Origin: Diacronema lutheri
Lineage: Eukaryota > Haptophyta > Pavlovophyceae > Pavlovales > Pavlovaceae
Length of the DNA: 64,000 nucleotides
Direction of reading: 5' to 3'
Assembly: GCA_019448385.1 (NCBI GenBank)
Contig: JAGTXO010000026.1
Span: 404,528 to 468,527 of the forward strand
Shown here: in pieces, positions 1-64,000 of the stretch
Position numbering within the stretch: position 1 is the stretch's first letter
Layout of the letters: each line of letters begins with the position of its first letter
Position numbers and translations under genes: made by a program
The notes under the pieces: model-generated
Seen by the model: the letters and a program-made list of their open reading frames with translations, nothing else
Databases searched by the model: none
What the model was told of the DNA's origin: nothing

Positions 1-1716
1 ACAAGCGGGCGCGGCGGGTGGCGCGCCCTTCGCCGCTGCTCCGCCAAAGTCCGCAGCGGGGAGCGCACGGACCCCTTCGCCGTGCACGCCGCCAAGCCAC
101 TCTTGCCCAAAGACGCCGCCCCACTTGACGGGCAGCGCGCCGGCGGCCGCCGCGGCGGCGAGCGCGCACGCGAGCACGCGCAGCGCGTCGGTGGCGCGCG
201 CGTCGCCGCGGAGCGCACGGAGCGCGCGCGGCCAGGTGTACCAGTCGTAATAGTCGTCGTCGTCGGTCATGTCCGCGTCCTCGAGCGGGCCAGGCGGCGG
301 CGCGTCGCGCGCGTAGAAAACGATGAGCTCAGCGCCCGCTTGGCCGCCCTCGTCCGCGTGCAGCACGACGGGCGCGAGGGCGTGCACGGCGACGAGCTCC
401 GAGTGCGCGTCGATGTCGCACAGCTCGGCGGCGGCGCGCAGCGCGGCGTCGAGCTCGGTCTCGCCGTGCGCCGCGCGCACCGTCGGAAAGCGCATTCCGC
501 GCCACACGGGCGGCGAGGCGAGGGAGCGCACGAGTACGAGCCTGTTGCCGCGAAGCACGCACGCGCCCACCTCCCGTGCACCGTCCGCGCGGCTGTCCGG
601 CGACGGTGCGCTCGGCGCCCATCGTGCGGCTGTTCCCGCCCCTGCGCCCGCGCGGCTGTTCCCTCCCCTGCTCGGCGCCCATTGTGCGGCCTCGCCGCTC
701 GGCGCGGGCGCGGGCTGCGCGCCAATCTGCCCCGACTGCGCGCGCACGTTGATGACGCGCTGCCGCTGCGCCGCCCTGCGGCTCAGCTCGGCCACCGTGC
801 TCGCGGTTGCATCAATCGCGCGCATCTCGTACTGCTTCGTGTACTTGGACATCTCGACGGACACGTCGGCAAACCAGAGCGAGCGGCCGAGAGAATCGAG
901 ACGCTCCGCGTCGAAGGTGTCGCCCGCAACGCCACCGGCCGCGTTCTCGTCGACCGGCGCGTCGGTGGAACGCCGCAAGGCGGCGAGCGCGAGCGCGCGA
1001 ACCCACGGCGCCGAGCCGTCCGAAGCCGCTGGCGCGACGATCGTGCGCCCGGCGGGCAGCGCGTGCCGAATTGCGCGCTCGCGACGCTCGCGAGCAGCCT
1101 CCGACTCGAAGAACACCTCCACCGGTAGCTGCGCGCCCGCCGTGCGCGCGAGCACGCCGTTCACGCACGCGGCGGAGACGGCCGGGTGGACGAGCACGGC
1201 GCGCTCGAGCGTGCCGTCGGGGAGGCAGCGGCCGCCGTTCGAGCAGAGCAACTTGAGCGCAAGCTGCGCGCACGCGCCGCCTGCGACGAGCGTTGCGCCC
1301 TTGAGGCACAGCTTCTCGAGCGCGCGAACGAGCGGCTTGCCGAGCGATTTGCCCATCTCCGCGCACGCGCACTCAGCGGCAATGGCGTCGGCGGCGCCGC
1401 CGGCGTCGGCAACGAGACGCGTGATGTCGACGATGAGAATCGGCGTGCACGCCACGCCGTCGTCACGTAGCAGCGCGCTCTGCGCCGCACCCGCATACTC
1501 GGTCGTCGCACAAGTGCGGCTGGGCGTGCCCGCGCCCGCGGCCGCGGCCGCGCCCGCGCCCGCACACGCTCCGCTCGCGTCGTGCAGCACGACGGTGCAG
1601 CCCACGAGCGCATCGGCGGAGGGCTTGATCGCCGCATAGCCCACGTTGATGCACGACATATGCACCGTCGCCCATGCCTCCTTCTCCGCCTCGGCCGTCC
1701 GTGCCCGGCGAGACAT
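1..1716 (-). CDS. unrecognised protein with a degenerate Nudix-like box, C-terminus cut by window edge
   Basis: The frame is open from an ATG at 1716 to the left edge, so the 3' end is missing. I do not recognise the family. The first half has alternating hydrophobic strands and a G-G-A-C-A-Q turn that could suit an alpha/beta hydrolase-like fold. Further on, residues of the form VLRGNRLVLVRS followed by GETELDAALRAAAELCDI resemble a Nudix domain: the leading Gly-Glu, the Arg and one Glu of the Nudix box are there, but the REUXEE core is eroded, so hydrolase activity is doubtful. An acidic stretch (DMTDDDDYYDWY) follows. Codon use is strongly coding-like, with C or G at third positions. The start lies 39 bp from the start of the divergent transporter gene, so the two probably share a promoter. 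A real gene is likely; the function is unknown. Confidence 0.7.
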   Translation of the reverse strand, partial: MSRRARTAEAEKEAWATVHMSCINVGYAAIKPSADALVGCTVVLHDASGACAGAGAAAAAGAGTPSRTCATTEYAGAAQSALLRDDGVACTPILIVDITRLVADAGGAADAIAAECACAEMGKSLGKPLVRALEKLCLKGATLVAGGACAQLALKLLCSNGGRCLPDGTLERAVLVHPAVSAACVNGVLARTAGAQLPVEVFFESEAARERRERAIRHALPAGRTIVAPAASDGSAPWVRALALAALRRSTDAPVDENAAGGVAGDTFDAERLDSLGRSLWFADVSVEMSKYTKQYEMRAIDATASTVAELSRRAAQRQRVINVRAQSGQIGAQPAPAPSGEAAQWAPSRGGNSRAGAGAGTAARWAPSAPSPDSRADGAREVGACVLRGNRLVLVRSLASPPVWRGMRFPTVRAAHGETELDAALRAAAELCDIDAHSELVAVHALAPVVLHADEGGQAGAELIVFYARDAPPPGPLEDADMTDDDDYYDWYTWPRALRALRGDARATDALRVLACALAAAAAAGALPVKWGGVFGQEWLGGVHGEGVRALPAADFGGAAAKGAPPAAPAC

Positions 1717-1755
1717 AGCCCCGTCGCCGCCCGCGCGGATTCAGCGCGACCGGCG
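1717..1755. promoter_or_regulatory. 39-bp divergent intergenic, probable shared promoter
   Basis: These 39 bases separate the ATG of the minus-strand gene (1716) from the ATG of the plus-strand transporter (1756). Any core promoter for both genes must lie here or inside the coding sequence. No TATA-like element is visible. Confidence 0.35.
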
Positions 1756-2715
1756 ATGGCGGAAGCGCGGGAGGCGACGGTACGACACGACGGAAGGGAC
1801 GAGTGGCACGACGCACCCGAGGAGGCGTGGCGCAAGATCGTGCCAACGCCACTGCGCGCCGCGCGCACGTGCGCGACGTGCTGCTGCGCATCGCAAGACG
1901 AGCGCACACTCTCCGTCACGCTCGTGCTCTTCTCGCTGATCGTCATCTCGCAGTTTGTGGGCGCGTACATCTCCAACTCGCGTGCGCTGCTCATCGACGC
2001 GGGGAGCATGCTCGTCGACGTCGCGACGTACGTGACCAACCTGTGGGCTGAGTGCGTGCCGATGCGCTCCGAGAGCGCGCGTGCGACGCACGAGCTCTTC
2101 GTCGCTGGCGGCTCGCTGCTCGCGCTCTGGGTCATCACGCTCGCCGGCGTGGCGCAGGCGGCCGCGCTGCTGCACGCGAGCGGCGTCGCGCAGCTCACCG
2201 AACCCGAGCCGCCCGGCAGCGGCGCGGGCGTGGACGGCGGCATCGTCCTTGGCTTTGCGTGTGTCGGCATCGCGTTTGATGCGATCGCGCTAGGCCAATT
2301 TGCCGCGTCGTGGCGTGCAGCGCAGCGCGCAAACTCGGCGAAGCACTTGGAACAGCGCGTGCCAGAGCGATTGTCGCTCGCCGACTGCTTGGCGTGCGTC
2401 TGCGGCGCGGCTCTCGAGCTCAACATGAGCTCCGCGCTGGCGCACGTGCTCGCCGACCTGCTGCGCTCGGTGACGACGCTCGTCGAATCCATCCTCATCC
2501 TACGTTGCGGCCTCAACAGCGCGGCGGTCGACGGGCTCGCGGCGCTGTGCGTTGCGGCCGCGATCCTCGTCACGGCGCTCGGCCCCACGCGCCGCTGGTT
2601 TGGCGCGTGCAGCGCCCGGCTCGCGCGCCCGCCACCGGCCGGTGCGTGCGGCGGATCGCCGAGAGGTCGAGCCGCGCACGACCGAGCGCGCCCCGCCGGC
2701 GCGCTGCAGTTGTGA
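1756..2715 (+). CDS. CDF (ZnT-like) divalent-cation transporter lacking the C-terminal domain
   Basis: Single exon, 319 residues, with about six hydrophobic segments. After an N-terminal cytosolic stretch with a CCC cluster, TM1-TM2 contain SRALLIDAGSMLVD, the family's TM2 metal-site region. The usual HxxxD there reads S84-x-x-x-D88. TM5 retains a full HxxxD as H230-V-L-A-D234 in ALAHVLADLL. This pattern identifies the cation diffusion facilitator family, proton-coupled exporters of Zn2+, Mn2+ or similar ions. Two features are odd: a serine replaces the first His, which in the family affects metal selectivity, and the protein ends about 45 residues after TM6, so the usual cytosolic dimerisation/metal-binding domain is absent. 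The loop with EPEPPGSGAG between TM3 and TM4 is not His-rich. The 1756 ATG is the only Met before TM1 in frame. The family call is good; the substrate is not known. Confidence 0.75.
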   Translation: MAEAREATVRHDGRDEWHDAPEEAWRKIVPTPLRAARTCATCCCASQDERTLSVTLVLFSLIVISQFVGAYISNSRALLIDAGSMLVDVATYVTNLWAECVPMRSESARATHELFVAGGSLLALWVITLAGVAQAAALLHASGVAQLTEPEPPGSGAGVDGGIVLGFACVGIAFDAIALGQFAASWRAAQRANSAKHLEQRVPERLSLADCLACVCGAALELNMSSALAHVLADLLRSVTTLVESILILRCGLNSAAVDGLAALCVAAAILVTALGPTRRWFGACSARLARPPPAGACGGSPRGRAAHDRARPAGALQL

Positions 2716-2809
2716 CGCGCGGCGTGCGCGCCAGAGGCCCCCCCTTCCCTCCCCTGGCTTTCTTTTCGCTCAATCACAAATCGGCATCCAGCCTAGCGCG
2801 GCTGGGAAG

Positions 2810-4134
2810 TCAAGACCGAGCGAAGGGCAGGCGCACGCCGTGCGGCGCTGCGGCGCGCTGTGCGGCTGTTGGCCGGCTGATACTCTGCAGCAGCCGGCGC
2901 AGCTCGTCGCGCGCCTGCTGCTGCTCGCGCTTGGAGACGACGGTGGCGCGATTTTGCGCCACCTCATCGCGCAGCTCGTCGTCCAGCTCGAGGTCCATCT
3001 CCTCGGCCGCGCGCTCGAGCCAGTCGGAGCTCGCGCGCTTCTTGCGCGCGTCGTGCAGCTCGGCGTCGAGCTTGGCCGCCAGGTTGATCGCACGGTGCAC
3101 GCGCGGCAGCACGTCGGTGAGCGAGCCGAGCGCGTCGTACGGCGCGAAGCCCGCGGCGCTCTGCGGGCCGAGCGCGTGGCAGACCATCCGGTACCGCTTC
3201 TCGTCCGCCGGCTCGACGAGCGCGATGCACACGCCGTCGGCGTGCGCGCGCGCCGTCCGTCCGGCGCGGTGCACATACGCCTCGACCGTGTACGGCATGT
3301 GGAAGTTGATCACGTAGTCGAGCCCGCGGATGTCGAGGCCGCGCGCCGCCACGTCCGTCGCGAGGAGCACGCCGCCCTCCTGCTCGCGCGCGCGCGCACG
3401 CGCAGCGTCACATGTCACGCGTCACGTGCGGAGGCGCGTGGCACGCGCGCGGCCGGCGCACGCGGGCACAGCACACGTCGCGCGCGCGCGCGCGCGCGGC
3501 GCGGCGCGGCGCACGGCGCGCGCGCACCGTCCGCTTGAACCTGTCGAGGTGCTGCAGCCGCTGCCGCTGCTGCATGGACGCGTGGAGCGTGATTGTGCGC
3601 ACATCGAGGAGCGGCAGGAGCGCACCCAGACGGCGAACGGTCGCGATCGAGTTTGCAAAGACGATGCCGCGGCGCGGGGCGAGGGAGCGGATAAGCGCCC
3701 AGAGGAGCGCCTCCTTGTCCTCGGGCAGGCACGCGAGCTTGCGCTGCTGCAGCGTCTCGACGGTGAGCGCCTGCGTCGAGAGATCGACGACCTCGACCTC
3801 GTTGTGGAACTTGAGCTCGTCAAGGAGCCGCAGCATCGCGGGGTTGCCCGCCGCGCCGTCGATGGTGTGCGCGTCGGCGCCGCTCGCAGCCAGCGCCTTG
3901 CGCCGCCGCTCCTGCTCCTTGGCCCTGGCCTTGGCCTTGGCTTTGCCCGGCTTGCCCGCCGCCATCGTGCCCGCGCCGCCCCCCTTGCGACGCATTTGAG
4001 CGGGCAGCGTGAGCGTTGCCGAGAAGAGAAAGGTCTGGCGGCCGAGCCGCACGGGCGCGCGCTCGTCGGCGTGCGGCATGGCGGACGTGGGCGCGTCGTC
4101 GTCGTCCGTGCCGTCGTCCGAGCCGTCGCCGGCC

Positions 4135-4178
<44 letters not shown>

Positions 4179-5612
4179 CGGAGGCTCACGCGCGCCACCC
4201 TCAGCGGCCGCCGCGCGCGTCTCGGCCGCCTCGACGGCGTTCAGAATGGCGGAGAGCTCGGCGTAGTGGCCGGGCGCGACCATCCTGTCCGCCTCATCGA
4301 GCACGAGGAAGCGGACATGCTGCAGTCGCAAGAGGTACTCGTCTGAGTATTGCGAAATGAGTGCCCACAGGCGGCCCGGCGTCGCGACGACCACGGCCGG
4401 CCGGCGCGCGAGCACGCGGCGCTGGCGCGGCACGGCCATCCCACCGACAAGCGAGACGACGCGGAACGCGGGCTCGCGCGGCAACAGCGCACTCATGTGC
4501 TCCTCCACCTGCAGGGCCAGCTCGCGCGTCGGCAGCAGGCAGAGCGCGGCGGGCGCGTAGCGCGGCGGAGCGCGCGCCGCGCCGCCCGCCGCGTCCGCCT
4601 CGGCGAGCAAATGGTGCATGATTGGCAGGCCGAACGCAAGCGTCTTGCCCGAGCCCGTCTCAGCGGCGCCGATCACGTCGCGCCCGCGCTCGAGCGCGGC
4701 CGGGATGCACGCGGCCTGGATGGGTGTCGGGGTGCCGAAGCCGGCGCGCGCGAGCGCGGCGAGCAGCTCGGCGTGCAGCCCGAGCGGTCGCCATGCGTCC
4801 ACGTTGCACGGCGCGCCAGGCGCGCTCGCACCCGCCAAAAGTGGCGCGCGCGCGCCGTCGCGTGCTGCGGCCGCCGGCGCGCCGGCGCGCTCCGCGCCGG
4901 CTGCGCGCGCGCGCCCTGCCTGCGTCGGCTTGACCGCGGCAGCGGCGGCCGTGCGCGCAGCCAGCGCGGGCATCGGCGGCGTCCGCTCGCCCTCCGCGCC
5001 GCTGCCAGCTGTGCCCGCAGCGCGCGGTGCCGCCGCGCGCTTCGCGGCAAGTGCGTCCTCCTTTCCGCGCTGCTGCTCGATGCGGCGCGCCTCGCTGGCC
5101 TCGCGCTTCTTGACGCGCATGCGCTCACGCCGCAGCAGCAGCTTCTCGCGGTGGCGGGCAGCCTTGTCCGCGTCCAGCGTGCCCAGCTTTTGCGGCTTGC
5201 TCGGCCGAGGTTCGGGCGGCGGCGACGCCGCGCACTCGAGCGGCTCCTCTGCGCGCTCCGCGGCAGAGGCCACGCCCTTGCGGCGCTTCTCCCCTCCATC
5301 TGCGCGCGAGGGCTGCGCGGCTGCTTGCGTCTCGATGCGCTTCGCCCGCTTGCTCGGCGCGGCGTCCGGGTCCGCACGCGCCGGCGCGTCCGCGCCTACG
5401 CCATCCGGCGCGCGCTTCTTCTTCTTGGTTGTCGCCGTCGGCGCGTCGTCGAGGTCGGAGCCAGCGGGCGTCACGCGCGTGATGCGAAAGTCTGCGCCAT
5501 CAATCTCCTGTAGGCCCAGGATGCCTCCCTCCTGGCTGTGCCGCAGCCACTCGAGATCGAGCGCCACATCGCTCCAGCCCCCGCCCTGGCCCAACTTGCT
5601 GCGGCGCGGCAT
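2810..5612 (-). CDS. DDX24/Mak5-type DEAD-box RNA helicase (60S ribosome biogenesis)
   Basis: Two exons: 5612-3528 and 3379-2810 (884 aa). The 148-nt intron is GTGCG...CAG, phase 0, and splicing gives [13 protein letters not shown]. All helicase motifs are present: [11 protein letters not shown] (about residue 295), AETGSGKT (316), [24 protein letters not shown] (437), FSATLTLP (529), then [13 protein letters not shown] and HRAGRTAR in exon 2. Two family marks point to DDX24/Mak5: the N-terminal W-x-x-V...[14 protein letters not shown], and the long acidic insertion between the DEAD and SAT motifs, which here carries an Ala-Asp repeat. Mak5 acts in the nucleolus in pre-60S assembly. I start at ATG 5612 (MPRRSKLG); an upstream ATG at 5720 would add 36 unconserved residues. 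The basic N-terminal region (about 90-290) is low complexity. Convergent with the transporter gene, 94 bp apart. Confidence 0.9.
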
Positions 5613-6020
5613 CGTGGCTGGACAGGGTGACGTTACGAAGTCACCTGAGACGTGGGCCACTACTGATCGAGATCGACTGGCGGCGGCGGGACGATGAGGC
5701 TTGCAAGTCCGCAAGGCCACGCGCGCCGCGCGGAATCATGCGGATGCGTGGCAGCAGGGTGGGCGATTCTCGTAACGGGACTTCGCTCCAGCCCAGCTCG
5801 CGGAACGCGGGCTTCGCTGAATCGAATGTCTTCGCTCCAGCCCAGCTCGCTGAATCGAGTTGTGCGACGACATTCTTCGGCTGGAGCACGTCACTGCCCA
5901 CGGACGCTTCTGCCAAAATCGGAATCTGAATCAATCTCCGCCGTCGCGTACTGCGAGAACGAAGGGAGCCTGCCGCCTGGACCAACGTGCGTGTCAACCT
6001 GATGCAGCACGACGTCCACA
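5613..6020. other. intergenic with a 21-bp direct repeat
   Basis: This 408-bp gap lies upstream of the DDX24-like gene and downstream of POLD4. It contains a 21-bp sequence (CTTCGCTCCAGCCCAGCTCGC) twice, at 5781-5801 and 5830-5850, with CGCTGAATCGA repeated in between and after. I see no convincing gene. The repeats could be promoter elements for the helicase gene. Confidence 0.5.
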
Positions 6021-6353
6021 TCACTCCGCGCGCTCGCGCATCAGCCGCTCAAAGACCGACGCGAGCGGGACGCCGTCGGTCCGCAGAAGTTCCGGGATGT
6101 GCGATGGTGGGCGCAGCCCAAAGCGCTCCGCGCGCTCCCAGCGCTCGAGGCGCGTGACCCCGACAGACGGGCCGTACTTGAGCTCGTGGTCGAAAGCGCG
6201 AAGCTGCGCCTCTCGTTCGGAGGCCGAGAGCTCGAGGTCGCTGTGCGGCGGCGCCGAACTCAGCTTGGGCGTCGAGCGCGGCTCAGCATGCGCCTGCTTC
6301 TTGCTCGGAAATAAGAGGCTGGCCTCGCGGGCGCGCTTCGCCGTCTTCGCCAT
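6021..6353 (-). CDS. POLD4: DNA polymerase delta subunit 4 (p12/POLD4)
   Basis: A 110-residue protein, close to the usual size of p12 (about 107 in human). The C-terminal half carries the family signature LRAFDHELKYGPSVG...TRLERWERAERFGLRPP, matching the conserved LRxFDxxxxYGPCxGxxRxxRWxRAxxxGLxPP of POLD4. The N-terminus (MAKTAKRAREASLLFPSKK) is basic, as expected where p12 contacts PCNA, but I cannot identify a clear PIP box. p12 stabilises the polymerase delta holoenzyme in leading/lagging-strand synthesis and is degraded after DNA damage in animals. The ATG at 6353 fits the family length; frame-open sequence upstream is unconserved. Confidence 0.85.
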   Translation of the reverse strand: MAKTAKRAREASLLFPSKKQAHAEPRSTPKLSSAPPHSDLELSASEREAQLRAFDHELKYGPSVGVTRLERWERAERFGLRPPSHIPELLRTDGVPLASVFERLMRERAE

Positions 6354-6570
6354 GCGCCCGGCGTCTGACGCCGCCCAGCAGGAGTCAAACTGGGAGAGGC
6401 GGACTTGCTGAGTTCCTGATTCTTCCCGCGCTTTTCTCGTGCTTGGTGAGTACAATAATGCAGCTAAGCGGCGGTCGCCGGATCGCCGGTCGGCCGCCGG
6501 CGTCCGCAGGCGGCACGAGCCGACGCGGCGCGGGTGGCGTGCGCGCTGGCGCCTGGCGTGCGCGCGCCCG

Positions 6571-9325
6571 TCAATGCGCCGGGCGCGCGGCGGCGCGCGC
6601 GGCACGCCCGCTGCCGCTCACGGCAGCGGCGGCCGCCATTTCGGCCGCCGGCACCGGCGCGCGCCGCGGCGCACGCGCCGCGGCCGGCTCGCGCGCCTGC
6701 CGGCGCGAGTGGCCGAGCTGCGGCATAGCGGCGGCCGGCTCCTCCTCGATCAGCACACCGCTCGCGCGCTCGGCGGCCGGCTGCGCGCGGCGCGCGCGGC
6801 GGTCGCTTTGCAGCCCGTCGACGGCGGCCGCCGCGGCGGCCAGATCGGCGAGCGCGCCGTCGACGCTCGCCGTGCCCGCCGACTTCTCGGCGGCGGGCTC
6901 GGCGGGTCCGCTCGAGCGCGCACGCCTCTCGTCGCGGCGCGAGTGGCGCGGAGGCTCCTCGTCCGGCGAGTCCGTCTCGTCCGTCTCGCCGCCATTGCCC
7001 TCGGGCGGGATAAGCGCGCTCAACTGCTCGAGCTCGAGCGCAAGCCGCTCCTTAGCGCTCAGCGCGTCACGCACCTTGCTTGGGTCGCCCAGCCACACGG
7101 TGCCGTCGGCAGCGGCAACGTCGGGTGCGCCGGCGCGCACGGGCGCGCTCGCGCGCTCATGCGGCGGGCGCGGCGCGTGTGGCGCGCGCGGCTTGTGCGG
7201 CCGCCTCTGCTGGTCGCCGTCAGCGCCTGCGTCGGGCTCGTTGGCGGCATCTGGCTGCGCAGGGCACACGTAGTAGCGGGCGGTGGCATAGACGAGGCCG
7301 CAATTCCAGTTGATCGCAACCTCATTGGAGCGGAAGGCGAGCCAGCCGTCACTCCACGACGTCTCGCCTGCACACGCGCGACGCGCGCACGGCGCGCGCG
7401 GCGGGATGGGCGCGTCGGTAAGCGCGGCGTGGCGCGGCGCGGCGCGGCTCGGCTCTGGGGACGATCGCGCGCGCGCGCGTCGCGCCTGCGGCCGCACCTC
7501 CGTTGGGCCCGCCGACGAGCAGGCCGGGCCATGCTTCAGAGTAAACGATCGACGGGCGGTGGTGCGGGTGCTGGGCGGGCCAGTCGCCCAGCTTGGTGAC
7601 AAAGGACCTGCCCCAGCTGTTCCTGCCAAAGAGGTGCGAGAGAGTGCTGAGTGCTGTCTGCTCCAGAGTTGAGTTTGCGCCATGCACGAGCTCAGCTGCA
7701 TACAGCAGCAGCGACTGGCGTGCGAGCTCGCCGTTTATGCCCCACTTGGTGTACCCGCCAAAAGTGGACGCATATGCATCGTCGCGCCCGGTGCGCACGA
7801 AGAGGTCGGCCACGATCTGCGTGCGCGGTGTGGCGGCGTGCGGAGGACGATGCGGGTTGGGCGCGCAAGAGGGTGGGGGGGGATTCATGCTCGCGCGCGC
7901 GCGCCGATGCGGCCCAGCCCCCTCGAAGCGGCTCTGCTCGGCGGCAGGCGGCCGGCCGGCCGGCGCGCGCGACAGTGGAGCGGAGTGGGCGCGCACCCTC
8001 AGCTGCTCGGCCACCTCGGCGACGAGCGCGGGGTCGCGCGGGTCCGTGTCGCGCGAGCCAACTTTGAGCGTGGCGTAACGGATGGAGCCGAGGTTGCGCT
8101 TGTCGCCCCAGTCGAACTGGTCGCACACCTTGCAGTTGAGCCCCGAGTTCGGCTGGTTGATCTCGCCGCACGTGGCGGACGGCGCGTCAAAGCGGCGGAG
8201 GAAGCCCTCAGTGTCCGCAAGGAAGCGTGGCTCGCGTGTCGTCTCGTAGAGCTCGGCGGCGGCCCAGAGGCGCACGCCGACGTCGCCGTGCCAGTCCTGG
8301 TTGTTGTACGTGCCCGTGCCGAACCCCGACAGGTCGGGCACGACGACATCGGGCTGCGTGGCGAGCGCGTCGTACGCAAGGCGCGCGGCGGCGAGGCACC
8401 GGGCGCTCAACGCGGCGTCGTACGGTGCGAAGATGCGCGCGCACTGCGCGCCGGCGGCGGCGACGTCGCCAGTGGCGGCGGACGAGACGGGCGAAAAGTA
8501 GCGCTGCGCACGGTCCGTGTCGGGCAGGTCGCCAAAGCCCTCAAAGTGCGACGGCGTGAGCTTGTGGTAGACCCACCCGTCCGGCCGTTGCATCTTGAGC
8601 ATCCACGCGACGCCCCACCGCACCTCGTCGAGGAAATCGGGCACGGCCGTCTCGCCGTCGGGCAGACCGAGGTCGGCGCACGCCATCCGGCCCTGGAAGT
8701 GCTCCCACGCGTACATGAGCATCCCGACCGTGATGCCCGTGTTGACGACGTACTTGCCGTAATCGCCCGCGTCGTGCCATCCGCCCGTCGCATCGACATG
8801 CTCGAGGTGGCCGGCGTGCGTGTGCTTGTCGTCGACGGTACCGTCGTTCATGTGGCATTCGCCGTGCTCGTACATCCGACCCTTGGACGTGGCGAGCACC
8901 AGCTCGTCTGACGGCTCGAGCGGCGGCGTCGCCTGGCCGCAACGCGCCATGTAGAAGCCCGCCATCGCCATCCGAAACGGTCGGTTGAGCGCCGTGGGGC
9001 CGACGGGGAAGGGCTGCGTGTGGCCAAGGCCGGCGACGCGCAGCTCGTACGTGCCCGGCTTGGTCAGCGCGCTAAAATTTGCGAGGCACAGCGTGCCGCG
9101 CGTGCGCGATTGGAGCTCGGACAGAGTGCCGCGCAGTGCGTGCGCGCCCGTGTCTACGTCGACAATCGACCAGTTGCCTGCACAGACGGGCGCGGCGATG
9201 GTAGCCAGCTTGAACGCATCGGGCAGGTAGCCCACCACGTTCACCCGTATCGGCTGCGAGCCAGCCGCACACGCGCCAACGAGCGCCGCGAGCGCGAGCG
9301 CGCGAGCGTTGCGCGTGGGGCCCAT
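6571..9325 (-). CDS. secreted GH9 glycoside hydrolase (endoglucanase-like) with long C-terminal tail
   Basis: Three exons: 9325-7997, 7816-7498 and 7367-6571 (814 aa). Both introns begin GTGCG and end CAG; intron 1 (180 nt) is stop-free and in frame, so it looks like coding sequence. A signal peptide is visible (ALALAALVGACAAG). An N-terminal CelD-type Ig-like domain follows (IRVNVVGYLPDAFK...). The GH9 (alpha/alpha)6 domain comes next, with the catalytic-base region GGWHDAGDYGKY near residue 185, the late HHR motif (HPHHRPS), and the acid/base glutamate in NEVAINWN encoded by exon 3. The GGPNG/GETS junction restores the family sequence. Expected activity is hydrolysis of beta-1,4-glucans outside the cell or in the secretory pathway. 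About 230 further residues, rich in Ala, Arg and Glu, follow the catalytic domain and match nothing I know. Confidence 0.88.
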
Positions 9326-9999
9326 CGCGCCGAAAAGGGGAAACGAGGCGGGGCGATCTCCCACCTTTTTTCAAAAAGGGACCCGGCAATCCCTCCGATG
9401 GCAGCGCGGGGAGCGAGCCGCGCGCAAGCACGCGACCAGCCAAGCGTGTCGAATTGGTCGACGCGCCCTGCAGCGACGCACGCTTGGCTGTTCGATGCGC
9501 AGCTGTGCTTCACGGCTCATAGAGCACGCTCGATTGGCCATGCCACGCGGTCGCGGCGCACGTGTTGCGATCCCACGCGCAGCCTGCGCCGCGACGAGCG
9601 GGCGCGTGCGCGGCATCGTCGAACGCGGCGTGCGGGCCGGCGCGCCGCGCGTGTCGCCGAGCGCTCCTGGCACGACGCTCGCCAGCACAGGCGGTACAGC
9701 GCGTGCGCGCCGTCCACGAGCGTGCGCCCACCGCATGCTCGACGACTTCTGAGCGGCGACGGCGCGCTCGCCCAGCGACGAGTGACGCACGGCCATGCCG
9801 GCGTGACGCCTCGTCTCGCCCCGCGTTGCGTCGACATGGCCCAGCCCGCCAGCCGCCCCGCGGACGGCTGTCGGCTGTCGCCAAAACTCGCCACAGACTC
9901 GGGAGACGGGGTTCGACTCTCGAGGCGTGACGAACGGAGCGAAAGCAGTGGGGGCGGCCGGGACGGCAAGGACGCGGCAGGACACGGCATGGGCGGATC
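9326..9999. other. divergent intergenic, no recognisable gene
   Basis: This 674-bp region lies between the divergent starts of the GH9 gene and the FGGY kinase gene. Long frames exist on both strands, but they are Arg/Ala/Ser-rich with no family resemblance and look like GC-driven artefacts. I see no RNA gene or repeat. It should hold both promoters. Confidence 0.5.
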
Positions 10000-11682
10000 A
10001 TGAGTGCCGGTCTCGTCCTCGCAGTGGACGTGGGGACGCGCTCGGCCCGAGCCTGCGTGTTTGCGCTCGACGGCACGCGTCGTGGCGCGCCGGCGGCAGA
10101 GCCAATCGACGTGCGGCATCCGCCGGGCGCGCCGCACTTGTACGAGCAGAGCTCGGAGCAGATCTGGCACGCGGTCTGCGCGGCGGCGCGGCGCGCGCTC
10201 GCGAGCGCTGGCGAGGGCTCGGCGAGCGCGGTCGTCGGCGTCGGCTTTGATGCCACGTGCTCGCTCGTCGTTGGGCCCGGGCAGCCCGTCTCGCCACCCG
10301 CGGCCGCGCCGCATGCGGAGGGCGAGGTGGTGAACGACGTCATCCTGTGGCTGTGCCACCGGGCGGAGGCGGAGGCGGACGCCATCAACCACACGCGGCA
10401 CGCGGCGCTGCGCACAGTCGGCGGCCACGTGAGCCCCGAGATGCAGATGCCCAAGCTGCTTTGGCTCAAGCGCTACCGGCCAGACTCCTTCGCCGCTGCG
10501 CGCCACTTCTTCGACCTTGCCGACTTCCTCACGTTCCGAGCGACGTGGCACGACGGCGCTGCGCCGTGCCGCTCGGCGTGCACGCTCGGCTGCAAGTGGA
10601 ACTTTGGCGCGTCGTCGGACGGGTGGGACGACAATTTTCTCGAAGCGATTGGCCTCGCCGAGCTCGCCGCCGAAGCGCACGCGAGGATTGGCCCGGCCAC
10701 GCCGCACGCGCTCGGCGCACCAGTCGGCAACGGCCTGTGCGCGTCGGCCGCGGACGCGCTTGGCGGGCTGCGCGTCGGAATCGCGGTTTCAGCGGGCGCG
10801 ATCGACGCGCACGCCGGTGCGCTTGGCTGCTTGGGCAGCGCGCGCGCGCTCGATCGTTCCGCCGCGCTGATCAGCGGGACGAGCACGTGCGTGATGCACC
10901 ACGCGGTCGCGGCACGGGTCGTACCGGGCGTCTGGGGTCCATATCGCGACGGTGCGGTGCCCGGCTTCTTTCTGCTCGAAGGGGGGCAGTCTGCGACAGG
11001 CGAGTTGGTCGAGCATCTCGTCACCGCCCACCCCGCCGTCGCTGAGCTGCGCGCGGCGCTCGCCGCGCGCGGGCTCGCCGACGCGCCCACATCCGCCCTC
11101 CTCGCCGAACTCTCCGCGCGCGCGCTTGCCGCGGCTGGCTGCGGCTCGCCCGCCGAATACGGGCGCGCGGCGCTGCTCACGCGCAGCTTGCACGTCTATC
11201 CCGACTTTGCGGGCAACCGCTCTCCGCTCGCCGACTCGCACATGCGCGGTGCGGTCATTGGCCTGTCGCTTGACGGCCACTCGGTGGAGGCGCTCTGCGC
11301 GCTCTACGTGAGCGCGCTGCTTGCGCTGTGCTGCCAGCTGCGGCACGTGCTCGATGAGATGTCCGACGGCGCCGGCTCGCCGATCGAGCAGCTCTGCTGC
11401 ACTGGCGGGCTCGCGTCCGACCGCCTCTTCCTCGCGCTGCTCGCCGACGCGAGCGGCCGTGAGGTCGTCGCGGTCGCTGAGCCGAACGCGTGCCTTCTCG
11501 GCGGGGGCGCGCACGCGAGCGTCGCGGAGGCCATGCGCGCGATGACCGCGCCCCCTGCGGCGACCATCGCGCCGACGTGTGACCCGGCGCTGCGTGCCTT
11601 CCACGCCGCCAAGCGTCGCGTGTACCGGCGGATGCTTGAGGACCAACGTGCGTACCGCGAGCTCATGGACGCGGCGAGCTGA
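10000..11682 (+). CDS. FGGY-family carbohydrate kinase (D-ribulokinase-like)
   Basis: Single exon, 560 aa, close to the size of human FGGY (about 550). The N-terminal ATP-binding motif DVGTRSARACVFALDG is the family's first phosphate loop. GVGFDATCSLV, NDVILWLCHRAEAEADAIN and GGHVSPEMQMPKLLWLKR match the FGGY/YDR109C subfamily. The C-terminal domain has SGTSTCVMHHA, the GNRSPLAD segment and the adenosine-site Gly-Gly in CCTGGLASDRLFLALLAD. Relatives phosphorylate D-ribulose and similar ketoses in metabolite repair, using ATP in the cytosol. The first ATG of the frame is at the start of the conserved domain. Confidence 0.88.
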   Translation: MSAGLVLAVDVGTRSARACVFALDGTRRGAPAAEPIDVRHPPGAPHLYEQSSEQIWHAVCAAARRALASAGEGSASAVVGVGFDATCSLVVGPGQPVSPPAAAPHAEGEVVNDVILWLCHRAEAEADAINHTRHAALRTVGGHVSPEMQMPKLLWLKRYRPDSFAAARHFFDLADFLTFRATWHDGAAPCRSACTLGCKWNFGASSDGWDDNFLEAIGLAELAAEAHARIGPATPHALGAPVGNGLCASAADALGGLRVGIAVSAGAIDAHAGALGCLGSARALDRSAALISGTSTCVMHHAVAARVVPGVWGPYRDGAVPGFFLLEGGQSATGELVEHLVTAHPAVAELRAALAARGLADAPTSALLAELSARALAAAGCGSPAEYGRAALLTRSLHVYPDFAGNRSPLADSHMRGAVIGLSLDGHSVEALCALYVSALLALCCQLRHVLDEMSDGAGSPIEQLCCTGGLASDRLFLALLADASGREVVAVAEPNACLLGGGAHASVAEAMRAMTAPPAATIAPTCDPALRAFHAAKRRVYRRMLEDQRAYRELMDAAS

Positions 11683-12193
11683 CTCGTTCAGACGTACGCT
11701 GCGTAGCAAACCTTTGCGCCAGCTGCTGTTACGCGGAAAACCGTATGGGAAACTATCATAGAAAATTAATCCTGGAGACCCCTCAGCTTTTAAAAACAGA
11801 GCTGAGGTGGACACCGAGCCCTGGGATGCTATAATCCAAACGATTTTCCTCAGACGGGTTCGTCATTTTGGTATATGACCAGCCAATCGAATTAGCCTGG
11901 CCAATCGGAGGTTTTGCCGACGGATTGGCATTGTTGAACCCGCCAATCGAATGGAATTGGCCACTCGAACGATTTTTGAACCGGCCAACGGCCCGCCCTC
12001 AAGCGCCTTCCCCTGCACCCACCGCCCGCCCTCGCCGTACGCCCGGTCCGCCACTTCAACGGTGTCCTGCACCGGCCGCCGGCGCTCGTTAAAAGCCTCG
12101 ACTCGGTGCATTCTTTAATCCGGCAACATGAAAAACGGCCCCCCGCCCCCCGGCGGGGTCTCCAGCCCCAGGGCAGCGCCCCCTTATACTAAA
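11683..12193. other. AT-richer intergenic with hairpin and CCAATCGA repeats
   Basis: This 511-bp gap has a base composition unlike its neighbours. It holds a perfect 8-bp hairpin (CCTCAGCT at 11781-11788 with AGCTGAGG at 11800-11807), just past the FGGY stop, and repeated CCAATCGA/GGCCAATCG words in both orientations at about 11880-11970. The word CTGGAGACCCC near 11773 recurs inverted near 12160. It may be a small degraded insertion, or the 3' end and promoter of the flanking genes. Confidence 0.4.
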
Positions 12194-12709
12194 ATGCGGC
12201 CAGTCTCGCGGAGGGCTCGGGCCACCCCTGCGACCGCGGAGGCGCAGGCCACGGAGATCGCGGCGCAAGAGCTCAAGGACGAGGCGCGAATTCGCTACAT
12301 TGAGTCGGAGAATATGTGGCGCGGGATGATTGACAAGGAGCTCGCGGACCGACTCCGCCGGCAGGTGCCGGTGAGCCAAGTCGTGCGCGTTTCTCGACCC
12401 AACGCCGCGGAGCTCATCGCGGCGGTGCGCGACGGGCGGTTGCACGACGCACTGGCGTACGATTCTGATCTGCGCGAGAGGCTCCGCGCGGTCCGCGAGC
12501 GTGTCAAAGCCGTGGACGAGGGGCGCGGCGCGGCATCCGTGGCGGGCCACCACTTTTTGAACTCCAACCACTTGGCGAGCAACGCGCACATGTTCAACAA
12601 GGTTCGCAGGCGCCTCAGACTGCCGGCGCCGGATAAAGAGCAAGTCGACTATCGCAAGGCGGACAAGACAAGCTTGTGGTGCGCCTCATGGGAGCTCGCG
12701 ATGCGTTGA
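12194..12709 (+). CDS. small unknown protein (171 aa)
   Basis: The frame has ordinary amino-acid composition, unlike the Arg/Ala-rich shadow frames. It is charged, alpha-helical in character (DSDLRERLRAVRERVKAVDEG) and ends with a basic, aromatic-containing tail. I do not recognise the family, and I see no signal peptide or membrane segment. I start at ATG 12194, where the charged region begins; the frame is open 66 bp further upstream. Convergent with the PP2C gene 147 bp away. A real gene is likely but unproven. Confidence 0.5.
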   Translation: MRPVSRRARATPATAEAQATEIAAQELKDEARIRYIESENMWRGMIDKELADRLRRQVPVSQVVRVSRPNAAELIAAVRDGRLHDALAYDSDLRERLRAVRERVKAVDEGRGAASVAGHHFLNSNHLASNAHMFNKVRRRLRLPAPDKEQVDYRKADKTSLWCASWELAMR

Positions 12710-12856
12710 TGAGCTGCGGGAGTGGCGCAACTAGGCGGCGAATCAAGCCAGGCCTGCCCACAAGGAAGTAGGCGCGCCGCTGTTCCGTCTCCACGCCGGC
12801 GCGCTAGCGTGGAGATGCTTCAGTTTGCGCGGCCCCGCGTTGGCCGCCACTCTGAT

Positions 12857-14469
12857 TCACAAGACGCGGTTGCTCGCAGCGCTTCCGCCATTGCCGCTCG
12901 ACGCGCACGAGCCGCCCCCGCGCGAGCTGTCCGTCTTGTGGCTTGCGTGCGCGCTCTCCGATGGAAGCGCGTCCAAGCCCTTGCAGCTCCCGTGCCGCCT
13001 GCTGCGGAAGCGCGACAGGAAGCTCGATGGCTGTGGTGGGCTGGGGCTTGCCGTCAACGAGTGTGCACAGCGCAGATCGCGCTCGCCTCGTGCGCTCGTG
13101 TCGCCCACCGCGTCCGCGCTCACGTACGCCCGCAGCGGCGGCGCGCGCGGGTCGGGCGGCGACTCGTGCGCGTGCGCCGGCGCCGTCGTGAGGCGCCAGC
13201 GCGCCAACGGCGATCTGGACGTTGGCGATCTGGACGGCTCGGCACCCTGTGCCTCAGGGCCGTCCGCAACTTCGGACGCGCTCGATTTGCGGTGGATGCG
13301 GTGCGCCTCGGGGGTGTGCAGCTGGGCCGAGTGGGGGTCGCGCGGGCGCGGGAGAGGCGAGCCCGCGGCGTTGAGGATGGACCGGCGCTTGACTGCGCGC
13401 GGAGCGAGCGTGATCGCGATCACGGTCGCATCGTCGATTCGCGTGTTCTTCTCTAGCGCGTTGTTCATCAGCGCCTGCGAGAGCCATGGCGCGCCGAGCT
13501 GCGGCTTCTGCGCGACGCTCACGAGCCGCGTTACAGCATCCTGCGAGACGCGGGTGCGGCGACGAGGGACACACGGTTGCGCGCGCCGACGCGCCGCGAA
13601 GAGCGCCGCGCATCGTCCGCGCCGCGCCGTATGGCGCGCGACGGGTGCGGTGAGGGACGTGCGCCGCACCTGCGCGAGGAAGTCCCAGATGCCATCGCTC
13701 GCGATCGTGACGGTGCAGCCCTCGGGCGGGTAGGGCGCCGCGGTGATGTCCGGGCGCGAGATGACCGCGTCGGCCGAGTCGTCGTCGCCGATGCTGCGCG
13801 TCATCATCAGTCCGCCAGGGAAGACGCGCTTCGGCCCGACGCTTGCGCCGCGCTCGTCGCGCGCGGCGCGGATCTCGCCGCCGGCCTTGAGCACACGGTT
13901 GAGCTCGGTGAGGGCGCACGACTCGACTCGATGGTCAACGAACAGCGGGCGGATGTGCTTGTCCTTTCCGTGCAGGTAGGCGCCCGAGTCGCCCACATTT
14001 GCAACGGTGATCGTATCCTCGCTGATGATCACAACGGTGGCGGTCGTGCCGTGATTCTTCAGCACCGCCGACGAACGGATCTCCTTGTCCATGCGATCAA
14101 AGGCGATGACCAGCGCGAGCTCGAGGCGACTCTGCTGCTCGCCCGGCAAACCGGCGTACGCCTCGCATATGCGCTTTGGCAGATGATCGGCGCAGTACCG
14201 CGCCGCAAGTGGCCCGCCTGCGCATCAGACGAAGGGCGCGCGCCAGGGGTGTGGGCCTCACGCTGCGTTTCGGCACGTGCGCCGCGCCGCGCCGGGCCGC
14301 GCCCACCGTGCCCGTCAAAGACCGCATGCATCGTCACACTCCAGCCGCCGGCGAGTTCGAGCTCAGCGGTGACCATTGAGTCCTCGCCCTTCACGACAAA
14401 TTGCGCGCGTGCCGACTGCGTCGGCATGCGCACCTCCGGCGCGGGCGACTCCCTCAAAAGGAGGCCCAT
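12857..14469 (-). CDS. PP2C-type (PPM) Ser/Thr protein phosphatase
   Basis: Three exons: 14469-14307, 14217-13670 and 13540-12857 (464 aa). Intron 1 is GTGGG...CAG (89 nt); intron 2 is GTGCG...CAG (129 nt, in frame and stop-free). Splicing restores FDGHGG-GPLAARYCADHLP and FLAQ-DAVTRLV. PPM motifs in order: VFDGHGG (metal-binding Asp), GTTATVV, VANVGDSGAYL, VFPGGLMMTRSIGD, VTIASDGIWDFL, and the terminal Asp in RIDDATVIAI. These supply the Mg/Mn-binding aspartates, so the enzyme should be active against phospho-Ser/Thr. The last ~190 residues after the catalytic domain are Ser/Pro/Ala-rich and look disordered. The N-terminus (MGLLLRESP) has Gly at position 2, which could be myristoylated; this is inference. 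Confidence 0.9.
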
Positions 14470-14545
14470 GGCGAGGTGCCTCTTCCGGCGCCTTTTCGAA
14501 TTCTGAACTAGCGTTTCCGCAGAGCTTAAGTTGTTTTAAGGAAGA

Positions 14546-14944
14546 GGCATTATACGTTTCCCTCTTCATCGCCTCGAAAGAGGTCGCGAAGGTCCCATGG
14601 CGTGGCGCCTGCGCCTCCGCGCCGAGCAGCTCGCCGAGCAGCTCGGCCGAGCCGGCGCGCGCCGCCGCGCAAAAGAGCGCCCTGCAGAGCGGCGCGCCGG
14701 TTGCGAGCCCCCAGTGCAGCACGCTGAGCGTCGGCGCGCGGCGGAAGAGGCTGCGAAAGGAGCGGTGCACGGCGGTTGCCGCTTGTTCGTATGCGCAACG
14801 GCGAGCATGTCGTGGTCGTCGTAGGATCCGCAGAAGTGCACGATCGCGCGCAGCACGTCGTCGCCGCGCACAAGCAGCGGCGATTCGCCGCGATTGCTCT
14901 CCACCGCCAGAAACGAAGAGGCGGTCGCACTGTGCTACACGCAC
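14546..14944 (-). pseudogene. possible ankyrin/F-box-like fragment with a frameshift
   Basis: Protein-like sequence alternates between two minus-strand frames. One reads GDDVLRAIVHFCGSYDDHDML...VAHTNK, reminiscent of the start of an F-box-like domain. The other continues AATAVHRSFRSLFRRAP and then LHWGLATGAPLCRALFCAAARAG, which resembles the degenerate ankyrin repeats common in algal proteins. The switch falls near 14785 with no splice signals between, so I read a frameshifted remnant. It lies between the PP2C and RING genes. Confidence is low; a base error in a live short gene would look the same. Confidence 0.3.
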
Positions 14945-15139
14945 GTGCTCGTGGATGGTGGTGCACGCTTCGGCATGCGTGTGCGCGGGGCAAAAAGGCG
15001 CACCACAATTCGCCGCTGTCGACGCCGCAGCACGTCGCGTGCCACGCTCGGCAGCACTGCGGCAGAGGGGGGACGCTCAAAAAGCAGAAAGGACTTTTAC
15101 GATTGCTATTACGCGAGACGCCAGAAAGAGCCGACCGCT

Positions 15140-16225
15140 ATGCCCGACGAGCAGGCGGCAGGCGCGGCGGCGGAGGAGGAGGAGGAGGATCGAGACTGCC
15201 CCGTCTGCCTTGAGGACACGCGGTACCTGCCCGGCCTACCAGTGACGATCCCGTGCTGCCGCAAGGTGTATTGCCGCCCATGCATCATCGCGCTCGTCGG
15301 CGCGCACAAGGGCAGCGCGCCGGTTGGCGCGGACGGCGTCGCGAAGAGCATGGCCCACACGCTCATTTGCCCGACATGCCGCGCGGAGCATCACGTGCCG
15401 GGCGGCAGGGGTGAGCAGTGGGCGTGCAAGCTCGCGCTTGATAGCGACCCGTCCAAGTGGGGCGGTACCGACGCGCGCTCGGCGCTCCTCGCCGAGCGCG
15501 ACGTGTACGTTGACCCGACGCTCTGCGCGGCGCTTTCGCGAGAGGAGCTCATCGCGGTGTGTGCGGTGGCGCGGGGCGTGCACCACGACACCGCGCGCGC
15601 CGAGCTCGGCCACCTCGACCGCCCGCGCCTCGTCGCCGAGGCCGCCCTCCGCCTCGGCAGCAGCTCGGCCGAGGGCTTGCGCGTGAGCGAGCTCTCGGTG
15701 CGCGCCGCGCGATCGGTGCTCACGCTGCGCGACATCCCGTTTGGCGATTGCCTCGAGAAAGCGGAATTGACGACGCGCGTGGAGCAGTGTCACCGCGGCG
15801 CCTGCTCGCGCCTTCCCATCAAGCTTTTGAAGCACATGCTCGAGAAGGAGGGGCTTGGTGATGAGATCTTTGAGGACAAGGAGAACCTCGCAAGGCGGAT
15901 CATGGCGGTCAGATCGCTGCGCCGGCAGCACCAGGCGTGGCACATGGATCGCGCGACGCCGCCCGCGCCGCCCGCGCCGCTTTCGCCGCCCGCGCCGCCC
16001 GCACCGCCCGCACCGCCCTATACGCGTGCGGCACAGCCGACGCCGGCGCCGTCGACGAGGCGCGTGAGCGGCGCGGCGGGGGCGCAGCGCGCGCCGCCGC
16101 CCGCCACGCCATCACCGGCCGCCTTCTCGCCCGCCGCGAGCACGACCCTGCGCTTCAGTCGGCCTGGAGGGCGCTCACGCGCCGACCGGGAGGAGGGTGG
16201 GGGCTGCCAGTGCGTCATCTCCTGA
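15140..16225 (+). CDS. RING-finger protein with C-terminal CaaX-like motif
   Basis: Single exon, 361 aa. After a short acidic lead, a RING-type zinc finger runs from DCPVC through PCCRKVYCRPC to ICPTC, with the last Cys pair widely spaced. This suggests E3 ubiquitin ligase function. Two SAP-like helical motifs follow, around ELSVRAARSVLTLRDIPFGDC and LPIKLLKHMLEKEGLGDE. The first resembles the V-R-x-L-R-x-x-L...C-L-E-K motif seen next to other algal and plant signalling domains. A Pro/Ala-rich linker leads to the last residues QCVIS, where C-V-I-S is a plausible prenylation (CaaX) box and the preceding CQ supplies a second Cys that could be palmitoylated. That would place a ligase on a membrane. 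The start is the first ATG before the acidic lead (15140). Convergent with symplekin, 77 bp apart. Confidence 0.75.
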   Translation: MPDEQAAGAAAEEEEEDRDCPVCLEDTRYLPGLPVTIPCCRKVYCRPCIIALVGAHKGSAPVGADGVAKSMAHTLICPTCRAEHHVPGGRGEQWACKLALDSDPSKWGGTDARSALLAERDVYVDPTLCAALSREELIAVCAVARGVHHDTARAELGHLDRPRLVAEAALRLGSSSAEGLRVSELSVRAARSVLTLRDIPFGDCLEKAELTTRVEQCHRGACSRLPIKLLKHMLEKEGLGDEIFEDKENLARRIMAVRSLRRQHQAWHMDRATPPAPPAPLSPPAPPAPPAPPYTRAAQPTPAPSTRRVSGAAGAQRAPPPATPSPAAFSPAASTTLRFSRPGGRSRADREEGGGCQCVIS

Positions 16226-16302
16226 CAGTGACGCGGTGTTGACCAAAGCGCCCACTTCCGTTCGCCTAGCCGGCCTCGACCGCGCCCAACAATATGACGC
16301 GC

Positions 16303-16777
16303 TCAAAGCGCGGCGCTCTCGAGCAACGCGGCGACGGCCGGGTCGAGGTCGGCCGGCCGCTGCTCGGTAATGAAGCGGAGCAGCTGCGCGCGCAGCTCGG
16401 GCTGCTCGTCGAGGAGCGGCGCGAGCTTGGTCGCGGGCGCGCGCAGCAGCACGCCGAGGCTCTTCGGGAGCAGCTTTTTGGCGCAGCGCGCGAAGCCCTC
16501 CCATAGCTCAGCGCCGTGCGGCGCGCCCCACGGCGCGCGGCGCGCGACGACGCCGAGCGCGTCGAGCGCAAAGTCGGCGAGCTTGGGGTGGTAGATGAGC
16601 GCCTGCAGGAGGGTGCGCAGCGTGAGGCGAGGGATTGGCTCGAGCTCGAGCAGCGTGCCGATCGCCACCGAGAGCAGCTCGGGCGGGAAGACGGTCCGCT
16701 CCTTGAGGCAGGCGTTGGTCGCGTTGATCAAGCAGCTGAGGCGTACGGTCGGCACGCAGCGCGGCGGCTCGAGCGAC

Positions 16778-16811
<34 letters not shown>

Positions 16812-19800
16812 CGGCGGCGGCGGCGGGTGCAGCGGCGGCGTCGGCGGCAGGTGCCGCCGCCGCCGGCGCGGCGTGCGCCACCGCGCCCTCGCCCTCGACG
16901 CGCACCTGGTGCAGCGCGACGAGGAGCTGCGCGGGCGTGAAGGGCGACGGCGGAGGGGGCGGCGGAGGCGGCGCGGCGGTCTGCGTTGATTCGCCCGCGA
17001 CGGGCTTGGGCGGCGGTGGCGGTGGCGGCGGCGGCGCGCGGCGAGGCGCGCCGACACCGACGAGCCTGAGCAGTGCCGCCCTCGCCACGTTGGCGGGCAG
17101 TGCGCAGATGGTCGGCAGATGCGGCATGACCTCCGCCTGGCGCAGTGCGGGCAGGGCGGGCACGAGAAACCTCGAGTCAAGCACGCCGCGCTCGCTCAGC
17201 CCAACGACGGTGAGCGCGAGCTCGCGGAGCGACGCAGAACCATCGTCGAGCTCGCCGGCGATGTGCAACGCCTTGAGCAGCAGCAGCTCCGAGCCTGCCA
17301 GATGGGTACGCGCGCGGCGCGCGCGCTGGCGGGTGGGCACGCGCGCGCGCCGCGCGCAACGCCGCGCGACCGCCGCGCGCGGCGCGCGGCGCGCGCGCGC
17401 CGCGCACCCGGCGGGTGGTCGGCGGCAAGGTGCTGCAGCGTGGCCGCGCGCTGCTCTGGCGAGATGTGCGGCAGCACGCGCGCGAGCTGCTTGTGCAGCA
17501 CCACGCCGCACGACGGCACGCCGGTAGCGCACAACCGGAAGGCGTGCGCGAGAAGGGATGGGCGCTTGGTGCAGAGTGCGAGCAGGAGGAGCAGCCGGCG
17601 CTTCGCTTCGCTTTCGCTGTCCAAGCCCTCCGCGCCCGCGCCGCCTGCCGCGGGCGGGGGCGGCACGCTCGCCTCTCCCGAGCCTCCGTCGTGCGCAACC
17701 TCTGCGTGCGCGACGCCCGCGCCACCCGCGCTGCGCTGCGCGGGCGCGTCGTCGCGCGGCGCACCAGCCGGCGAGCCCGCGCAGCTCCCACCCTCGCCGC
17801 CGTCCAGCGCGGCGCGCGCGCCAGCCGCGCCGACGATGAGCTCGTTGGCGCGAGCGATGGCGTACGACTCGATCTGGTCGGCCACCTCGGGCAGAGGCGC
17901 AAGACGACTGGCGACAAGCCGAATTGCAGCGGCGCGCCGGCCCTCCGACGCGTCGGTCGCGAGCTCGAGCGCGAGGCGCAGCGCCGCGGCGCGCGCCGCG
18001 GGGCGCGTCGCGACCAGGTCGCGCAGCGCAGTGAGCGCGGCCGTCAGCCTGTCGGGCTGTTCAGTGTCCATGCTGTGTGCGCGGGTGCGCGCGGCAGGGA
18101 GGGGCCGGAACGGTCGCGCGCGGCGATGAGCGGCGGACGCCGGCGCGCAGGCGACACGAGCGCCGCACCGCACCGCGCCGCGCCGCTCGATCGAGGGCGC
18201 CGCACGCCGCACGCCGCACACCGCCCGTCGCCCGCCGCCCGCGCGCGCACGCCGCCCGCGCGCCGCACCGAATCATCTGGAACACGCCGTTGGGCACGTC
18301 ACCGGCCGGCAGGTCGGGCACGAGCGCGAGCCACGCGCGATCGGCGCGGAGCGCTTGAAAGAGCTGCACGCACGCCGCCTCGTACCGCGCGGGCGGAGGC
18401 CGTGCGCGCGGCATGCCAGCGAGCACGGTGGGCGGCAGCTCGACGGCGGCGGTCGGCTCGGCCGCGGGCGCAGCAGCGGCGAACGGCTGCTGCACGAGGC
18501 GCGGCAGGCCGCCATGCTCGCCCGGAATCGCTCGTTCAAGCTCGTCGCCGCCGTGCGCGCGCAGCGCGGCGATCGGGTCGTGCTCCACACGCATCCACTC
18601 GAGGGCTGTGACTGCACGGCTGTCCGCGGGGGACGTCACAAGATGGCGGAGCAGCTCGTCGTGCTGTGCTGAGCCGAGCGGCGCGAGGAGCGCGAGGCGC
18701 GCGACGAGCCGCGTGTGCAGCTCGAGCGCGTGCGCGCGCGCGAGGAGCTCGACGGTCTGGGGCGCGAGCATGCGGCGGAAGGTCTTGAGCTGCAGCTGCG
18801 TGCACTCGTCGGCGATCTCGTGCGCGTCGCGTGCGGCGCGCTCGGCGGCGGCGCGCGTCCTCACCACGCCGTCCGCGCCGCGCACCAGCGCGCCGCCCTC
18901 GCCGCCCTCCTCCTCATCGCTCGCGTCCGCGTCCACCGCGCCGTTCGCGTCATCCGGCCGGTCCCAGCCGGCCGGAAGCGCTCCGAGCGCGCCGAGCACG
19001 AGCCGCACGACGCTCGGCGCGGACAGCGCGCCGAGCGCGCGCATGGTCTCGCTCGCGAGAGCGCGCGGCGCGGCGGGCGCGGCACGCGGCCGCTTGGCCT
19101 CGCGCCTCACCTCCGCGCTGCTCGCCGCGAGCGCGCGCTTGGCCGGCGCGCCGTTTGGCGCCGAGCCATTGTCCGCCGTCACACCAAGTTGCGCGAGCGC
19201 GCCGCTCGCCGCGGCGTGCGCGCGCGCGTCCGCGCCGGCGAGCGCGGCGGGTTCGGTCGCGTGCGACACCGCTGTCAGCGCGCCGATGAGCGCCGCGCGC
19301 ACGTCCGCCGGCCCGCGCGCGGCGTGCGCGTCCGCTGCTCCCGCGCTCCATGACACCACGGCGGGCGCGCACGCCGCGAGCGGGCCGGCGATGCGCGCCG
19401 CTTGGCCCGCGCACTCGCGCGCAACGCTACCGAGCGCACCAAGCACTGCGAGCGCAAGCGCGGGCGAGCTGCCACCACTCGCGCCGATCGCCGCGGGCGC
19501 GGCCGCGATGAGCGAGTCGACCGCGTCGCTGCCGAGCGCCTCGAGAGCCGCGCGCTGCAGCGCAGATCCGTCCAACGGGATGCGGCCGAGATCCCAGCCG
19601 CCGGGGGCAACGGACGCCTGCGTCGCGCGTGGCGTGAGCGCGAGTGCAAGCTGCTCCACCGCGCCCGCCGCCTGCGTGCGCACGCTGTCGTGCGCGTGCG
19701 CGTTGAGGGCGGAGACCGCCGCGCGCCCGGCCGAGACGAGGTGCGCGTGCAGCTCGGCGAGCGGCGGCGGCGCTGGCGCGCGCGTGCGCGCGAGGAGCAG

Positions 19801-20292
19801 CAGGCTCGGCCTGAGCAACGCGGCGAAGACGCTGAGCACGCGCTTCGCAACTGTGGGCGCCTCATCCGCCATGCGATAGACGAGCAGCTCAATCGCACAG
19901 CCGAGGACTGCGCGCGGCGGCGCGGAGGCGGCGGCGCCATGCGCCGGCGGCGTGGCGCGGCGTTGGCGGCGCGTCAGCCGCGCAACCGGCGGAGGAATCG
20001 CGCACGCGCACGCGCACGCACACGCGCATGCGCGGCGCGCGCGCGTGCGCGCACACTCGTCGCGCTTGCGCGCCGCCTGCTCGGCGATGCTGAGCACAGC
20101 GCGCCGCACGGCCGCGAGCTTGTCCGTGTGCAGCGCGAGAACGTGCGGCAGAAACTCGGCGAGGAGCCTAGGAGCGCGGTTCAGCAAAATCTCCTGCATC
20201 TCCGCCACCATCTCGAGTTTCTCCTTCTCCGTGTCCACGAGCATCGCGTCGTTGAGCAGCTCGACGAGCCGCTCCGACGTGGCGTCGTCCAT
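16303..20292 (-). CDS. SYMPK: symplekin (Pta1 homologue), mRNA 3'-end processing scaffold
   Basis: Four exons: 20292-20055, 19907-18269, 18072-17408 and 17294-16303 (1,177 aa, against about 1,270 in human). All three introns are GTGCG...CAG; intron 1 (147 nt) is in frame and open. The N-terminal helical-repeat segment (KLEMVAEMQEILLNRAPRLLAEFLPHVL) matches the symplekin/Pta1 HEAT domain. The C-terminal symplekin domain is clear: RTLLQALIYHPKLADFALD, then LWEGFARCAKKLLPKSLGVLL. Symplekin bridges CPSF, CstF and histone 3'-end factors in the nucleus. A Pro-rich and Ala-rich low-complexity linker sits inside exon 4. I chose ATG 20292 (MDDATSERL); an in-frame ATG at 20340 would add 16 residues. 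Confidence 0.9.
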
Positions 20293-20526
20293 CGTGCAGA
20301 CGGTCGGAAGAGTCAAGTGCGAAGACTGTAATACCTCCATACTGTAATACTAACGACGCTTACAGGCGGGTCAGCAGGAGGGGCGCGCACGGGGCCGAGG
20401 CTGGACAAACGGAGCGAGCGAAAGGGCGCACGCAACATCCATACTGTAATGAGAGTTAGGCCACACGCACAAAAAGCCGTGAGGGGCTCCCTCGCGTGGT
20501 CATTTGGCCGCACTTCGCACGCGCGG

Positions 20527-22759
20527 TCACTCGTCTTCCGCCGCCTCCGCCGCGCTGAGCACCGCGTCGCCTTCCGCCGCGCGGCCCGCCTCGACCGCGC
20601 TCGCGAGCTGGCGCAAGTAGCTCTCGACTGGCTGGCCCGCCGCCTCGAGCATTCGCACGAGGTCGGGCGCGAGCTTTGCCAGATTGCGCGTGAAAAAGGA
20701 GAGCGCCGCGCCCTGCGCGCCCGCGCGGCCCGCGCGGCCCACTCGGTTCACGTACGCCTCGAGGCTTGCGGGGAAGTCATAGTTGAGCACGTGCGGCAGC
20801 TTGGGCACGTCAAGCCCGCGACCAGCGACGTCAGTCGCGACAAGGAGCGGCACCTTGCCGCAGCGGAAGTCGGCGAGCGCCGCCTCGCGCTCCTTTTGCC
20901 GCCGCTCGCCGTGCAGCGCGCCGCACCTGCGAGCGGGGACGGGCGGGCGGGCAGGCAGGCGGTCGGGCACTCAAGCAGGGTTCCAAGGATGGGTCAGCGC
21001 GCACGAGCGCGCGGGGCGGCCTCGCCGAGCGTACACGCCGAGCCCACGCACACGGAGGTGCGTGGTGCGCGGTGCACGGCGGCTGCGCGCACTTGTGCCC
21101 CGCCCGTCTGAGGAGCGCACACACCGCCTCCGTCGACGCCACCTGTGCGCGTACGGCGCGCAACGGTGCAGAGCGCGCGCGGGCGCACGGCGCCGCGCTC
21201 GGCGCGCAGCGTGAGCGCGCGCGCGCCGCGTGGCCGCGCGGCTGGGCGCGCTCCCATCCTCTCGCCTTATTCGTGAAGATGAGCACGCGACTCCGCTGGC
21301 GTGCGCCGCTCGCCGTGTCGGATGCGACCAGGCGCGTCAGGAAGGCGAGCAGCTTGCGCGGCTTCTTGTGCTCGGCGGTCACCTGCACCGTCTGCGCGAC
21401 GCTCGACGAGACGCGCGTCGCGAGCAGCTCGGCCGCGCCCACCGCGCCGTCCGCCGTGGCATCGCGCGCACCGCCAGCGGCCCCCGTAGGCAGCGCCCGC
21501 CCCCTGACCGGCTCCGCGGCCGCGCCCTGATCGTCGGCTGAGGGCTTTCGGTTGACGCGCACGAAGAGCGCGCGGTGCGTCCACCCTTTCGCCGCCTCGA
21601 CCAGCCTGCCAGGCATCGTGGACGAGAAGAGCGAAACGGCCAGGCCTGGCGCAGCGCGACGGGCCCCAACGCCGAACGCGCCCGGCGCGCCGCCAGCGAC
21701 GCCGCCGCGTTGCTCGGCGACGCGCGCGAGGATCTGGTCGATCTGCTCGTGGAAGCCCTGCGCAAGCATCTTGTCCGCCTCGTCGACGACGAGCGCGACG
21801 AGGCCGCCAAGGTCGACGTCGGCGGGCGCGCGCGCCTGCGCGTCGGTTGCGGCGGCGCGAGCAGCCTTTTTCCGCCGCTTGGCGGCTTTTGCGCTCTCGC
21901 CGTCGGCCGGGCGCGCGGCGGCCGCCGCGTCCGCCGCACTCGGCCGGCCGGTGCCGTCGCTGATGAGGTCGAGCACTCGGCCGGGCGTGCCGACGAGCAC
22001 GTCACACCCGGTCGCGAGCGCAGCGAGCTGTTCGGCGCGCGGCACGCCACCGTACACGGCGTGCGCGCGCAGGCGGACGGGCTTCGCAGCTTTGCGCGCG
22101 ACGAGCGCGATCTGCGTGGCGAGCTCGCGCGTCGGCGCGAGGATGAGCGCGACGGGCTGCTGCGAGAGTGAGCGAACCGCAGCGGCACGTGCGCGCGCGC
22201 TGCCGCCGCCGCCGTCGGTGGCCAGGGAGGTCGGCGTGGCGCCACGGCCGGTGGCGTGCGCGCGAGCGAGGACGGGCAGGACGTAGGCGAGCGTCTTGCC
22301 GCTCCCCGTCTCGGCGAGGCACAGCGCGTCGAGCCCGGCGAGCAACGCCGGCCACGCCTGCGCCTGGATCGCAGTCGGCGCGCCGATCGAGCGCATCGCG
22401 TCAGCGAACAAGGGCGGGAGCGCCGCGTCGTCGCTCGAGCGCACCGGCCGGGGGCAGAGATGCGCGTCCTCGCCGCGCACGAGGACACCGACAGCACGAC
22501 GCAGCTCGACGAGCTCGGCGGCTTTGAGCGTGAGCGGCTCGGCCCAAAGCGAGCGTGGCCGCCGCGCGGCGGGCGCTGCGGTCTGCGCCCGCGGCGGCGA
22601 CGCGGCGCGCTCCGGCCAAGGCGGAACGCCGCGCGGCCGTGCCACCGCGAGTCCAACCCCATCTTCGTCTTCGTCGTCGCTCATCTCGGCGCGGAGCCGC
22701 TTCATCGTGCGCTTGCGCGTGAGGAGCGTCTTTGCCTTCTTCTGCGCAAAGGAGGACAT
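20527..22759 (-). CDS. DEAD-box RNA helicase with SST in motif III
   Basis: Three exons: 22759-21266, 21142-21093 (50 nt) and 20926-20527 (647 aa). Intron 1 has a GC donor (GCGAG...CAG); intron 2 is GTGCG...CAG. Splicing gives FTNK-VASTEAVC and AGHK-CGALHGERR. Motifs: [67 protein letters not shown] in place of the usual SAT, then ATDVAGRGLD and YVNRVGRAGR. The region before the Q motif (VGVLVRGEDAHLCPRPVRS) resembles Dbp2/Prp5-like helicases, but I cannot assign a subfamily. The enzyme should remodel RNA or RNP in an ATP-dependent way. The S-for-A change in motif III may weaken coupling between ATP hydrolysis and unwinding. The first ATG giving the basic lead is at 22759. Confidence 0.85.
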
Positions 22760-23354
22760 GGAGGCCGCGTAGCCATGGAAGCATGGCCCGCCGTCCACTT
22801 TTTCGACGGACCGCGGGCGCGGCCGTCGTCGATCGACGATCTGTGAGCCTCGGCCGTGCGGCAGGCCACTGGACCCCGCAAGGAGCCGTGCGACCGCCGC
22901 TGCAACGCGCGCTCGTGCGCGCGGGCCAGCGTCACCGACCGCGGGTCGGCGTGCGCGCCGACGACGCCGGCCGCACGGCGCGCGTGCTCAGCACAATGCG
23001 GCACGCCGCACCTCGTCGCTTCCCCGTTCGCGAAGCGACAAGGCGCGGCGCGCCACACGAACCCTCGTCACTTCCGCGCAGAGCGCCCACACTCTTTGTG
23101 CCGTGCGCGCGGCCGCCTCTTTCGAGCGGGACGTGTCGCGACGAGGCGCGCACGTCGGCGCCACTCCGAGCGCGGCATTCGCCGCACCAAGGCGTTGCGC
23201 GCGTGCCGCGTCGCGTGGGTCGGGCGTCGATGCCGAGTCGAGGCCTCTTCGGATGCATCCACGCCCGGCGCGAGCTGCGTGACGCGCCGTTGGGGCACTG
23301 CCATTTTTAGCTGAGTGAGCGGCAGCTTCTCCGACTCGACTTCGCCTCCCAAGA
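22760..23354. other. divergent intergenic, nothing recognised
   Basis: This 595-bp gap lies between the divergent DEAD-box and LNR-kringle genes. Open frames here are short or Arg/Ala-rich with no family resemblance. No repeats or RNA genes were recognised. It presumably carries both promoters. Confidence 0.45.
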
Positions 23355-25121
23355 ATGCGCACCCGCGCGGCGGCCTGTCTGCTCGCGAGCGTCGCGGCCG
23401 CGACGGGGCGGGAGGATGAGCCCGCGCCGTACGCGTTTGGCGGGATTGTGCGCGAGCGCGTGGACATGAACGAAATTGTCTTCTACAAGACGACCATCCC
23501 TACCGGGGCCTTGGCCGTCAAGATCTCGATCGCGCCGCTCTTTGGCGACGCCGACGTCTTCATGTCCTTCGAGCCCTTTGACGACTTGGAGGACGCGACC
23601 TTTCGGATGGAGGAGCCGGGGATGCAGGAGATGTTACTGCGGCGTAGCGCCTACGACTGGACGTGCATCACGTTGACGTGCGACCTGTACTTCGCCATCT
23701 TTGGCTACACGACGAGCGATTACCTGTTCCGCGCGTCCAACTTCTCCGACCCGACCATTGAGGACCCGTACGCGGTCGAGTGCGCGCCGGGGTGCACGCA
23801 CTTTGAGCTGACCGACGCGGAATGCCACGTCAACTGCAACACGACTGAGTGCATGTACGACGGCGGCGACTGCCTGCTCAAGGAGGAGTACTGCACGCGC
23901 GGCTGCCCGAACGCTTTTCTGAACGACTCGATCTGCGACGAGGCATGCTTCACGCCCGAGTGCCACTGGGACGGCGATGCGTGCTTTGAAGGGACGGACC
24001 AGAAGGTGGGCTGCGCGCCCAGATGCCTCCCGATCTGGTTGAGCAATGGCGAGTGCGACGCCGAGTGTAACAACGCGCCGTGCGGCTGGGACGGCGACGA
24101 CTGCTTCCACGGGCACAACGACTGTTACTACGAAAAGGACGGCACCGACTACCGCGGCACGGTGAACCGCACCAAGAGCGGCCTCGCGTGCCAGCTGTGG
24201 TCCGAGCAGTACCCGCAACAGCACACGCGCACCGCTCGCTGGTACCCGTACGCCGGCCTCGGCGGCCACAATTATTGCCGCAACCCGGACAACGAGCCCT
24301 CCCCCTGGTGCTACACGACCGACCCGATGGTCCGGTGGGAGCTGTGCGAGATCCCGAACGTGACGGCGACGTGCCCGACCAAGCAGCCGACGCCAGACTA
24401 CGCGGCGGGCGAGCTGCTCATCGGCGCCGACGGCCGCTGCCCCGACGAGACATACCAGCGACGACGCGGCGTGTGCGCGCCGTGCACTGCGTGCGCCGAG
24501 GGCATGGAGGAGCGCATCAAGTGCTCGACCGAGTACGACCGGATCTGCGCGCCGGCGTGCGCCGCGTCACTGAGCACGCGCTTCGACTCGCAGGGCAAGG
24601 GCGCGCTCACGATGGTGCAGAGCCTCTGTGCCTACGCCTCGTACAACCACTCGTCCGTCGCCTCCTTCGACGCGAAGAAGCTGTGCAGCAGCTACTGCTG
24701 CCACGCGTTCGAGCTCGCGGCGGGCGCGTGCGACTACGATGGCGCGCACCTCGACACGTGGAACGACATCAAGCGAAACCTCGTGCTCGGCCACGAGACG
24801 CTGTGCAGGACGCCCGTCGACTCATGCCCCGTCTTCGCCGCCGCAAAGGCCGACTCGCGCGGCGACAAGGGGGCGTCCGCGCCCGCCGGCTCCGGCGCGC
24901 GCGCGCGCGGTGGCAGCCGCGCCGCCCCGTCCGAAATGGTGACGACGGTCGAGGCGATCCACAACCCGTTCGTGCTCACGATGCTCACGCTCGGCGGCGC
25001 GTCGCTCCTTGCGCTCGGCCTCGTCGTGATGTGGTACCGCAGGCGCGTGAAGGCGACACTGCTCTATGCGAGCCCAAACGCGCCCGACACGGAGGAGATG
25101 CAAGAGCAGCCGCGCGAGTGA
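23355..25121 (+). CDS. secreted/membrane protein with three LNR (Notch) repeats and a kringle domain
   Basis: Single exon, 588 aa. A signal peptide (ACLLASVAAATG) is followed by a beta-rich domain of about 110 residues. Three LNR modules follow at about residues 136-255, each with the C...C...C...C-x-W/Y-D-G-x-D/A-C pattern (CMYDGGDC, CHWDGDAC, CGWDGDDC). A canonical kringle (about 258-342) shows DYRGTVNRTKSG, NYCRNPDNEPSPWCYTTDP and RWELCEI. A Cys-rich TNFR-like segment (CAPCTACAEGMEE...CSTEYDRICAP) follows, then a Cys-containing domain and a transmembrane helix near the end (MLTLGGASLLALGLVVMWY) with a short basic cytosolic tail. The topology is type I and the protein is likely at the cell surface. 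LNR and kringle modules bind Ca2+ and proteins or ligands in animals; the role here is unknown. Confidence 0.88.
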   Translation: MRTRAAACLLASVAAATGREDEPAPYAFGGIVRERVDMNEIVFYKTTIPTGALAVKISIAPLFGDADVFMSFEPFDDLEDATFRMEEPGMQEMLLRRSAYDWTCITLTCDLYFAIFGYTTSDYLFRASNFSDPTIEDPYAVECAPGCTHFELTDAECHVNCNTTECMYDGGDCLLKEEYCTRGCPNAFLNDSICDEACFTPECHWDGDACFEGTDQKVGCAPRCLPIWLSNGECDAECNNAPCGWDGDDCFHGHNDCYYEKDGTDYRGTVNRTKSGLACQLWSEQYPQQHTRTARWYPYAGLGGHNYCRNPDNEPSPWCYTTDPMVRWELCEIPNVTATCPTKQPTPDYAAGELLIGADGRCPDETYQRRRGVCAPCTACAEGMEERIKCSTEYDRICAPACAASLSTRFDSQGKGALTMVQSLCAYASYNHSSVASFDAKKLCSSYCCHAFELAAGACDYDGAHLDTWNDIKRNLVLGHETLCRTPVDSCPVFAAAKADSRGDKGASAPAGSGARARGGSRAAPSEMVTTVEAIHNPFVLTMLTLGGASLLALGLVVMWYRRRVKATLLYASPNAPDTEEMQEQPRE

Positions 25122-25279
25122 GCGCGCACGGGGCGCGAGCGGGCTGCGTGGTGGTCGGCGACGCCACGCGCGCGGGCTGCCCGCCGCGCGAGGGGCCGCC
25201 ACGCCACGCCATGCCGCCCCTACATCGTGCGTGTGCACAGTTTGGGCCGCGGTGGAATTGCAGCTACCGTCGCACGCCG

Positions 25280-26572
25280 TCACGGGTCAACGAGCAGGCC
25301 AGCCCCCCGCCGGAGCGCAGCGAGCGTCAGCCGACGCCTGGCGAGCTCGGGCCGGATCGAGTGCGCCGCCTCGTTGCCCAGCTCGCGCGCGTCGGCGGCC
25401 ACGTGCCTGAACGTGATGTAGGCGAGCACGCGCCGCTCGCGCGAGCTGTTCGCGCCGCCCGCGTGCAGCAGCCGGCTGTCGTAGAGTGTGGCGTCACCCG
25501 TGTCCAGGCAGCCGAGCTGAGCGTCGGCAGTCGCGAGGAAGTCGGCGCCCGCGCCCGCGCCGCGCGCTTTGGTGTCCGGCCGGCGCATCGCCTCATCGGC
25601 CTCGCGCGTGTGGCTGGCGGGGACGAAAAGGGTCGGCCCCATCTCCCTGCTGATTGGCTGGAGCGCGACAAAGGCGGTGAAAAGGCATGGCGCCTCCGAG
25701 AAGAGCGTGTCCGCGTGCAGCTGCTGTGCGGCGGCGCTCGGCGCGGAGACGACGGCCGCGAGCTCCCAGAGCTCGGCGCGCCCGCCGCCCGCAAGCCGGC
25801 CGAACGCGAACGCGAGGGGCGCATCCGGGCCGCACAGCAGCTCGTCGACGGCGGCGACGACCGGCGGCGCGAGCGGCAGCCGCACGTCCCAGCGCGTGCG
25901 CGGCGCGTCGTCGCCCGCGCGGCCAGAGAGCACGGCCGAGAAGCGCTCACGCTCCGCCACCGCGCCGCTCGCCACCTCAGCCTCCGAGCGCGCCACCTCC
26001 TCGAGCACGAACGCGCGAAGCGCGGCGGCCGTGTCCGCGCGCAGCACGCGCGCCGCGCGCGCGACGCCGACGGTACGCACGGTTGCGGCGAGCTCGTCGG
26101 GCGGCACGGGCCGTAGCGGTAGCGCGACCTCGGCGAGCAGTCCGTGCTGCGCGCGCGCGCGGCGCAGCGCGGCGGCGAGGTCGCCGTCGTCGACGCCCGC
26201 GCGCAATGGCGGCGGTGCGCTGTTCGGCGCGGCGCGGTCGCCGGCCGGCGGCATCGCGCGCCGGCGTGCCGGGCGCCTGCCCGACTCGGCCTCGACGAAA
26301 CGGTCGATGTCGCCGCCCGCCTTCTCCAGCCCGGCATAAAAGGCCTGCACGTCCATCCCGCCATCAAAGGTCCACTTCTCCTTGTCGCCGCCGCGCTCGT
26401 CGTCGTCGTCGGCGTTGCCGTCGTCGGCCGCGCGGGCGTCGTCGACGCCGCCGGCGGCGCGAGCGCGCAACGTGGGCGCGTGCGACACGCGACCGTGTGC
26501 GCGCCCAGGAGGGCGGCACGCGTGCCGCGCGCTAGCGCCCGCGAGCGCGAGCGCGAGCACGACCGCGAGCAT
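25280..26572 (-). CDS. PhyH-like 2-oxoglutarate/Fe(II) dioxygenase with signal peptide
   Basis: Single exon, 430 aa. The ATG at 26572 opens a strong hydrophobic leader (MLAVVLALALAGASA), so the protein enters the secretory pathway or possibly the plastid. An acidic, probably disordered stretch follows. The C-terminal half is a phytanoyl-CoA dioxygenase-type double-stranded beta-helix: iron-binding HxD in QQLHADTLF, a strand with FVPASHTREAD, the distal His in LLHAGGANSSRERR and the 2-oxoglutarate-binding Arg just after it, ending in AYITFRH. The substrate is unknown. It converges with the LNR-kringle gene (158 bp) and is head-to-head with the acyltransferase (55 bp between starts). Confidence 0.82.
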   Translation of the reverse strand: MLAVVLALALAGASARHACRPPGRAHGRVSHAPTLRARAAGGVDDARAADDGNADDDDERGGDKEKWTFDGGMDVQAFYAGLEKAGGDIDRFVEAESGRRPARRRAMPPAGDRAAPNSAPPPLRAGVDDGDLAAALRRARAQHGLLAEVALPLRPVPPDELAATVRTVGVARAARVLRADTAAALRAFVLEEVARSEAEVASGAVAERERFSAVLSGRAGDDAPRTRWDVRLPLAPPVVAAVDELLCGPDAPLAFAFGRLAGGGRAELWELAAVVSAPSAAAQQLHADTLFSEAPCLFTAFVALQPISREMGPTLFVPASHTREADEAMRRPDTKARGAGAGADFLATADAQLGCLDTGDATLYDSRLLHAGGANSSRERRVLAYITFRHVAADARELGNEAAHSIRPELARRRLTLAALRRGAGLLVDP

Positions 26573-26627
26573 CGCGCGGGCGGCCGCCGGCACAAGAGTC
26601 GAACGAGGGCGAAAACGAAAAACCAAG
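26573..26627. promoter_or_regulatory. 55-bp divergent intergenic, probable shared promoter
   Basis: The gap between the ATG of the PhyH-like gene (26572, minus) and the ATG of the carnitine acyltransferase (26628, plus). It is the only non-coding DNA upstream of either gene. It has an A-rich stretch (GAAAACGAAAAACCAAG) just before the plus-strand ATG. Confidence 0.35.
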
Positions 26628-28724
26628 ATGGACGCCGTCGACGGCGCGCAGCTGCCGCGCCTCCCGATCCCCGAGGTTGCCGAGACGTGCGAGCGATACC
26701 TCACGGCGGTGACGCCGCTGCTTTCGGAAGAGGATCTCGAGCGCACGCGCGCCGCCGTCGCGCAGTTCCTCGCGCGCGACGCGGACGGCCTGCAGGCGGC
26801 GTTGCGCGAGTACGCGCGCGACAAGCCGTCCTACGTCGAGGACTTTTGGTTCGACGCATACCTCAAGCCCGACGAGCCGGTCGTGCTCAACGTCAACCCG
26901 TTCTTTGTCCTCGCTGACGACCCGATGCCCTCCGCCGGCGACGCGCAGATCTCGCGCGCCGCGTCGCTCGTCATCTCATCGCTCCACTTTTGCGCGAAGC
27001 TGCGGCGCGGCGAGCTCCTGCCCGACGCATGGCGCGGCAAGCCGCTGTGCATGGCGCAATATGGCTATCTATTCGCGTGCGCGCGCGTGCCCTCCAGCGC
27101 CGGCGACCGCATCGAGTCGCACGCCGGCTCGCAGCACATTGTCGTGATGGCGCACGGGCTGCTCTACTATTTTGACGTGCTCTGGCCGGCGTGCGAGGAG
27201 CTGTGCATCTCCGAGGCGCAGCTCGCGGAGAATCTACGACGGATCCGCGCGGACGCGCGCGACGTGGTGGGTAGCACCGCCTCGGCGGCCGACGCGCTCG
27301 CTGCGCGCGTCGGTGTGCTCACGACCGACTCGCGCGCCGAGTGGGCGGCCGCGCGGCACGAGCTCGCGCGCGCCGCCGACAACGCCGAGCTGCTGCGCGT
27401 CGTCGACTCGGCGCTCTTCGTGCTCTGCTTGGACGACGAGTCGCCGTCCGAGCCCGACGAGATCGCGCGCACCATGCTGCACGGCTCGTACCGCGTACGC
27501 GACGGCGTGCAGTGCGGCTCGATGCTCAACCGCTGGTGCGACAAGCTCATGGTCATCGTCTGCGCGAACGGAGCGGCCGGCGTGAACTTTGAGCACACGC
27601 GCGTGGACGGGCACACAGTGCTCCGCTACGTTTCCGACGTGTTCGCCGACACGATCATGCGCTTCGCTGCCAAGATCTCCGCCGGCATCGATCCGGCCGT
27701 CCACTCGGCCGCGCCGCTGCGGCTCGCGCGCGCCGATTCGGAGAGGCCGCGCGCGCGCGGCCGGATCGCGCCAGCGGCGGCGAACGGGCCGGATGGCGAG
27801 CGCGAGCCGGACCCGTGGCCGCGCCGCCTCGAGTGGCAGGCGCCGCGCGGCAGCCGGCTGCGCCAGCGCGTGCGCTTCGCCGAGGTGCGGCTGTCCGACC
27901 TCGTCTGGCAGAACGAGACGTGCGTGCTCGAGTTTGAAAAGTTCGGCAAGCTCGCGATCACCAAGCTCGACGCAAGCCCTGACGCGTTCGTGCAGCTCGC
28001 GCTCAGCGCCGCCTACTTCTCGCTCTACGGCCAGCTCGTCTGCGTGTACGAGCCTGTTCAGACGAAGGCGTTTGCGCACGGCCGCACCGAGGCGGCGCGC
28101 ACGATGACGCCGGCGGCCGCGCGATTCGCGCGCACGTGGGCGTCCGACTCGGGCGATGACGCCAAGGAGGGCGCGCTGCGAGCAGCGCTGCTCTCAATCA
28201 ACGAGCTCCACCGCCTCGCCGCCGCGGGGAAGGGCGTCGACCGCCACCTCTTCGCGCTGCTCAAGCTGTGGGAGGAGCGCGCACCGGCCGGCGCGCAGTT
28301 ACCCGCGCTCTTTGCCGACAAGGCGTGGCGTGCACTCAACCACACGGTGCTCTCGACGTCCAACTGCGGCAACCCTGCGTTGCGCCTCTTCGGCTTCGGC
28401 CCCGTTGTCGCCGACGGCTATGGCCTGGGCTACATCATCAAGGATTACCGCCTCTCATTCTGCGCCTCGTCCAAGCACCGCCAGACCGCGCGGCTGCTCG
28501 AGACGCTCGACGCGACGCTGCGCGGCATGCGTGACGTGCTCTCGCGCGTGCAGGCACGCAGGCGGAGCTTAGCCGACGCGGAGGGCGCCGACTACGGCTT
28601 TTTTGCCGACCAGCCCCTCGGCGTCGGCATGCCCGACGGCACCTTGCGCGCGCTCTCAGAGCGACGCGAGTCTGAGGGGCCCGCGCGACCGGGCAAGCGC
28701 ATCAAGGCGTGGCCGTCGGCGTGA
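26628..28724 (+). CDS. carnitine/choline O-acyltransferase
   Basis: Single exon, 698 aa, the usual length for the family. The N-terminal signature LPRLPIPEVAETCERYL and VEDFWFDAYL are typical. The catalytic His lies in VNFEHTRVDGHTVLRY, in the family's x-E-H-S/T-x-x-D-G position. The C-terminal part has STSNCGNPAL, FGPVVADGYGLGYIIKDY and FCASSKHRQTARLLETLDATL, the CoA/carnitine-site region. The enzyme moves acyl groups between CoA and carnitine, moving fatty acid or acetyl units between compartments. I see no clear N-terminal targeting sequence and no C-terminal peroxisomal SKL (the end is WPSA), so location is undetermined. Confidence 0.9.
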   Translation: MDAVDGAQLPRLPIPEVAETCERYLTAVTPLLSEEDLERTRAAVAQFLARDADGLQAALREYARDKPSYVEDFWFDAYLKPDEPVVLNVNPFFVLADDPMPSAGDAQISRAASLVISSLHFCAKLRRGELLPDAWRGKPLCMAQYGYLFACARVPSSAGDRIESHAGSQHIVVMAHGLLYYFDVLWPACEELCISEAQLAENLRRIRADARDVVGSTASAADALAARVGVLTTDSRAEWAAARHELARAADNAELLRVVDSALFVLCLDDESPSEPDEIARTMLHGSYRVRDGVQCGSMLNRWCDKLMVIVCANGAAGVNFEHTRVDGHTVLRYVSDVFADTIMRFAAKISAGIDPAVHSAAPLRLARADSERPRARGRIAPAAANGPDGEREPDPWPRRLEWQAPRGSRLRQRVRFAEVRLSDLVWQNETCVLEFEKFGKLAITKLDASPDAFVQLALSAAYFSLYGQLVCVYEPVQTKAFAHGRTEAARTMTPAAARFARTWASDSGDDAKEGALRAALLSINELHRLAAAGKGVDRHLFALLKLWEERAPAGAQLPALFADKAWRALNHTVLSTSNCGNPALRLFGFGPVVADGYGLGYIIKDYRLSFCASSKHRQTARLLETLDATLRGMRDVLSRVQARRRSLADAEGADYGFFADQPLGVGMPDGTLRALSERRESEGPARPGKRIKAWPSA

Positions 28725-28742
28725 GCGGCCGAAAAAGGGTTT

Positions 28743-28768
28743 GGGGGGGGGGGGGGGGGGGGGGGGGG
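28743..28768 (+). repeat. poly-G run, 26 nt
   Basis: An uninterrupted G run just after the acyltransferase stop and before the convergent exostosin gene's 3' end. It could form G-quadruplex structure in DNA or in the transcript tail. Confidence 0.9.
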
Positions 28769-28784
28769 TCGAGAGACACGCTTG

Positions 28785-30245
28785 CTATTGAACGTAGCTA
28801 AACCGCCGGCGCACGACTTCAACGGTCGCCAAGTCGCCAGCGCGCGCGTCGAGCGTCTCGAAGTGTGCAAACGCGCGCCGCACCTCGCGCTGCATGCGCA
28901 ACAGCCGCGGCCGGTCGCGCAGCAGCGCCTCGAGGAGCGGGTAAAGCGCGCGCTCAAAGTCAACGTCAAAGGGCACTGAGAGCGAGAGCGCTGGCCAGTC
29001 GATCAGTTCGGCCCACGGCAGCACGGTCTCGTCAAACCCGTAAAAGACGGGCACGCAGCCGTGCGCGAGCACCTCCGCCAGCCGGAATGAGGCCGGCTGG
29101 TCGCCGCGCATGACGAGCGCGAACGTCGAGTTCATCAGCTGCACGTAGTCGTACGCACGGAAGAGCTTGAGCATGCGCGCGCAGCAATCGGCGTGCAGCA
29201 GCGGCAGCGCGACGCGACCATCGTGCGCGTATGGCCGCGCCAGGCTCGTGCTCGCCGCGCAGTGCACGCCGCTCGGAAAATACGCGAGCACTACGCCGCG
29301 CGTCTCGTCGTGGTGCAGGCTGGCGCGGATGCGCGAGACGTGCGACTCTGTGCCCTTGAAGGTGAGCAGGTAGCGCCGGCGCCACGGCTCGAGCGCGGCG
29401 AGCTGTGCGCCGCGCTCGCCGCTCGGCAGCAGCTTTGGGTGCAGCCCGAGCGCGATATCGAGCCCCGGCACGAACCGATCCTCAAGCGATGCGCCCTGTG
29501 CGACCATCGCGCGCCCAAAATGGCGCTCGCGCGTCTGCGCGTCAATGCCACGCCAGTCGTGCTGGACGAAGACGTGGTTGAGCCCGTTGCCGCGCCAGTG
29601 CGGCAGCTCGCGCAGCTGGTGCAGGTGCGCGCAATTACGCTTGAGCTCGAACCAAAATGCGCACGCGCGCGCCGGGTCGCGCGTCAACAGGCCGCGCGCG
29701 CGCGCGTCGGTCAAATTGCTCTCGGCGAGGCAGTGCTCGCCGAGCGGCAGGTGCGCGACGTCGGCGTGCGCATACTGGAAGAGCCGGAACGGCTGCGCGC
29801 ACGTCGCGCGGTCGATGCAGCTCGACTTTGTGCACCAGCGCCGGCCGGGGTGGAGCGGCGGCGGCCCAGCGCGCGCTGCGCGTAGGCTCGCGAGGTACTC
29901 AATCTCGTCGAAGCCCGAGATCTCGCGCAGGCACTCGGCGTAGCCAGGGCACTCGCCCACGCGCCCGCGCTGCCCGCAGCCGTGGTCGAAGGTCGAGTTG
30001 CGCGCCGAGCCCGCGCTAGGGCGCCGGCGTGGCTCGAGCCGCGCGAGCAGCGTGGCCGCGGCGAGCGCGGCGGCGACCGCGGCGGCGAGCGCAAAGCAGC
30101 CGCACGCCACCCGGGCCGGCGTGCATGCGCTGCCGCCGCGCGGCACTGGCCGCGTCGCCCGCCCCTCCCCCGGCAAGATGGACACCGTCTCGTCGTCCTC
30201 CTCCTCGGCCCGCACGTCCGACTCCGCCATCGTGCGGGCCGCCAT
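28785..30245 (-). CDS. exostosin-family (GT47-like) type II membrane glycosyltransferase
   Basis: Single exon, 486 aa. A short acidic cytosolic lead, then a signal-anchor helix (ACGCFALAAAVAAALAAATLL), gives Golgi type II topology. The luminal domain matches the exostosin fold: FRLFQYAHADVAHLP, CAFWFELKRNC, WRGNGLNHVFVQHDW, RRYLLTFKGTESH, and the C-terminal donor-site segment PASFRLAEVLAHGCVPVFYGFDETVLPW with SVPFDVDF after it. Such enzymes add sugars to glycans at the cell surface or scales. The ATG at 30245 overlaps the start codon of the opposite gene; a second ATG at 30230 is also possible. It ends 60 bp from the acyltransferase stop, across the poly-G run. Confidence 0.85.
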   Translation of the reverse strand: MAARTMAESDVRAEEEDDETVSILPGEGRATRPVPRGGSACTPARVACGCFALAAAVAAALAAATLLARLEPRRRPSAGSARNSTFDHGCGQRGRVGECPGYAECLREISGFDEIEYLASLRAARAGPPPLHPGRRWCTKSSCIDRATCAQPFRLFQYAHADVAHLPLGEHCLAESNLTDARARGLLTRDPARACAFWFELKRNCAHLHQLRELPHWRGNGLNHVFVQHDWRGIDAQTRERHFGRAMVAQGASLEDRFVPGLDIALGLHPKLLPSGERGAQLAALEPWRRRYLLTFKGTESHVSRIRASLHHDETRGVVLAYFPSGVHCAASTSLARPYAHDGRVALPLLHADCCARMLKLFRAYDYVQLMNSTFALVMRGDQPASFRLAEVLAHGCVPVFYGFDETVLPWAELIDWPALSLSVPFDVDFERALYPLLEALLRDRPRLLRMQREVRRAFAHFETLDARAGDLATVEVVRRRFSYVQ

Positions 30246-31046
30246 GTCGCAGCCGCCCACCAAGGCGCTCGGCGCGGAGCGCAAGACATGGGATAAGGCG
30301 GCGTTTGAGCAGCGCGCGCGCGAGCGCGTCGAGCGCGAGCTCGAGGAGGAGCGCGAGGCGGCCAAGGCCAAAGCGCCCCCGCGTGTGGTCGTGCAGCGCG
30401 CGCCGCTCGACCGCGACAAGGCGCGCGCCGACCAAAACCTCGACTTGCACGGCGCCGTCGGCAAGAAGAAGGTGCGCGCGGCGCGCAGCGGGACAGGGGG
30501 CAGGAGCTGCGCGATTGTGGCGCCACACCGCGTGCCCGCGCCGTCCGCCCATCGCGCCGCCGCCCGCCCGACCCCGCGCCGCGCGTGCAGGTGATCAACA
30601 GCAAGACGCCCGAGCTCGCGCGCAGCCCATTCTACTGCACGGTGTGCAACTGCCAGCTGCGCGACTCGGCCACGTGGCTGTCGCACCTGAACGGCAAAAA
30701 CCATGTGCGCAACCTTGGCATGAACCTTCGCGCGGAGCGCTCGACGCTCGAGGGCGTGAAGGCGAAGCTTGAGGCGACGACCGCAAAGCGGCGCGAGGAC
30801 CTGACGCCCGACGAGGCGGCCGCGGCGTTCCGCGCAGAGTTCGACGAGCGCGTGCGGCAGCAGGAGGAGCAGGCGCGGCTCGACCGCCAGCAGCGGCGCG
30901 ACGCCGAGCGCGCGCAGAAGCGCGCGCAGCCGGCCGCTGACGGCGCGCACGTGCGCGACGAGCCCGAGGCCGAGCCCGTCGACCCGATGATGGCGGCCAT
31001 GGGCTTCGGCTTTGCGGGCTTCGGCTCCAGCAAGCAGCCGCGATGA
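30244..31046 (+). CDS. Snu23/ZMAT2, U4/U6.U5 tri-snRNP zinc-finger protein
   Basis: Two exons: 30244-30471 and 30591-31046 (227 aa), with a GTGCG...CAG intron of 119 nt, phase 0. The N-terminal helix RERVERELEEEREAAKAK, the U1-type C2H2 finger FYCTVCNCQLRDSATWLSHLNGKNH and the following RNLGMNLRAERSTLEGVK match ZMAT2/Snu23. The C-terminal MAAMGFGFAGFGSSK also matches the family's terminal motif (MGF-x-GFG-S-x-K). It acts in the nucleus in activation of the spliceosomal B complex. The start ATG overlaps that of the exostosin gene on the other strand. Convergent with the next gene, 84 bp apart. Confidence 0.9.
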
Positions 31047-31130
31047 CATGCTTGATTACACAGCTGAAGCGCCGAGCCCCGACCTCTCCGCCCAACGGGT
31101 CTGACAGAAACTCGCGCGGATTGGCACCAG

Positions 31131-31834
31131 TCAGCTCTTAGGCGAGGCCTGGCCCTCAAGCGCGCTTCCAAATGCCGCCTTCCGCTCGAGGCGCCGCTGC
31201 TTCTTGAGGGCAAAGCGCGCCTTCCGAATGCCGATTTGCTCGGCAGAGAGGCTGCAAAGGCGCGCGCGCGCGCGCGTGCGCGATGAGTGGCGCGCGCTGC
31301 GGCCATGCGCTGGCGCGAGAGCGCGCGCGCGTACTCTGTGGCCTTCCGCTTCGCCACGACCTTGGCCCGGGCCTTTGCCAGCCGCTTGTGCTCGCGCCGC
31401 GCCTTGATCGCTGCGGCCTTGGCGTCGCGCTCCTGCCGCTCGTTGTATGTGAGCAGCTTCTCCCTCGCCTCAGCGACCGCTCTCCGGTGCACCTTACCGC
31501 CGACGTAGTCGCGCGCCGCGTCGGGCGAGGTGAACGCCTTGCCGAGCAGCTTGCACGTGTAGCGCGTGCCGCCCTTTTTGGTCGTGGACAGCTCGAAGAA
31601 GCGCTCCCAATCGTCCCCCTCGCGCCCGTCCACGCCGCTGCCCTCGCTGCCGCTCGCGCTCGCGCTCTCGCTGTCACTGTCCGAGCCGCCCGGTGGGGGC
31701 CCGTACAGCGCGCGCGCCTTGGCGCGCGCCGCATCGGTCACCTCCTCTTCCTCATCGTCGTCGTCGGAGGCGGCGAGATCCTCCTCGTCGCCCAGCGCCC
31801 GGAGCGCGCGCAGCGCGCGCACCTTTGACGCCAT
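31131..31834 (-). CDS. unrecognised charged, possibly nuclear protein
   Basis: Two exons: 31834-31335 and 31251-31131 (206 aa), with a GTACG...CAG intron of 83 nt. An acidic Ser/Asp/Glu-rich lead is followed by DDWERFFELSTTKKGGTRYTCK, a short conserved-looking block with one Cys and a KVHRRAV segment that could be half of a degenerate C2H2 finger. The remainder is a long, basic, Lys/Arg/Ala-rich helix (AKAAAIKARREHKRLAKAR) ending KKQRRLERKAAFG. This composition is typical of nucleolar ribosome-assembly factors. I do not recognise the family. The ATG at 31834 is 44 bp from the divergent plus-strand start. Confidence 0.65.
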
Positions 31835-31878
31835 CCGTCCGGTCGGCGCGTGCCCGTGTTTCGCACTCAACGACGCGC

Positions 31879-32382
31879 ATGATGGCGGCCGGCAGAGCGG
31901 ACGGCAGCTCGGAGGAGAATGAGCCGCCGACGCTTCCGCCGCCGAGCGCGGGATACATGGCCAAGCTGCGGGCGAGGCGCGCGAGCGCTGCCAGCCCGCG
32001 CGCGCCCGCGCCGCGCCCGCCGTCCGCTGACTTTGCGCTCGAGCGCTGGCGGCTGCGCGGCTGCGCGCCGCAGCCGCTCACCGGCGCCGACGACGGCCGG
32101 CCCGACGGCGAGCGCGGCGGGCGCGCGCAGCGGCGCGCCACGTCGTTCGCGCTTGAGCACGCGCGGCCGCGGGGCGCGCGCGCGCCCCCCGACGTCCCGC
32201 CGCCGTCGCGCGAGTACGTCGCGGCCTTTGTCGCGCGGAGCGCGGGCGCGGGCGACGGCGCGGTCCGCGCGCGCCGCGCGGCGTCCTTCCAGCCAGCGCG
32301 CTCGCCGTCGTCGTCGTCGGCGTACGCGCAGGACGGCGACGCGCGCGCGCGCGCGCCCGCGCACGCCGGCGCGCTCGGTTGA
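31879..32382 (+). CDS. small unknown protein with an internal duplicated motif
   Basis: 167 aa, Ala/Arg/Pro-rich. Two copies of a paired motif are visible: PPPSAGYMAKLRARRAS with ADFALERWRLRGCAPQ in the first half, and PPPSREYVAAFVARSAG with TSFALEHARPRGARAP in the second. The repeated P-P-P-S-x-x-Y and F-A-L-E words suggest short linear or repeat units rather than a folded domain. I do not recognise it. It starts at the first of two adjacent ATGs and ends 12 bp before the left-most sequence of the mobile-element region. Confidence 0.5.
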   Translation: MMAAGRADGSSEENEPPTLPPPSAGYMAKLRARRASAASPRAPAPRPPSADFALERWRLRGCAPQPLTGADDGRPDGERGGRAQRRATSFALEHARPRGARAPPDVPPPSREYVAAFVARSAGAGDGAVRARRAASFQPARSPSSSSAYAQDGDARARAPAHAGALG

Positions 32383-32393
32383 CGACAGGCGCT

Positions 32394-32525
32394 CTACTGC
32401 AGCTCAAACGTATAGATGGTCAAGCCAAATCCGATCAGGGGCACGATCGCGCCCCGAGTGCAGCGCGGGCCGTTCGGAAGGACGTCCTTGTGAGGGAGCT
32501 CTTCGCGTTTGGCGAGCGGGGGAGC
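32394..32525 (-). CDS. possible 3' exon of a small single-pass membrane protein, no local start codon
   Basis: The frame ending at 32394 reads ...REELPHKDVLPNGP then a hydrophobic helix (GAIVPLIGFGLTIYTFELQ) and stop. It has good coding-like composition and resembles the tail of a small mitochondrial inner-membrane subunit, but I cannot name it. There is no ATG on this strand in this frame for at least 300 nt upstream. Its first exon is therefore missing, or is separated by an unseen intron or by the mobile element that begins just upstream. The start coordinate given is approximate. Confidence 0.3.
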   Translation of the reverse strand, partial: APPLAKREELPHKDVLPNGPRCTRGAIVPLIGFGLTIYTFELQ

Positions 32526-32814
32526 ACGACGCGCAGCGTTGCTGCGGCGGCGTGCGGGCGGCGAGCAGCGGTCGGGCTGCTCGCGACGAGGCCGGAGCAG
32601 ACGGCGCCGTGGCCGCCGGCGCAGGTGACGCGCGCCGACGAGCCGTAGCGAGCGTCCGTGATCCGCACGGCGGTTGGAGCGGGCCGGCTGGTGCGGCGCG
32701 CTCGGCCACGGGTGGCGGCGTGCACGGTCGTGCCGCGCGCGGCACGCGTCGCCAGCCGCGCGCGACCTGGGCAGAGCCCGCAAAGCGTCGACCGCTGCGC
32801 GGCTCGGCCGTGCG
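32526..32814. other. 3' flank of the Fanzor gene, no gene recognised
   Basis: This sequence lies between the Fanzor stop (32815) and the small membrane-protein frame. TnpB/Fanzor guide RNAs (omega RNA) are normally encoded across the nuclease gene's 3' end into the element's end, so this is the place to look for one. No structure was computed. Confidence 0.3.
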
Positions 32815-35590
32815 TCAACGCCGGCCGCGCTTCGGCCCGCGCGCGCTGCCGCCGCCGGCACTGGCGCTGGCAGCTCCGCGGGCGGGGGTGCGGGCGCGAG
32901 AGCCGCCGCCGCCACCGCCGCCGCGCCCGCCGCCGTCGTCGCCACCGCCGTCGCCGCCGCCGCCTCCCCCGCCGTCATCGTCGTCGTCGCCGCCGCCGCC
33001 TCCGTCGCCGTCGCCGTCGCCGTCGCCCTCGCCGCCGCCGCCGTCGCCGCTGCCATCGTCGTCGTCGTCGTCGTCGCCCTCGTCGTCGCCCTCGTCGTCG
33101 CCGTCGCACTCGTCGTCGCAGTCGTCGCCCTCGCCGTGCACCATGCGCTCCTCACGCTCCCACACCTCGCCGCGCGCCCACCAGGCGAGCACGAGGGCAA
33201 AGCGCTCAGGCGTCGACGTGGTGTCGCGCCCGGCCGCGTGCGCCGCCATGTCGTGCACGTCGTAGAAGATGTTGCGCGCGGCGTTGTAGTCGCGGTGCAC
33301 GGGCTTCTTGCCGCCGTTGCACGCCGGGCAGATGACGAGCGCGTGCACCGTGCGCGTGCCGCCCTTTGCCACGGGCAGGCGCGGGTTCTGCGCGAGCTCC
33401 GCGCCGCAGCGCTGCAGCCTGCCGCCCTTGGCGAGCCGCGGCATCGAGCAGTGCATCGACGTGTACGGCTCGGGCACGAAGACGGCCGCGACGCCGCGCC
33501 GCCGCAGCTCGCGCAGCAGCCCCACCTGGAAGGCGGGCGGCGCGCCCTTGGGCTGCGCGCCCTTGTGGTCGCGCAGCCACTTGCCCACGCACACGAGCAG
33601 CCGGTCGCGCGTCACGCCGTCGACACAGTGCGCCGCGATGAGCGCCTCGGCGACGCGCGCCGCGTTGGACCGCCCGCCGCTGTCGCGCCGCCAGCGCTCC
33701 TTCCGGCGCGCCGGCGCGTCGTACACGTGCTCGGCGGCGCGCTCGCGCACCCGCGCGCTCTCGCGGTGGAAGGCGTGGAACTCGCCCTCGCCGAGCACCT
33801 TGGCGCTGTGCGCCTCGCCAAGCCGCGCCTCGTCCGCCTCCACGCTGAACTCCTCGCCGCGCCCGTCCTTGCGCACGCGCCGCCGCGCCGCGTTGGTCTT
33901 GGCCGTCTCGCGCGCAAAGCCCGCGGCGCGCGCGCGCGCGCGCTGCGTGAACTGCCGCCAGACGGCCGCCCGCCCGACGTGCGCAGAGTAGGTGGTGATG
34001 TTGCCCATGTTCGGGTCGGCCGCGACGACGACCGCCGCCTCGACGTCGATCGCCCGCCGCAGCTCGGAGCCGAGCGCGACGGCGATGCGCCCGTCCGGCC
34101 GGCGCCAGCGGTGCAGGACGCCCGAGCCGCCGGCCGGCGCCTGCGCCTTCGGCACGAGGACGGTCCCGACGGCGTGCACGGCGACGCCATCTGTCACCAC
34201 CGACTTGACGGGCTGCCGGCCCGGGAGCGGCACGCGCGGCAGCGGCGCGAGGCCAACCCACGAGCGCCGCGCGTGCCACGGCAGATCGACCGGCGGCCGC
34301 TCGCGCCCGGCGTAGTCGAAGACGCGGTTGGAGATGTCGAAGCGCGTCGCAAAGACCGCGTACCTGACGCGCACGTCCGACATCGGCGGGGTGTTGCCGT
34401 TTGTGCCTGTCCACTTGATCGGCTCGCCATCGTGGTCGCGCAGGTCCAGCGCCTTGAGCCGCGCGCGCAGCTCCTTGCGCTCGTCATCCGAAAGCGTCAC
34501 CCAGATGGCGCTCGCGGCGAGGCGCACGTTGCGCGGCACCTGCGCGCAGCGCGCGGCGCGCGAGCGCGCGGGCGCGTGACCAACCTGGCCGCGGGGCGGC
34601 GCGCACGGCGGCGGCGCGCGCGCTTGGGCGCTCGGCGGCGGCAGCGGCAGCCACGCCTCGCGCGCACATTGTGCGTGCGCAGCGGCGCCACATTGTACCG
34701 CGGCGGCCGTCCGGTCAGCTGCGTGTGGATGTGCGCGAGCCGGCAGAGCAGCGCCTGCCCCTCGGCCACGTGCTGCAGGGTGCGGATCTGCACGAGGAAG
34801 TAGCGCGTCGTGTGCCGGTCGTAGTTCCACCTTTTCGTGGGCGTGCACTTGTAGTCGATCTTGTGGAGGACCATGTCGGGCAGGTGGCGGTCGAGCGCGG
34901 CGGGGCAGCCGACGCGCGCGCCCTCCACGTCGCCGCGCAGCAGCCGCTCGCACAGCTCGCGCACGCGCGCGTTTCGCTGCATCTCGGGCAGCGCGACGAG
35001 CGCCTCGTCGCGCTCGACTGCCGCGCGGACGACGTCGCGGAGCAGCCCGTTCACGACGCGCGATGGATGCATCAGGCACGCGGTGGACACCTGCGTCGCC
35101 TCCGCCTCGAGGATCTCCAAGAGGCCCACCGCGCAGACGGGCTGGACGCCCTCGGCCATCTCGCCGACGGCGCGCGCCGTCGCCGCCTTGGTCTGCGCGG
35201 CGGCTTGCTCGGCGGGCTTGCCTCGGGGCGCTGCACCGTACGTGCTCTCGTCCTTGTGCCAGCCGATGGCCGAGAAGATCGCACGGACGGTTCCCTTGTC
35301 CATCGTGGTCGACGTGTGCACGCTGGTCGACGGGCCGCCCGACGCCGCGCCGACGGCCTGCGCGCTCGCCACCGCAGCCTCGTCGCGCACCACCTTGTTG
35401 ATGACGCGGTACGCCTGTGTCGTGAGCCTGTGCACGGCCGCCGCGATGCGCCGCAGCTCCTTCCGCGCACCGGGCTGCGCCGTCACCGCCTGCGGCCCCG
35501 CGTTGAGCGTCGAGCGCTTGACCACGAAGCCCGGGAGCACGCTGACGCGCGTGCGCGCCGTCGCGCCGCCGGCGGCGCGCGCGCTCGGCG
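32815..35590 (-). other. Fanzor (TnpB-like) RNA-guided nuclease region
   Basis: C-terminal region of the giant protein, spanning the last intron (34667-34540). The RuvC-like core has D5814 in VVAADPNMGN (RuvC-I), E5996 in VFVPEPYTSMHC (RuvC-II) and D6056 in VHRDYNAARNIF (RuvC-III). Zinc-ribbon cysteines occur in SMHC, LQRCG and ICPAC. This is the TnpB/Fanzor arrangement: omega-RNA-guided DNA cleavage in characterised relatives. All three acidic residues are present, so cleavage is plausible. Helical sequence before the core (LTTQAYRVINKVV...) is compatible with the REC/WED part. Whether it is made alone or as part of the giant protein is open. Confidence 0.85.
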
Positions 35591-38500
35591 CAGCGGGCTC
35601 GTCCACGCGCGCGCGCTCGACGCCGCGCGCGCGGGGAACGCTCGGCGCGCGCGCGCCCGCGGCGTCGCGCGCGCTCGCGGCGGCACCCGCCGCGGCGCGC
35701 TTGCCCGCGGCGCCCGACTCGCCGTGCGCGCGAAGCGGCGCCGACGCCAATGCCGACGCCGCGCCCGCGCCGCCGCTGCCGCTGCCCGATACGCCCGCGC
35801 GCCGCTTCTGCTCGTCGCGCGTCTTGCGGAACTGGGCGACGAGGTCGCTGCTCACGTTGGCCTCAGGCTCCCACGTGTCGGCGCTCTCGTCGTAGCCCCG
35901 CCACCTGATCCGGAACTGGAACGTCACCTTCTTGCCCGCCTTGCGGCGCTCGTCGACGACCGCCTCGACCTCGTACGTGCGCGCCTCCTCGTCGACGCTC
36001 GCGCCCGCCGCGCTCGCGCCCGTGTCCGGCCACCCAGCGACCGTGCCGCCCAGCCTCTCGGCGGCCGCGCGCAGCTGCCGCTCGCGCTGGGCGGCCGCGG
36101 CGCCTCGCGCGACCAGCGCGGGCAGCATGCCCGCGCCGCCCGCGAGGCCGTGCGCGCCGACGCTGGCGGTCATCAGCGCGTCGAGGCACGCGAACGTTGC
36201 GAGCGCACGCGCGCCATCGTCGCCGCCGCGCGGCTGCGAGCGCACGACGGGCGATGGCCGCGGCTCCCCCTCGGCCGCGAGCAGCGGCCAGATCGCACTG
36301 GCCAGCGCGACGGCATGCGCGCCGACCGCGACGGCCACGTCCGCGTCGAGCGGCGCAAAGTCGTAGCGCACGAGCGCGGCCGGGCGCGAGTCGTCCGTCG
36401 GCCGGTCGGCGACGAGCAGCCCGACCGGGCGCGGCGGCTCGCCGGACGGCGCGGCGACGGGCACGCAGAGGAGCACGACGAGCAGGCGCGGCGTGCCGCC
36501 GAGCAGCGCGCGCGCGGCATCCGCCCCGTCGGCTCCGCCGCGCGCGGCCGCGGCGAGCAGCTCGGCCGCGCGCGTCGGGCCCAGCGCCGTGCGCGCGTCC
36601 TTGCGCGCGCGTGCGCGGGCCGTGTACGCGGCGCAGGCGTCGTCGAGCACCGCCGCGCTGGGCGCGGTGCCAGTCGTCGCCCACGCGCGCAGCGCGTCGC
36701 GCACCCGCGTGACGATCGCCTGGTCGACCGCCGCCTCGCCGGCAGCGTGCGCCGGCGCGCACGCCGGCGGTGCGGCGGCAGGCGCGAGCGCGGGCGCGCC
36801 GTCGGCGCCGTCAACGCCGACGGCGCCGTCGGCGCGCCGCCACGCGAGCTTCGCCTCGATCTGCTGCCGGACGGCGTGGCAGTGCCGGTCGATGCCGCGC
36901 GCGTCGTCGAGCGCGGCCAGCGCGTCCTCAGCGGCGGGACGGCCGCTCGCGTCCGCGACGGCCTGCAGGCAGAGCAGCGCGGCCGCACGCGCGTTGCACG
37001 CGCTCTGCGGCTCGGGCGCGAGCGCGAGCTCGAGCTCGAGCGGCGACGCGCCTCGCGCCGCGGCGATCGCGTCCATCAGCACGTCCAACCGCTGCACCAG
37101 CGCCCTGTGCGCGTCGCGCGGCGCGCCCGTCGACGGCGCGCGCGAGCGCGTCGCCAGGAGCCCGAGCGCGCGCGCCGGCGCGCCCGCCGGCGTGTGCAGC
37201 ACGAGCAGCGCCGCGCCCGCCAAGCTCGCGTTGCGCGTGACGAGCGCGAAGATGCGCGTCGCCTCGTGCGCGCCCACCGACGCCCAGATCGCAGCGCGAT
37301 CGGCGTCCGTCTGCGCGTCGCACAGGTCGCGCACGTCGTCCGGCGCGAGCAGCGCGCCGCCGCCGGCGGAGCGCGCGACGATCGCCCGCGCCTCCGCCAC
37401 GAAGACGGCCTGCGGCAGGTCGGCGTGGCGCGCGTCGACGATGGCGCGCGTCGCGTGCACGCCGAGCTCCACGCCGCGGTAGAAGGCGCGCGCGTTGGCC
37501 GCGCGCGCGTGCGCCGGCCGTCCGTCCGCGTTGCGCCTCGCGCGCGCCTGCTTGCTCGTGCGCGCGAGGCCGTCGCGTGGCGGTGGCGGCAGCGTGGCGA
37601 GGAAGCGCGCGGCGGGCGGCGGCGCGCGCACGCCGCGCTGCCGCCGTGCGATGGCCGCGAGCCGCCGGCCCGCCGCGCTGCCGCCCGCGCCGACGTGCTG
37701 CCGGCGGCCGAGCGCCGCCGGTGGCGGCGGCGGCGGCGGCGCGGCGGCGGGCGGCGGCGCGACGGCGGGCGGCGGCGCGGCGGCGGGCGGCGGCGCGGCG
37801 GTGGGCGGCGGCGCGGCGGCGGGCGGCGGCGCGGCGGCGGGCGGCAGCGGCGGCGGCGCGGCGGCGACGGCAGCACCAGTCGGCTTGTCCGCCCACGCAC
37901 CCGAGACTCTGTCCCAGACCTTGCCCCATGGCGCGCGCCCACGCGGCCGCGCGAACTGCCCCGGCTCGAGCGCCTGGCCGCGCTTGGCGGCGGCGGCGGC
38001 GGCAGGGGGCGGGCGGCCGGCGCGCCAGTCGAAGACAGGTGCAACCGTGGCGGCAGGCGCCGAGTGCCGCGCGTCGGTCACAGAGCGCGTGGTGCGCGCG
38101 GCGACCGTGGCACGCCTGGCGGGCGGGCGGTGAGCAGCGCCCGCCGGCGCGCCGGCGGGCGCGGCCGCCTCGAGCCCGGCGGAGGCGCCGCGCTTGCGCT
38201 TGCGCGTGCCGCCGCGCGTGCGCCTGCGCGCGCGCCCGCCGCGCGCCCGTTCGGCCTGCGCGTCGCCAGCCGCGTCGCCGGCCGCGTCGCCGCGCCGCAC
38301 GTAGACGACCGCGAACGCCTCCTCGCCGGTCCCGTCGACGCCGCCGCGCGCGCGGCGCAGGACCGACCGCCACTGCAGCCGCCGCGCGCGGCCGGGCTCG
38401 CACGCAAACCAGCGCCCACCGCGCCTGACGACGGCCACAAAGTCGTCGTCGCGCCGCCCGCGCCGGCGCGTGCGCAGCAGCACGCACTGCACGTCGAGCC

Positions 38501-41500
38501 AGCCCTCGTGCCAGTCGGCCGTGCTGGGGGCGACGCGAATCGACTGCGGGAGCTCGACGCCAAAGCCGGCGAGGCGCACGATGTGCGCGACGATGACGCT
38601 CGAAATGGCGGGGGCGCTCGACGGGTCGCCCGCTGCAGCGAGCACCGCCCCGCCCCAGTGCTCACGCGTGACGCAATCCGCGTCCTCGACGTGCACGTGC
38701 GCCACGCTCGCGCCGAGCTGGTGCAGCAACGCGCAGATGTCGGCGTCGACCGTCCTCTCCTCCTCGGCCGCCTCGGCCGTGCCGCGGGCGGCGGCGTCGC
38801 CTGTCGGCTGCCCGAGGTACGCGATCGCCCGCTCGACGGCCGCGCGCTCCGCACGCGCTGCGCTGTCGATCGCCGCATTGCCGACGGGCGCGCGCAGCGC
38901 CGCGATCGCGTCTTGCAACGCCGTCGCGTCGCCCGTCGCCGCCGCCGCCGTCACCGCCGCCGCGCTCGCGGTGCCGTGCGCGACGGCGTGCAGCGCGGCG
39001 GCGCGCGCGGCGGGGATGCGCCCGTCCAGCGCGAGCACGAGCGGCGGCCCGGCCGGCGTCTGCTGCCGCCGGTGCCGCCGGCTCGCAGCCGGGTGGTCGG
39101 CGCGCGCGCGCTCGAGCCGCGCGCGCCGCTCGACGACGCGCGCCCAGAAGGCCTGCACCCTCGGCTGCGCGAATGCAAGCCAGCCGGCGCCGCGCGTCAC
39201 GACGTGCACGACGATCCGGTCCTCGTGCCTGAGGTACTGCACGTAGAGCGCTTTGCTCACGCCGAGGACGTGCATGCCGAGCTGCAGCTGATCGCGGTGC
39301 GGCTGCGGCGGCCCGTCCTCGTGCGCCGTGGCGCCCGCCTTGGTGAGCGTCTTCACCTCGACGAGGACCTGCTCGTTGTTTTCGGGGAGGATGGCGAGCC
39401 CGTCCGGCGAGAAGGCGAACGGCGCGCTCTTGTCGTGCGGGTCCGCACGCACCATCGGCAGGTTGCACACGACGGTGATGCCGTACGCGGCCGCCAGCTT
39501 GCGCAGCGCGACGGCCTCGCCGAGGATGCCCGCGGTCGTCGCCTTGGTCCGCACCTCGCGCCGCCGCCGGTGCACGTACTCGTCGGTGAGCGTCTCGTGC
39601 GCGACGCCGGCGTTGTCGTTCACGACGTCGCCAACCTTGCTGCCCGTGACCTCCTCCCATCGCTCGTCGTGCCAGCGCGGGCTGCGCTGCGCGGGCGCGC
39701 CCGCGCCGACGGCGTCGAGCACGCGGCGCAGCGCTGTGCCGTCGGGCGCAGCAGGCACGCGCGCGCGGTCCTGGGCCTCGCGAGCGTCGAGGACGCGGCC
39801 CGTAGTGGAATCTTGGGGTAGGTCGAGCTTGCTCGCCTCGCCGTAGCGGCTCTCCAGCTGGCGCGGTGCGTCGGCAGGGCCGCCGTCCGTGCGCGCACCC
39901 GACGCGCCCGCCAGTGCACGCGGCGCAGCGTCCGAGGCGCCCGCCGCGCCCGCGCCGCCGCCAATCGCGCCAGCGCACGCGCGCGCCGCGACCTGCGGAC
40001 GGCCAGCCGCAGGGACCTCGTCCGCTCGGCCGGCCGCTGCGTCGGCCGTCCGCTTGGCCACCTCGCGCACGTCTCCGAGCGCGAGCGTGGCTGGCGCCGT
40101 CCAGCTCCCGTTGCGTTTGTCCCAACATTTGAGCAGCCCGCCAAGGAAGGGCGTGCCCGTCGGGCGGTCCTCGGGCACCTCCGCCAGGATCGCGTCGACG
40201 CGCAGCGCGGCCGCCACATCGCAGAACGCGCGCGCGGCGCGCGCCATCCGCTCGGCGCGCGCGCCGCCGTCGTCCGCCGCGCGGCGGATGGCGTGGCTCA
40301 CGTGCGCGACGCGGAGCGAGACGACGGCGTGCGCCGGCGCGTCGGCGCCCGTGCCGAGCGTGTGCCGCCGGATGGCCAGCTGCCCATCGCCCATGCGCGG
40401 CGGCAGCGACGCGCACGCCGCGACGGTCGTCGTGCCGGCCGCGCTGTCGCACAGCCAGCTCGCCTCGCCGCCGCCCGCAAACTCAAAGGTCGCGAAGCCC
40501 TCGCGGCCGAAAAGCGCGACGAAGTGGTCGAGCACCGCCTTGTTGATCGCGCGCGCCGCCGGCCGCGTCGATGCGCCGCGGGCAGCGCCACCCGCCGCGC
40601 CGCGCGCATCGCTGCACGTCGCAGGGCAGGTGCAGCCGGACGCGCGCACGCCGTCCGACCGCGTCCGCGGCAGCTCGAGCTCGCGCACCTTGGGGCAGAA
40701 CCAGAGCGGGTTGGACGCCTCGAGGCACAGCACGACGAGCCGCCCGTCCGTGCCGGCCAGCGCGCGCGCGTCGCGCAGCAGCTCGACGGCGAGCTCGGAC
40801 GTCGCCGCGTGCACCGCCGGCTCGCCCGTCGCGCGGTCGGGCGGGAAGAGGCCGCCGCCGACGAGCGGGCTGGGGCAGCGGCCGAGCATCACGAGAAGCG
40901 GCGGCGGCGGCGTCTGCGGCGCCTGCTGCCCGACCGCAGCCGCCGTCAGCCCGGCCAGGTCGGAGCTCGTGCGGAGGGCCTTGAGCGCGACGCGCGAGCC
41001 GGTGCCCGCCTGCTCGGAAAACGTGGCGAGCATGGCGCACGTGCTCGCCCTCGCGCCGCACTGCCAGCTGACGCGCGCGAGGAGGCCTTCCAGCGTGTCG
41101 TTTTCGCGCGGCCGCGTGACCGCGTCGAGCGCCGCCGGGCCGAGCTGGAGGCTGCCGGGCGTGACGCACAGCACCGCCTCGTGGTAGGCGCGCAGCAGCT
41201 CCCTCGGCAGCTGCTCGGCGGGCGTCGCCGCCTGCCCGCCCACCCACCGTGCACCGTGGCCGCCGTCGCCCGCGCCCGCGAGCCGGACCGCCGGCCCGCC
41301 CGTGATCGCCGAGGTCGGTGGCGTGCCGAGCGCGTCGACGAGCGCGCGCACGGGCGCGACACGCCTGCGCGCAGCGTCCGCGCCGACGGCGAGCGCGGCG
41401 ATCTGAGCGCCGTCCCATGCGCGCTCCCTCGCGTCGTCCCGCGCGGCCGCCGGCGCGGCGCCCGGCCGCGCGCCGGGCGGCACCGCGCACGCCGCCGCGA

Positions 41501-43388
41501 CGACCTCCGCGCGCGCGCCGGCGGCGTCGGGCGCGTGCAGCTGCGCGAGCGCGCCAAAGAGCGCGGCGGCCGAGCGGTAGCGGCCGTGCGCCGCGACGAG
41601 CGCGTAGAGCACGCGCAGCGCGGCCACGCCCGCCTGGTCGGGCGCGTCGCCAGCGATTTGCTCGACCTCCCACGTGCGCGTGGGCGGCGGGCTGCCGTCG
41701 GCCGGGTCCGGACGCAGCGCCCACGCGCGCTCGACGATCGCGTTGAACACGCCGTGCGCGGCGCCCTCGTCAAACTCGGCGGCGCCCGCCGCGTGCGCGC
41801 ACCACCCGTGCACGCGCGACGTGGGCGCGTCCACGGCGCGCTGCACGACGAGCACCGCCGGCCGGTCGACGCAGCCGAGGCTCACCGCCGCGTGCTTGCC
41901 CTCGAGCAGCGCCGCCGCCGCAGCCTCGACCAAGGCGTCATCAGGCGCGTCGCCGACGACGACGGCACAGCCGTCGCCGTACTCGGCCTGCATCGCGGCG
42001 ACGCACGACGCGACAAAGTCGCCGCCCGCGGCCGCCGCGTGTCGCGCCGCCAGCATCCGGCGCGCGATGGCAAGCCAGACGTACTCGGCCGGCGCGCGCG
42101 CGGCGCGCGCGCGAGGCGCGCCGGCCGCGCCGCGTGCGCCCGCGCGTGCGCCTCCAGCGGCCGCAACGGCCGAGGCGGCTGGAGCGGCGGTGAGCGTGCG
42201 CCGCGCGCGCTTCGCCGGCCGCGTGATGGGCGATGCACCCGCCATCGCACCGCCCGCAGCAGCCGGTGCGGCCGCCACAGCGCCCGCCGCAACGCCACTC
42301 GTCACGACGCCCGTGGCGGGCGGCGCGGCGGCGGACGTGGCCGCCTCGACGGGCGTCGCGCAACTACCGCCAGCGGTCGCGGACGCGCCCGGCGACGCGT
42401 CGGCGAGGAGGTGGCGCAGCACGCCGCGCGCGAGCGCGACTCGCACGGCGAGCGTCAGCGCGCGCAGGCGGTCGGAAGGCGAGGCGTCGCGCTCGGCGTC
42501 GGCGGACGTGGCGGCAGCAGGCGGGGCGGCGGGCGGCACGGCGGCGGGCTGGGCGGCCGCCGGCGCAACCTCGTCGGCCTTGGCCAGCCAGACGAGCCCG
42601 GCGACTGCGAGCACGACGCTGTACGCGCCGACATCGTCACCCGCAACGCGCGCCAGCCGGGCGTGGGCGTCGGCCTCGGACACGGCGACGTGGAAGAGCA
42701 CGTCGTCGCGGGCAGCTTGCTCGGCAAACTGACGCAGCTGCTTGGCCATCGTCACGCCGGCGACGCACGCCTCGCCCGCCTCTGCCTCGACCTGCTCGTC
42801 CTGGCCGATGGCGGACGCGCCGGCCTCGGCGCCAGCGTCGAGTGTCCGGCGGCGCTCGAGGGCGAAGCCACGCACACAGACGCGCTGGAGGCCGCCGAGC
42901 GCGCCCGCCTTCTCGTGCAGCGCGCACGACAGCTCGACCACCGAGTCCACGCGCCTCGCGGCGGCGCCCCCCCGCTCGCCGCGCGTGGCCGCGCGCACGA
43001 CGAACACCGTGAATTGCGCGCGCTTCGCCGCGCGCGCCGACGCGCACGCGTGCTTCAGGAGCCGGCAAAGCGCGGGCCTTTGCGCCGCTGCGCCCCGCGT
43101 GCACAGCAGCAGTTGGCCGCGCTCGTCGCCCAGCTCCTGCTCGACGGCGGCCTCGAGCGCGTCGTCCGTCAAATCGCCGTGCTCCGTCGAGGCGAGCGCG
43201 CGCGCAGCCGCGAGCGCCAGCTCGCCTGCGCCCGCGCGCCGCCGGCGGCGCGCACCGGCGGGCGCGTGCGGCGCCGACGCGTGTGACGACGCCGCCGCGT
43301 CCGCGCGCGCACACGCGGCGCGCAACGCCTCACGCGCCGAGGCGGCCGCGCGCGCCCTGGGCGCGAGCTTCAAGAACGTGCGCGCGGC

Positions 43389-43461
<73 letters not shown>

Positions 43462-46400
43462 TCGCCCGCGTCGCCGGCCGGCGGCGGCGGTGGCGGCGGT
43501 GGCGGCGCGGCCACGGCGGCGGCAGCAGCGGCGGCGGCGGCGGTGGCGGCGGCGGCGGCGCCCAGCGCGGGCGGCGGCGGCGTGGCGGCGGCGGTGGCGG
43601 CGGCGGTGACGCCAGCGGCGGCCTTGGCGCCGCGCGTCTGCGGCGGCGTTTCGGCGCGATCGGGGCTGCCCCCGCCACGCACCGCGCTCGTGACCGCGCA
43701 GACGCCGCCCGGCGCACGATCGCTGGCCGCGCCGGTCAGCGCGACGCGGAGGCGCTCGCCGACAGCGTACATGTCCGCCACGCTGAACGTGCGCGGCGCG
43801 GACGAGCAGCCCGCCGCGGCGAGCGCGTCGTTGAGCGCGCCCACTATCGCGAGGCCGCACGTCGCGCCACGCTGCGCCGCCTCGTTGAGCAGCAGCGCGC
43901 GGCGCACGCGCGAAATGTCGAGACCCGCCGCGTGCAGCGTGGCAGTTATCGCCTTGGCGAGCATGAGCGCCTGCCTGCAGGGCGACGCGAGCGTGTCGAC
44001 GAGCACCGCGTCGTAGCGATGCTCGCCCGCGCGCGCGACGCGCACAAGGCGCAACGCGGTGAAATGGCCGGAGGCGAGCTGCGCGCCGTCGTCACCGCCC
44101 GCGCCGCCGCGCTCGTCCGACGGGCTCCACACGCCGATGACAGCCTGCGTTGTCGCCTCGCTGCGCAGGCGGTGCAGCAGCGCGGCGCGCTCGGCGTCGT
44201 CCTGAAACACCGCGGGTTGCGCGGCGAGCGGCACGTGGCAGACATGCCCGCCGCCGGCCTGCCCGTGCACGCGCAGCACGACCTCGCAGCACGCGTCGAC
44301 GGTTGAGGCGAGCATGTCGCCGCTGGCGATGCGCTCCACCTCTGCCTGCGGGAGGCCGGCGCTCGCGGCGGCGGCGGCCAGCCGGCGCGCAGCCGCGTCG
44401 CCCGCCCACGCAAGCAGCGCCGAGTTGGCGGGTTGGAGGGGAAGCTCAAGGGCGGCTGGTTCGGTGGCGGTAGCCTCGTTGGCAACGGGCACGTTGGCGG
44501 TGCGCGCGTTGGCGGCGGGCCCGGCGGCGATGGCTGGTGGGGCGGAAGACGCGCCCGCGGCGGCGGGCGCGGACGCGGCAGCGGCAGCGGCTAGTGGGGC
44601 GGGGAAAACGCCGTCGGTGGCAGGCGCGGAGGCGAATGCAGGAGCAACTAGTGGGGCGGGAAAATCGGCGGCAGGCGCGAAGGCGGATGCAGCAGCGGCT
44701 AGTGCGGCGGGGAAAACACCGTCGGCGGCAGGCGCGAAGGCGGATGCAGGAGCGCCCAGCGGGGCGCAGAAAACACCGTCGGCGGCAGGCGCGAAGGCGA
44801 CAGCAGCAGCGGCCAGTGGAGCGGAGGCGCAGGGCCACGCGCGCGCCAGCCGTGCAAGCCCAAGCCGCGCGCGAGCGACGCACGCGCCGATGGCCGAGGC
44901 GGCGGCGCAGGCCACGACGTGGCCTGGCACCGGTGTGGCCAGCCGCTCGCGGGTGTGCACGTCGAGCCGCGCCCCACGCCAAGAGCGGCGGCGCGCTGAA
45001 CGGAGGCGCGCGACCCCGATCGATCCGCCCGCGCACGCGCGCGCCGGCTCAGTGTGGCCAACGCGCGCCGCTATGCAAGGCGCGCGCGCGATAACGGCGG
45101 CTGTCGGCCGTGGCGTGCGCGTGGCGGCGCCGCGGCGACGGGCGCGGCACACGAGCCGCTCGGGCGCGCCGCCGCCGCGCGGCACGATGTCGAGCAGCAC
45201 GGTCACGCCGCGCGCGCGCGCGACCGCCGTGCACGCGAGCCGCACGGGCAGCGGCGGCCCGTCCGGGCGCGCGAGCGCCGCCACCTCGGCGTCGGTGAGG
45301 CTGTGCAGCTCGCGGCGCGCGCGCGCGAACGCGGCGATGTCCGCGCGCAGCTCCGCGTCCGTGCCGAGCGCGGCACGCGCGTGCACGGGGAGCGACGCGC
45401 GCAGCGCGTGGAGCACGCCGCCGCGCGCGCCGCGCGGCGCCGGCGCGCGCTCGCGCTCAGCGCGCGCGGCGCGCGTGAGCTCGCGCACCGCGCGCGCGAG
45501 ATTGCGCCGCGCGGCCGCGACGGGAGGGCTAGGTGCGCGCGCGCGCCGGTTGTAGCGCGGCCGCGCCGAGTCGAGGGGCGGCGGACGCGGTGCGTACGCC
45601 GCGGCGCGGCCCGCGCGCCAAAAGGCCGGCGGCGGGCGCAGCTCCGTCGCGTCGACCGCGGCCGCGAGCGCGCCGAGCGCGGCGTCGCTGTCGCCCGCCG
45701 CGTCGGCCGCGTCGACGAGCACGAAGAGCGCGCCGAGCGCGCGCGACGCGGCCGCCTGCGCGGCGGTGGGGCGGGCGCAGGCAGCGACGCATGCGGCCGC
45801 CATGCCGCGCGCCGCGGCGAACGCCGGTGACGTGACGGCCGCGCCGATGGCAACGGCGGCGGCGGCGACGGTGGAGGCGGCAGCGCCGGCGATGGAGGTG
45901 GCAGCGGCGGCGGCGCTTGCCATCGCGCGGCGCGCGAGACGCGAGGCGCCACCGACCGCCGCCGCCGCAGCGCGCGCTGCGCGCGCGCCGGTGGCGCGCA
46001 TCGTCGCCGCGCCAGGCGCCGCCGCGCCGACGCCGCCGGCGCCCGCGCCGTCGCCGCTCTCGGCCGTGCAGGGCTCCGATGGCGAACCCGGCGTGCGCTG
46101 GCGCGTGATGCGCGCGCCGAGGCGCGCGCTCCGCGCCGCGCGGCCGGCGACGTCGAGGAAGCGCCGTGCGCGCGCCGCGCGCAGGCCACGCGCGCGCGGC
46201 GGCGCACCGACAGGCGCCGAGCGCCGCGGCGCGCACGCCGGCGCGTCGCTGTCGGGTTGCGCAGCGCGCGCGCGGGAACTCGGCGCGGCGTGTGCGGGCG
46301 GCGGGCGCGCGCCCGCGCGGCGCAGAGGCGCGAGGCGCCGGCCGCAGACGAGGCGTGTGCGCAACCAGGACGGCGAGGGCCGCAGGGCGCCGTCGACGTC

Positions 46401-49400
46401 GCGCATCGGCGGGCCGCGAGCCCGCCGCGCAGCCGTGCGGCGCGCGCGAGGCGCTCGGCGGCGCGCGCGCCGCACGGCGCGCGCGGCGGCGCGCACGCCA
46501 GCGACGGCTGCGGCCACGCCGCGCGCCAACACGGCCGCGGCGTGCGCCATCGCACCGAGCACGGCGCGTGGCGCGCCGAGCAAGCGCAGCAAGCGCGACG
46601 CCGTCGCGCGCGCCGGCGCACCGTGTGCAGGGGCCTCGCCAGCGCCAGCACCGACGCCGCCATCGCCGCAGCCGCAGGTGGCGTCGCCGCCGCCGCAGGC
46701 GTCGCGACGGACGCCGCCGCCGCCGAAACAACCGCCGCACACGTCGCCGCCGACGTTGCCACCCCAGCCGCCGTTGCGTGCGCAGGTGGCTGCGGCGCGT
46801 GCGTGCGGGAGGCGTGCCGTGCGGCGCGCATCACACGGGCTGCGCGACGCGAGCGACGCCGCCGGGGTCCCCGCTGCGCCAGGCGCGCCGTGCGCGCCAG
46901 CCTCGCCGGCCTCGCCGGCGCGCGGTCGCGCGCTCGCCTCGACGTGGCCGCCTCCGCCGCCATCGCCGCCGTCGAACCGGGCGGTGGAGGGCTGCCGCTC
47001 GAACCGCTCGTCGGCGTCGGCCGCCACCGCCGCCTCGCGCTCCGCCGCCGCGGCGGCCGCACGGCGCGCGTGGCGGAGCGCGCGGCCGCCGTCCGCTGCG
47101 CGGCGTGGCGGCGCGGGCGCGGGCTTCGGCGCGCGCGGCCCCTCGGCGCGCTCGCGGAGCACGGCGAGCGGCGTGCCCGTGGCGACGCTCGTGCAGACGC
47201 GCCGCAAGGCGGCGCTTACGCACGCGTGGACGACGCGCGCCGTCCGCTTGTCGGCGGCGCGCGCGGCGCGGCGCGCGGCCTTGGCGGCGGCCTTTTTGGC
47301 GCGCCTCTGCTCCGCCTGCTCCGACAGCGCGCGCGCCTGGCGCTCGGCTGCGAGCGCGTCCTCGGGCGAAACGGTCGGCCTCGGCGGCCGCGCGCGCGCG
47401 CTGCGACGCTGCGCGCTGCGGCGGTCGGACGGCGGCTGCCGCGGCGGCGAGGACGGCGAGCGCGAGCTCGGCGTGGGCGACCAATCGCCGCTGACGGTTG
47501 CGAGCGGCGCAAACGGGTTGTCGTCCCCGCGACCCGCGGCGTGCGACAGTGCACGCGGCGTCGGGCGCCGGCCGACCGCTGGCGGGCCCCACTCGGACGG
47601 CGGCTCCGAGGGCGAGCGCGCCGTCGGCGCCGCGCGTTGCGCGGCCGGCGGCGCCTCCCGGTCCAGCGCCGCCTGCTCTCTCGCCGCGGCCTGCTCGTCA
47701 CCCTCCGGCACGCCACGCGGCGCGAGCACCGCGGTGGCGCAGCGCGTCGCGTTGAGCAACGCCGCCTCCATCTGCCGCACGCTGGCCTTGGCGCACGCCA
47801 CACCCTCTCTCGCCCGGCGCAGCGCCTCGTGCGCGCGGCGCACATCCGCGTCGGCATCTTCGCGCATGCCAAAGTGCGCCTGTTGCAGCCGCAGGTCCGC
47901 AGGGCGCCCCTGCGCGCGAGGGGCACGGGCGCGGCGGCGCGCAGGTGACGGAGCTGGCGCGCCGTTCTGCGCTGCGCGCACGCCAATCGACGGGCGCGCG
48001 CGCGGCGGGGCGCGCGCGCGCGCGCGCGCGCGCGCTGCCTACCCAGCCGCCGGCCGGCTCGCGCGAGCGCGCCAGCTGCTCCGCCGCCTCGGCGTCGAGC
48101 ACGCGCTGCTGCGCCTCCTCCTCGCCCAGTGCAGCGAGGTGCAGCCGGCGGGCTGCCTTGCGGCAGTTGCCCTCCGCCTTGCCCACGGCCTTGCGCGCCG
48201 CGTCGACGGGGTCGTCGTTGGCTCTGGCGCGCCTGCGCTTGCCCTTGTCGGCGGGCGGCGGCTTGGCGCGCTGCAGCGTGCCGAGCGCGTCGTCGGCTCC
48301 GCGCGCGGCCGCCCGCGGGCGGCGGGCCCCAAAAAGCGCACCGGTCGCCGTGCGCGCCGCGCAAGCAACGACCAGCGCTGACATGCCGGCGAAGACCGCA
48401 CCGCCCAGCGCCACGGTTGCCACGATGCGCAGCGTCCCGTGCGCAAGCTGCGCTGCCTCCGCCGCTTTGGCGGCCTCGCGCGCGCGCGCATCGGCGGCTC
48501 TCATCTCGTGCAGCAGCCCGGCCGCGCCGCTCGCGCCGTCGCGGCCGCGCGCGAGCTCGCACAGCACCGCCGCCGCGCGCCGCGTGGGCTCGCGCGCGAG
48601 CAGCTGCGCGCCGCCGTCGGGGCGCAGCTTCTCAACGAACTCGACAAACGTCGCGTCGCGCCAGAGGGACATGCGGAAGGCCCTGTGCACCGCCCCCTCC
48701 TGCTCGCGCATCCGCCGTGCCGCCCGCCTGCCGTCGCGCGCGTGCGCGTGCGCGGCCGCGTCGAATCCCGCGACGCCGCGCTGCGCGTCGCGCGCGGCCG
48801 ACGACGGCGCCGCCGCGCTGCCCGCCAAGGGCGCCGCAGCGGCGACGCGCGCGTGCGGAGCGACGGGATCGCCGGCGGCCGGCGGCTCGGCGCGCTGCGG
48901 CGTGCCGTTTGCTCCGCGCGCGGCCGTCCCGGGGGAGATGGCCGCGATGGCGCCGCCAGCCGCGCCGCGCGCCAGCCACGCGCATAGGCTGCCGACGAGC
49001 TCGCCGAGACCCCCGACGGTCGCCGCGGCGGCGAGTGCGCCGGGCTTGCCGGCCGACAGCGGCTCGCGAGCGTCGTCGTCGCGGCCGCCGGCACCCGTCT
49101 TGGCGAGTGCGTCGCGCTCGCCCTCGACGCCCGCCACGACCGCCGCCCCTCCGTCGTCCGCCGCGCCGGCCGCGCGCGCGGCCGGGCGCAGAGGAGGCGT
49201 GCCGGTGCAGCCGTCTCCGCTCGTCTTCGCCGTTTCCTCCACTTTGGTCACTTCGTCGCCACCTGCGCCATCTCCGACGCCGGGGCCCTTGGTCACGCTT
49301 GCCGCCATGCGCGCCGTGCCCGCCGGCCAGCCCGCCGACTGCTCGAGCGCGGCGGCGAGCGGCGCGACGCGCGTCGACTCGGGCGCGCTCTCGTCATCGG

Positions 49401-51717
49401 GCTCGAGCGCGTTGTGCAGGCGCGCGAGCGCGCGCTCGACGGCCGCGGCGCCACTGCCGGGGGCGCGGCTCGCCGCGCGCACCGCGCGCCGCCAGGCCGG
49501 CGCGAACATGAGCGCCGGCTCGAGCGCCGCGAGCGCGCGCGCCTCGCGCGCGTCGCTCGCGCCGAGGCGCGGCGGCACGCGCGCGGCTCCGCGCGGCGCG
49601 GTGCCTCGGAAGCGTGGGCTCAGCGTGTAGGCGAGGTGCTGCGGCACGCCGCGCGCCTCCGCGCGCGCGCGTCCGTCCTCGACCTCGCGCCGCGCCTTCG
49701 CGATCGCCGGCGTGGCGCGCGCGAGCCAGTCGGGGTCGGCGGGCAGGTGGATCACGACGAGAATCGGCGCCCAGTCCAGCCGCGGGTTCTTGTGACGGTC
49801 GGGCACGACCCACACGAGCAGCACCGTGCCCTCCGCGCCGCACGCCGCCTCGTAGATCCTGGGCTGCGAGCGCCAATCGGGCCTGACGCGCAGCGCCCGC
49901 GCGTGGTCGATGGCGGCGGCGCGGTCGCCATTGAAGTGAACCGTCGTCACCTCGCCGATGACGGACCGGCCGGACCGCCAGCAGAACACCGCGTCCGCCG
50001 ACCCGCCGGCGATGGCCGCGAGCGATTCGGGCGCGGCGAGCCGCGGCAAGCCCTCGAAGGCGGCAAAGTCCTCGTGCGCATTGTACACGCCGCCCCAGCC
50101 GTCGTGCGCGTACGCGCGCGCGGCCGCTCGTACCGCGCGCGGCTGGTTCTCCACGCCCGACGTCATGTGCCATGTCGTCCCCGCGAAGCCGGGCTCGCCC
50201 AGCTCGGCCCGCACGACGGTACCGTACCCCGCGCCCTGCGTCGGGGCGGCGAGGTGGTGCATGCCCGCGCCGGTCACGCCCTCCGTGCGCTGCCGCGTGA
50301 CGATCGTGCCCGTCGCGTGCGCGAAAAGCGTGTCGACCACGGCGGGCGCGCGCCCGCTGTTCGCCCGTAGCCGCGCCCTGCCCGCTTTTAGCTGCTCGGG
50401 GTCCTTGGCGTCGTACACGCGCGCGTCCGCGTCGCCCTCATCAGGCGCAGTGTAGACGCAGCGGCGTTCGAGCGGCGCCGAGCCACCGCCGTCCGCCGCC
50501 GCCGGCGAGGTTGGCGCCGCGCCCGCCGCCACCGCGCTCGTCGCCGCCGTGCCCGTCGCCACCGCCGCAGCCGCCGCGCCCGCGGGGTCGTCGTCCCCGT
50601 CCTCCGCGCCCTCCCCGTCGTCAGCGGTGGTGGCGTCGCCATCGTCCCCGTCGCCCTCGCCCCCGCCGAGGCTGCTGAATGGTCGGGGCCCCCACGCCGA
50701 GGCGGCGCGCCGCTGCGGCGCACGCGGCGGTGGCGCTCGCGACGGCGGCCTTGGCGCCGCCGCGCCGCGCGGCCTGGCCGCCGTCGACAGCGCGCGGCCT
50801 GCAGCGCCCGTGAGCGCGTCGAGCGCGGCCGTGCGTGCGATGCGGTCGTCGGGCGCGCGCAGCGCCGCCTCGACGGCCTGCAGCAGCCCGTCGGGCGCGG
50901 ATCCGCCGACACTGGCATCGCACGCCTCGGCGAGCCGCGCGGCCTCGGCGAGCCGCGCGGCCTCGCGGGTGAACGGGCCGAAGCGCCTGGCGCGGTCGCC
51001 GAGCAGAGCGCCGATGGCGGCGCGGAGCGTGCGCGCGCGGGTCTCCTCGTACGCGGCCGTCGTGAGGCGCGCGAGGCGCGCGTCCAAAGCCTTCTTGATG
51101 TCGACAAGGACACTCGCGCGGCGGCCGTAGAGCGTCGATGCGCTCGCCACGACCTCGGCCGCGACTGTTGCCGCGGCGAAGCAACACGCGGCCCCACTCT
51201 GCGGGGGCGCCTTGAAGGCATCGATGGGCGGCGCTGTTCTGCCGATGCGCTGCGCAAGCTTCTTGATGAGCACGCCGGCCGCCGTGGCGTACGCCGATTC
51301 GCCGTTGCCCAAGGTGCGCGAATCGGCGAGCAGGGCGAGCGCGGCGCCGGGCGGCGCGCCGCGCTGCGCGGGCGGCGCGAGGAGCAGGTACGCCGCCGTC
51401 CAGTGCACGAGGCCGCTGGACGCGCGGAGGCAGAGCGGTAGCACGACCACGAGCACCTGCCCAAACCGGTCCGCATCCGCGCATGCTTTGCGCAGGTTGC
51501 GCAGCGCCACCTTGAGCGCATGCTGCGAGCACCCCGTGTCGCCCACCCTAACCCTGCTCGTGCCGAAATCCGCGTAACGCAGCAGGGCGATGAGGCAAGT
51601 GGATGGGACCACGTGGGGGTGGGTATCTCCCGGCGACAGAATGGTGCTGAGGGCCAGCGAGAAACTGTCCGAGCCGCCCCGCCCGCCGGGCAAAGCGTCC
51701 TTCACGGAGTCCTCCAT
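32815..51717 (-). CDS. giant mobile-element protein: C48 peptidases, YqaJ nuclease, chromodomain, Fanzor nuclease
   Basis: Three exons, 51717-48043, 47909-34668 and 34539-32815, predict 6,213 residues. Both introns (133 nt GTAGG...CAG; 128 nt GTGCG...CAG) are phase 0. Order: C48/Ulp1-like peptidase (about 20-190); a disordered part with acidic tracts and a possible PD-(D/E)XK core near GRSVIGEVTTVHF; Ala/Arg-rich linkers; a second intact C48-like domain (about 2380-2600); decayed C48-like folds; YqaJ nuclease (about 3960-4150); Pro/Ala repeats; two more decayed C48-like folds; chromodomain (about 5198-5255); Fanzor (about 5340-6213) with an Asp/Gly-rich tail. The 13.2-kb middle exon has no stop. 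It may be processed by its own peptidases, or could be several genes whose boundaries lack stops. The separate domains are firm; the single-polypeptide model is inference. ATG 51717 directly precedes the first peptidase domain. Confidence 0.6.
35815..35995 (-). other. chromodomain
   Basis: Residues about 5198-5255 of the giant protein. TYEVEAVVDERRKAGKK, then FRIRWRGYDESADTWEPEANV and a terminal helix, is a canonical chromodomain. The aromatic positions Y, W and Y (YEVEAV, RWRGY) that cage methyl-lysine are kept. In retroelements and transposons such domains steer integration or binding to heterochromatin. Confidence 0.9.
37720..37865 (-). repeat. Pro/Ala tandem repeat (PPPAAA-type)
   Basis: GC-rich tandem repeats of about 24 nt in the giant gene encode repeated PPPAAAPP units, probably a flexible linker between the YqaJ region and the decayed C48-like folds. 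Confidence 0.8.
39120..39695 (-). other. YqaJ-like PD-(D/E)XK nuclease domain
   Basis: Residues about 3965-4155 of the giant protein. Motifs: RSPRWHDERWEEVTGSKVGD at the start, a Glu in TTAGILGEAVALR, then SPDGLAIL (D4061) and LVEVKTL (E4076-x-K4078), followed by QLQLGMHVLGV. D-(14)-E-x-K plus the downstream Gln-rich helix is the YqaJ/lambda-exonuclease pattern. Such 5'-3' exonucleases work in recombination with single-strand annealing proteins; none is seen here. Confidence 0.8.
43391..43460 (-). repeat. GCC trinucleotide array encoding poly-alanine
   Basis: About 23 near-perfect GGC (plus-strand) units encode an alanine run in the giant protein just after the second C48-like domain. It is length-unstable by nature and could vary between alleles. 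Confidence 0.85.
43740..44440 (-). other. C48/Ulp1-like peptidase domain 2 (intact catalytic set)
   Basis: In the giant protein's second exon. H2507 in SGHFTALRLV, D2530 in AVLVDTLAS, Q2571 in NEAAQRGA and C2576 in ATCGLAIVGAL reproduce the His-Asp-Gln-Cys order and spacing of Ulp1 peptidases. It is distinct from domain 1 in sequence, so the protein carries two potentially active copies. Confidence 0.6.
44590..44830 (-). repeat. tandem repeat of about 57 nt in the giant gene
   Basis: About four units, each starting near CTAGTGGGGCGGGGAAAA (44591, 44648, 44699, 44757), encode repeated ASAFAPAADGVFPAPL-type peptides. One unit is about six bases shorter, all in frame. It precedes the second C48-like domain. 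Confidence 0.75.
51130..51660 (-). other. C48/Ulp1-like peptidase domain 1 (intact catalytic set)
   Basis: Residues about 20-190 of the giant protein. The Ulp1 order is present: H105 in SGLVHWTAAYL, D132 in LLADSRTLG, Q173 in APPQSG and C178 in GAACCF. C48 enzymes cleave SUMO/ubiquitin-like proteins, and such domains recur in eukaryotic transposons. The His-Trp and Asp-Ser pairs are typical. Activity is likely on sequence grounds; the substrate is unknown. Confidence 0.65.
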
Positions 51718-52236
51718 CTGCAGACTGTGGGCACGTCAGTGTCCGGATGGCGGCCCGGATGATACTTGGGAGAATTTACATGATGCCCTGGAGAATGCCC
51801 CGCTCTCCCACAACCAGGACCCGCCAGCGCGCCGAGCCTACTCGTTTGCCCGCGCCGCCTCTCTTTGCGCGCCCGAGCGCGGCCTCCGAGCGCGGCCAAC
51901 GTCCTCCGGGGGCGTGCATCGTGGCTGCTCGGAGGGGCTGCGACGCGGCGAAAGCTCGCTGCGCGGCCGCAACGTGAGCGCGCGCGCGCGGCCGCGCGCC
52001 GGCCTGCGCTGCTCTGCACGGCCGCGCGCCGGCCTGCGCAGCCTCGTCGCGCAGCGTGAGCGCGAGCGCGCGCGAGGTGAGCTCGGCGGATGGGTGCGCG
52101 GCGGCGTTGGCGGCGGGTGCGGCGGCAGGCTGGGCGGCGGGTTTGGACGGAGAGTGTCGGGGAAGAACGGGGCGCATCCTGGCTGGGAGTTGGACGGCGC
52201 CCACCACGCGCTGGCGGATCCTGGTTGCCACCACCA

Positions 52237-52254
52237 CCCCCCCCCCCCCCCCCC
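52237..52254 (+). repeat. poly-C run, 18 nt
   Basis: An uninterrupted C run, preceded by CCACCACCA. Confidence 0.9.
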
Positions 52255-53622
52255 GGAGACGAGGACCAGGGGCATGGCCGACTCGCTGCGCCGCACAGCG
52301 CGCGGCGCGCGGCATGCTGCGCGACCTCAAGCACATCCAGCCGCGCTCCGCCCACGCAACGCGCGCAATGCCGCGTTGCACTGCAGGTGTGCACGTGCGG
52401 CTCTCACGCGCACTGTGTTGCACGAACGGCATCACGCCACCGAGCTGCGTCCGGACCACGCGCCGCGCGCAGGCGACCACACAGGGGCGCGCCGCGCCGC
52501 GCGTGCGCGCCCTCGCAACCGTTGCAGCACGCTCTGCCTTGCACTGCGCCGAGCCGCCGCGCGCTGTGCGCGTGCATGCAGGGCGCACGCGTGCGACGAA
52601 GCGCGCGCGCGGCGAGGCGCGCGGGCGGCTCGCTGCGCGGGCGGCAACGCGCCCAGCTGCGCCCAGGCCAGGCGCGCGCCCGCGAGTGCCACCGGGACGC
52701 ACTGCCCCCGCCGGGGTCGCCGCGCGCTCTGTGTGTGCGCTCGCGCGCTGCGAGCGCGGCGGAACGTTCGTGCATGGCGCGAAGAGCGCGGCACCCGAAG
52801 ACGGCTGCCCCGAGCCCGCGCCGGGTGGCAGCGAGCGGCGGCACCTCCTCGGCGAGCCCGCCCCGCGCCTTCCCCTCCACGTGGCGTTTTGAGGCAGACG
52901 GACACGCGCCCACACTGCGACTGGGCACGCTGCTCGAGGCAGACACGCACCCAACGCGCGCGCACCACGCGCCCGCGTCGGCGGGCCGGTGTGAACGAGC
53001 GAGAGCTCGGTGTCGCCAACGGGGGCACGGGCGCGACTTCGGTCCGCCTCTCGACGGACGCAGGCGACGCTGCCGGGAACTTCCCCGACGCCTGCACATC
53101 CAGGGCTTCGAGGTACAGAGCTGGGCAACAGTGCCGCTCGTCACCGATGAGGCGGCCAAGCTCGCTATCCTTGCTGCCCTCGGCTCCACCAAACAGCCGG
53201 GCGACCCAACGGTTCGTGATCGCCTGGCCGCCAGGTGCGAACCGCGCCCGTGCAAGCGCTTCACCCGCATTCTCCGCCCCGCTGCGGACGTCCGCCTGCC
53301 GGCCGCGAACACGGCCGGTGCGCGTTGCCGCCTGGCCCAACACGAAAACCCGCCCGCCCCCGAGGCCGCAGGTCCTACCTGCCCAAGCGCAGCCCAACGG
53401 CACGCAGACAGCCCGCCTTGGCAACCGACTCGTGCGCGAGCGCTCCGCCCTCCACAAGAGCCTGCCCCACGCCACCGCCGACGCGGAGCCAGCGCAGCCG
53501 ACGCCCCTCCGCGACGCTCGCGCCGCAAGGCGCAAGGGCCCCGGCGAGACGGCGTCAACCAAGCCCGCCGCTGGCACAGCGCCGGCACCCGGAGCCCACC
53601 CCAAGCCCCCGCGCACGCCTCG

Positions 53623-53653
<31 letters not shown>
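53623..53653 (+). repeat. poly-C run, 31 nt
   Basis: An uninterrupted C run; the true length is likely uncertain in any assembly. Confidence 0.9.
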
Positions 53654-53654
<1 letters not shown>

Positions 53655-54056
53655 ATCGGCGGACCGATTGCGTTTTGGTGCGCCAGGCTCAATGCGCCAT
53701 CGCAGTGGCGGGCCCGCAGACGCAGACGCTGACATGCCCAACGCTGGGCACTGAGGCCGCAGGCCGGCCCTCCTGGACCTGGCGGGCGAGCTGCCCGCGC
53801 AGCGGCCACGCGAGCCTCGCACTGACCGTGGCGGTCGCTGCCACCGTGATAGCTGCGGGTGCGGCGGCCTTGGCCCCAACCCCATCATCCGTCTTCATCC
53901 CCGCCCTGCTCGCGCTCGCGGCCTACGTCGGCAATCCCTGCACCGGGATCCGCCCCGCGAAGTCCACACAAGACTTATCCGTGCTGCACGCCAGCCGCGC
54001 GCGCCGACGCGCGCCGCTCCCACACGCTCACCTCCGTTTCCGCGGGCGGCCCAACG

Positions 54057-54097
54057 CCCCCCCCCCCCCCCCCCTCCCCCCCCCCCCCCCCCCCCCC
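54057..54097 (+). repeat. poly-C run, 41 nt with one T
   Basis: A C run broken once by T at 54075. Confidence 0.9.
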
Positions 54098-54435
54098 GGC
54101 AGGCGGCCATCGAGCCGCATTAGCACACCCGCCCGGGGCCTCCCGCCGCACCCGCAGCGGCTCGGCGCCTTGAATCCTCCCGTCCCACGGGGTGAGGCCT
54201 TCAACCCGGGCCCAGCGCGCTCCGACTGCCTCACGCGCGCCAGCGCCAACCTCGGCGGCATGGTAGACCCCGAGCGAAAAGCCGCACTTCTCGCCGTCCT
54301 CGTCAGGCGCAAGTACGTTATCCTGCTCCTACTGCCGACGCGGCTCCCGCGCGCGCGGACTACTACGCCGGGCAGATCGCCGCAGACGCACGTGAGTGCA
54401 CACGTGCGGACAAGGCGCACACGCTCGACGTCCAG

Positions 54436-54652
54436 TTAGCGCACGTGCACGTGCGCGCCACTGGTCACATTTGAGCGTCCGTGCTCGCCCACAGCGTCGC
54501 CATCCACAAGATGCGCGCTGGAGCCATCCAAGCAGGGCTCTGCCTGCTCGGCTTCCGCAAGGCAATTTGGGCCGCGGACAGCGGACAGCGGACGGCGTGC
54601 GCGTGCGAGGTGCGAAAGGAGGAAGAAGGTAGGGAGAGTTGTGTGTGTGTGT

Positions 54653-54689
<37 letters not shown>

Positions 54690-56113
54690 CGGCCGCCGGA
54701 GACGAGGACGCACTCACCGCTGTTGGCAATGCGCGCGTCACGGAGACAACTTGGCGGGCCTCGCACGCAGCTGGGCCGATCGCCGCCGTAGAGATGTCTG
54801 CAGCCGTCTCCGCGATGCCGATCGTCGCATCTGTTGGCACCGCTGCCATCTGCCGCACCCGCGGCCAGGCTGCCGGCAAGGTCGGCGCGTCGGGCTCCGA
54901 GCTCGGCCACGCAGGCGATGCGGCCGACGGCGGTGACGCTGAGCCCAGCGCCGGGTCCAACGGCTCCACGTCGAGCCGGCTGTGAACGAGCATGCTCGCA
55001 CCACTTGCCCACGCCAGCGCGTCGGACTCAGGCACGTTGTAGATCTGCGCGGGCAACGCGCGTGCGTGCGGCAGGCGCGCGCGCGAGCTTTCAGGCCACG
55101 CGCGCGTGCCGCGCGGGAGGACGGGGCGGTCGCGGCTGCGCTCGACCGCCGGTCGCGGCACCGAGCGACCGTGCGCGCCGCCGCACGTTGTAGTCGTCGC
55201 ACGGAAACCAAGCCTCGTTGCGGAGCACGATGGCGACAAGGTGCCCGCTCATCGGCCCCTCGCCCACGTGCACCACGCCGGCGACGGGGAGGTGGTCGCG
55301 CCCGCCGAGCAGCAGCCGCGGCGCGCACACGAGCGCGCGGTTGTTCTTGCACTGCGAGCCATTGCCGCGCGTCGTGCGCGGCGCCTCGACAGCAATGCTG
55401 GCTGGCGTGAGCACGCCCGAGTGGCCCGCGTTCGTGTGGCGATCCCGCGGCGGCCCAGCGGCGCCCCCCAGAGCGTGTGCAAGCGCGCGCGCCGCATCGC
55501 CGCCGACGCTGACGAGTACGGCGATGCCCTCGCCGGCCTCTGAAGGCACGGCGATCTGCTCGAGCACTGGCCCGACGCGTGTGTCGGCTTCAAAGGCCGC
55601 AGCGAGCCCGGGCACTCGGCCGAGCAGCAACCGGAAGAACTCAGCGGCATCCTGCGGCGTCCTTCGCGCGCCACGGCCCGAGATGACGTCGATGACGGAC
55701 ACAAGACACAGCCGTGTCGGCGCCCTGGTGTCCTCGATCAGCGTGCCAAAGTCCCGAAAACGCGCCCTCTCGACGCTGTTGGCACGGCGCGAAGCGGAGC
55801 GAAGCATCGCACGGAGCATGTTCAGGGCGAAGAGCGATTGCATAAGGACGGTCGTGTAGCACGCGCTGCCCTCGTTTTTCGCGCCTGCGCCGCGCCGCGC
55901 AGCGCCGGGTGTGCGGGGTGCGCACGCAAGGTTTACGGCGGGTCGGAGAGAGGCCGACTGGGAACGCGCCGAACCCGGCGAGCCGTGCAGGCGCTCACCA
56001 CGCGGCACGTCGGGCACTCTCACCGGCCACATCGGGCCGATGAACGCGCCCCCCACAGGCTGCCGGCCGACGACTCGGAAGTTGCTCCAGGCGCTGCGCC
56101 GTGCACGCGTCAT
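54436..56113 (-). CDS. ubiquitin-specific peptidase (USP, family C19)
   Basis: Two exons by my reading: 56113-55187 and 55044-54436 (511 aa), with a GTGCG...CAG intron of 142 nt. The Cys box NEGSACYTTVLMQSLFAL carries the nucleophile. TPQDAAEFFRLLLG is the QQDA-type box. The His box is GPMSGHLVAIVLRNEAWFPCDDYN, with the catalytic His and the Asp-Asp pair, and the last strand is ASGASMLVHSRL. The full triad is kept, so it should cleave ubiquitin or a ubiquitin-like protein. The zinc-finger cysteines of many USPs are not evident. The start is uncertain: ATG 56113 is used, but a further intron before the Cys box is possible. The C-terminus runs through a poly-Pro stretch encoded by a poly-C run. 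It is co-oriented with the giant gene. Confidence 0.7.
54653..54684 (+). repeat. poly-G run, 32 nt, preceded by GT repeats
   Basis: A G run directly after a short GT dinucleotide array (54640-54652). It lies inside the last exon of the USP gene model, where the minus strand reads as poly-proline. Confidence 0.9.
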
Positions 56114-57103
56114 GCGCGCGCTGTTGCGGGCTACGCAGCAGAAACGACGGGGGAATAGGCGAGCGAGGGTTGGGCGCAGATCAGCGTGGTGGCGCGGCAA
56201 GACGAGCGCGCGCCGGGCGCCTGGCGCGGAGGCGCCCCGCGCGAGGACGCGAGCCGCTTCTCGCACCGGACGGGCGCCCACGCGCAAACCGGCTTTAGAG
56301 GGCCAGATGGATGGTGGCCGATGACGAATCAGCGCGGCACCCGCCTTTGAAAAAGGGCGTCGCGGCACTGCCCGAAAGCGGTACGGACGAGCCGGGCGCC
56401 ATGCATGGAACGATGCGACGGCGGCGTGAGCGCGGGACGATCTTGCCCAGGCAATTGTGCGCGTTCAGCGGGCGGCGCGCGCGTTGCGCGTGACGGGGCG
56501 CCGAGCGGCACACCGGCGGGGACCCGCTCGCCGCTGCCGTGGCATCCTCCGCTGCCGGCGTGCTGGCACGCACGCGCATTGCCGGCGCGAGGGGACGGCG
56601 AGTGCGCCTCGGCCGAACAGGCGCGAACGTTACGCCCGAGCGCGTGGCCGAGCACCGGATGGAAGCATGCTTCGTCATGCGGCGGCGACCCGCGCCGATT
56701 GCACGCAGCGCCGGCCTAGGCGCGCATCCGCCCGACGCGGATTTGGACGACGCGTCGACCGGCACGCCGAGCGTCTGCGTCTGCCTCGCGGCCGGTCGCG
56801 CCGGCCCCTCTTCGGCTCGCGGCCGCACGTGCGCCGCGCGCCGCTTCGGCGCGCGGCGCGGCGCGCCTGGAACGCGCGGAACATACGCGCGGTGCGCGGG
56901 CACGCCCGCAACGCGCCATTTTAGCGCGAGCAGTTCGGCAAGCTTGCAGCTCGCGAGCAGCCGGGCATGTGCCGCGGACACACAGTTCGCTGTGTGCGCC
57001 GGCCGCGACGACACGGCGTAGCGGCGCGAGGCTGGCGGCCGGGGCCACGGGCGTAATCGTGGCGCGACGCCATGGCATGAGTAATAAATCCATGAGTAAT
57101 AAA
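56114..57103. other. element interior, no firm gene
   Basis: Minus-strand frames here (for example SAAHARLLASCKLAELLALKW near 56900) look partly protein-like but match no family I know. A 15-bp unit (CATGAGTAATAAATC) is tandemly duplicated at about 57076-57105. Confidence 0.35.
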
Positions 57104-59400
57104 TCACGGGCCCAAGCTCACGCGCTGTACGGCCTCTCCCGCATGGCGTGCCAGGACCGCATTTTCGCTCGGCCACGCAGTGGACCACGGCGCGTTGTGC
57201 GCGCCCGGCGCGAGTGGTGCGAGTGGCGGGCCAAGCCGCGTCGCCCACGGAGCCCGCCCCCGGCTCGGCGGCACCGCTACCGCTTGCTCGCCGGGCCGCG
57301 CACCGCCGTCGCCGCCGCTGCGCGCTTGCCCTGCTTGCCGGCAGGCGGCGGCGGCGGCGGCGGCTGAGGTTGCGGCAGCGGCGCGAGCGCGACGCCGGAC
57401 GGCGGCAGCGCCGACGGCACGCGCGCGGCGGCGACCCACGCGGCGTCGGGCAGCGCGCCGGCTTGAGGCCCCTGCTTGCCGGCCGCATTGGCGCCGCCCT
57501 GCGCGCCCTAGAAGGGCGCGCAGGTACGCGGGCCAGTCGCGCGGCGCGCGGTGTTGGCGAGCACCCGCCGGCTGCGTGTCGGCCGCGAGCGGCGCGACGG
57601 GCGTCGCGCCGGCGGGTGCTGGGCAGCACCGCGCGCCGGCGTCGCGCCCGCCGCCAGCGCGCCGCCCGCCGCCGGCGCCGCGCGCGCCGTCCGAGCCGCG
57701 CCCGCCGCGCCCGCCGCCACCGCGCGCCGCCGCCGCGCATTCGCGCGCGGCGGCGACGGCGGCCGCGGCGAATGCCGCCGCCGCCGCCGCCGCCTCGCCA
57801 CCGCTGACCGCGCGGAGCACCTCTTTGAAGACGACGGTGCGCGTCACATGGTCCGGGCCAAGCGCAAAGCGGATGCGCGACGCGTGCCCGACGCGCGAAG
57901 CGGCCACGTAGAGCTGGCCGTGCGTGAAGCACGGCTCGGCGAGCCACACGCCCGCGCACCCGAGCGCTTGACCCTGCGCCTTGTTACGCCGGCCGCACCG
58001 GGAACTGGCGGTGCAGCCATGCAAACGCGAACGTGCCCTCGTCGGGCGAGTGGTGGTCGATGCGCGCGATGAGCACGGTGCTGTCGCGCCCGGCGGCCGC
58101 GCCGGGGCGCGCGCACTCGAGCAGCCGGCCGCCGGCGCGCACGCCGCGCACGACCAGCCGCGTGCCGCTGCACAGCCCCTCGCCGAGCGAGAGGAGGCGA
58201 GTGGCTACGAGCTCCGCCGGGTAGGCCGAGACGCCTCGGGCAGCTGCACGGGATCGAGCGGGAATGCGCCGGGCATGGCCCCCGCAGGCGGCACCGCCGC
58301 GGGAAAGGCGCCGTCGCCGAGGCTGCGCGGCAGCTTCGCCCACTCGCCCGCGCCGAGCGCGTCGCCCGTGTCGCGCGCCGCGTTCGAGGCGCGAGAGTTC
58401 TCGACCAAGGCGTACGGCCGATCGTGCTGCCACGATGCCGAGTACTCGAGGCAGGAGCGCACGATCTGCGCGCGCGAGCCGCGCCGCACCACCGGCAAGC
58501 ACTGGCAAAAGTCGCCGGCGAGCAGCAACGTCTTGCCGCCGAAGCGCTCGTCGACGCCCGTCACGTCGCGCAAACACCGATCGAGCGAGTCGAGGCGGCC
58601 CCGCTTCTGCATCGGCGCCTCGTCCCCCACGATCATTCGCCGCGGCGGCCACGGAGCGCCCGCGCTCGGAGCGCGGCACGCCATTGAACGGCTTGCCCGT
58701 CCGAGTCGGCGCCGACGGGCACCTTGAAGGTCGAGTGGAAGGTGCGGCCGTCGGGCAGCAGCGTGGCGGCGACGCCCGAGGACGCGCACACGACGACCGC
58801 GTGCCCATCCGCGCGCACGGCGGCGATGATGGCGCGCTCGACGAACGTCTTGCCCGTGCCGCCCGGCGCGTCGCAAAAGTGCAGCCGGTCGCCCACGCCG
58901 CGCAGCGCCGAGTCGACGACCGCGCCGTGGAGCGCGCGCTGCTGGCCGGTCTCGGCCATCGCCGCGCGCGCCGCCGCCGCGCTCGCAGCCTGCTCGGCGC
59001 GATCGTAGCCCTGCGCGCGCGCGAGCTCGCGCCCGCCCGGCCCGGCCGGCGCGCGCGCCGTGCGCAGACCGGCCACCGCCGCGAGCGCCGCCGCGCGCTC
59101 GCGCTCGTCGGGCACGTACAGCCCCGTGGAGTCGAACGTGTCGGCCCAGGCGGCCACGCTGTACGAGGCGAAGGCGTCCGAGCCGGGCTGCGGCCGCTGC
59201 TCGGCGCGCTTCGGGAGCATGACCCCGCACACGTTCCACTTGGTGCCAAACATCGAGCCCGTGAGCCCCGTGTAGACGCAGTCGAGCTGCGTGGCGATGG
59301 CGCAGACGTCCTCGTGCCGGATCTCGTCGACCGGTTCGCCATCCGTGGCGTCCAGGATGGCGACTGCGCCCGGGCCGTGACGCCGCGGCGTCGTTCGGCT
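57104..59400 (-). pseudogene. Helitron-like Pif1 DNA helicase with at least three frameshifts
   Basis: Helicase motifs appear in the right order but in different frames. Frame A (to about 58635): HFCDAPGGTGKTFVERA (Walker A), CASSGVAATLLPDGRTFHS. Frame B: MIVGDEAPMQKRG (motif II) and LLAGDFCQCLPV (motif III). Frame C (from about 58222): AYPAELVATRLLSLGEGLCSGTRLVV and HRQFPVRPA. Frame D (from about 57990): NKAQGQALGCAGVWL and GQLYVAASRVG. The spacing between FHSTFK and DEAPM is normal for the family, so the change of frame is an indel, not an intron; at the last junction about five residues are also missing. The family is the SF1B Pif1-type helicase found in Helitrons and related elements. No HUH Rep domain precedes it. 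The C-terminal tail is Ala/Arg-rich. Confidence 0.75.
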
Positions 59401-59454
59401 GCGTCACGGAGGAGCGCCATCCGTGCGCCACGGAGGAGCGGCAGGACCACGACG

Positions 59455-59520
59455 CGGCGTGACGCTGGACGACGCCATGCTGTCGAGGCGCCATGCTGTC
59501 GAGCCGCCATGCTCCGAGGC
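59455..59520. repeat. short tandem repeat GCCATGCTGTCGAG
   Basis: Two exact and one diverged copy (GCCATGCTCCGAG) in tandem, between the helicase remnant and the inverted-repeat element. Confidence 0.6.
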
Positions 59521-59526
59521 GCCGCC

Positions 59527-59838
59527 GCTTTCTAAAAGGGTGTAGGGTGTAGGGTGTAGGATGCAAAACAAGCCCTCCCCACATTTGGGCCCGACGTCAC
59601 TCCTTCTTCCGTCACAGCGTCATTCCTTCTCCCCCTATGGGACTTTCATAACCGTACTTATCCTACACCCTACACTATGTAAATACTTAGAGAATAGATC
59701 CATCCTACACTAAGTAAAAGTACTCGTATGTGAGTAACGTCACGGCTTCGAAGAAGGAATGACGTCGGGCCCAAATGTGGGGAGGGCTTGTTTTGCATCC
59801 GACACCCTACACCCTACACCCTTTTGAAAAGCGGCGCC
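59527..59838. mobile_element. MITE-like inverted-repeat element with telomere-like TGTAGGG ends
   Basis: The left arm (59527-59610) and right arm (59750-59838) are inverted copies of each other over about 80 bp with a few mismatches. Each has AAAAGGG, three tandem TGTAGGG-like units, then GCAAAACAAGCCCTCC and TTTGGGCCCGACGTCA. The central ~140 bp is AT-rich and contains further CCTACAC words. No coding capacity. The inverted similarity extends a few bases into the flanks (GGCGCCGC...CTTT). It is either a non-autonomous transposon or a palindrome made by inverted duplication. Confidence 0.7.
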
Positions 59839-60253
59839 GAAGGTGGGAGGAAGCCACCCGTATGCGCGCGTTTGAACGTGCGCGGACGGCCGTTGGCTTC
59901 GCGCCCTTTCGCCCACGGTTTGCGCGCCAACGGACCAGTCCTCCGCGGGCGCCGCGCATCGTCTCAGGGGCGGTCGGTGTGGTACGCCGCGCGCATCGTC
60001 AGCGCCGCGGCGTCGAGCTCGGCGAGCGAGGGCGCGTACGTGACGCCGCTCAGCACCTCGTCCGCGCCCGCCCTCGTCGCGCTCGCCGCCTCCGCAGTGC
60101 GCGCAGGCGGCTTCGTGACGGCACGCGAGGCCACGCCGCGCGCCGCAGGTGCCTTCGCGCGCTGCATCGTCTGTCTGCCGGTCCGACGCGCTCTGCTCTG
60201 AACGAACGGACGGCACGCCCGACGAGATCTCGTCGCGTGCACGCTCGCACAGC

Positions 60254-61086
60254 ATGTACCCCCAGAACGTCTCCGAGCTGCTGCCCGACGAGATCTTCGG
60301 CGACGAGCTGCTCGTCGACCGGCACTACCGCGTGCGCATCCTTCAGCGCGTCGCCCGCCGCCGCGATGCGGCCGAGGCCAACTTTTGGCTCGACGGCGGG
60401 CCCGCCGACTCGGTCGTCGGCGCGTGCATGTGCGGCCGAATCTACGCGCTCAAGTGCATGGGCCGGCTCGTCCGCGGCGCCCGGATCCTCGCGCTGCTGC
60501 GCAAGAACGTCGCGCTCGCCACGTGCCGCGCACACCTCATGGGCCACATGCTCCAGCGCATCGTCGGCGACAGCGGCGTCGCGCGGCTGCTGCAGCTGGT
60601 TGCAGCTCGTTCGCGAGGATCACGACACGCTCAACGCCGAGCACCAGGCCTTGGAAGCACAGCATGACACCGGCCAAGTCATGCGACGGCATGTGCGCGC
60701 GCGCCGACGCGCTCTCCAAGGACCTCGCACGGGCGCACGAGCACGCTCACAAGCTCGATGGCTATCTGGTGTGGTGCAGCGAGCGCCTCGGTGAGAGTGA
60801 CTCTTTCAACGGAGCGCTCGAGAACCTGAACACGCGGTGCAGCATGAGATGTGCTGGCTCCACGCCGAGATGTCGTCGCTCGTTGCGAGTTCGCCCGAGG
60901 CTTACGCGAACGACAGCGAGGCCACCGACTTCAAGGACCACGGCGTGTGCGTCGAGTTCGATGTCTTCAACCGCGACGGGGTCGAGGGCGCGCCCGTGCC
61001 CGCGACCGCGCCCACGAAGGCAGAGCCGGGCATCGAGTCCGAGTGCATCGCGCCCGCACAGGCAGAGCCGGGCAGCGAGTCCGAAG

Positions 61087-61110
<24 letters not shown>
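60254..61110 (+). pseudogene. unknown helical/coiled-coil-like gene with frameshifts
   Basis: Protein-like sequence begins at ATG 60254 (MYPQNVSELLPDEIFGDELL) and runs through an unusual Cys-containing segment (VVGACMCGRIYALKCMG) and HMLQRIVGDSG. It changes frame near 60597 (LVREDHDTLNAEHQALEAQ), near 60680 (CARADALSKDLARAHEHAH), and near 60840 (EMCWLHAEMSSLVAS...). It ends in Glu/Pro-rich repeats (KAEPGIESE). Heptad-like helices dominate. I do not recognise the family. Three frame changes without splice signals suggest decay or base errors. Confidence 0.45.
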
Positions 61111-61119
<9 letters not shown>

Positions 61120-61149
61120 GGCAGAGCCGCGCACCGAGCCCAAGTGAGC

Positions 61150-61799
61150 CAACGTGCCGCCGAACTCGCCCAAGCTCTCGTCGGTCGACAGTCAGGCCAC
61201 CGAGTACAAGACCTCCTACGCGAACTCACGTGCTCGCCACCTGCAACGCCTCGAGTTTACGCACGCGTTCGAGTCTGTGCAGGCCGAGGTCGCTTAGCCA
61301 AAGCGCGCCAAGGTTCCGGCCACCGGCGCATCGAGGCGCTGGCTGCGCAACACGGCGGTGCGCAACACCCGCAGCTCGGCCAACGGCAAGTAGCGCGCCG
61401 GCGCAGCGCACGGTATGCCGCGGCGAGCTCAGTCGCGAAGAGTGTCCGACTGGCCGCGCCCTCCACGGGGTGCACGCGCACTCGGCGCGGTCCGGTCAGT
61501 CAGGGGGCCTTAGCTTGCGCGATGCCAGTTGCGAGCCCCCCCGGAATCCGCCATTCTATTCTACTAGGCGTAAATCACCCAAGCCCTTCCGGTCGCCCGC
61601 ATTCCGGGGTCGGACCCGCCGTCGGCCCGGCTCGGGCCCTCCGTCCGCCGCGCCCGCTCGACCCCGAATTCTACTCCAAATCGGCCGGTCAGGAGGGTGT
61701 CTCGGTCCTAGGCTCGTCATAAGCCTCGCCCCGACCCCTCGAGCGCTCATTGGCTGGCTTTTAACCCTTGATTGTACGACCCGGGTCGTACTCTCAGCC
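61150..61799. other. intergenic with an 18-bp palindrome
   Basis: No gene recognised. It contains the perfect palindrome GTACGACCCGGGTCGTAC at 61774-61791 and a CATTGGCTGG word (61748-61757). A TATA-like CCTATATAGGGG lies just beyond, near 61830, inside the oligopeptidase tail. Confidence 0.4.
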
Positions 61800-64000
61800 T
61801 TACACTGGCCGGACCAGCCCGGACCGCGCCCTATATAGGGGCACTCGCTCACGCTTCTCACCTCTCGTCGAGCTTGATGCCGGAGAGCGGAGCACAAATG
61901 TGTACATGTCGGCCGCAGCCTCGAGCCGCTTGCTCGTTGCCGTGCCAGAGCCATGTCCAGCCTTTGTCTCGACGCGGACGAGGATCGGGCTGCGGCGCGG
62001 CGCACGCGCCGGCGAGGCGTCCGCGGGGCCGAGCGGTGCGCGAGCGGCGGTGAGCAGTGCGGCGCGGGGCGCGCGCGCGACGCGCGCGCGCGGCGCACTT
62101 GAGATGGCGCACGTCACTTCCGAAGACGTGCTGCAGCTGTGCGGCCATCTTGTAGGTGTGAAGCGGAACGACGCGATCGTCGTGGTCGGCGGTGGTGAGC
62201 ATGATGGGCGGATACGGCCGTCCGGGCGCCACGTTGTGATACGGTGAGTACGCGCGGATGTGGCCAAACGCGTCCGCATCGTCGGGCGAGCCGTATTCGG
62301 CGCACCAAAAATGGCCGATGGTGAAGCGGTGGAAGCGAAGCATGTCGAGCAGGCCCACCTGGCAAAGCACGCAACCGAAGAGCTCGGGCCGCTGGTTTGC
62401 CGCCGCCGCGACGAGCAGGCCGCCGTTGGATGCGCCGTGGATCGCGAGCTTGCGCGCGCTCGTGTACTTGCGCTCGGCGAGGAGCTCGGCGCACGCGGCA
62501 AAGTCGTCGAACGTGTTCTGCTTGCGCGGGCCGGTCGCCGCCTGGTGCCAGTCCTTGCCGTACTCGCCGCCGCCGCGCACGTTGGCGAGCGCCCATACGC
62601 CGCGCACGCGCCGCGCGGGCCGCGCCGGCGGTCGCGCCGCGCCAAAACGACGGGCAGGCCTCAGCGTCGCGCGAGAGGAGCTGCAGGAGGGTGAGGTTGA
62701 GCGGGTCAAAGCTGATCGTCTTGACGACGTTGAAGCCGCCGTACGCGAAGAGCGCCGCGCCGCTCTCGCCATCGAAGAGCAGCTCCTTCGCGCGCACGAC
62801 GAAGAGGGGTACGCGCGTGCCGTCCTTGGAGGTGGCGAAGAGCTGCTCGATCATGAACTCGGACGTGTCGAGGCCGGCAATCTTGGTGGCGAGGACGGGC
62901 TCGGGCGGCTCGCGCGTCTGCGGCGAGTAGCGGTAAATTACGGGCGGCGTCAAGAACGACTCGAAACGGAAATAGACCTCGCTGTCCTCCTCGCGCGAGC
63001 ACACGTCCGACACGACGCCGAGCTCGGGCAGCGGCACGACACACTCGAAGGAGCCGTTGAGGGCGTGCTGATGGAGCTCGTCCTTGACGTGGTTCATGTA
63101 CTTGAGCAGCAGCTTGTCGCCCACCCGATGCCCGCCCTTCGCGTAATCGCCGCCGCCGAGCGTATGCTCCGATTCGGCGACGACAACGCGATATGCCGGC
63201 GGCCCCGGCGCCGTCTCGCGCGCCCTACTGATCGCCGCTTCGATGTCGACCGCGACGATGTGTAGCGCGGCGCGCCACAGTTGGTGAAGAAGAGCCACTC
63301 GCCGCCGTGCGTCGTCACCAGCTCCCACTTGGCCTCGTAGTCCGCGACCACGCGCGCAAAGCCCCAGCGCGCGGCCGCGTCGGCTGCTGCGTCGTCGTGC
63401 GGCGGCGACGGCGGCGCGTCGGGCCGTGCGGCGCACCCACACTTGGTTGAATTTGCCTTGCGGATGGTGACGCAAAGGTAGCGGCCCTTGTCGACCACCT
63501 CGAGCGACGGCATCGCCTTGCGTCCTCGCGCGCCATCTCGAAGACGAGCTTGTGTCGCTCGCGCGCTGCCGAGCGCGGCAAGTAAATGCCCATGCTGGTG
63601 TCGTGCCCGTGCTGCGGCCGGCGCCCTCCATTGGCGCGGCGTCGCCGGCGGGCGCGGCGAAGCGGCCGTATAGTAAAAGCCCGAATCGTCGTGCGCCCAC
63701 CGATCGACGTGAACTTGCCCAGCGGATCTCATCGGCGTCGCGAGCACGGACGCAACGGCCCGCACACGGAGCGTCCGCCAGTCGTCCCGCCGTCGGCGAG
63801 CGCGTACGCGAGCTTGTGCGCCGAGTTGGAAAAGGAGACGAGCGCCGACATGCTCCGCCGTCCGACGAGAGCACGTTCGGGTCGAGCAGCACCGACTCCG
63901 CGCCGCCCCGGCTCGGCGCACGTGTACAGGACGGCGTGCTGCTGCAGCCCATCCTTGCGCCAGAACGAGAGCAGTGACGCCGAGTGGCGCGCAAAGCTGC
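61800..64000 (-). pseudogene. prolyl oligopeptidase (S9), frameshifted, N-terminus cut by window edge
   Basis: The catalytic domain is clear: ALANVRGGGEYGKDWH, IHGASNGGLLVAAA (nucleophile Ser) and TADHDDRVVPLHTYK (Asp). After a GTGCG...CAG intron (62098-61990) comes NPILVRVETKAGHGSG with the catalytic His. The beta-propeller side reads VLLDPNVLSSDG, WAHDDSGFYYTAASP, DYEAKWELVTTHGGEWLFFTN, and PPVIYRYSP. However, between 62600 and 64000 the sequence changes frame at least five times (near 62600, 63240, 63640-63720, 63790 and 63850) with no usable splice sites at the ones I checked. Family members cut short peptides after proline in the cytosol. Either this copy is dead or the base sequence here is unreliable. 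Confidence 0.75.

Follow-up and report, generated by a model that had tools for sequence, protein, structure and literature searches.

The giant frame and its domains

On the minus strand of the window (the whole 64,000-nucleotide stretch of Diacronema lutheri DNA that was analysed), three exons join into an open frame of 18,642 nt, corresponding to 6,213 amino acids plus a stop. The coordinates, the strand, the two phase-0 GT-AG introns, which are predicted from sequence, and the 6,213-residue length given in the initial annotation were all correct by recomputation. In window coordinates, the features of this frame are as follows:

48043..51717, minus strand: exon 1, with its ATG at 51717; 1,225 codons
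51181..51405, minus strand: Ulp1/C48-like H-D-Q-C motif 1 (protein 105-179; motif only)
47910..48042, minus strand: predicted intron 1; 133 nt, GT-AG, phase 0, with a GC dinucleotide run inside
34668..47909, minus strand: exon 2; 4,414 codons
43854..44066, minus strand: Ulp1/C48-like H-D-Q-C motif 2 (protein 2507-2577; motif only)
39264..39674, minus strand: YqaJ/RecE-like exonuclease domain (protein 3971-4107; PHROG 434, TIGR03033, PF09588)
35823..35975, minus strand: chromodomain (protein 5204-5254; PF00385)
34668..35570, minus strand: N-terminal part of the Fanzor, from about residue 5339 (boundary read by eye, outside the profile coverage); continuous with exon 3
34540..34667, minus strand: predicted intron 2; 128 nt, GTGCGC..GCGCAG, phase 0, interrupting the Fanzor
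32815..34539, minus strand: exon 3; 574 codons plus stop, with the C-terminal part of the Fanzor and an acidic tail
33268..33507, minus strand: TNB zinc ribbon of the Fanzor together with its final RuvC motif (PF07282; protein 5984-6063)

When codon statistics were computed in 360-nt windows, the giant frame outranked the other five frames in 42 of 49 and the other two on its own strand in 47 of 49; among windows outside the training segments it was top of six in 19 of 25. The frame that wins the codon signal shifts at both predicted introns. An open stretch of 4,513 codons at ~80% GC, where the chance of a stop per random codon is estimated at ~0.9%, is far above chance expectation. The claim of one continuous frame was upheld, with 6,213 codons free of stops and a codon signal that tracks them. 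We infer from the sequence that both introns would be spliced and the frame made as one polyprotein.

Two domains of the frame pass their Pfam thresholds. The Fanzor/TnpB zinc ribbon (PF07282) scored 27.3 bits against a cut-off of 26.3 (E=4e-6), and a genome-wide search with the same profile gave 31.3 bits at this locus. All 20 aligned copies keep the RuvC motifs (DP[NG]xG, the E before the zinc ribbon and RDxNAARN; a figure legend in PMC10711439 names such signatures), and the Fanzor assignment has statistical support; a comparison with solved structures gave no significant match (best 0.51 and 0.34). Just N-terminal to the Fanzor sits the predicted chromodomain, where PF00385 scored 45.8 bits against a cut-off of 25.1 (E=5.7e-12), with further matches to CDYL (8e-9) and HP1 (6.7e-7). 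It shares exon 2 with the Fanzor N-terminus, and the sequence between them is free of stops.

The proposed recombination-type exonuclease was also recovered. PHROG 434 (RecE-like exonuclease), a profile without a curated cut-off, matched at 5.7e-17, and TIGR03033 matched at 5.2e-7, under its curated cut-off of 68.05. The PF09588 match stayed below the Pfam cut-off both on the whole exon (0.031) and on the piece (5.7e-4), at 20.6 bits against a curated cut-off of 22. A D...E-x-K motif is present, and the piece had no significant match among solved structures (best 0.45).

The Ulp1-like peptidases fared less evenly: the two H-D-Q-C motifs are present, but support from a C48 profile is absent. 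The motifs number 2 against 0.015 per shuffle, with a pattern that was tuned after the sequence had been viewed. Scans of the giant protein with Pfam, NCBIfam and PHROG profiles gave no PF02902 or other C48 match, and none of the nine matches in a six-frame genome search with PF02902 lay on the contig of the window (C28). An AlphaFold model of the first C48-like region, built without an alignment, had a pLDDT of 42 and was discarded. The C48-like modules may perhaps process the polyprotein.

A repeated element and its copies

The giant gene is part of a longer repeated unit; its true ends, its copy number and the PIF1 and UCH-type matches upstream had escaped the initial annotation. The remaining features of the unit are:

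32410..~61839, minus strand: whole mobile element, 29.4 kb here
32410..32814, minus strand: untranslated 3' stretch with GACCATCTATAC at its end; a guide RNA scaffold may derive from it
55619..55885, minus strand: UCH-type ubiquitin peptidase match (PF00443, 3.4e-8)
58301..58639, minus strand: PIF1-type helicase match (PF05970, 2.7e-23)
60166..61839, minus strand: 5' terminus, where coding signal is absent; most of it recurs in a second Fanzor family (one locus examined)

Probes from exon 1 and exon 2 each had at least 131 near-identical matches in the genome, and a probe from the 3' end of the element occurred 215 times (reversed control, 0). The 3' end falls at the identical position in the 17 internal copies fetched, with CTATAC at the junction in 16 and CTAACG in one. 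Among the 16 copies with both ends, 15 have CTATAC and one has CTAACG at the 3' junction, while at the 5' junction 13 carry TATATAGGG and three carry TATATACGG; the ends themselves read TATATA[GC]GG and CATCTATAC. Half of these 16 copies are ~31 kb, the longest class (31,021 bp in copy C9), and shorter forms were also found. The number of exon matches and the precise ends support a mobile element, and with moderate confidence we regard it as a young, high-copy, ~31-kb DNA element of Diacronema lutheri with the giant gene as its main gene. Some contigs begin at the 3' end of the element; that these starts reflect a telomeric location is considered unlikely, and it seems more probable that the assembly broke at the edges of repeats.

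Across the 16 two-ended copies, the two flanks never match each other over more than 4 bases, whether or not they are trimmed, and no target duplication beyond TATA was found. Since no clean empty insertion site was found, the TATA may itself be carried by the element, as the flank of one copy (C8:74k) also suggests. Folding of the last 300 nt of the element does not exceed expectation (z -1.46). The 5' stretch matches the second Fanzor family at 97.7% and 96.4% in two pieces within window positions 60166-61779. Compared with solved structures, the frame of that family scored best against repeats of low complexity, and SpuFz1 came out at 0.6. The giant protein had no match at L051 and L052, two Fanzor loci that look divergent.

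The copies were compared, as the initial annotation had proposed, and the amino-acid changes among them look neutral. Among the 131 exon-1 matches listed, 118 have an open frame of normal length (1330-1360 aa). All 20 aligned copies have an intact Fanzor exon and the same two ends of intron 2, the intron being 128 or 130 nt long. In these 20 copies, 3,315 exon nt hold a single indel event, of 3 nt, while 536 noncoding nt hold four (p=0.0017). Stops between the domains in other copies, named at the outset as evidence against a single frame, gave a mixed picture: among the exon-2 matches listed, 83 of 131 are open for at least 4,400 codons and 48 are shorter, and one of the 83 long frames carries a TAA inside the probe. 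Of 114 substitutions among copies, 27 are synonymous against 25.1 expected, a count that left out the loci of family B (L001-L008) as well as L028, whose start falls within the last stretch. No purifying selection is seen in these numbers, and substitution ratios were rejected as proof of selection because they are neutral. The four copies of 21.6 kb are absent from the exon-1 matches listed, and only one of them (C27) is among the exon-2 matches listed; copies that lost internal parts of the giant gene therefore seem to have spread too.

Readings of how the element moves

The mechanism that we propose is inferred, and the moderate confidence given above applies to it and to the element jointly. 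The chromodomain would tether the Fanzor to methylated chromatin, and a guide RNA ending at the 3' end of the element and reading into the 3' flank would be loaded on the Fanzor. The loaded Fanzor would cut an unoccupied site, consisting of TATA and then the 3'-flank sequence, the exonuclease would resect the break, and repair templated by an element-bearing copy would restore or copy the element. Insertion at a new site would need a recombinase or transposase, which may be hidden in a segment of the giant protein that is still uncharacterised or be provided in trans. The published TAM of SpuFz1 is CATA (PMC10432273), and Fanzor1 reRNAs run ~15 nt beyond the TSD (PMC10711439). A stronger version, which we consider quite unlikely, is a self-sufficient RNA-guided element in which one 6,213-residue polyprotein would give chromatin targeting, guided cutting and resection, with break-induced copying into TATA/guide-matched sites without a classical transposase.

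Possible, if doubtful, is capture of the Fanzor and the other genes by a DNA transposon of conventional type (DDE, Crypton or a different family with TATA sites), with its transposase encoded elsewhere and the giant protein acting as cargo or as a retention helper. Internally shortened copies do occur, the second Fanzor family, at the single locus looked at, has 5' DNA in common with the element and bears the complementary end (GCGCCCTATATA), other repeats also terminate at GTTAGTATA, and Fanzor1 is a known cargo of several transposon types (PMC3627910). No DDE or tyrosine-recombinase domain was found in Pfam, NCBIfam and PHROGs scans of pieces, where distant ones may escape. This result cuts both ways: an unrecognised transposase would be expected if it lies elsewhere, but the partner itself was not found in the pieces scanned either. 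Also against this reading, the two ends of the element have no matching terminal inverted repeats by eye.

It is unlikely that the long open frame holds several genes or isoforms, so that the 6,213-residue chain is made rarely or never. The giant frame contains low-complexity alanine/arginine stretches, and seven of the 49 codon-statistics windows do not favour it. However, exon 2 is without an in-frame stop between any of its domains, so translation entering upstream would run through, and the Fanzor itself crosses intron 2.

A Helitron-like element is more improbable still. It would explain the PIF1 match as a remnant, the lack of a target duplication beyond TATA in the 16 copies and a Fanzor cargo as in the CRe elements of Chlamydomonas, Fanzor1 in Helitron2 being published (PMC3627910). 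In copy C96 the PIF1 match spans profile positions 5-218 in one frame. However, the Rep domain (PF14214) occurs once in the genome, on contig C63 and outside the element, the ends differ from 5' TC and 3' CTRR, and neither end folds notably better than shuffles (80-nt folds, z -0.67 and -1.27). PIF1 motifs lie in more than one frame in four of five copies (the window, C9, L043 and L044) and in a single frame in L042, and 148 of the 150 PIF1 matches scored in the genome begin at profile position 69 or later. On these grounds PIF1 was dropped as the working helicase of the window copy. Short introns could also produce such a pattern.

YqaJ nucleases, ubiquitin peptidases, PIF1 and Fanzors are also found in giant viruses, but an integrated DNA virus or its remnant is very improbable, as the ORFs scanned gave no capsid, packaging or polymerase match and two queries had no relative among viral contigs.

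Relation to known systems

Several known systems share parts of what is seen here. In eukaryotic transposons that carry a Fanzor1, the Fanzor is usually a gene of its own, with some 500-1,000 residues, and a known transposase often lies next to it. Chromoviruses are Gypsy retrotransposons with a chromodomain, and the chromodomain of their polyprotein resembles H3K9me readers. The present element likewise would have a polyprotein with a reader-like chromodomain, but here no reverse transcriptase or integrase match was obtained and the chromodomain precedes a Fanzor. The phage RecE/YqaJ nucleases of the lambda-exonuclease family are alike in the PHROG 434 and TIGR03033 matches and the D...E-x-K motif, whereas here the domain is embedded in a giant eukaryotic frame and an annealing partner was unrecognised in the scans.

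In the published Fanzor1 transposons too (Bao and Jurka 2013, PMC3627910; Saito 2023, PMC10432273; Yoon 2023, PMC10711439), the Fanzor lies close to an end of a repeated element, the junction motif is fixed and variable flank comes directly after the 3' end. Unlike them, the element described here is 31 kb long without a recognised transposase, and its Fanzor forms the C-terminal end of a frame of 6,213 residues, with a chromodomain and a RecE-like nuclease ahead of it. Helitron2 and CRe-1,2,3 of Chlamydomonas (PMC3627910) are likewise algal, with a Fanzor cargo, a PIF1-type helicase in the superfamily and full-length ends without target duplication, but a Rep domain and Helitron ends were not found in the present element.

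Titles and abstract openings from the Fanzor, transposon and haptophyte literature yielded no description of a Fanzor, a chromodomain and a DNA-chewing nuclease in one gene. No distant protein homologue emerged among the best word-sharing candidates scored (1,370, 8,000 and 8,000). Two near-identical proteins were found: P0004, from an ENA contig, and P0005, from EukProt under a name with Pavlova_lutheri. The latter (425 aa) matches residues 2336-2760 of the exon-2 ORF, just upstream of the YqaJ domain; as it may derive from either RNA or DNA, it was not counted as a sign of expression.

If translated as predicted, the giant gene would fuse three activities, those of a Fanzor, a reader of chromatin and a nuclease of the resection type. 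If this is true, the pairing of a eukaryotic RNA-guided nuclease with chromatin targeting, and perhaps with the steering of repair, already exists in nature. Because the element is young and abundant, apparently in a culturable alga, its guide RNA, splicing and cutting are directly testable, and more than 100 natural integration sites in the genome are at hand for probing what the Fanzor does for its host element.

The giant frame and its domains

Three long open stretches appear on one strand in the open-frame listing of the window:

47698-51735, minus strand, long open stretch
34497-48038, minus strand, long open stretch
32815-35862, minus strand, long open stretch

Joined as exons 51717-48043, 47909-34668 and 34539-32815, they give 18,642 nt, which is 6,213 residues plus a stop, with predicted introns of 133 nt and 128 nt that both read as GT...AG and phase 0. 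A codon table trained on five domain segments was applied in windows of 360 nt, with local base composition as the reference. By this measure the giant frame was the top of all six in 42 of 49 windows (19 of 25 outside the training segments) and the best frame of its own strand in 47 of 49, and the best-scoring frame switched at each of the two introns. Sequence and codon signal thus agree with the initial annotation of three exons and two canonical phase-0 introns forming one open frame, which we infer would be translated as a single chain.

The initial annotation had also placed a chromodomain, a YqaJ nuclease, a Fanzor and Ulp1-like peptidases in this frame, and the first three were recovered. 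The chromodomain matches Pfam at E=5.7e-12, its nearest solved chains being CDYL (8e-9), CDY1 (4e-7) and HP1 (6.7e-7). The nuclease is a RecE/YqaJ-type exonuclease, matching PHROG 434 (RecE-like recombination exonuclease) clearly (5.7e-17), TIGR03033 at 5.2e-7, below that profile's strict cut-off, and Pfam YqaJ itself weakly (5.7e-4 when the piece is searched alone, slightly below cut-off). The Fanzor TNB domain scores above the Pfam cut-off, and the three RuvC/zinc-ribbon motifs are undamaged in all 20 copies that we aligned over the last 3.85 kb of the element; by these profile and motif tests, the element carries a Fanzor. The stretch from the chromodomain to the Fanzor is free of stops. 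We read the Fanzor as starting in exon 2 and finishing in exon 3, so that a whole Fanzor would require splicing of intron 2. Its C-terminus is a long aspartate/glycine-rich tail (window 33.2-32.8 kb). The Ulp1-like peptidases fared less well: no C48 profile matched the giant protein and the Pfam C48 test failed, although two stretches carry H, D, Q and C in order, against 0.015 per block-shuffled protein, by a pattern written after the stretches were seen. Profile scans of eight further pieces of the protein gave no convincing family match.

Copies of the element and their intactness

The genome searched comprised 43,492,796 bases in 103 contigs; the published report on Diacronema lutheri NIVA-4/92 gives 43.503 Mb, 103 contigs and 73.25% GC (PMC8379373). 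Among 20 copies examined, the 3' end is identical within a few bases in all 17 that are contig-internal; for two others this end is where the contig begins, and the remaining one starts 190 bases inside. In the window the 5' end falls at about 61837, and pairing of 5' and 3' ends by position gave 16 copies with both: eight of ~31.0-31.1 kb (including the 31,021-bp copy at C9:90517-121537, on contig C9), one of 30.5 kb, two of 29.2-29.4 kb (the class of the window copy), one of 26.3 kb and four of 21.6 kb. The terminal 27-mer of the 3' end occurs 215 times in the genome at one mismatch or fewer (reversed control, 0), and 301-residue probes from exon 1 and exon 2 each gave at least 131 matches at 99-100% identity. 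If both probes hit the same copies and each copy is counted as 18 kb (exon-1 probe to 3' end), 131 of them would occupy 5% of the genome (~2.4 Mb). The 21.6-kb copies (C5:279k, C27:64k, C29:771k and C14:231k) have both ends and seemingly lack part of the giant gene. None of the four is among the exon-1 matches listed and one is among the exon-2 matches listed, which suggests that forms with internal losses have spread too. Window 59520-59839, where the 5' part of the element varies, holds an inverted repeat of 90 bp (94%) around a 140-bp spacer; extra or inverted versions of it occur in other copies.

Several contigs stop at the element's 3' end (C1 and C12 at their first base, C8 and C14 at or adjacent to their last); other contigs have a PIF1 helicase match ~26.0 kb from their start, which points to more such edges, and fewer seem cut at the 5' end. 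These edges are probably assembly breaks at repeat boundaries; they may instead reflect a preference for chromosome ends.

On stops between domains in other copies, which the initial annotation had set against its single frame, the picture is divided. Exon 1 has the normal frame length in 118 of the 131 matches listed (longer in 10, shorter in 3), with a stop in the probe region in none of the 131. Exon 2 runs to 4,400-4,620 codons in 66 of the 131 matches listed and is longer in 17, making 83 at 4,400 codons or more, but is shorter in 48. A TAA falls within the exon-2 probe in two of the 131 listed, one of them a long frame, and a full reading of the C9 copy shows it to be broken, with exon 2 divided between two frames. 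In the alignment, exon 3 is undamaged in 20 of 20 copies, and all 19 that span the exon-2 tail keep it open; we attribute a stop in this tail at locus L024 to a piece that begins within the region tested. Indels number one (3 nt) in 3,315 nt of exons and four (1-2 nt) in 536 nt of intron and 3' stretch. Among 114 coding substitutions, 27 were synonymous (25.1 expected) and none made a stop (2.1 expected; P=0.12, within chance), counts that weigh against any strong case for selection. Protein-level constraint cannot yet show in copies this young, and in our reading the coding signal is older than the copy burst.

Ends, target site and upstream genes

Of the 16 two-ended copies, 13 have TATATAGGG at the 5' junction and 3 have TATATACGG; at the 3' junction, 15 have CTATAC and 1 has CTAACG. 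Beyond the junctions the flanks share at most 4 bases, even after trimming, so no longer duplication is present. The TATA may have arisen by duplication of the target, may serve as a core for recombination or may belong to the element. The copy at C4:227k lies at the end of another repeat, and 39 of 41 other matches listed for that flank continue through TATA (with GTTAGTATA in all four read), so TATA can belong to the target; at C8:74k, where a copy lies beside the same repeat, the sequence points to a TATA brought in by the element. Short repeats at loci L073-L076 also end GTTAGTATA; some of them adjoin the ends of other repeats at TATA, and they suggest a wider class of TATA-targeting elements in the genome. 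According to two published reports, SpuFz1 requires CATA adjoining its target (PMC10432273), and Fanzor1 guide RNAs take in the duplication and extend about 15 nt beyond it (PMC10711439). By analogy with the Fanzor1 layout, this element is predicted to use TATA as its motif and to take its guide from the 3' flank. Folding of the 3' stretch is little better than that of shuffled sequences (z -1.46).

Between 51.7 and 61.8 kb, the profile search matched a PIF1-type helicase (2.7e-23) and a UCH-type peptidase (3.4e-8). In the window copy and in C9, L043 and L044, the PIF1 motifs found are spread over at least two frames; they lie in one frame in copy L042 (contig C96, PIF1 at 2724-3368), where the Pfam match covers profile positions 5-218, nearly the whole profile. 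Since the first matched profile position is 69 or higher in 148 of 150 scored matches in the genome, few copies seem to carry an unbroken helicase; motifs in several frames may also be explained by short introns. The element's first 1.6 kb has no coding signal by codon scoring. A second and smaller family of Fanzor elements shares it, at about 97%, at one locus (L045:3982-9680 / L046, C9:374000-393999), where the family's Fanzor lies in a frame of about 1,681 codons. The family has its own 3' end, with GCGCCCTATA in 8 of 8 loci and GCGCCCTATATATG in 7 of 8; GCGCCCTATATATG contains the reverse complement of the giant element's 5' end.

Proposed mechanism and classification

The giant protein might be processed by its putative peptidase modules and tethered to chromatin, where the Fanzor would make a guide-directed cut, the exonuclease would resect the break and templated repair would follow. 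Together, the last four steps, from tethering to repair, would retain and copy the element on a sister chromatid or homologous chromosome at sites that had lost, or never had, it. Insertion at new sites is not accounted for by these steps alone. No profile scan of the pieces made found a transposase or recombinase, and this activity would be either concealed in the unmatched regions or provided by another family.

The canonical Helitron test failed, with Rep absent from the element and no TC/CTRR ends. In the accessible parts of the literature on Fanzor, transposon and haptophyte topics, we found no description of a chromodomain, RecE-like nuclease and Fanzor fusion of such size. The element belongs among the Fanzor-bearing eukaryotic transposons and is set apart from those described there by its frame of 6,213 residues, in which the Fanzor is fused to the chromodomain and the RecE-like nuclease.
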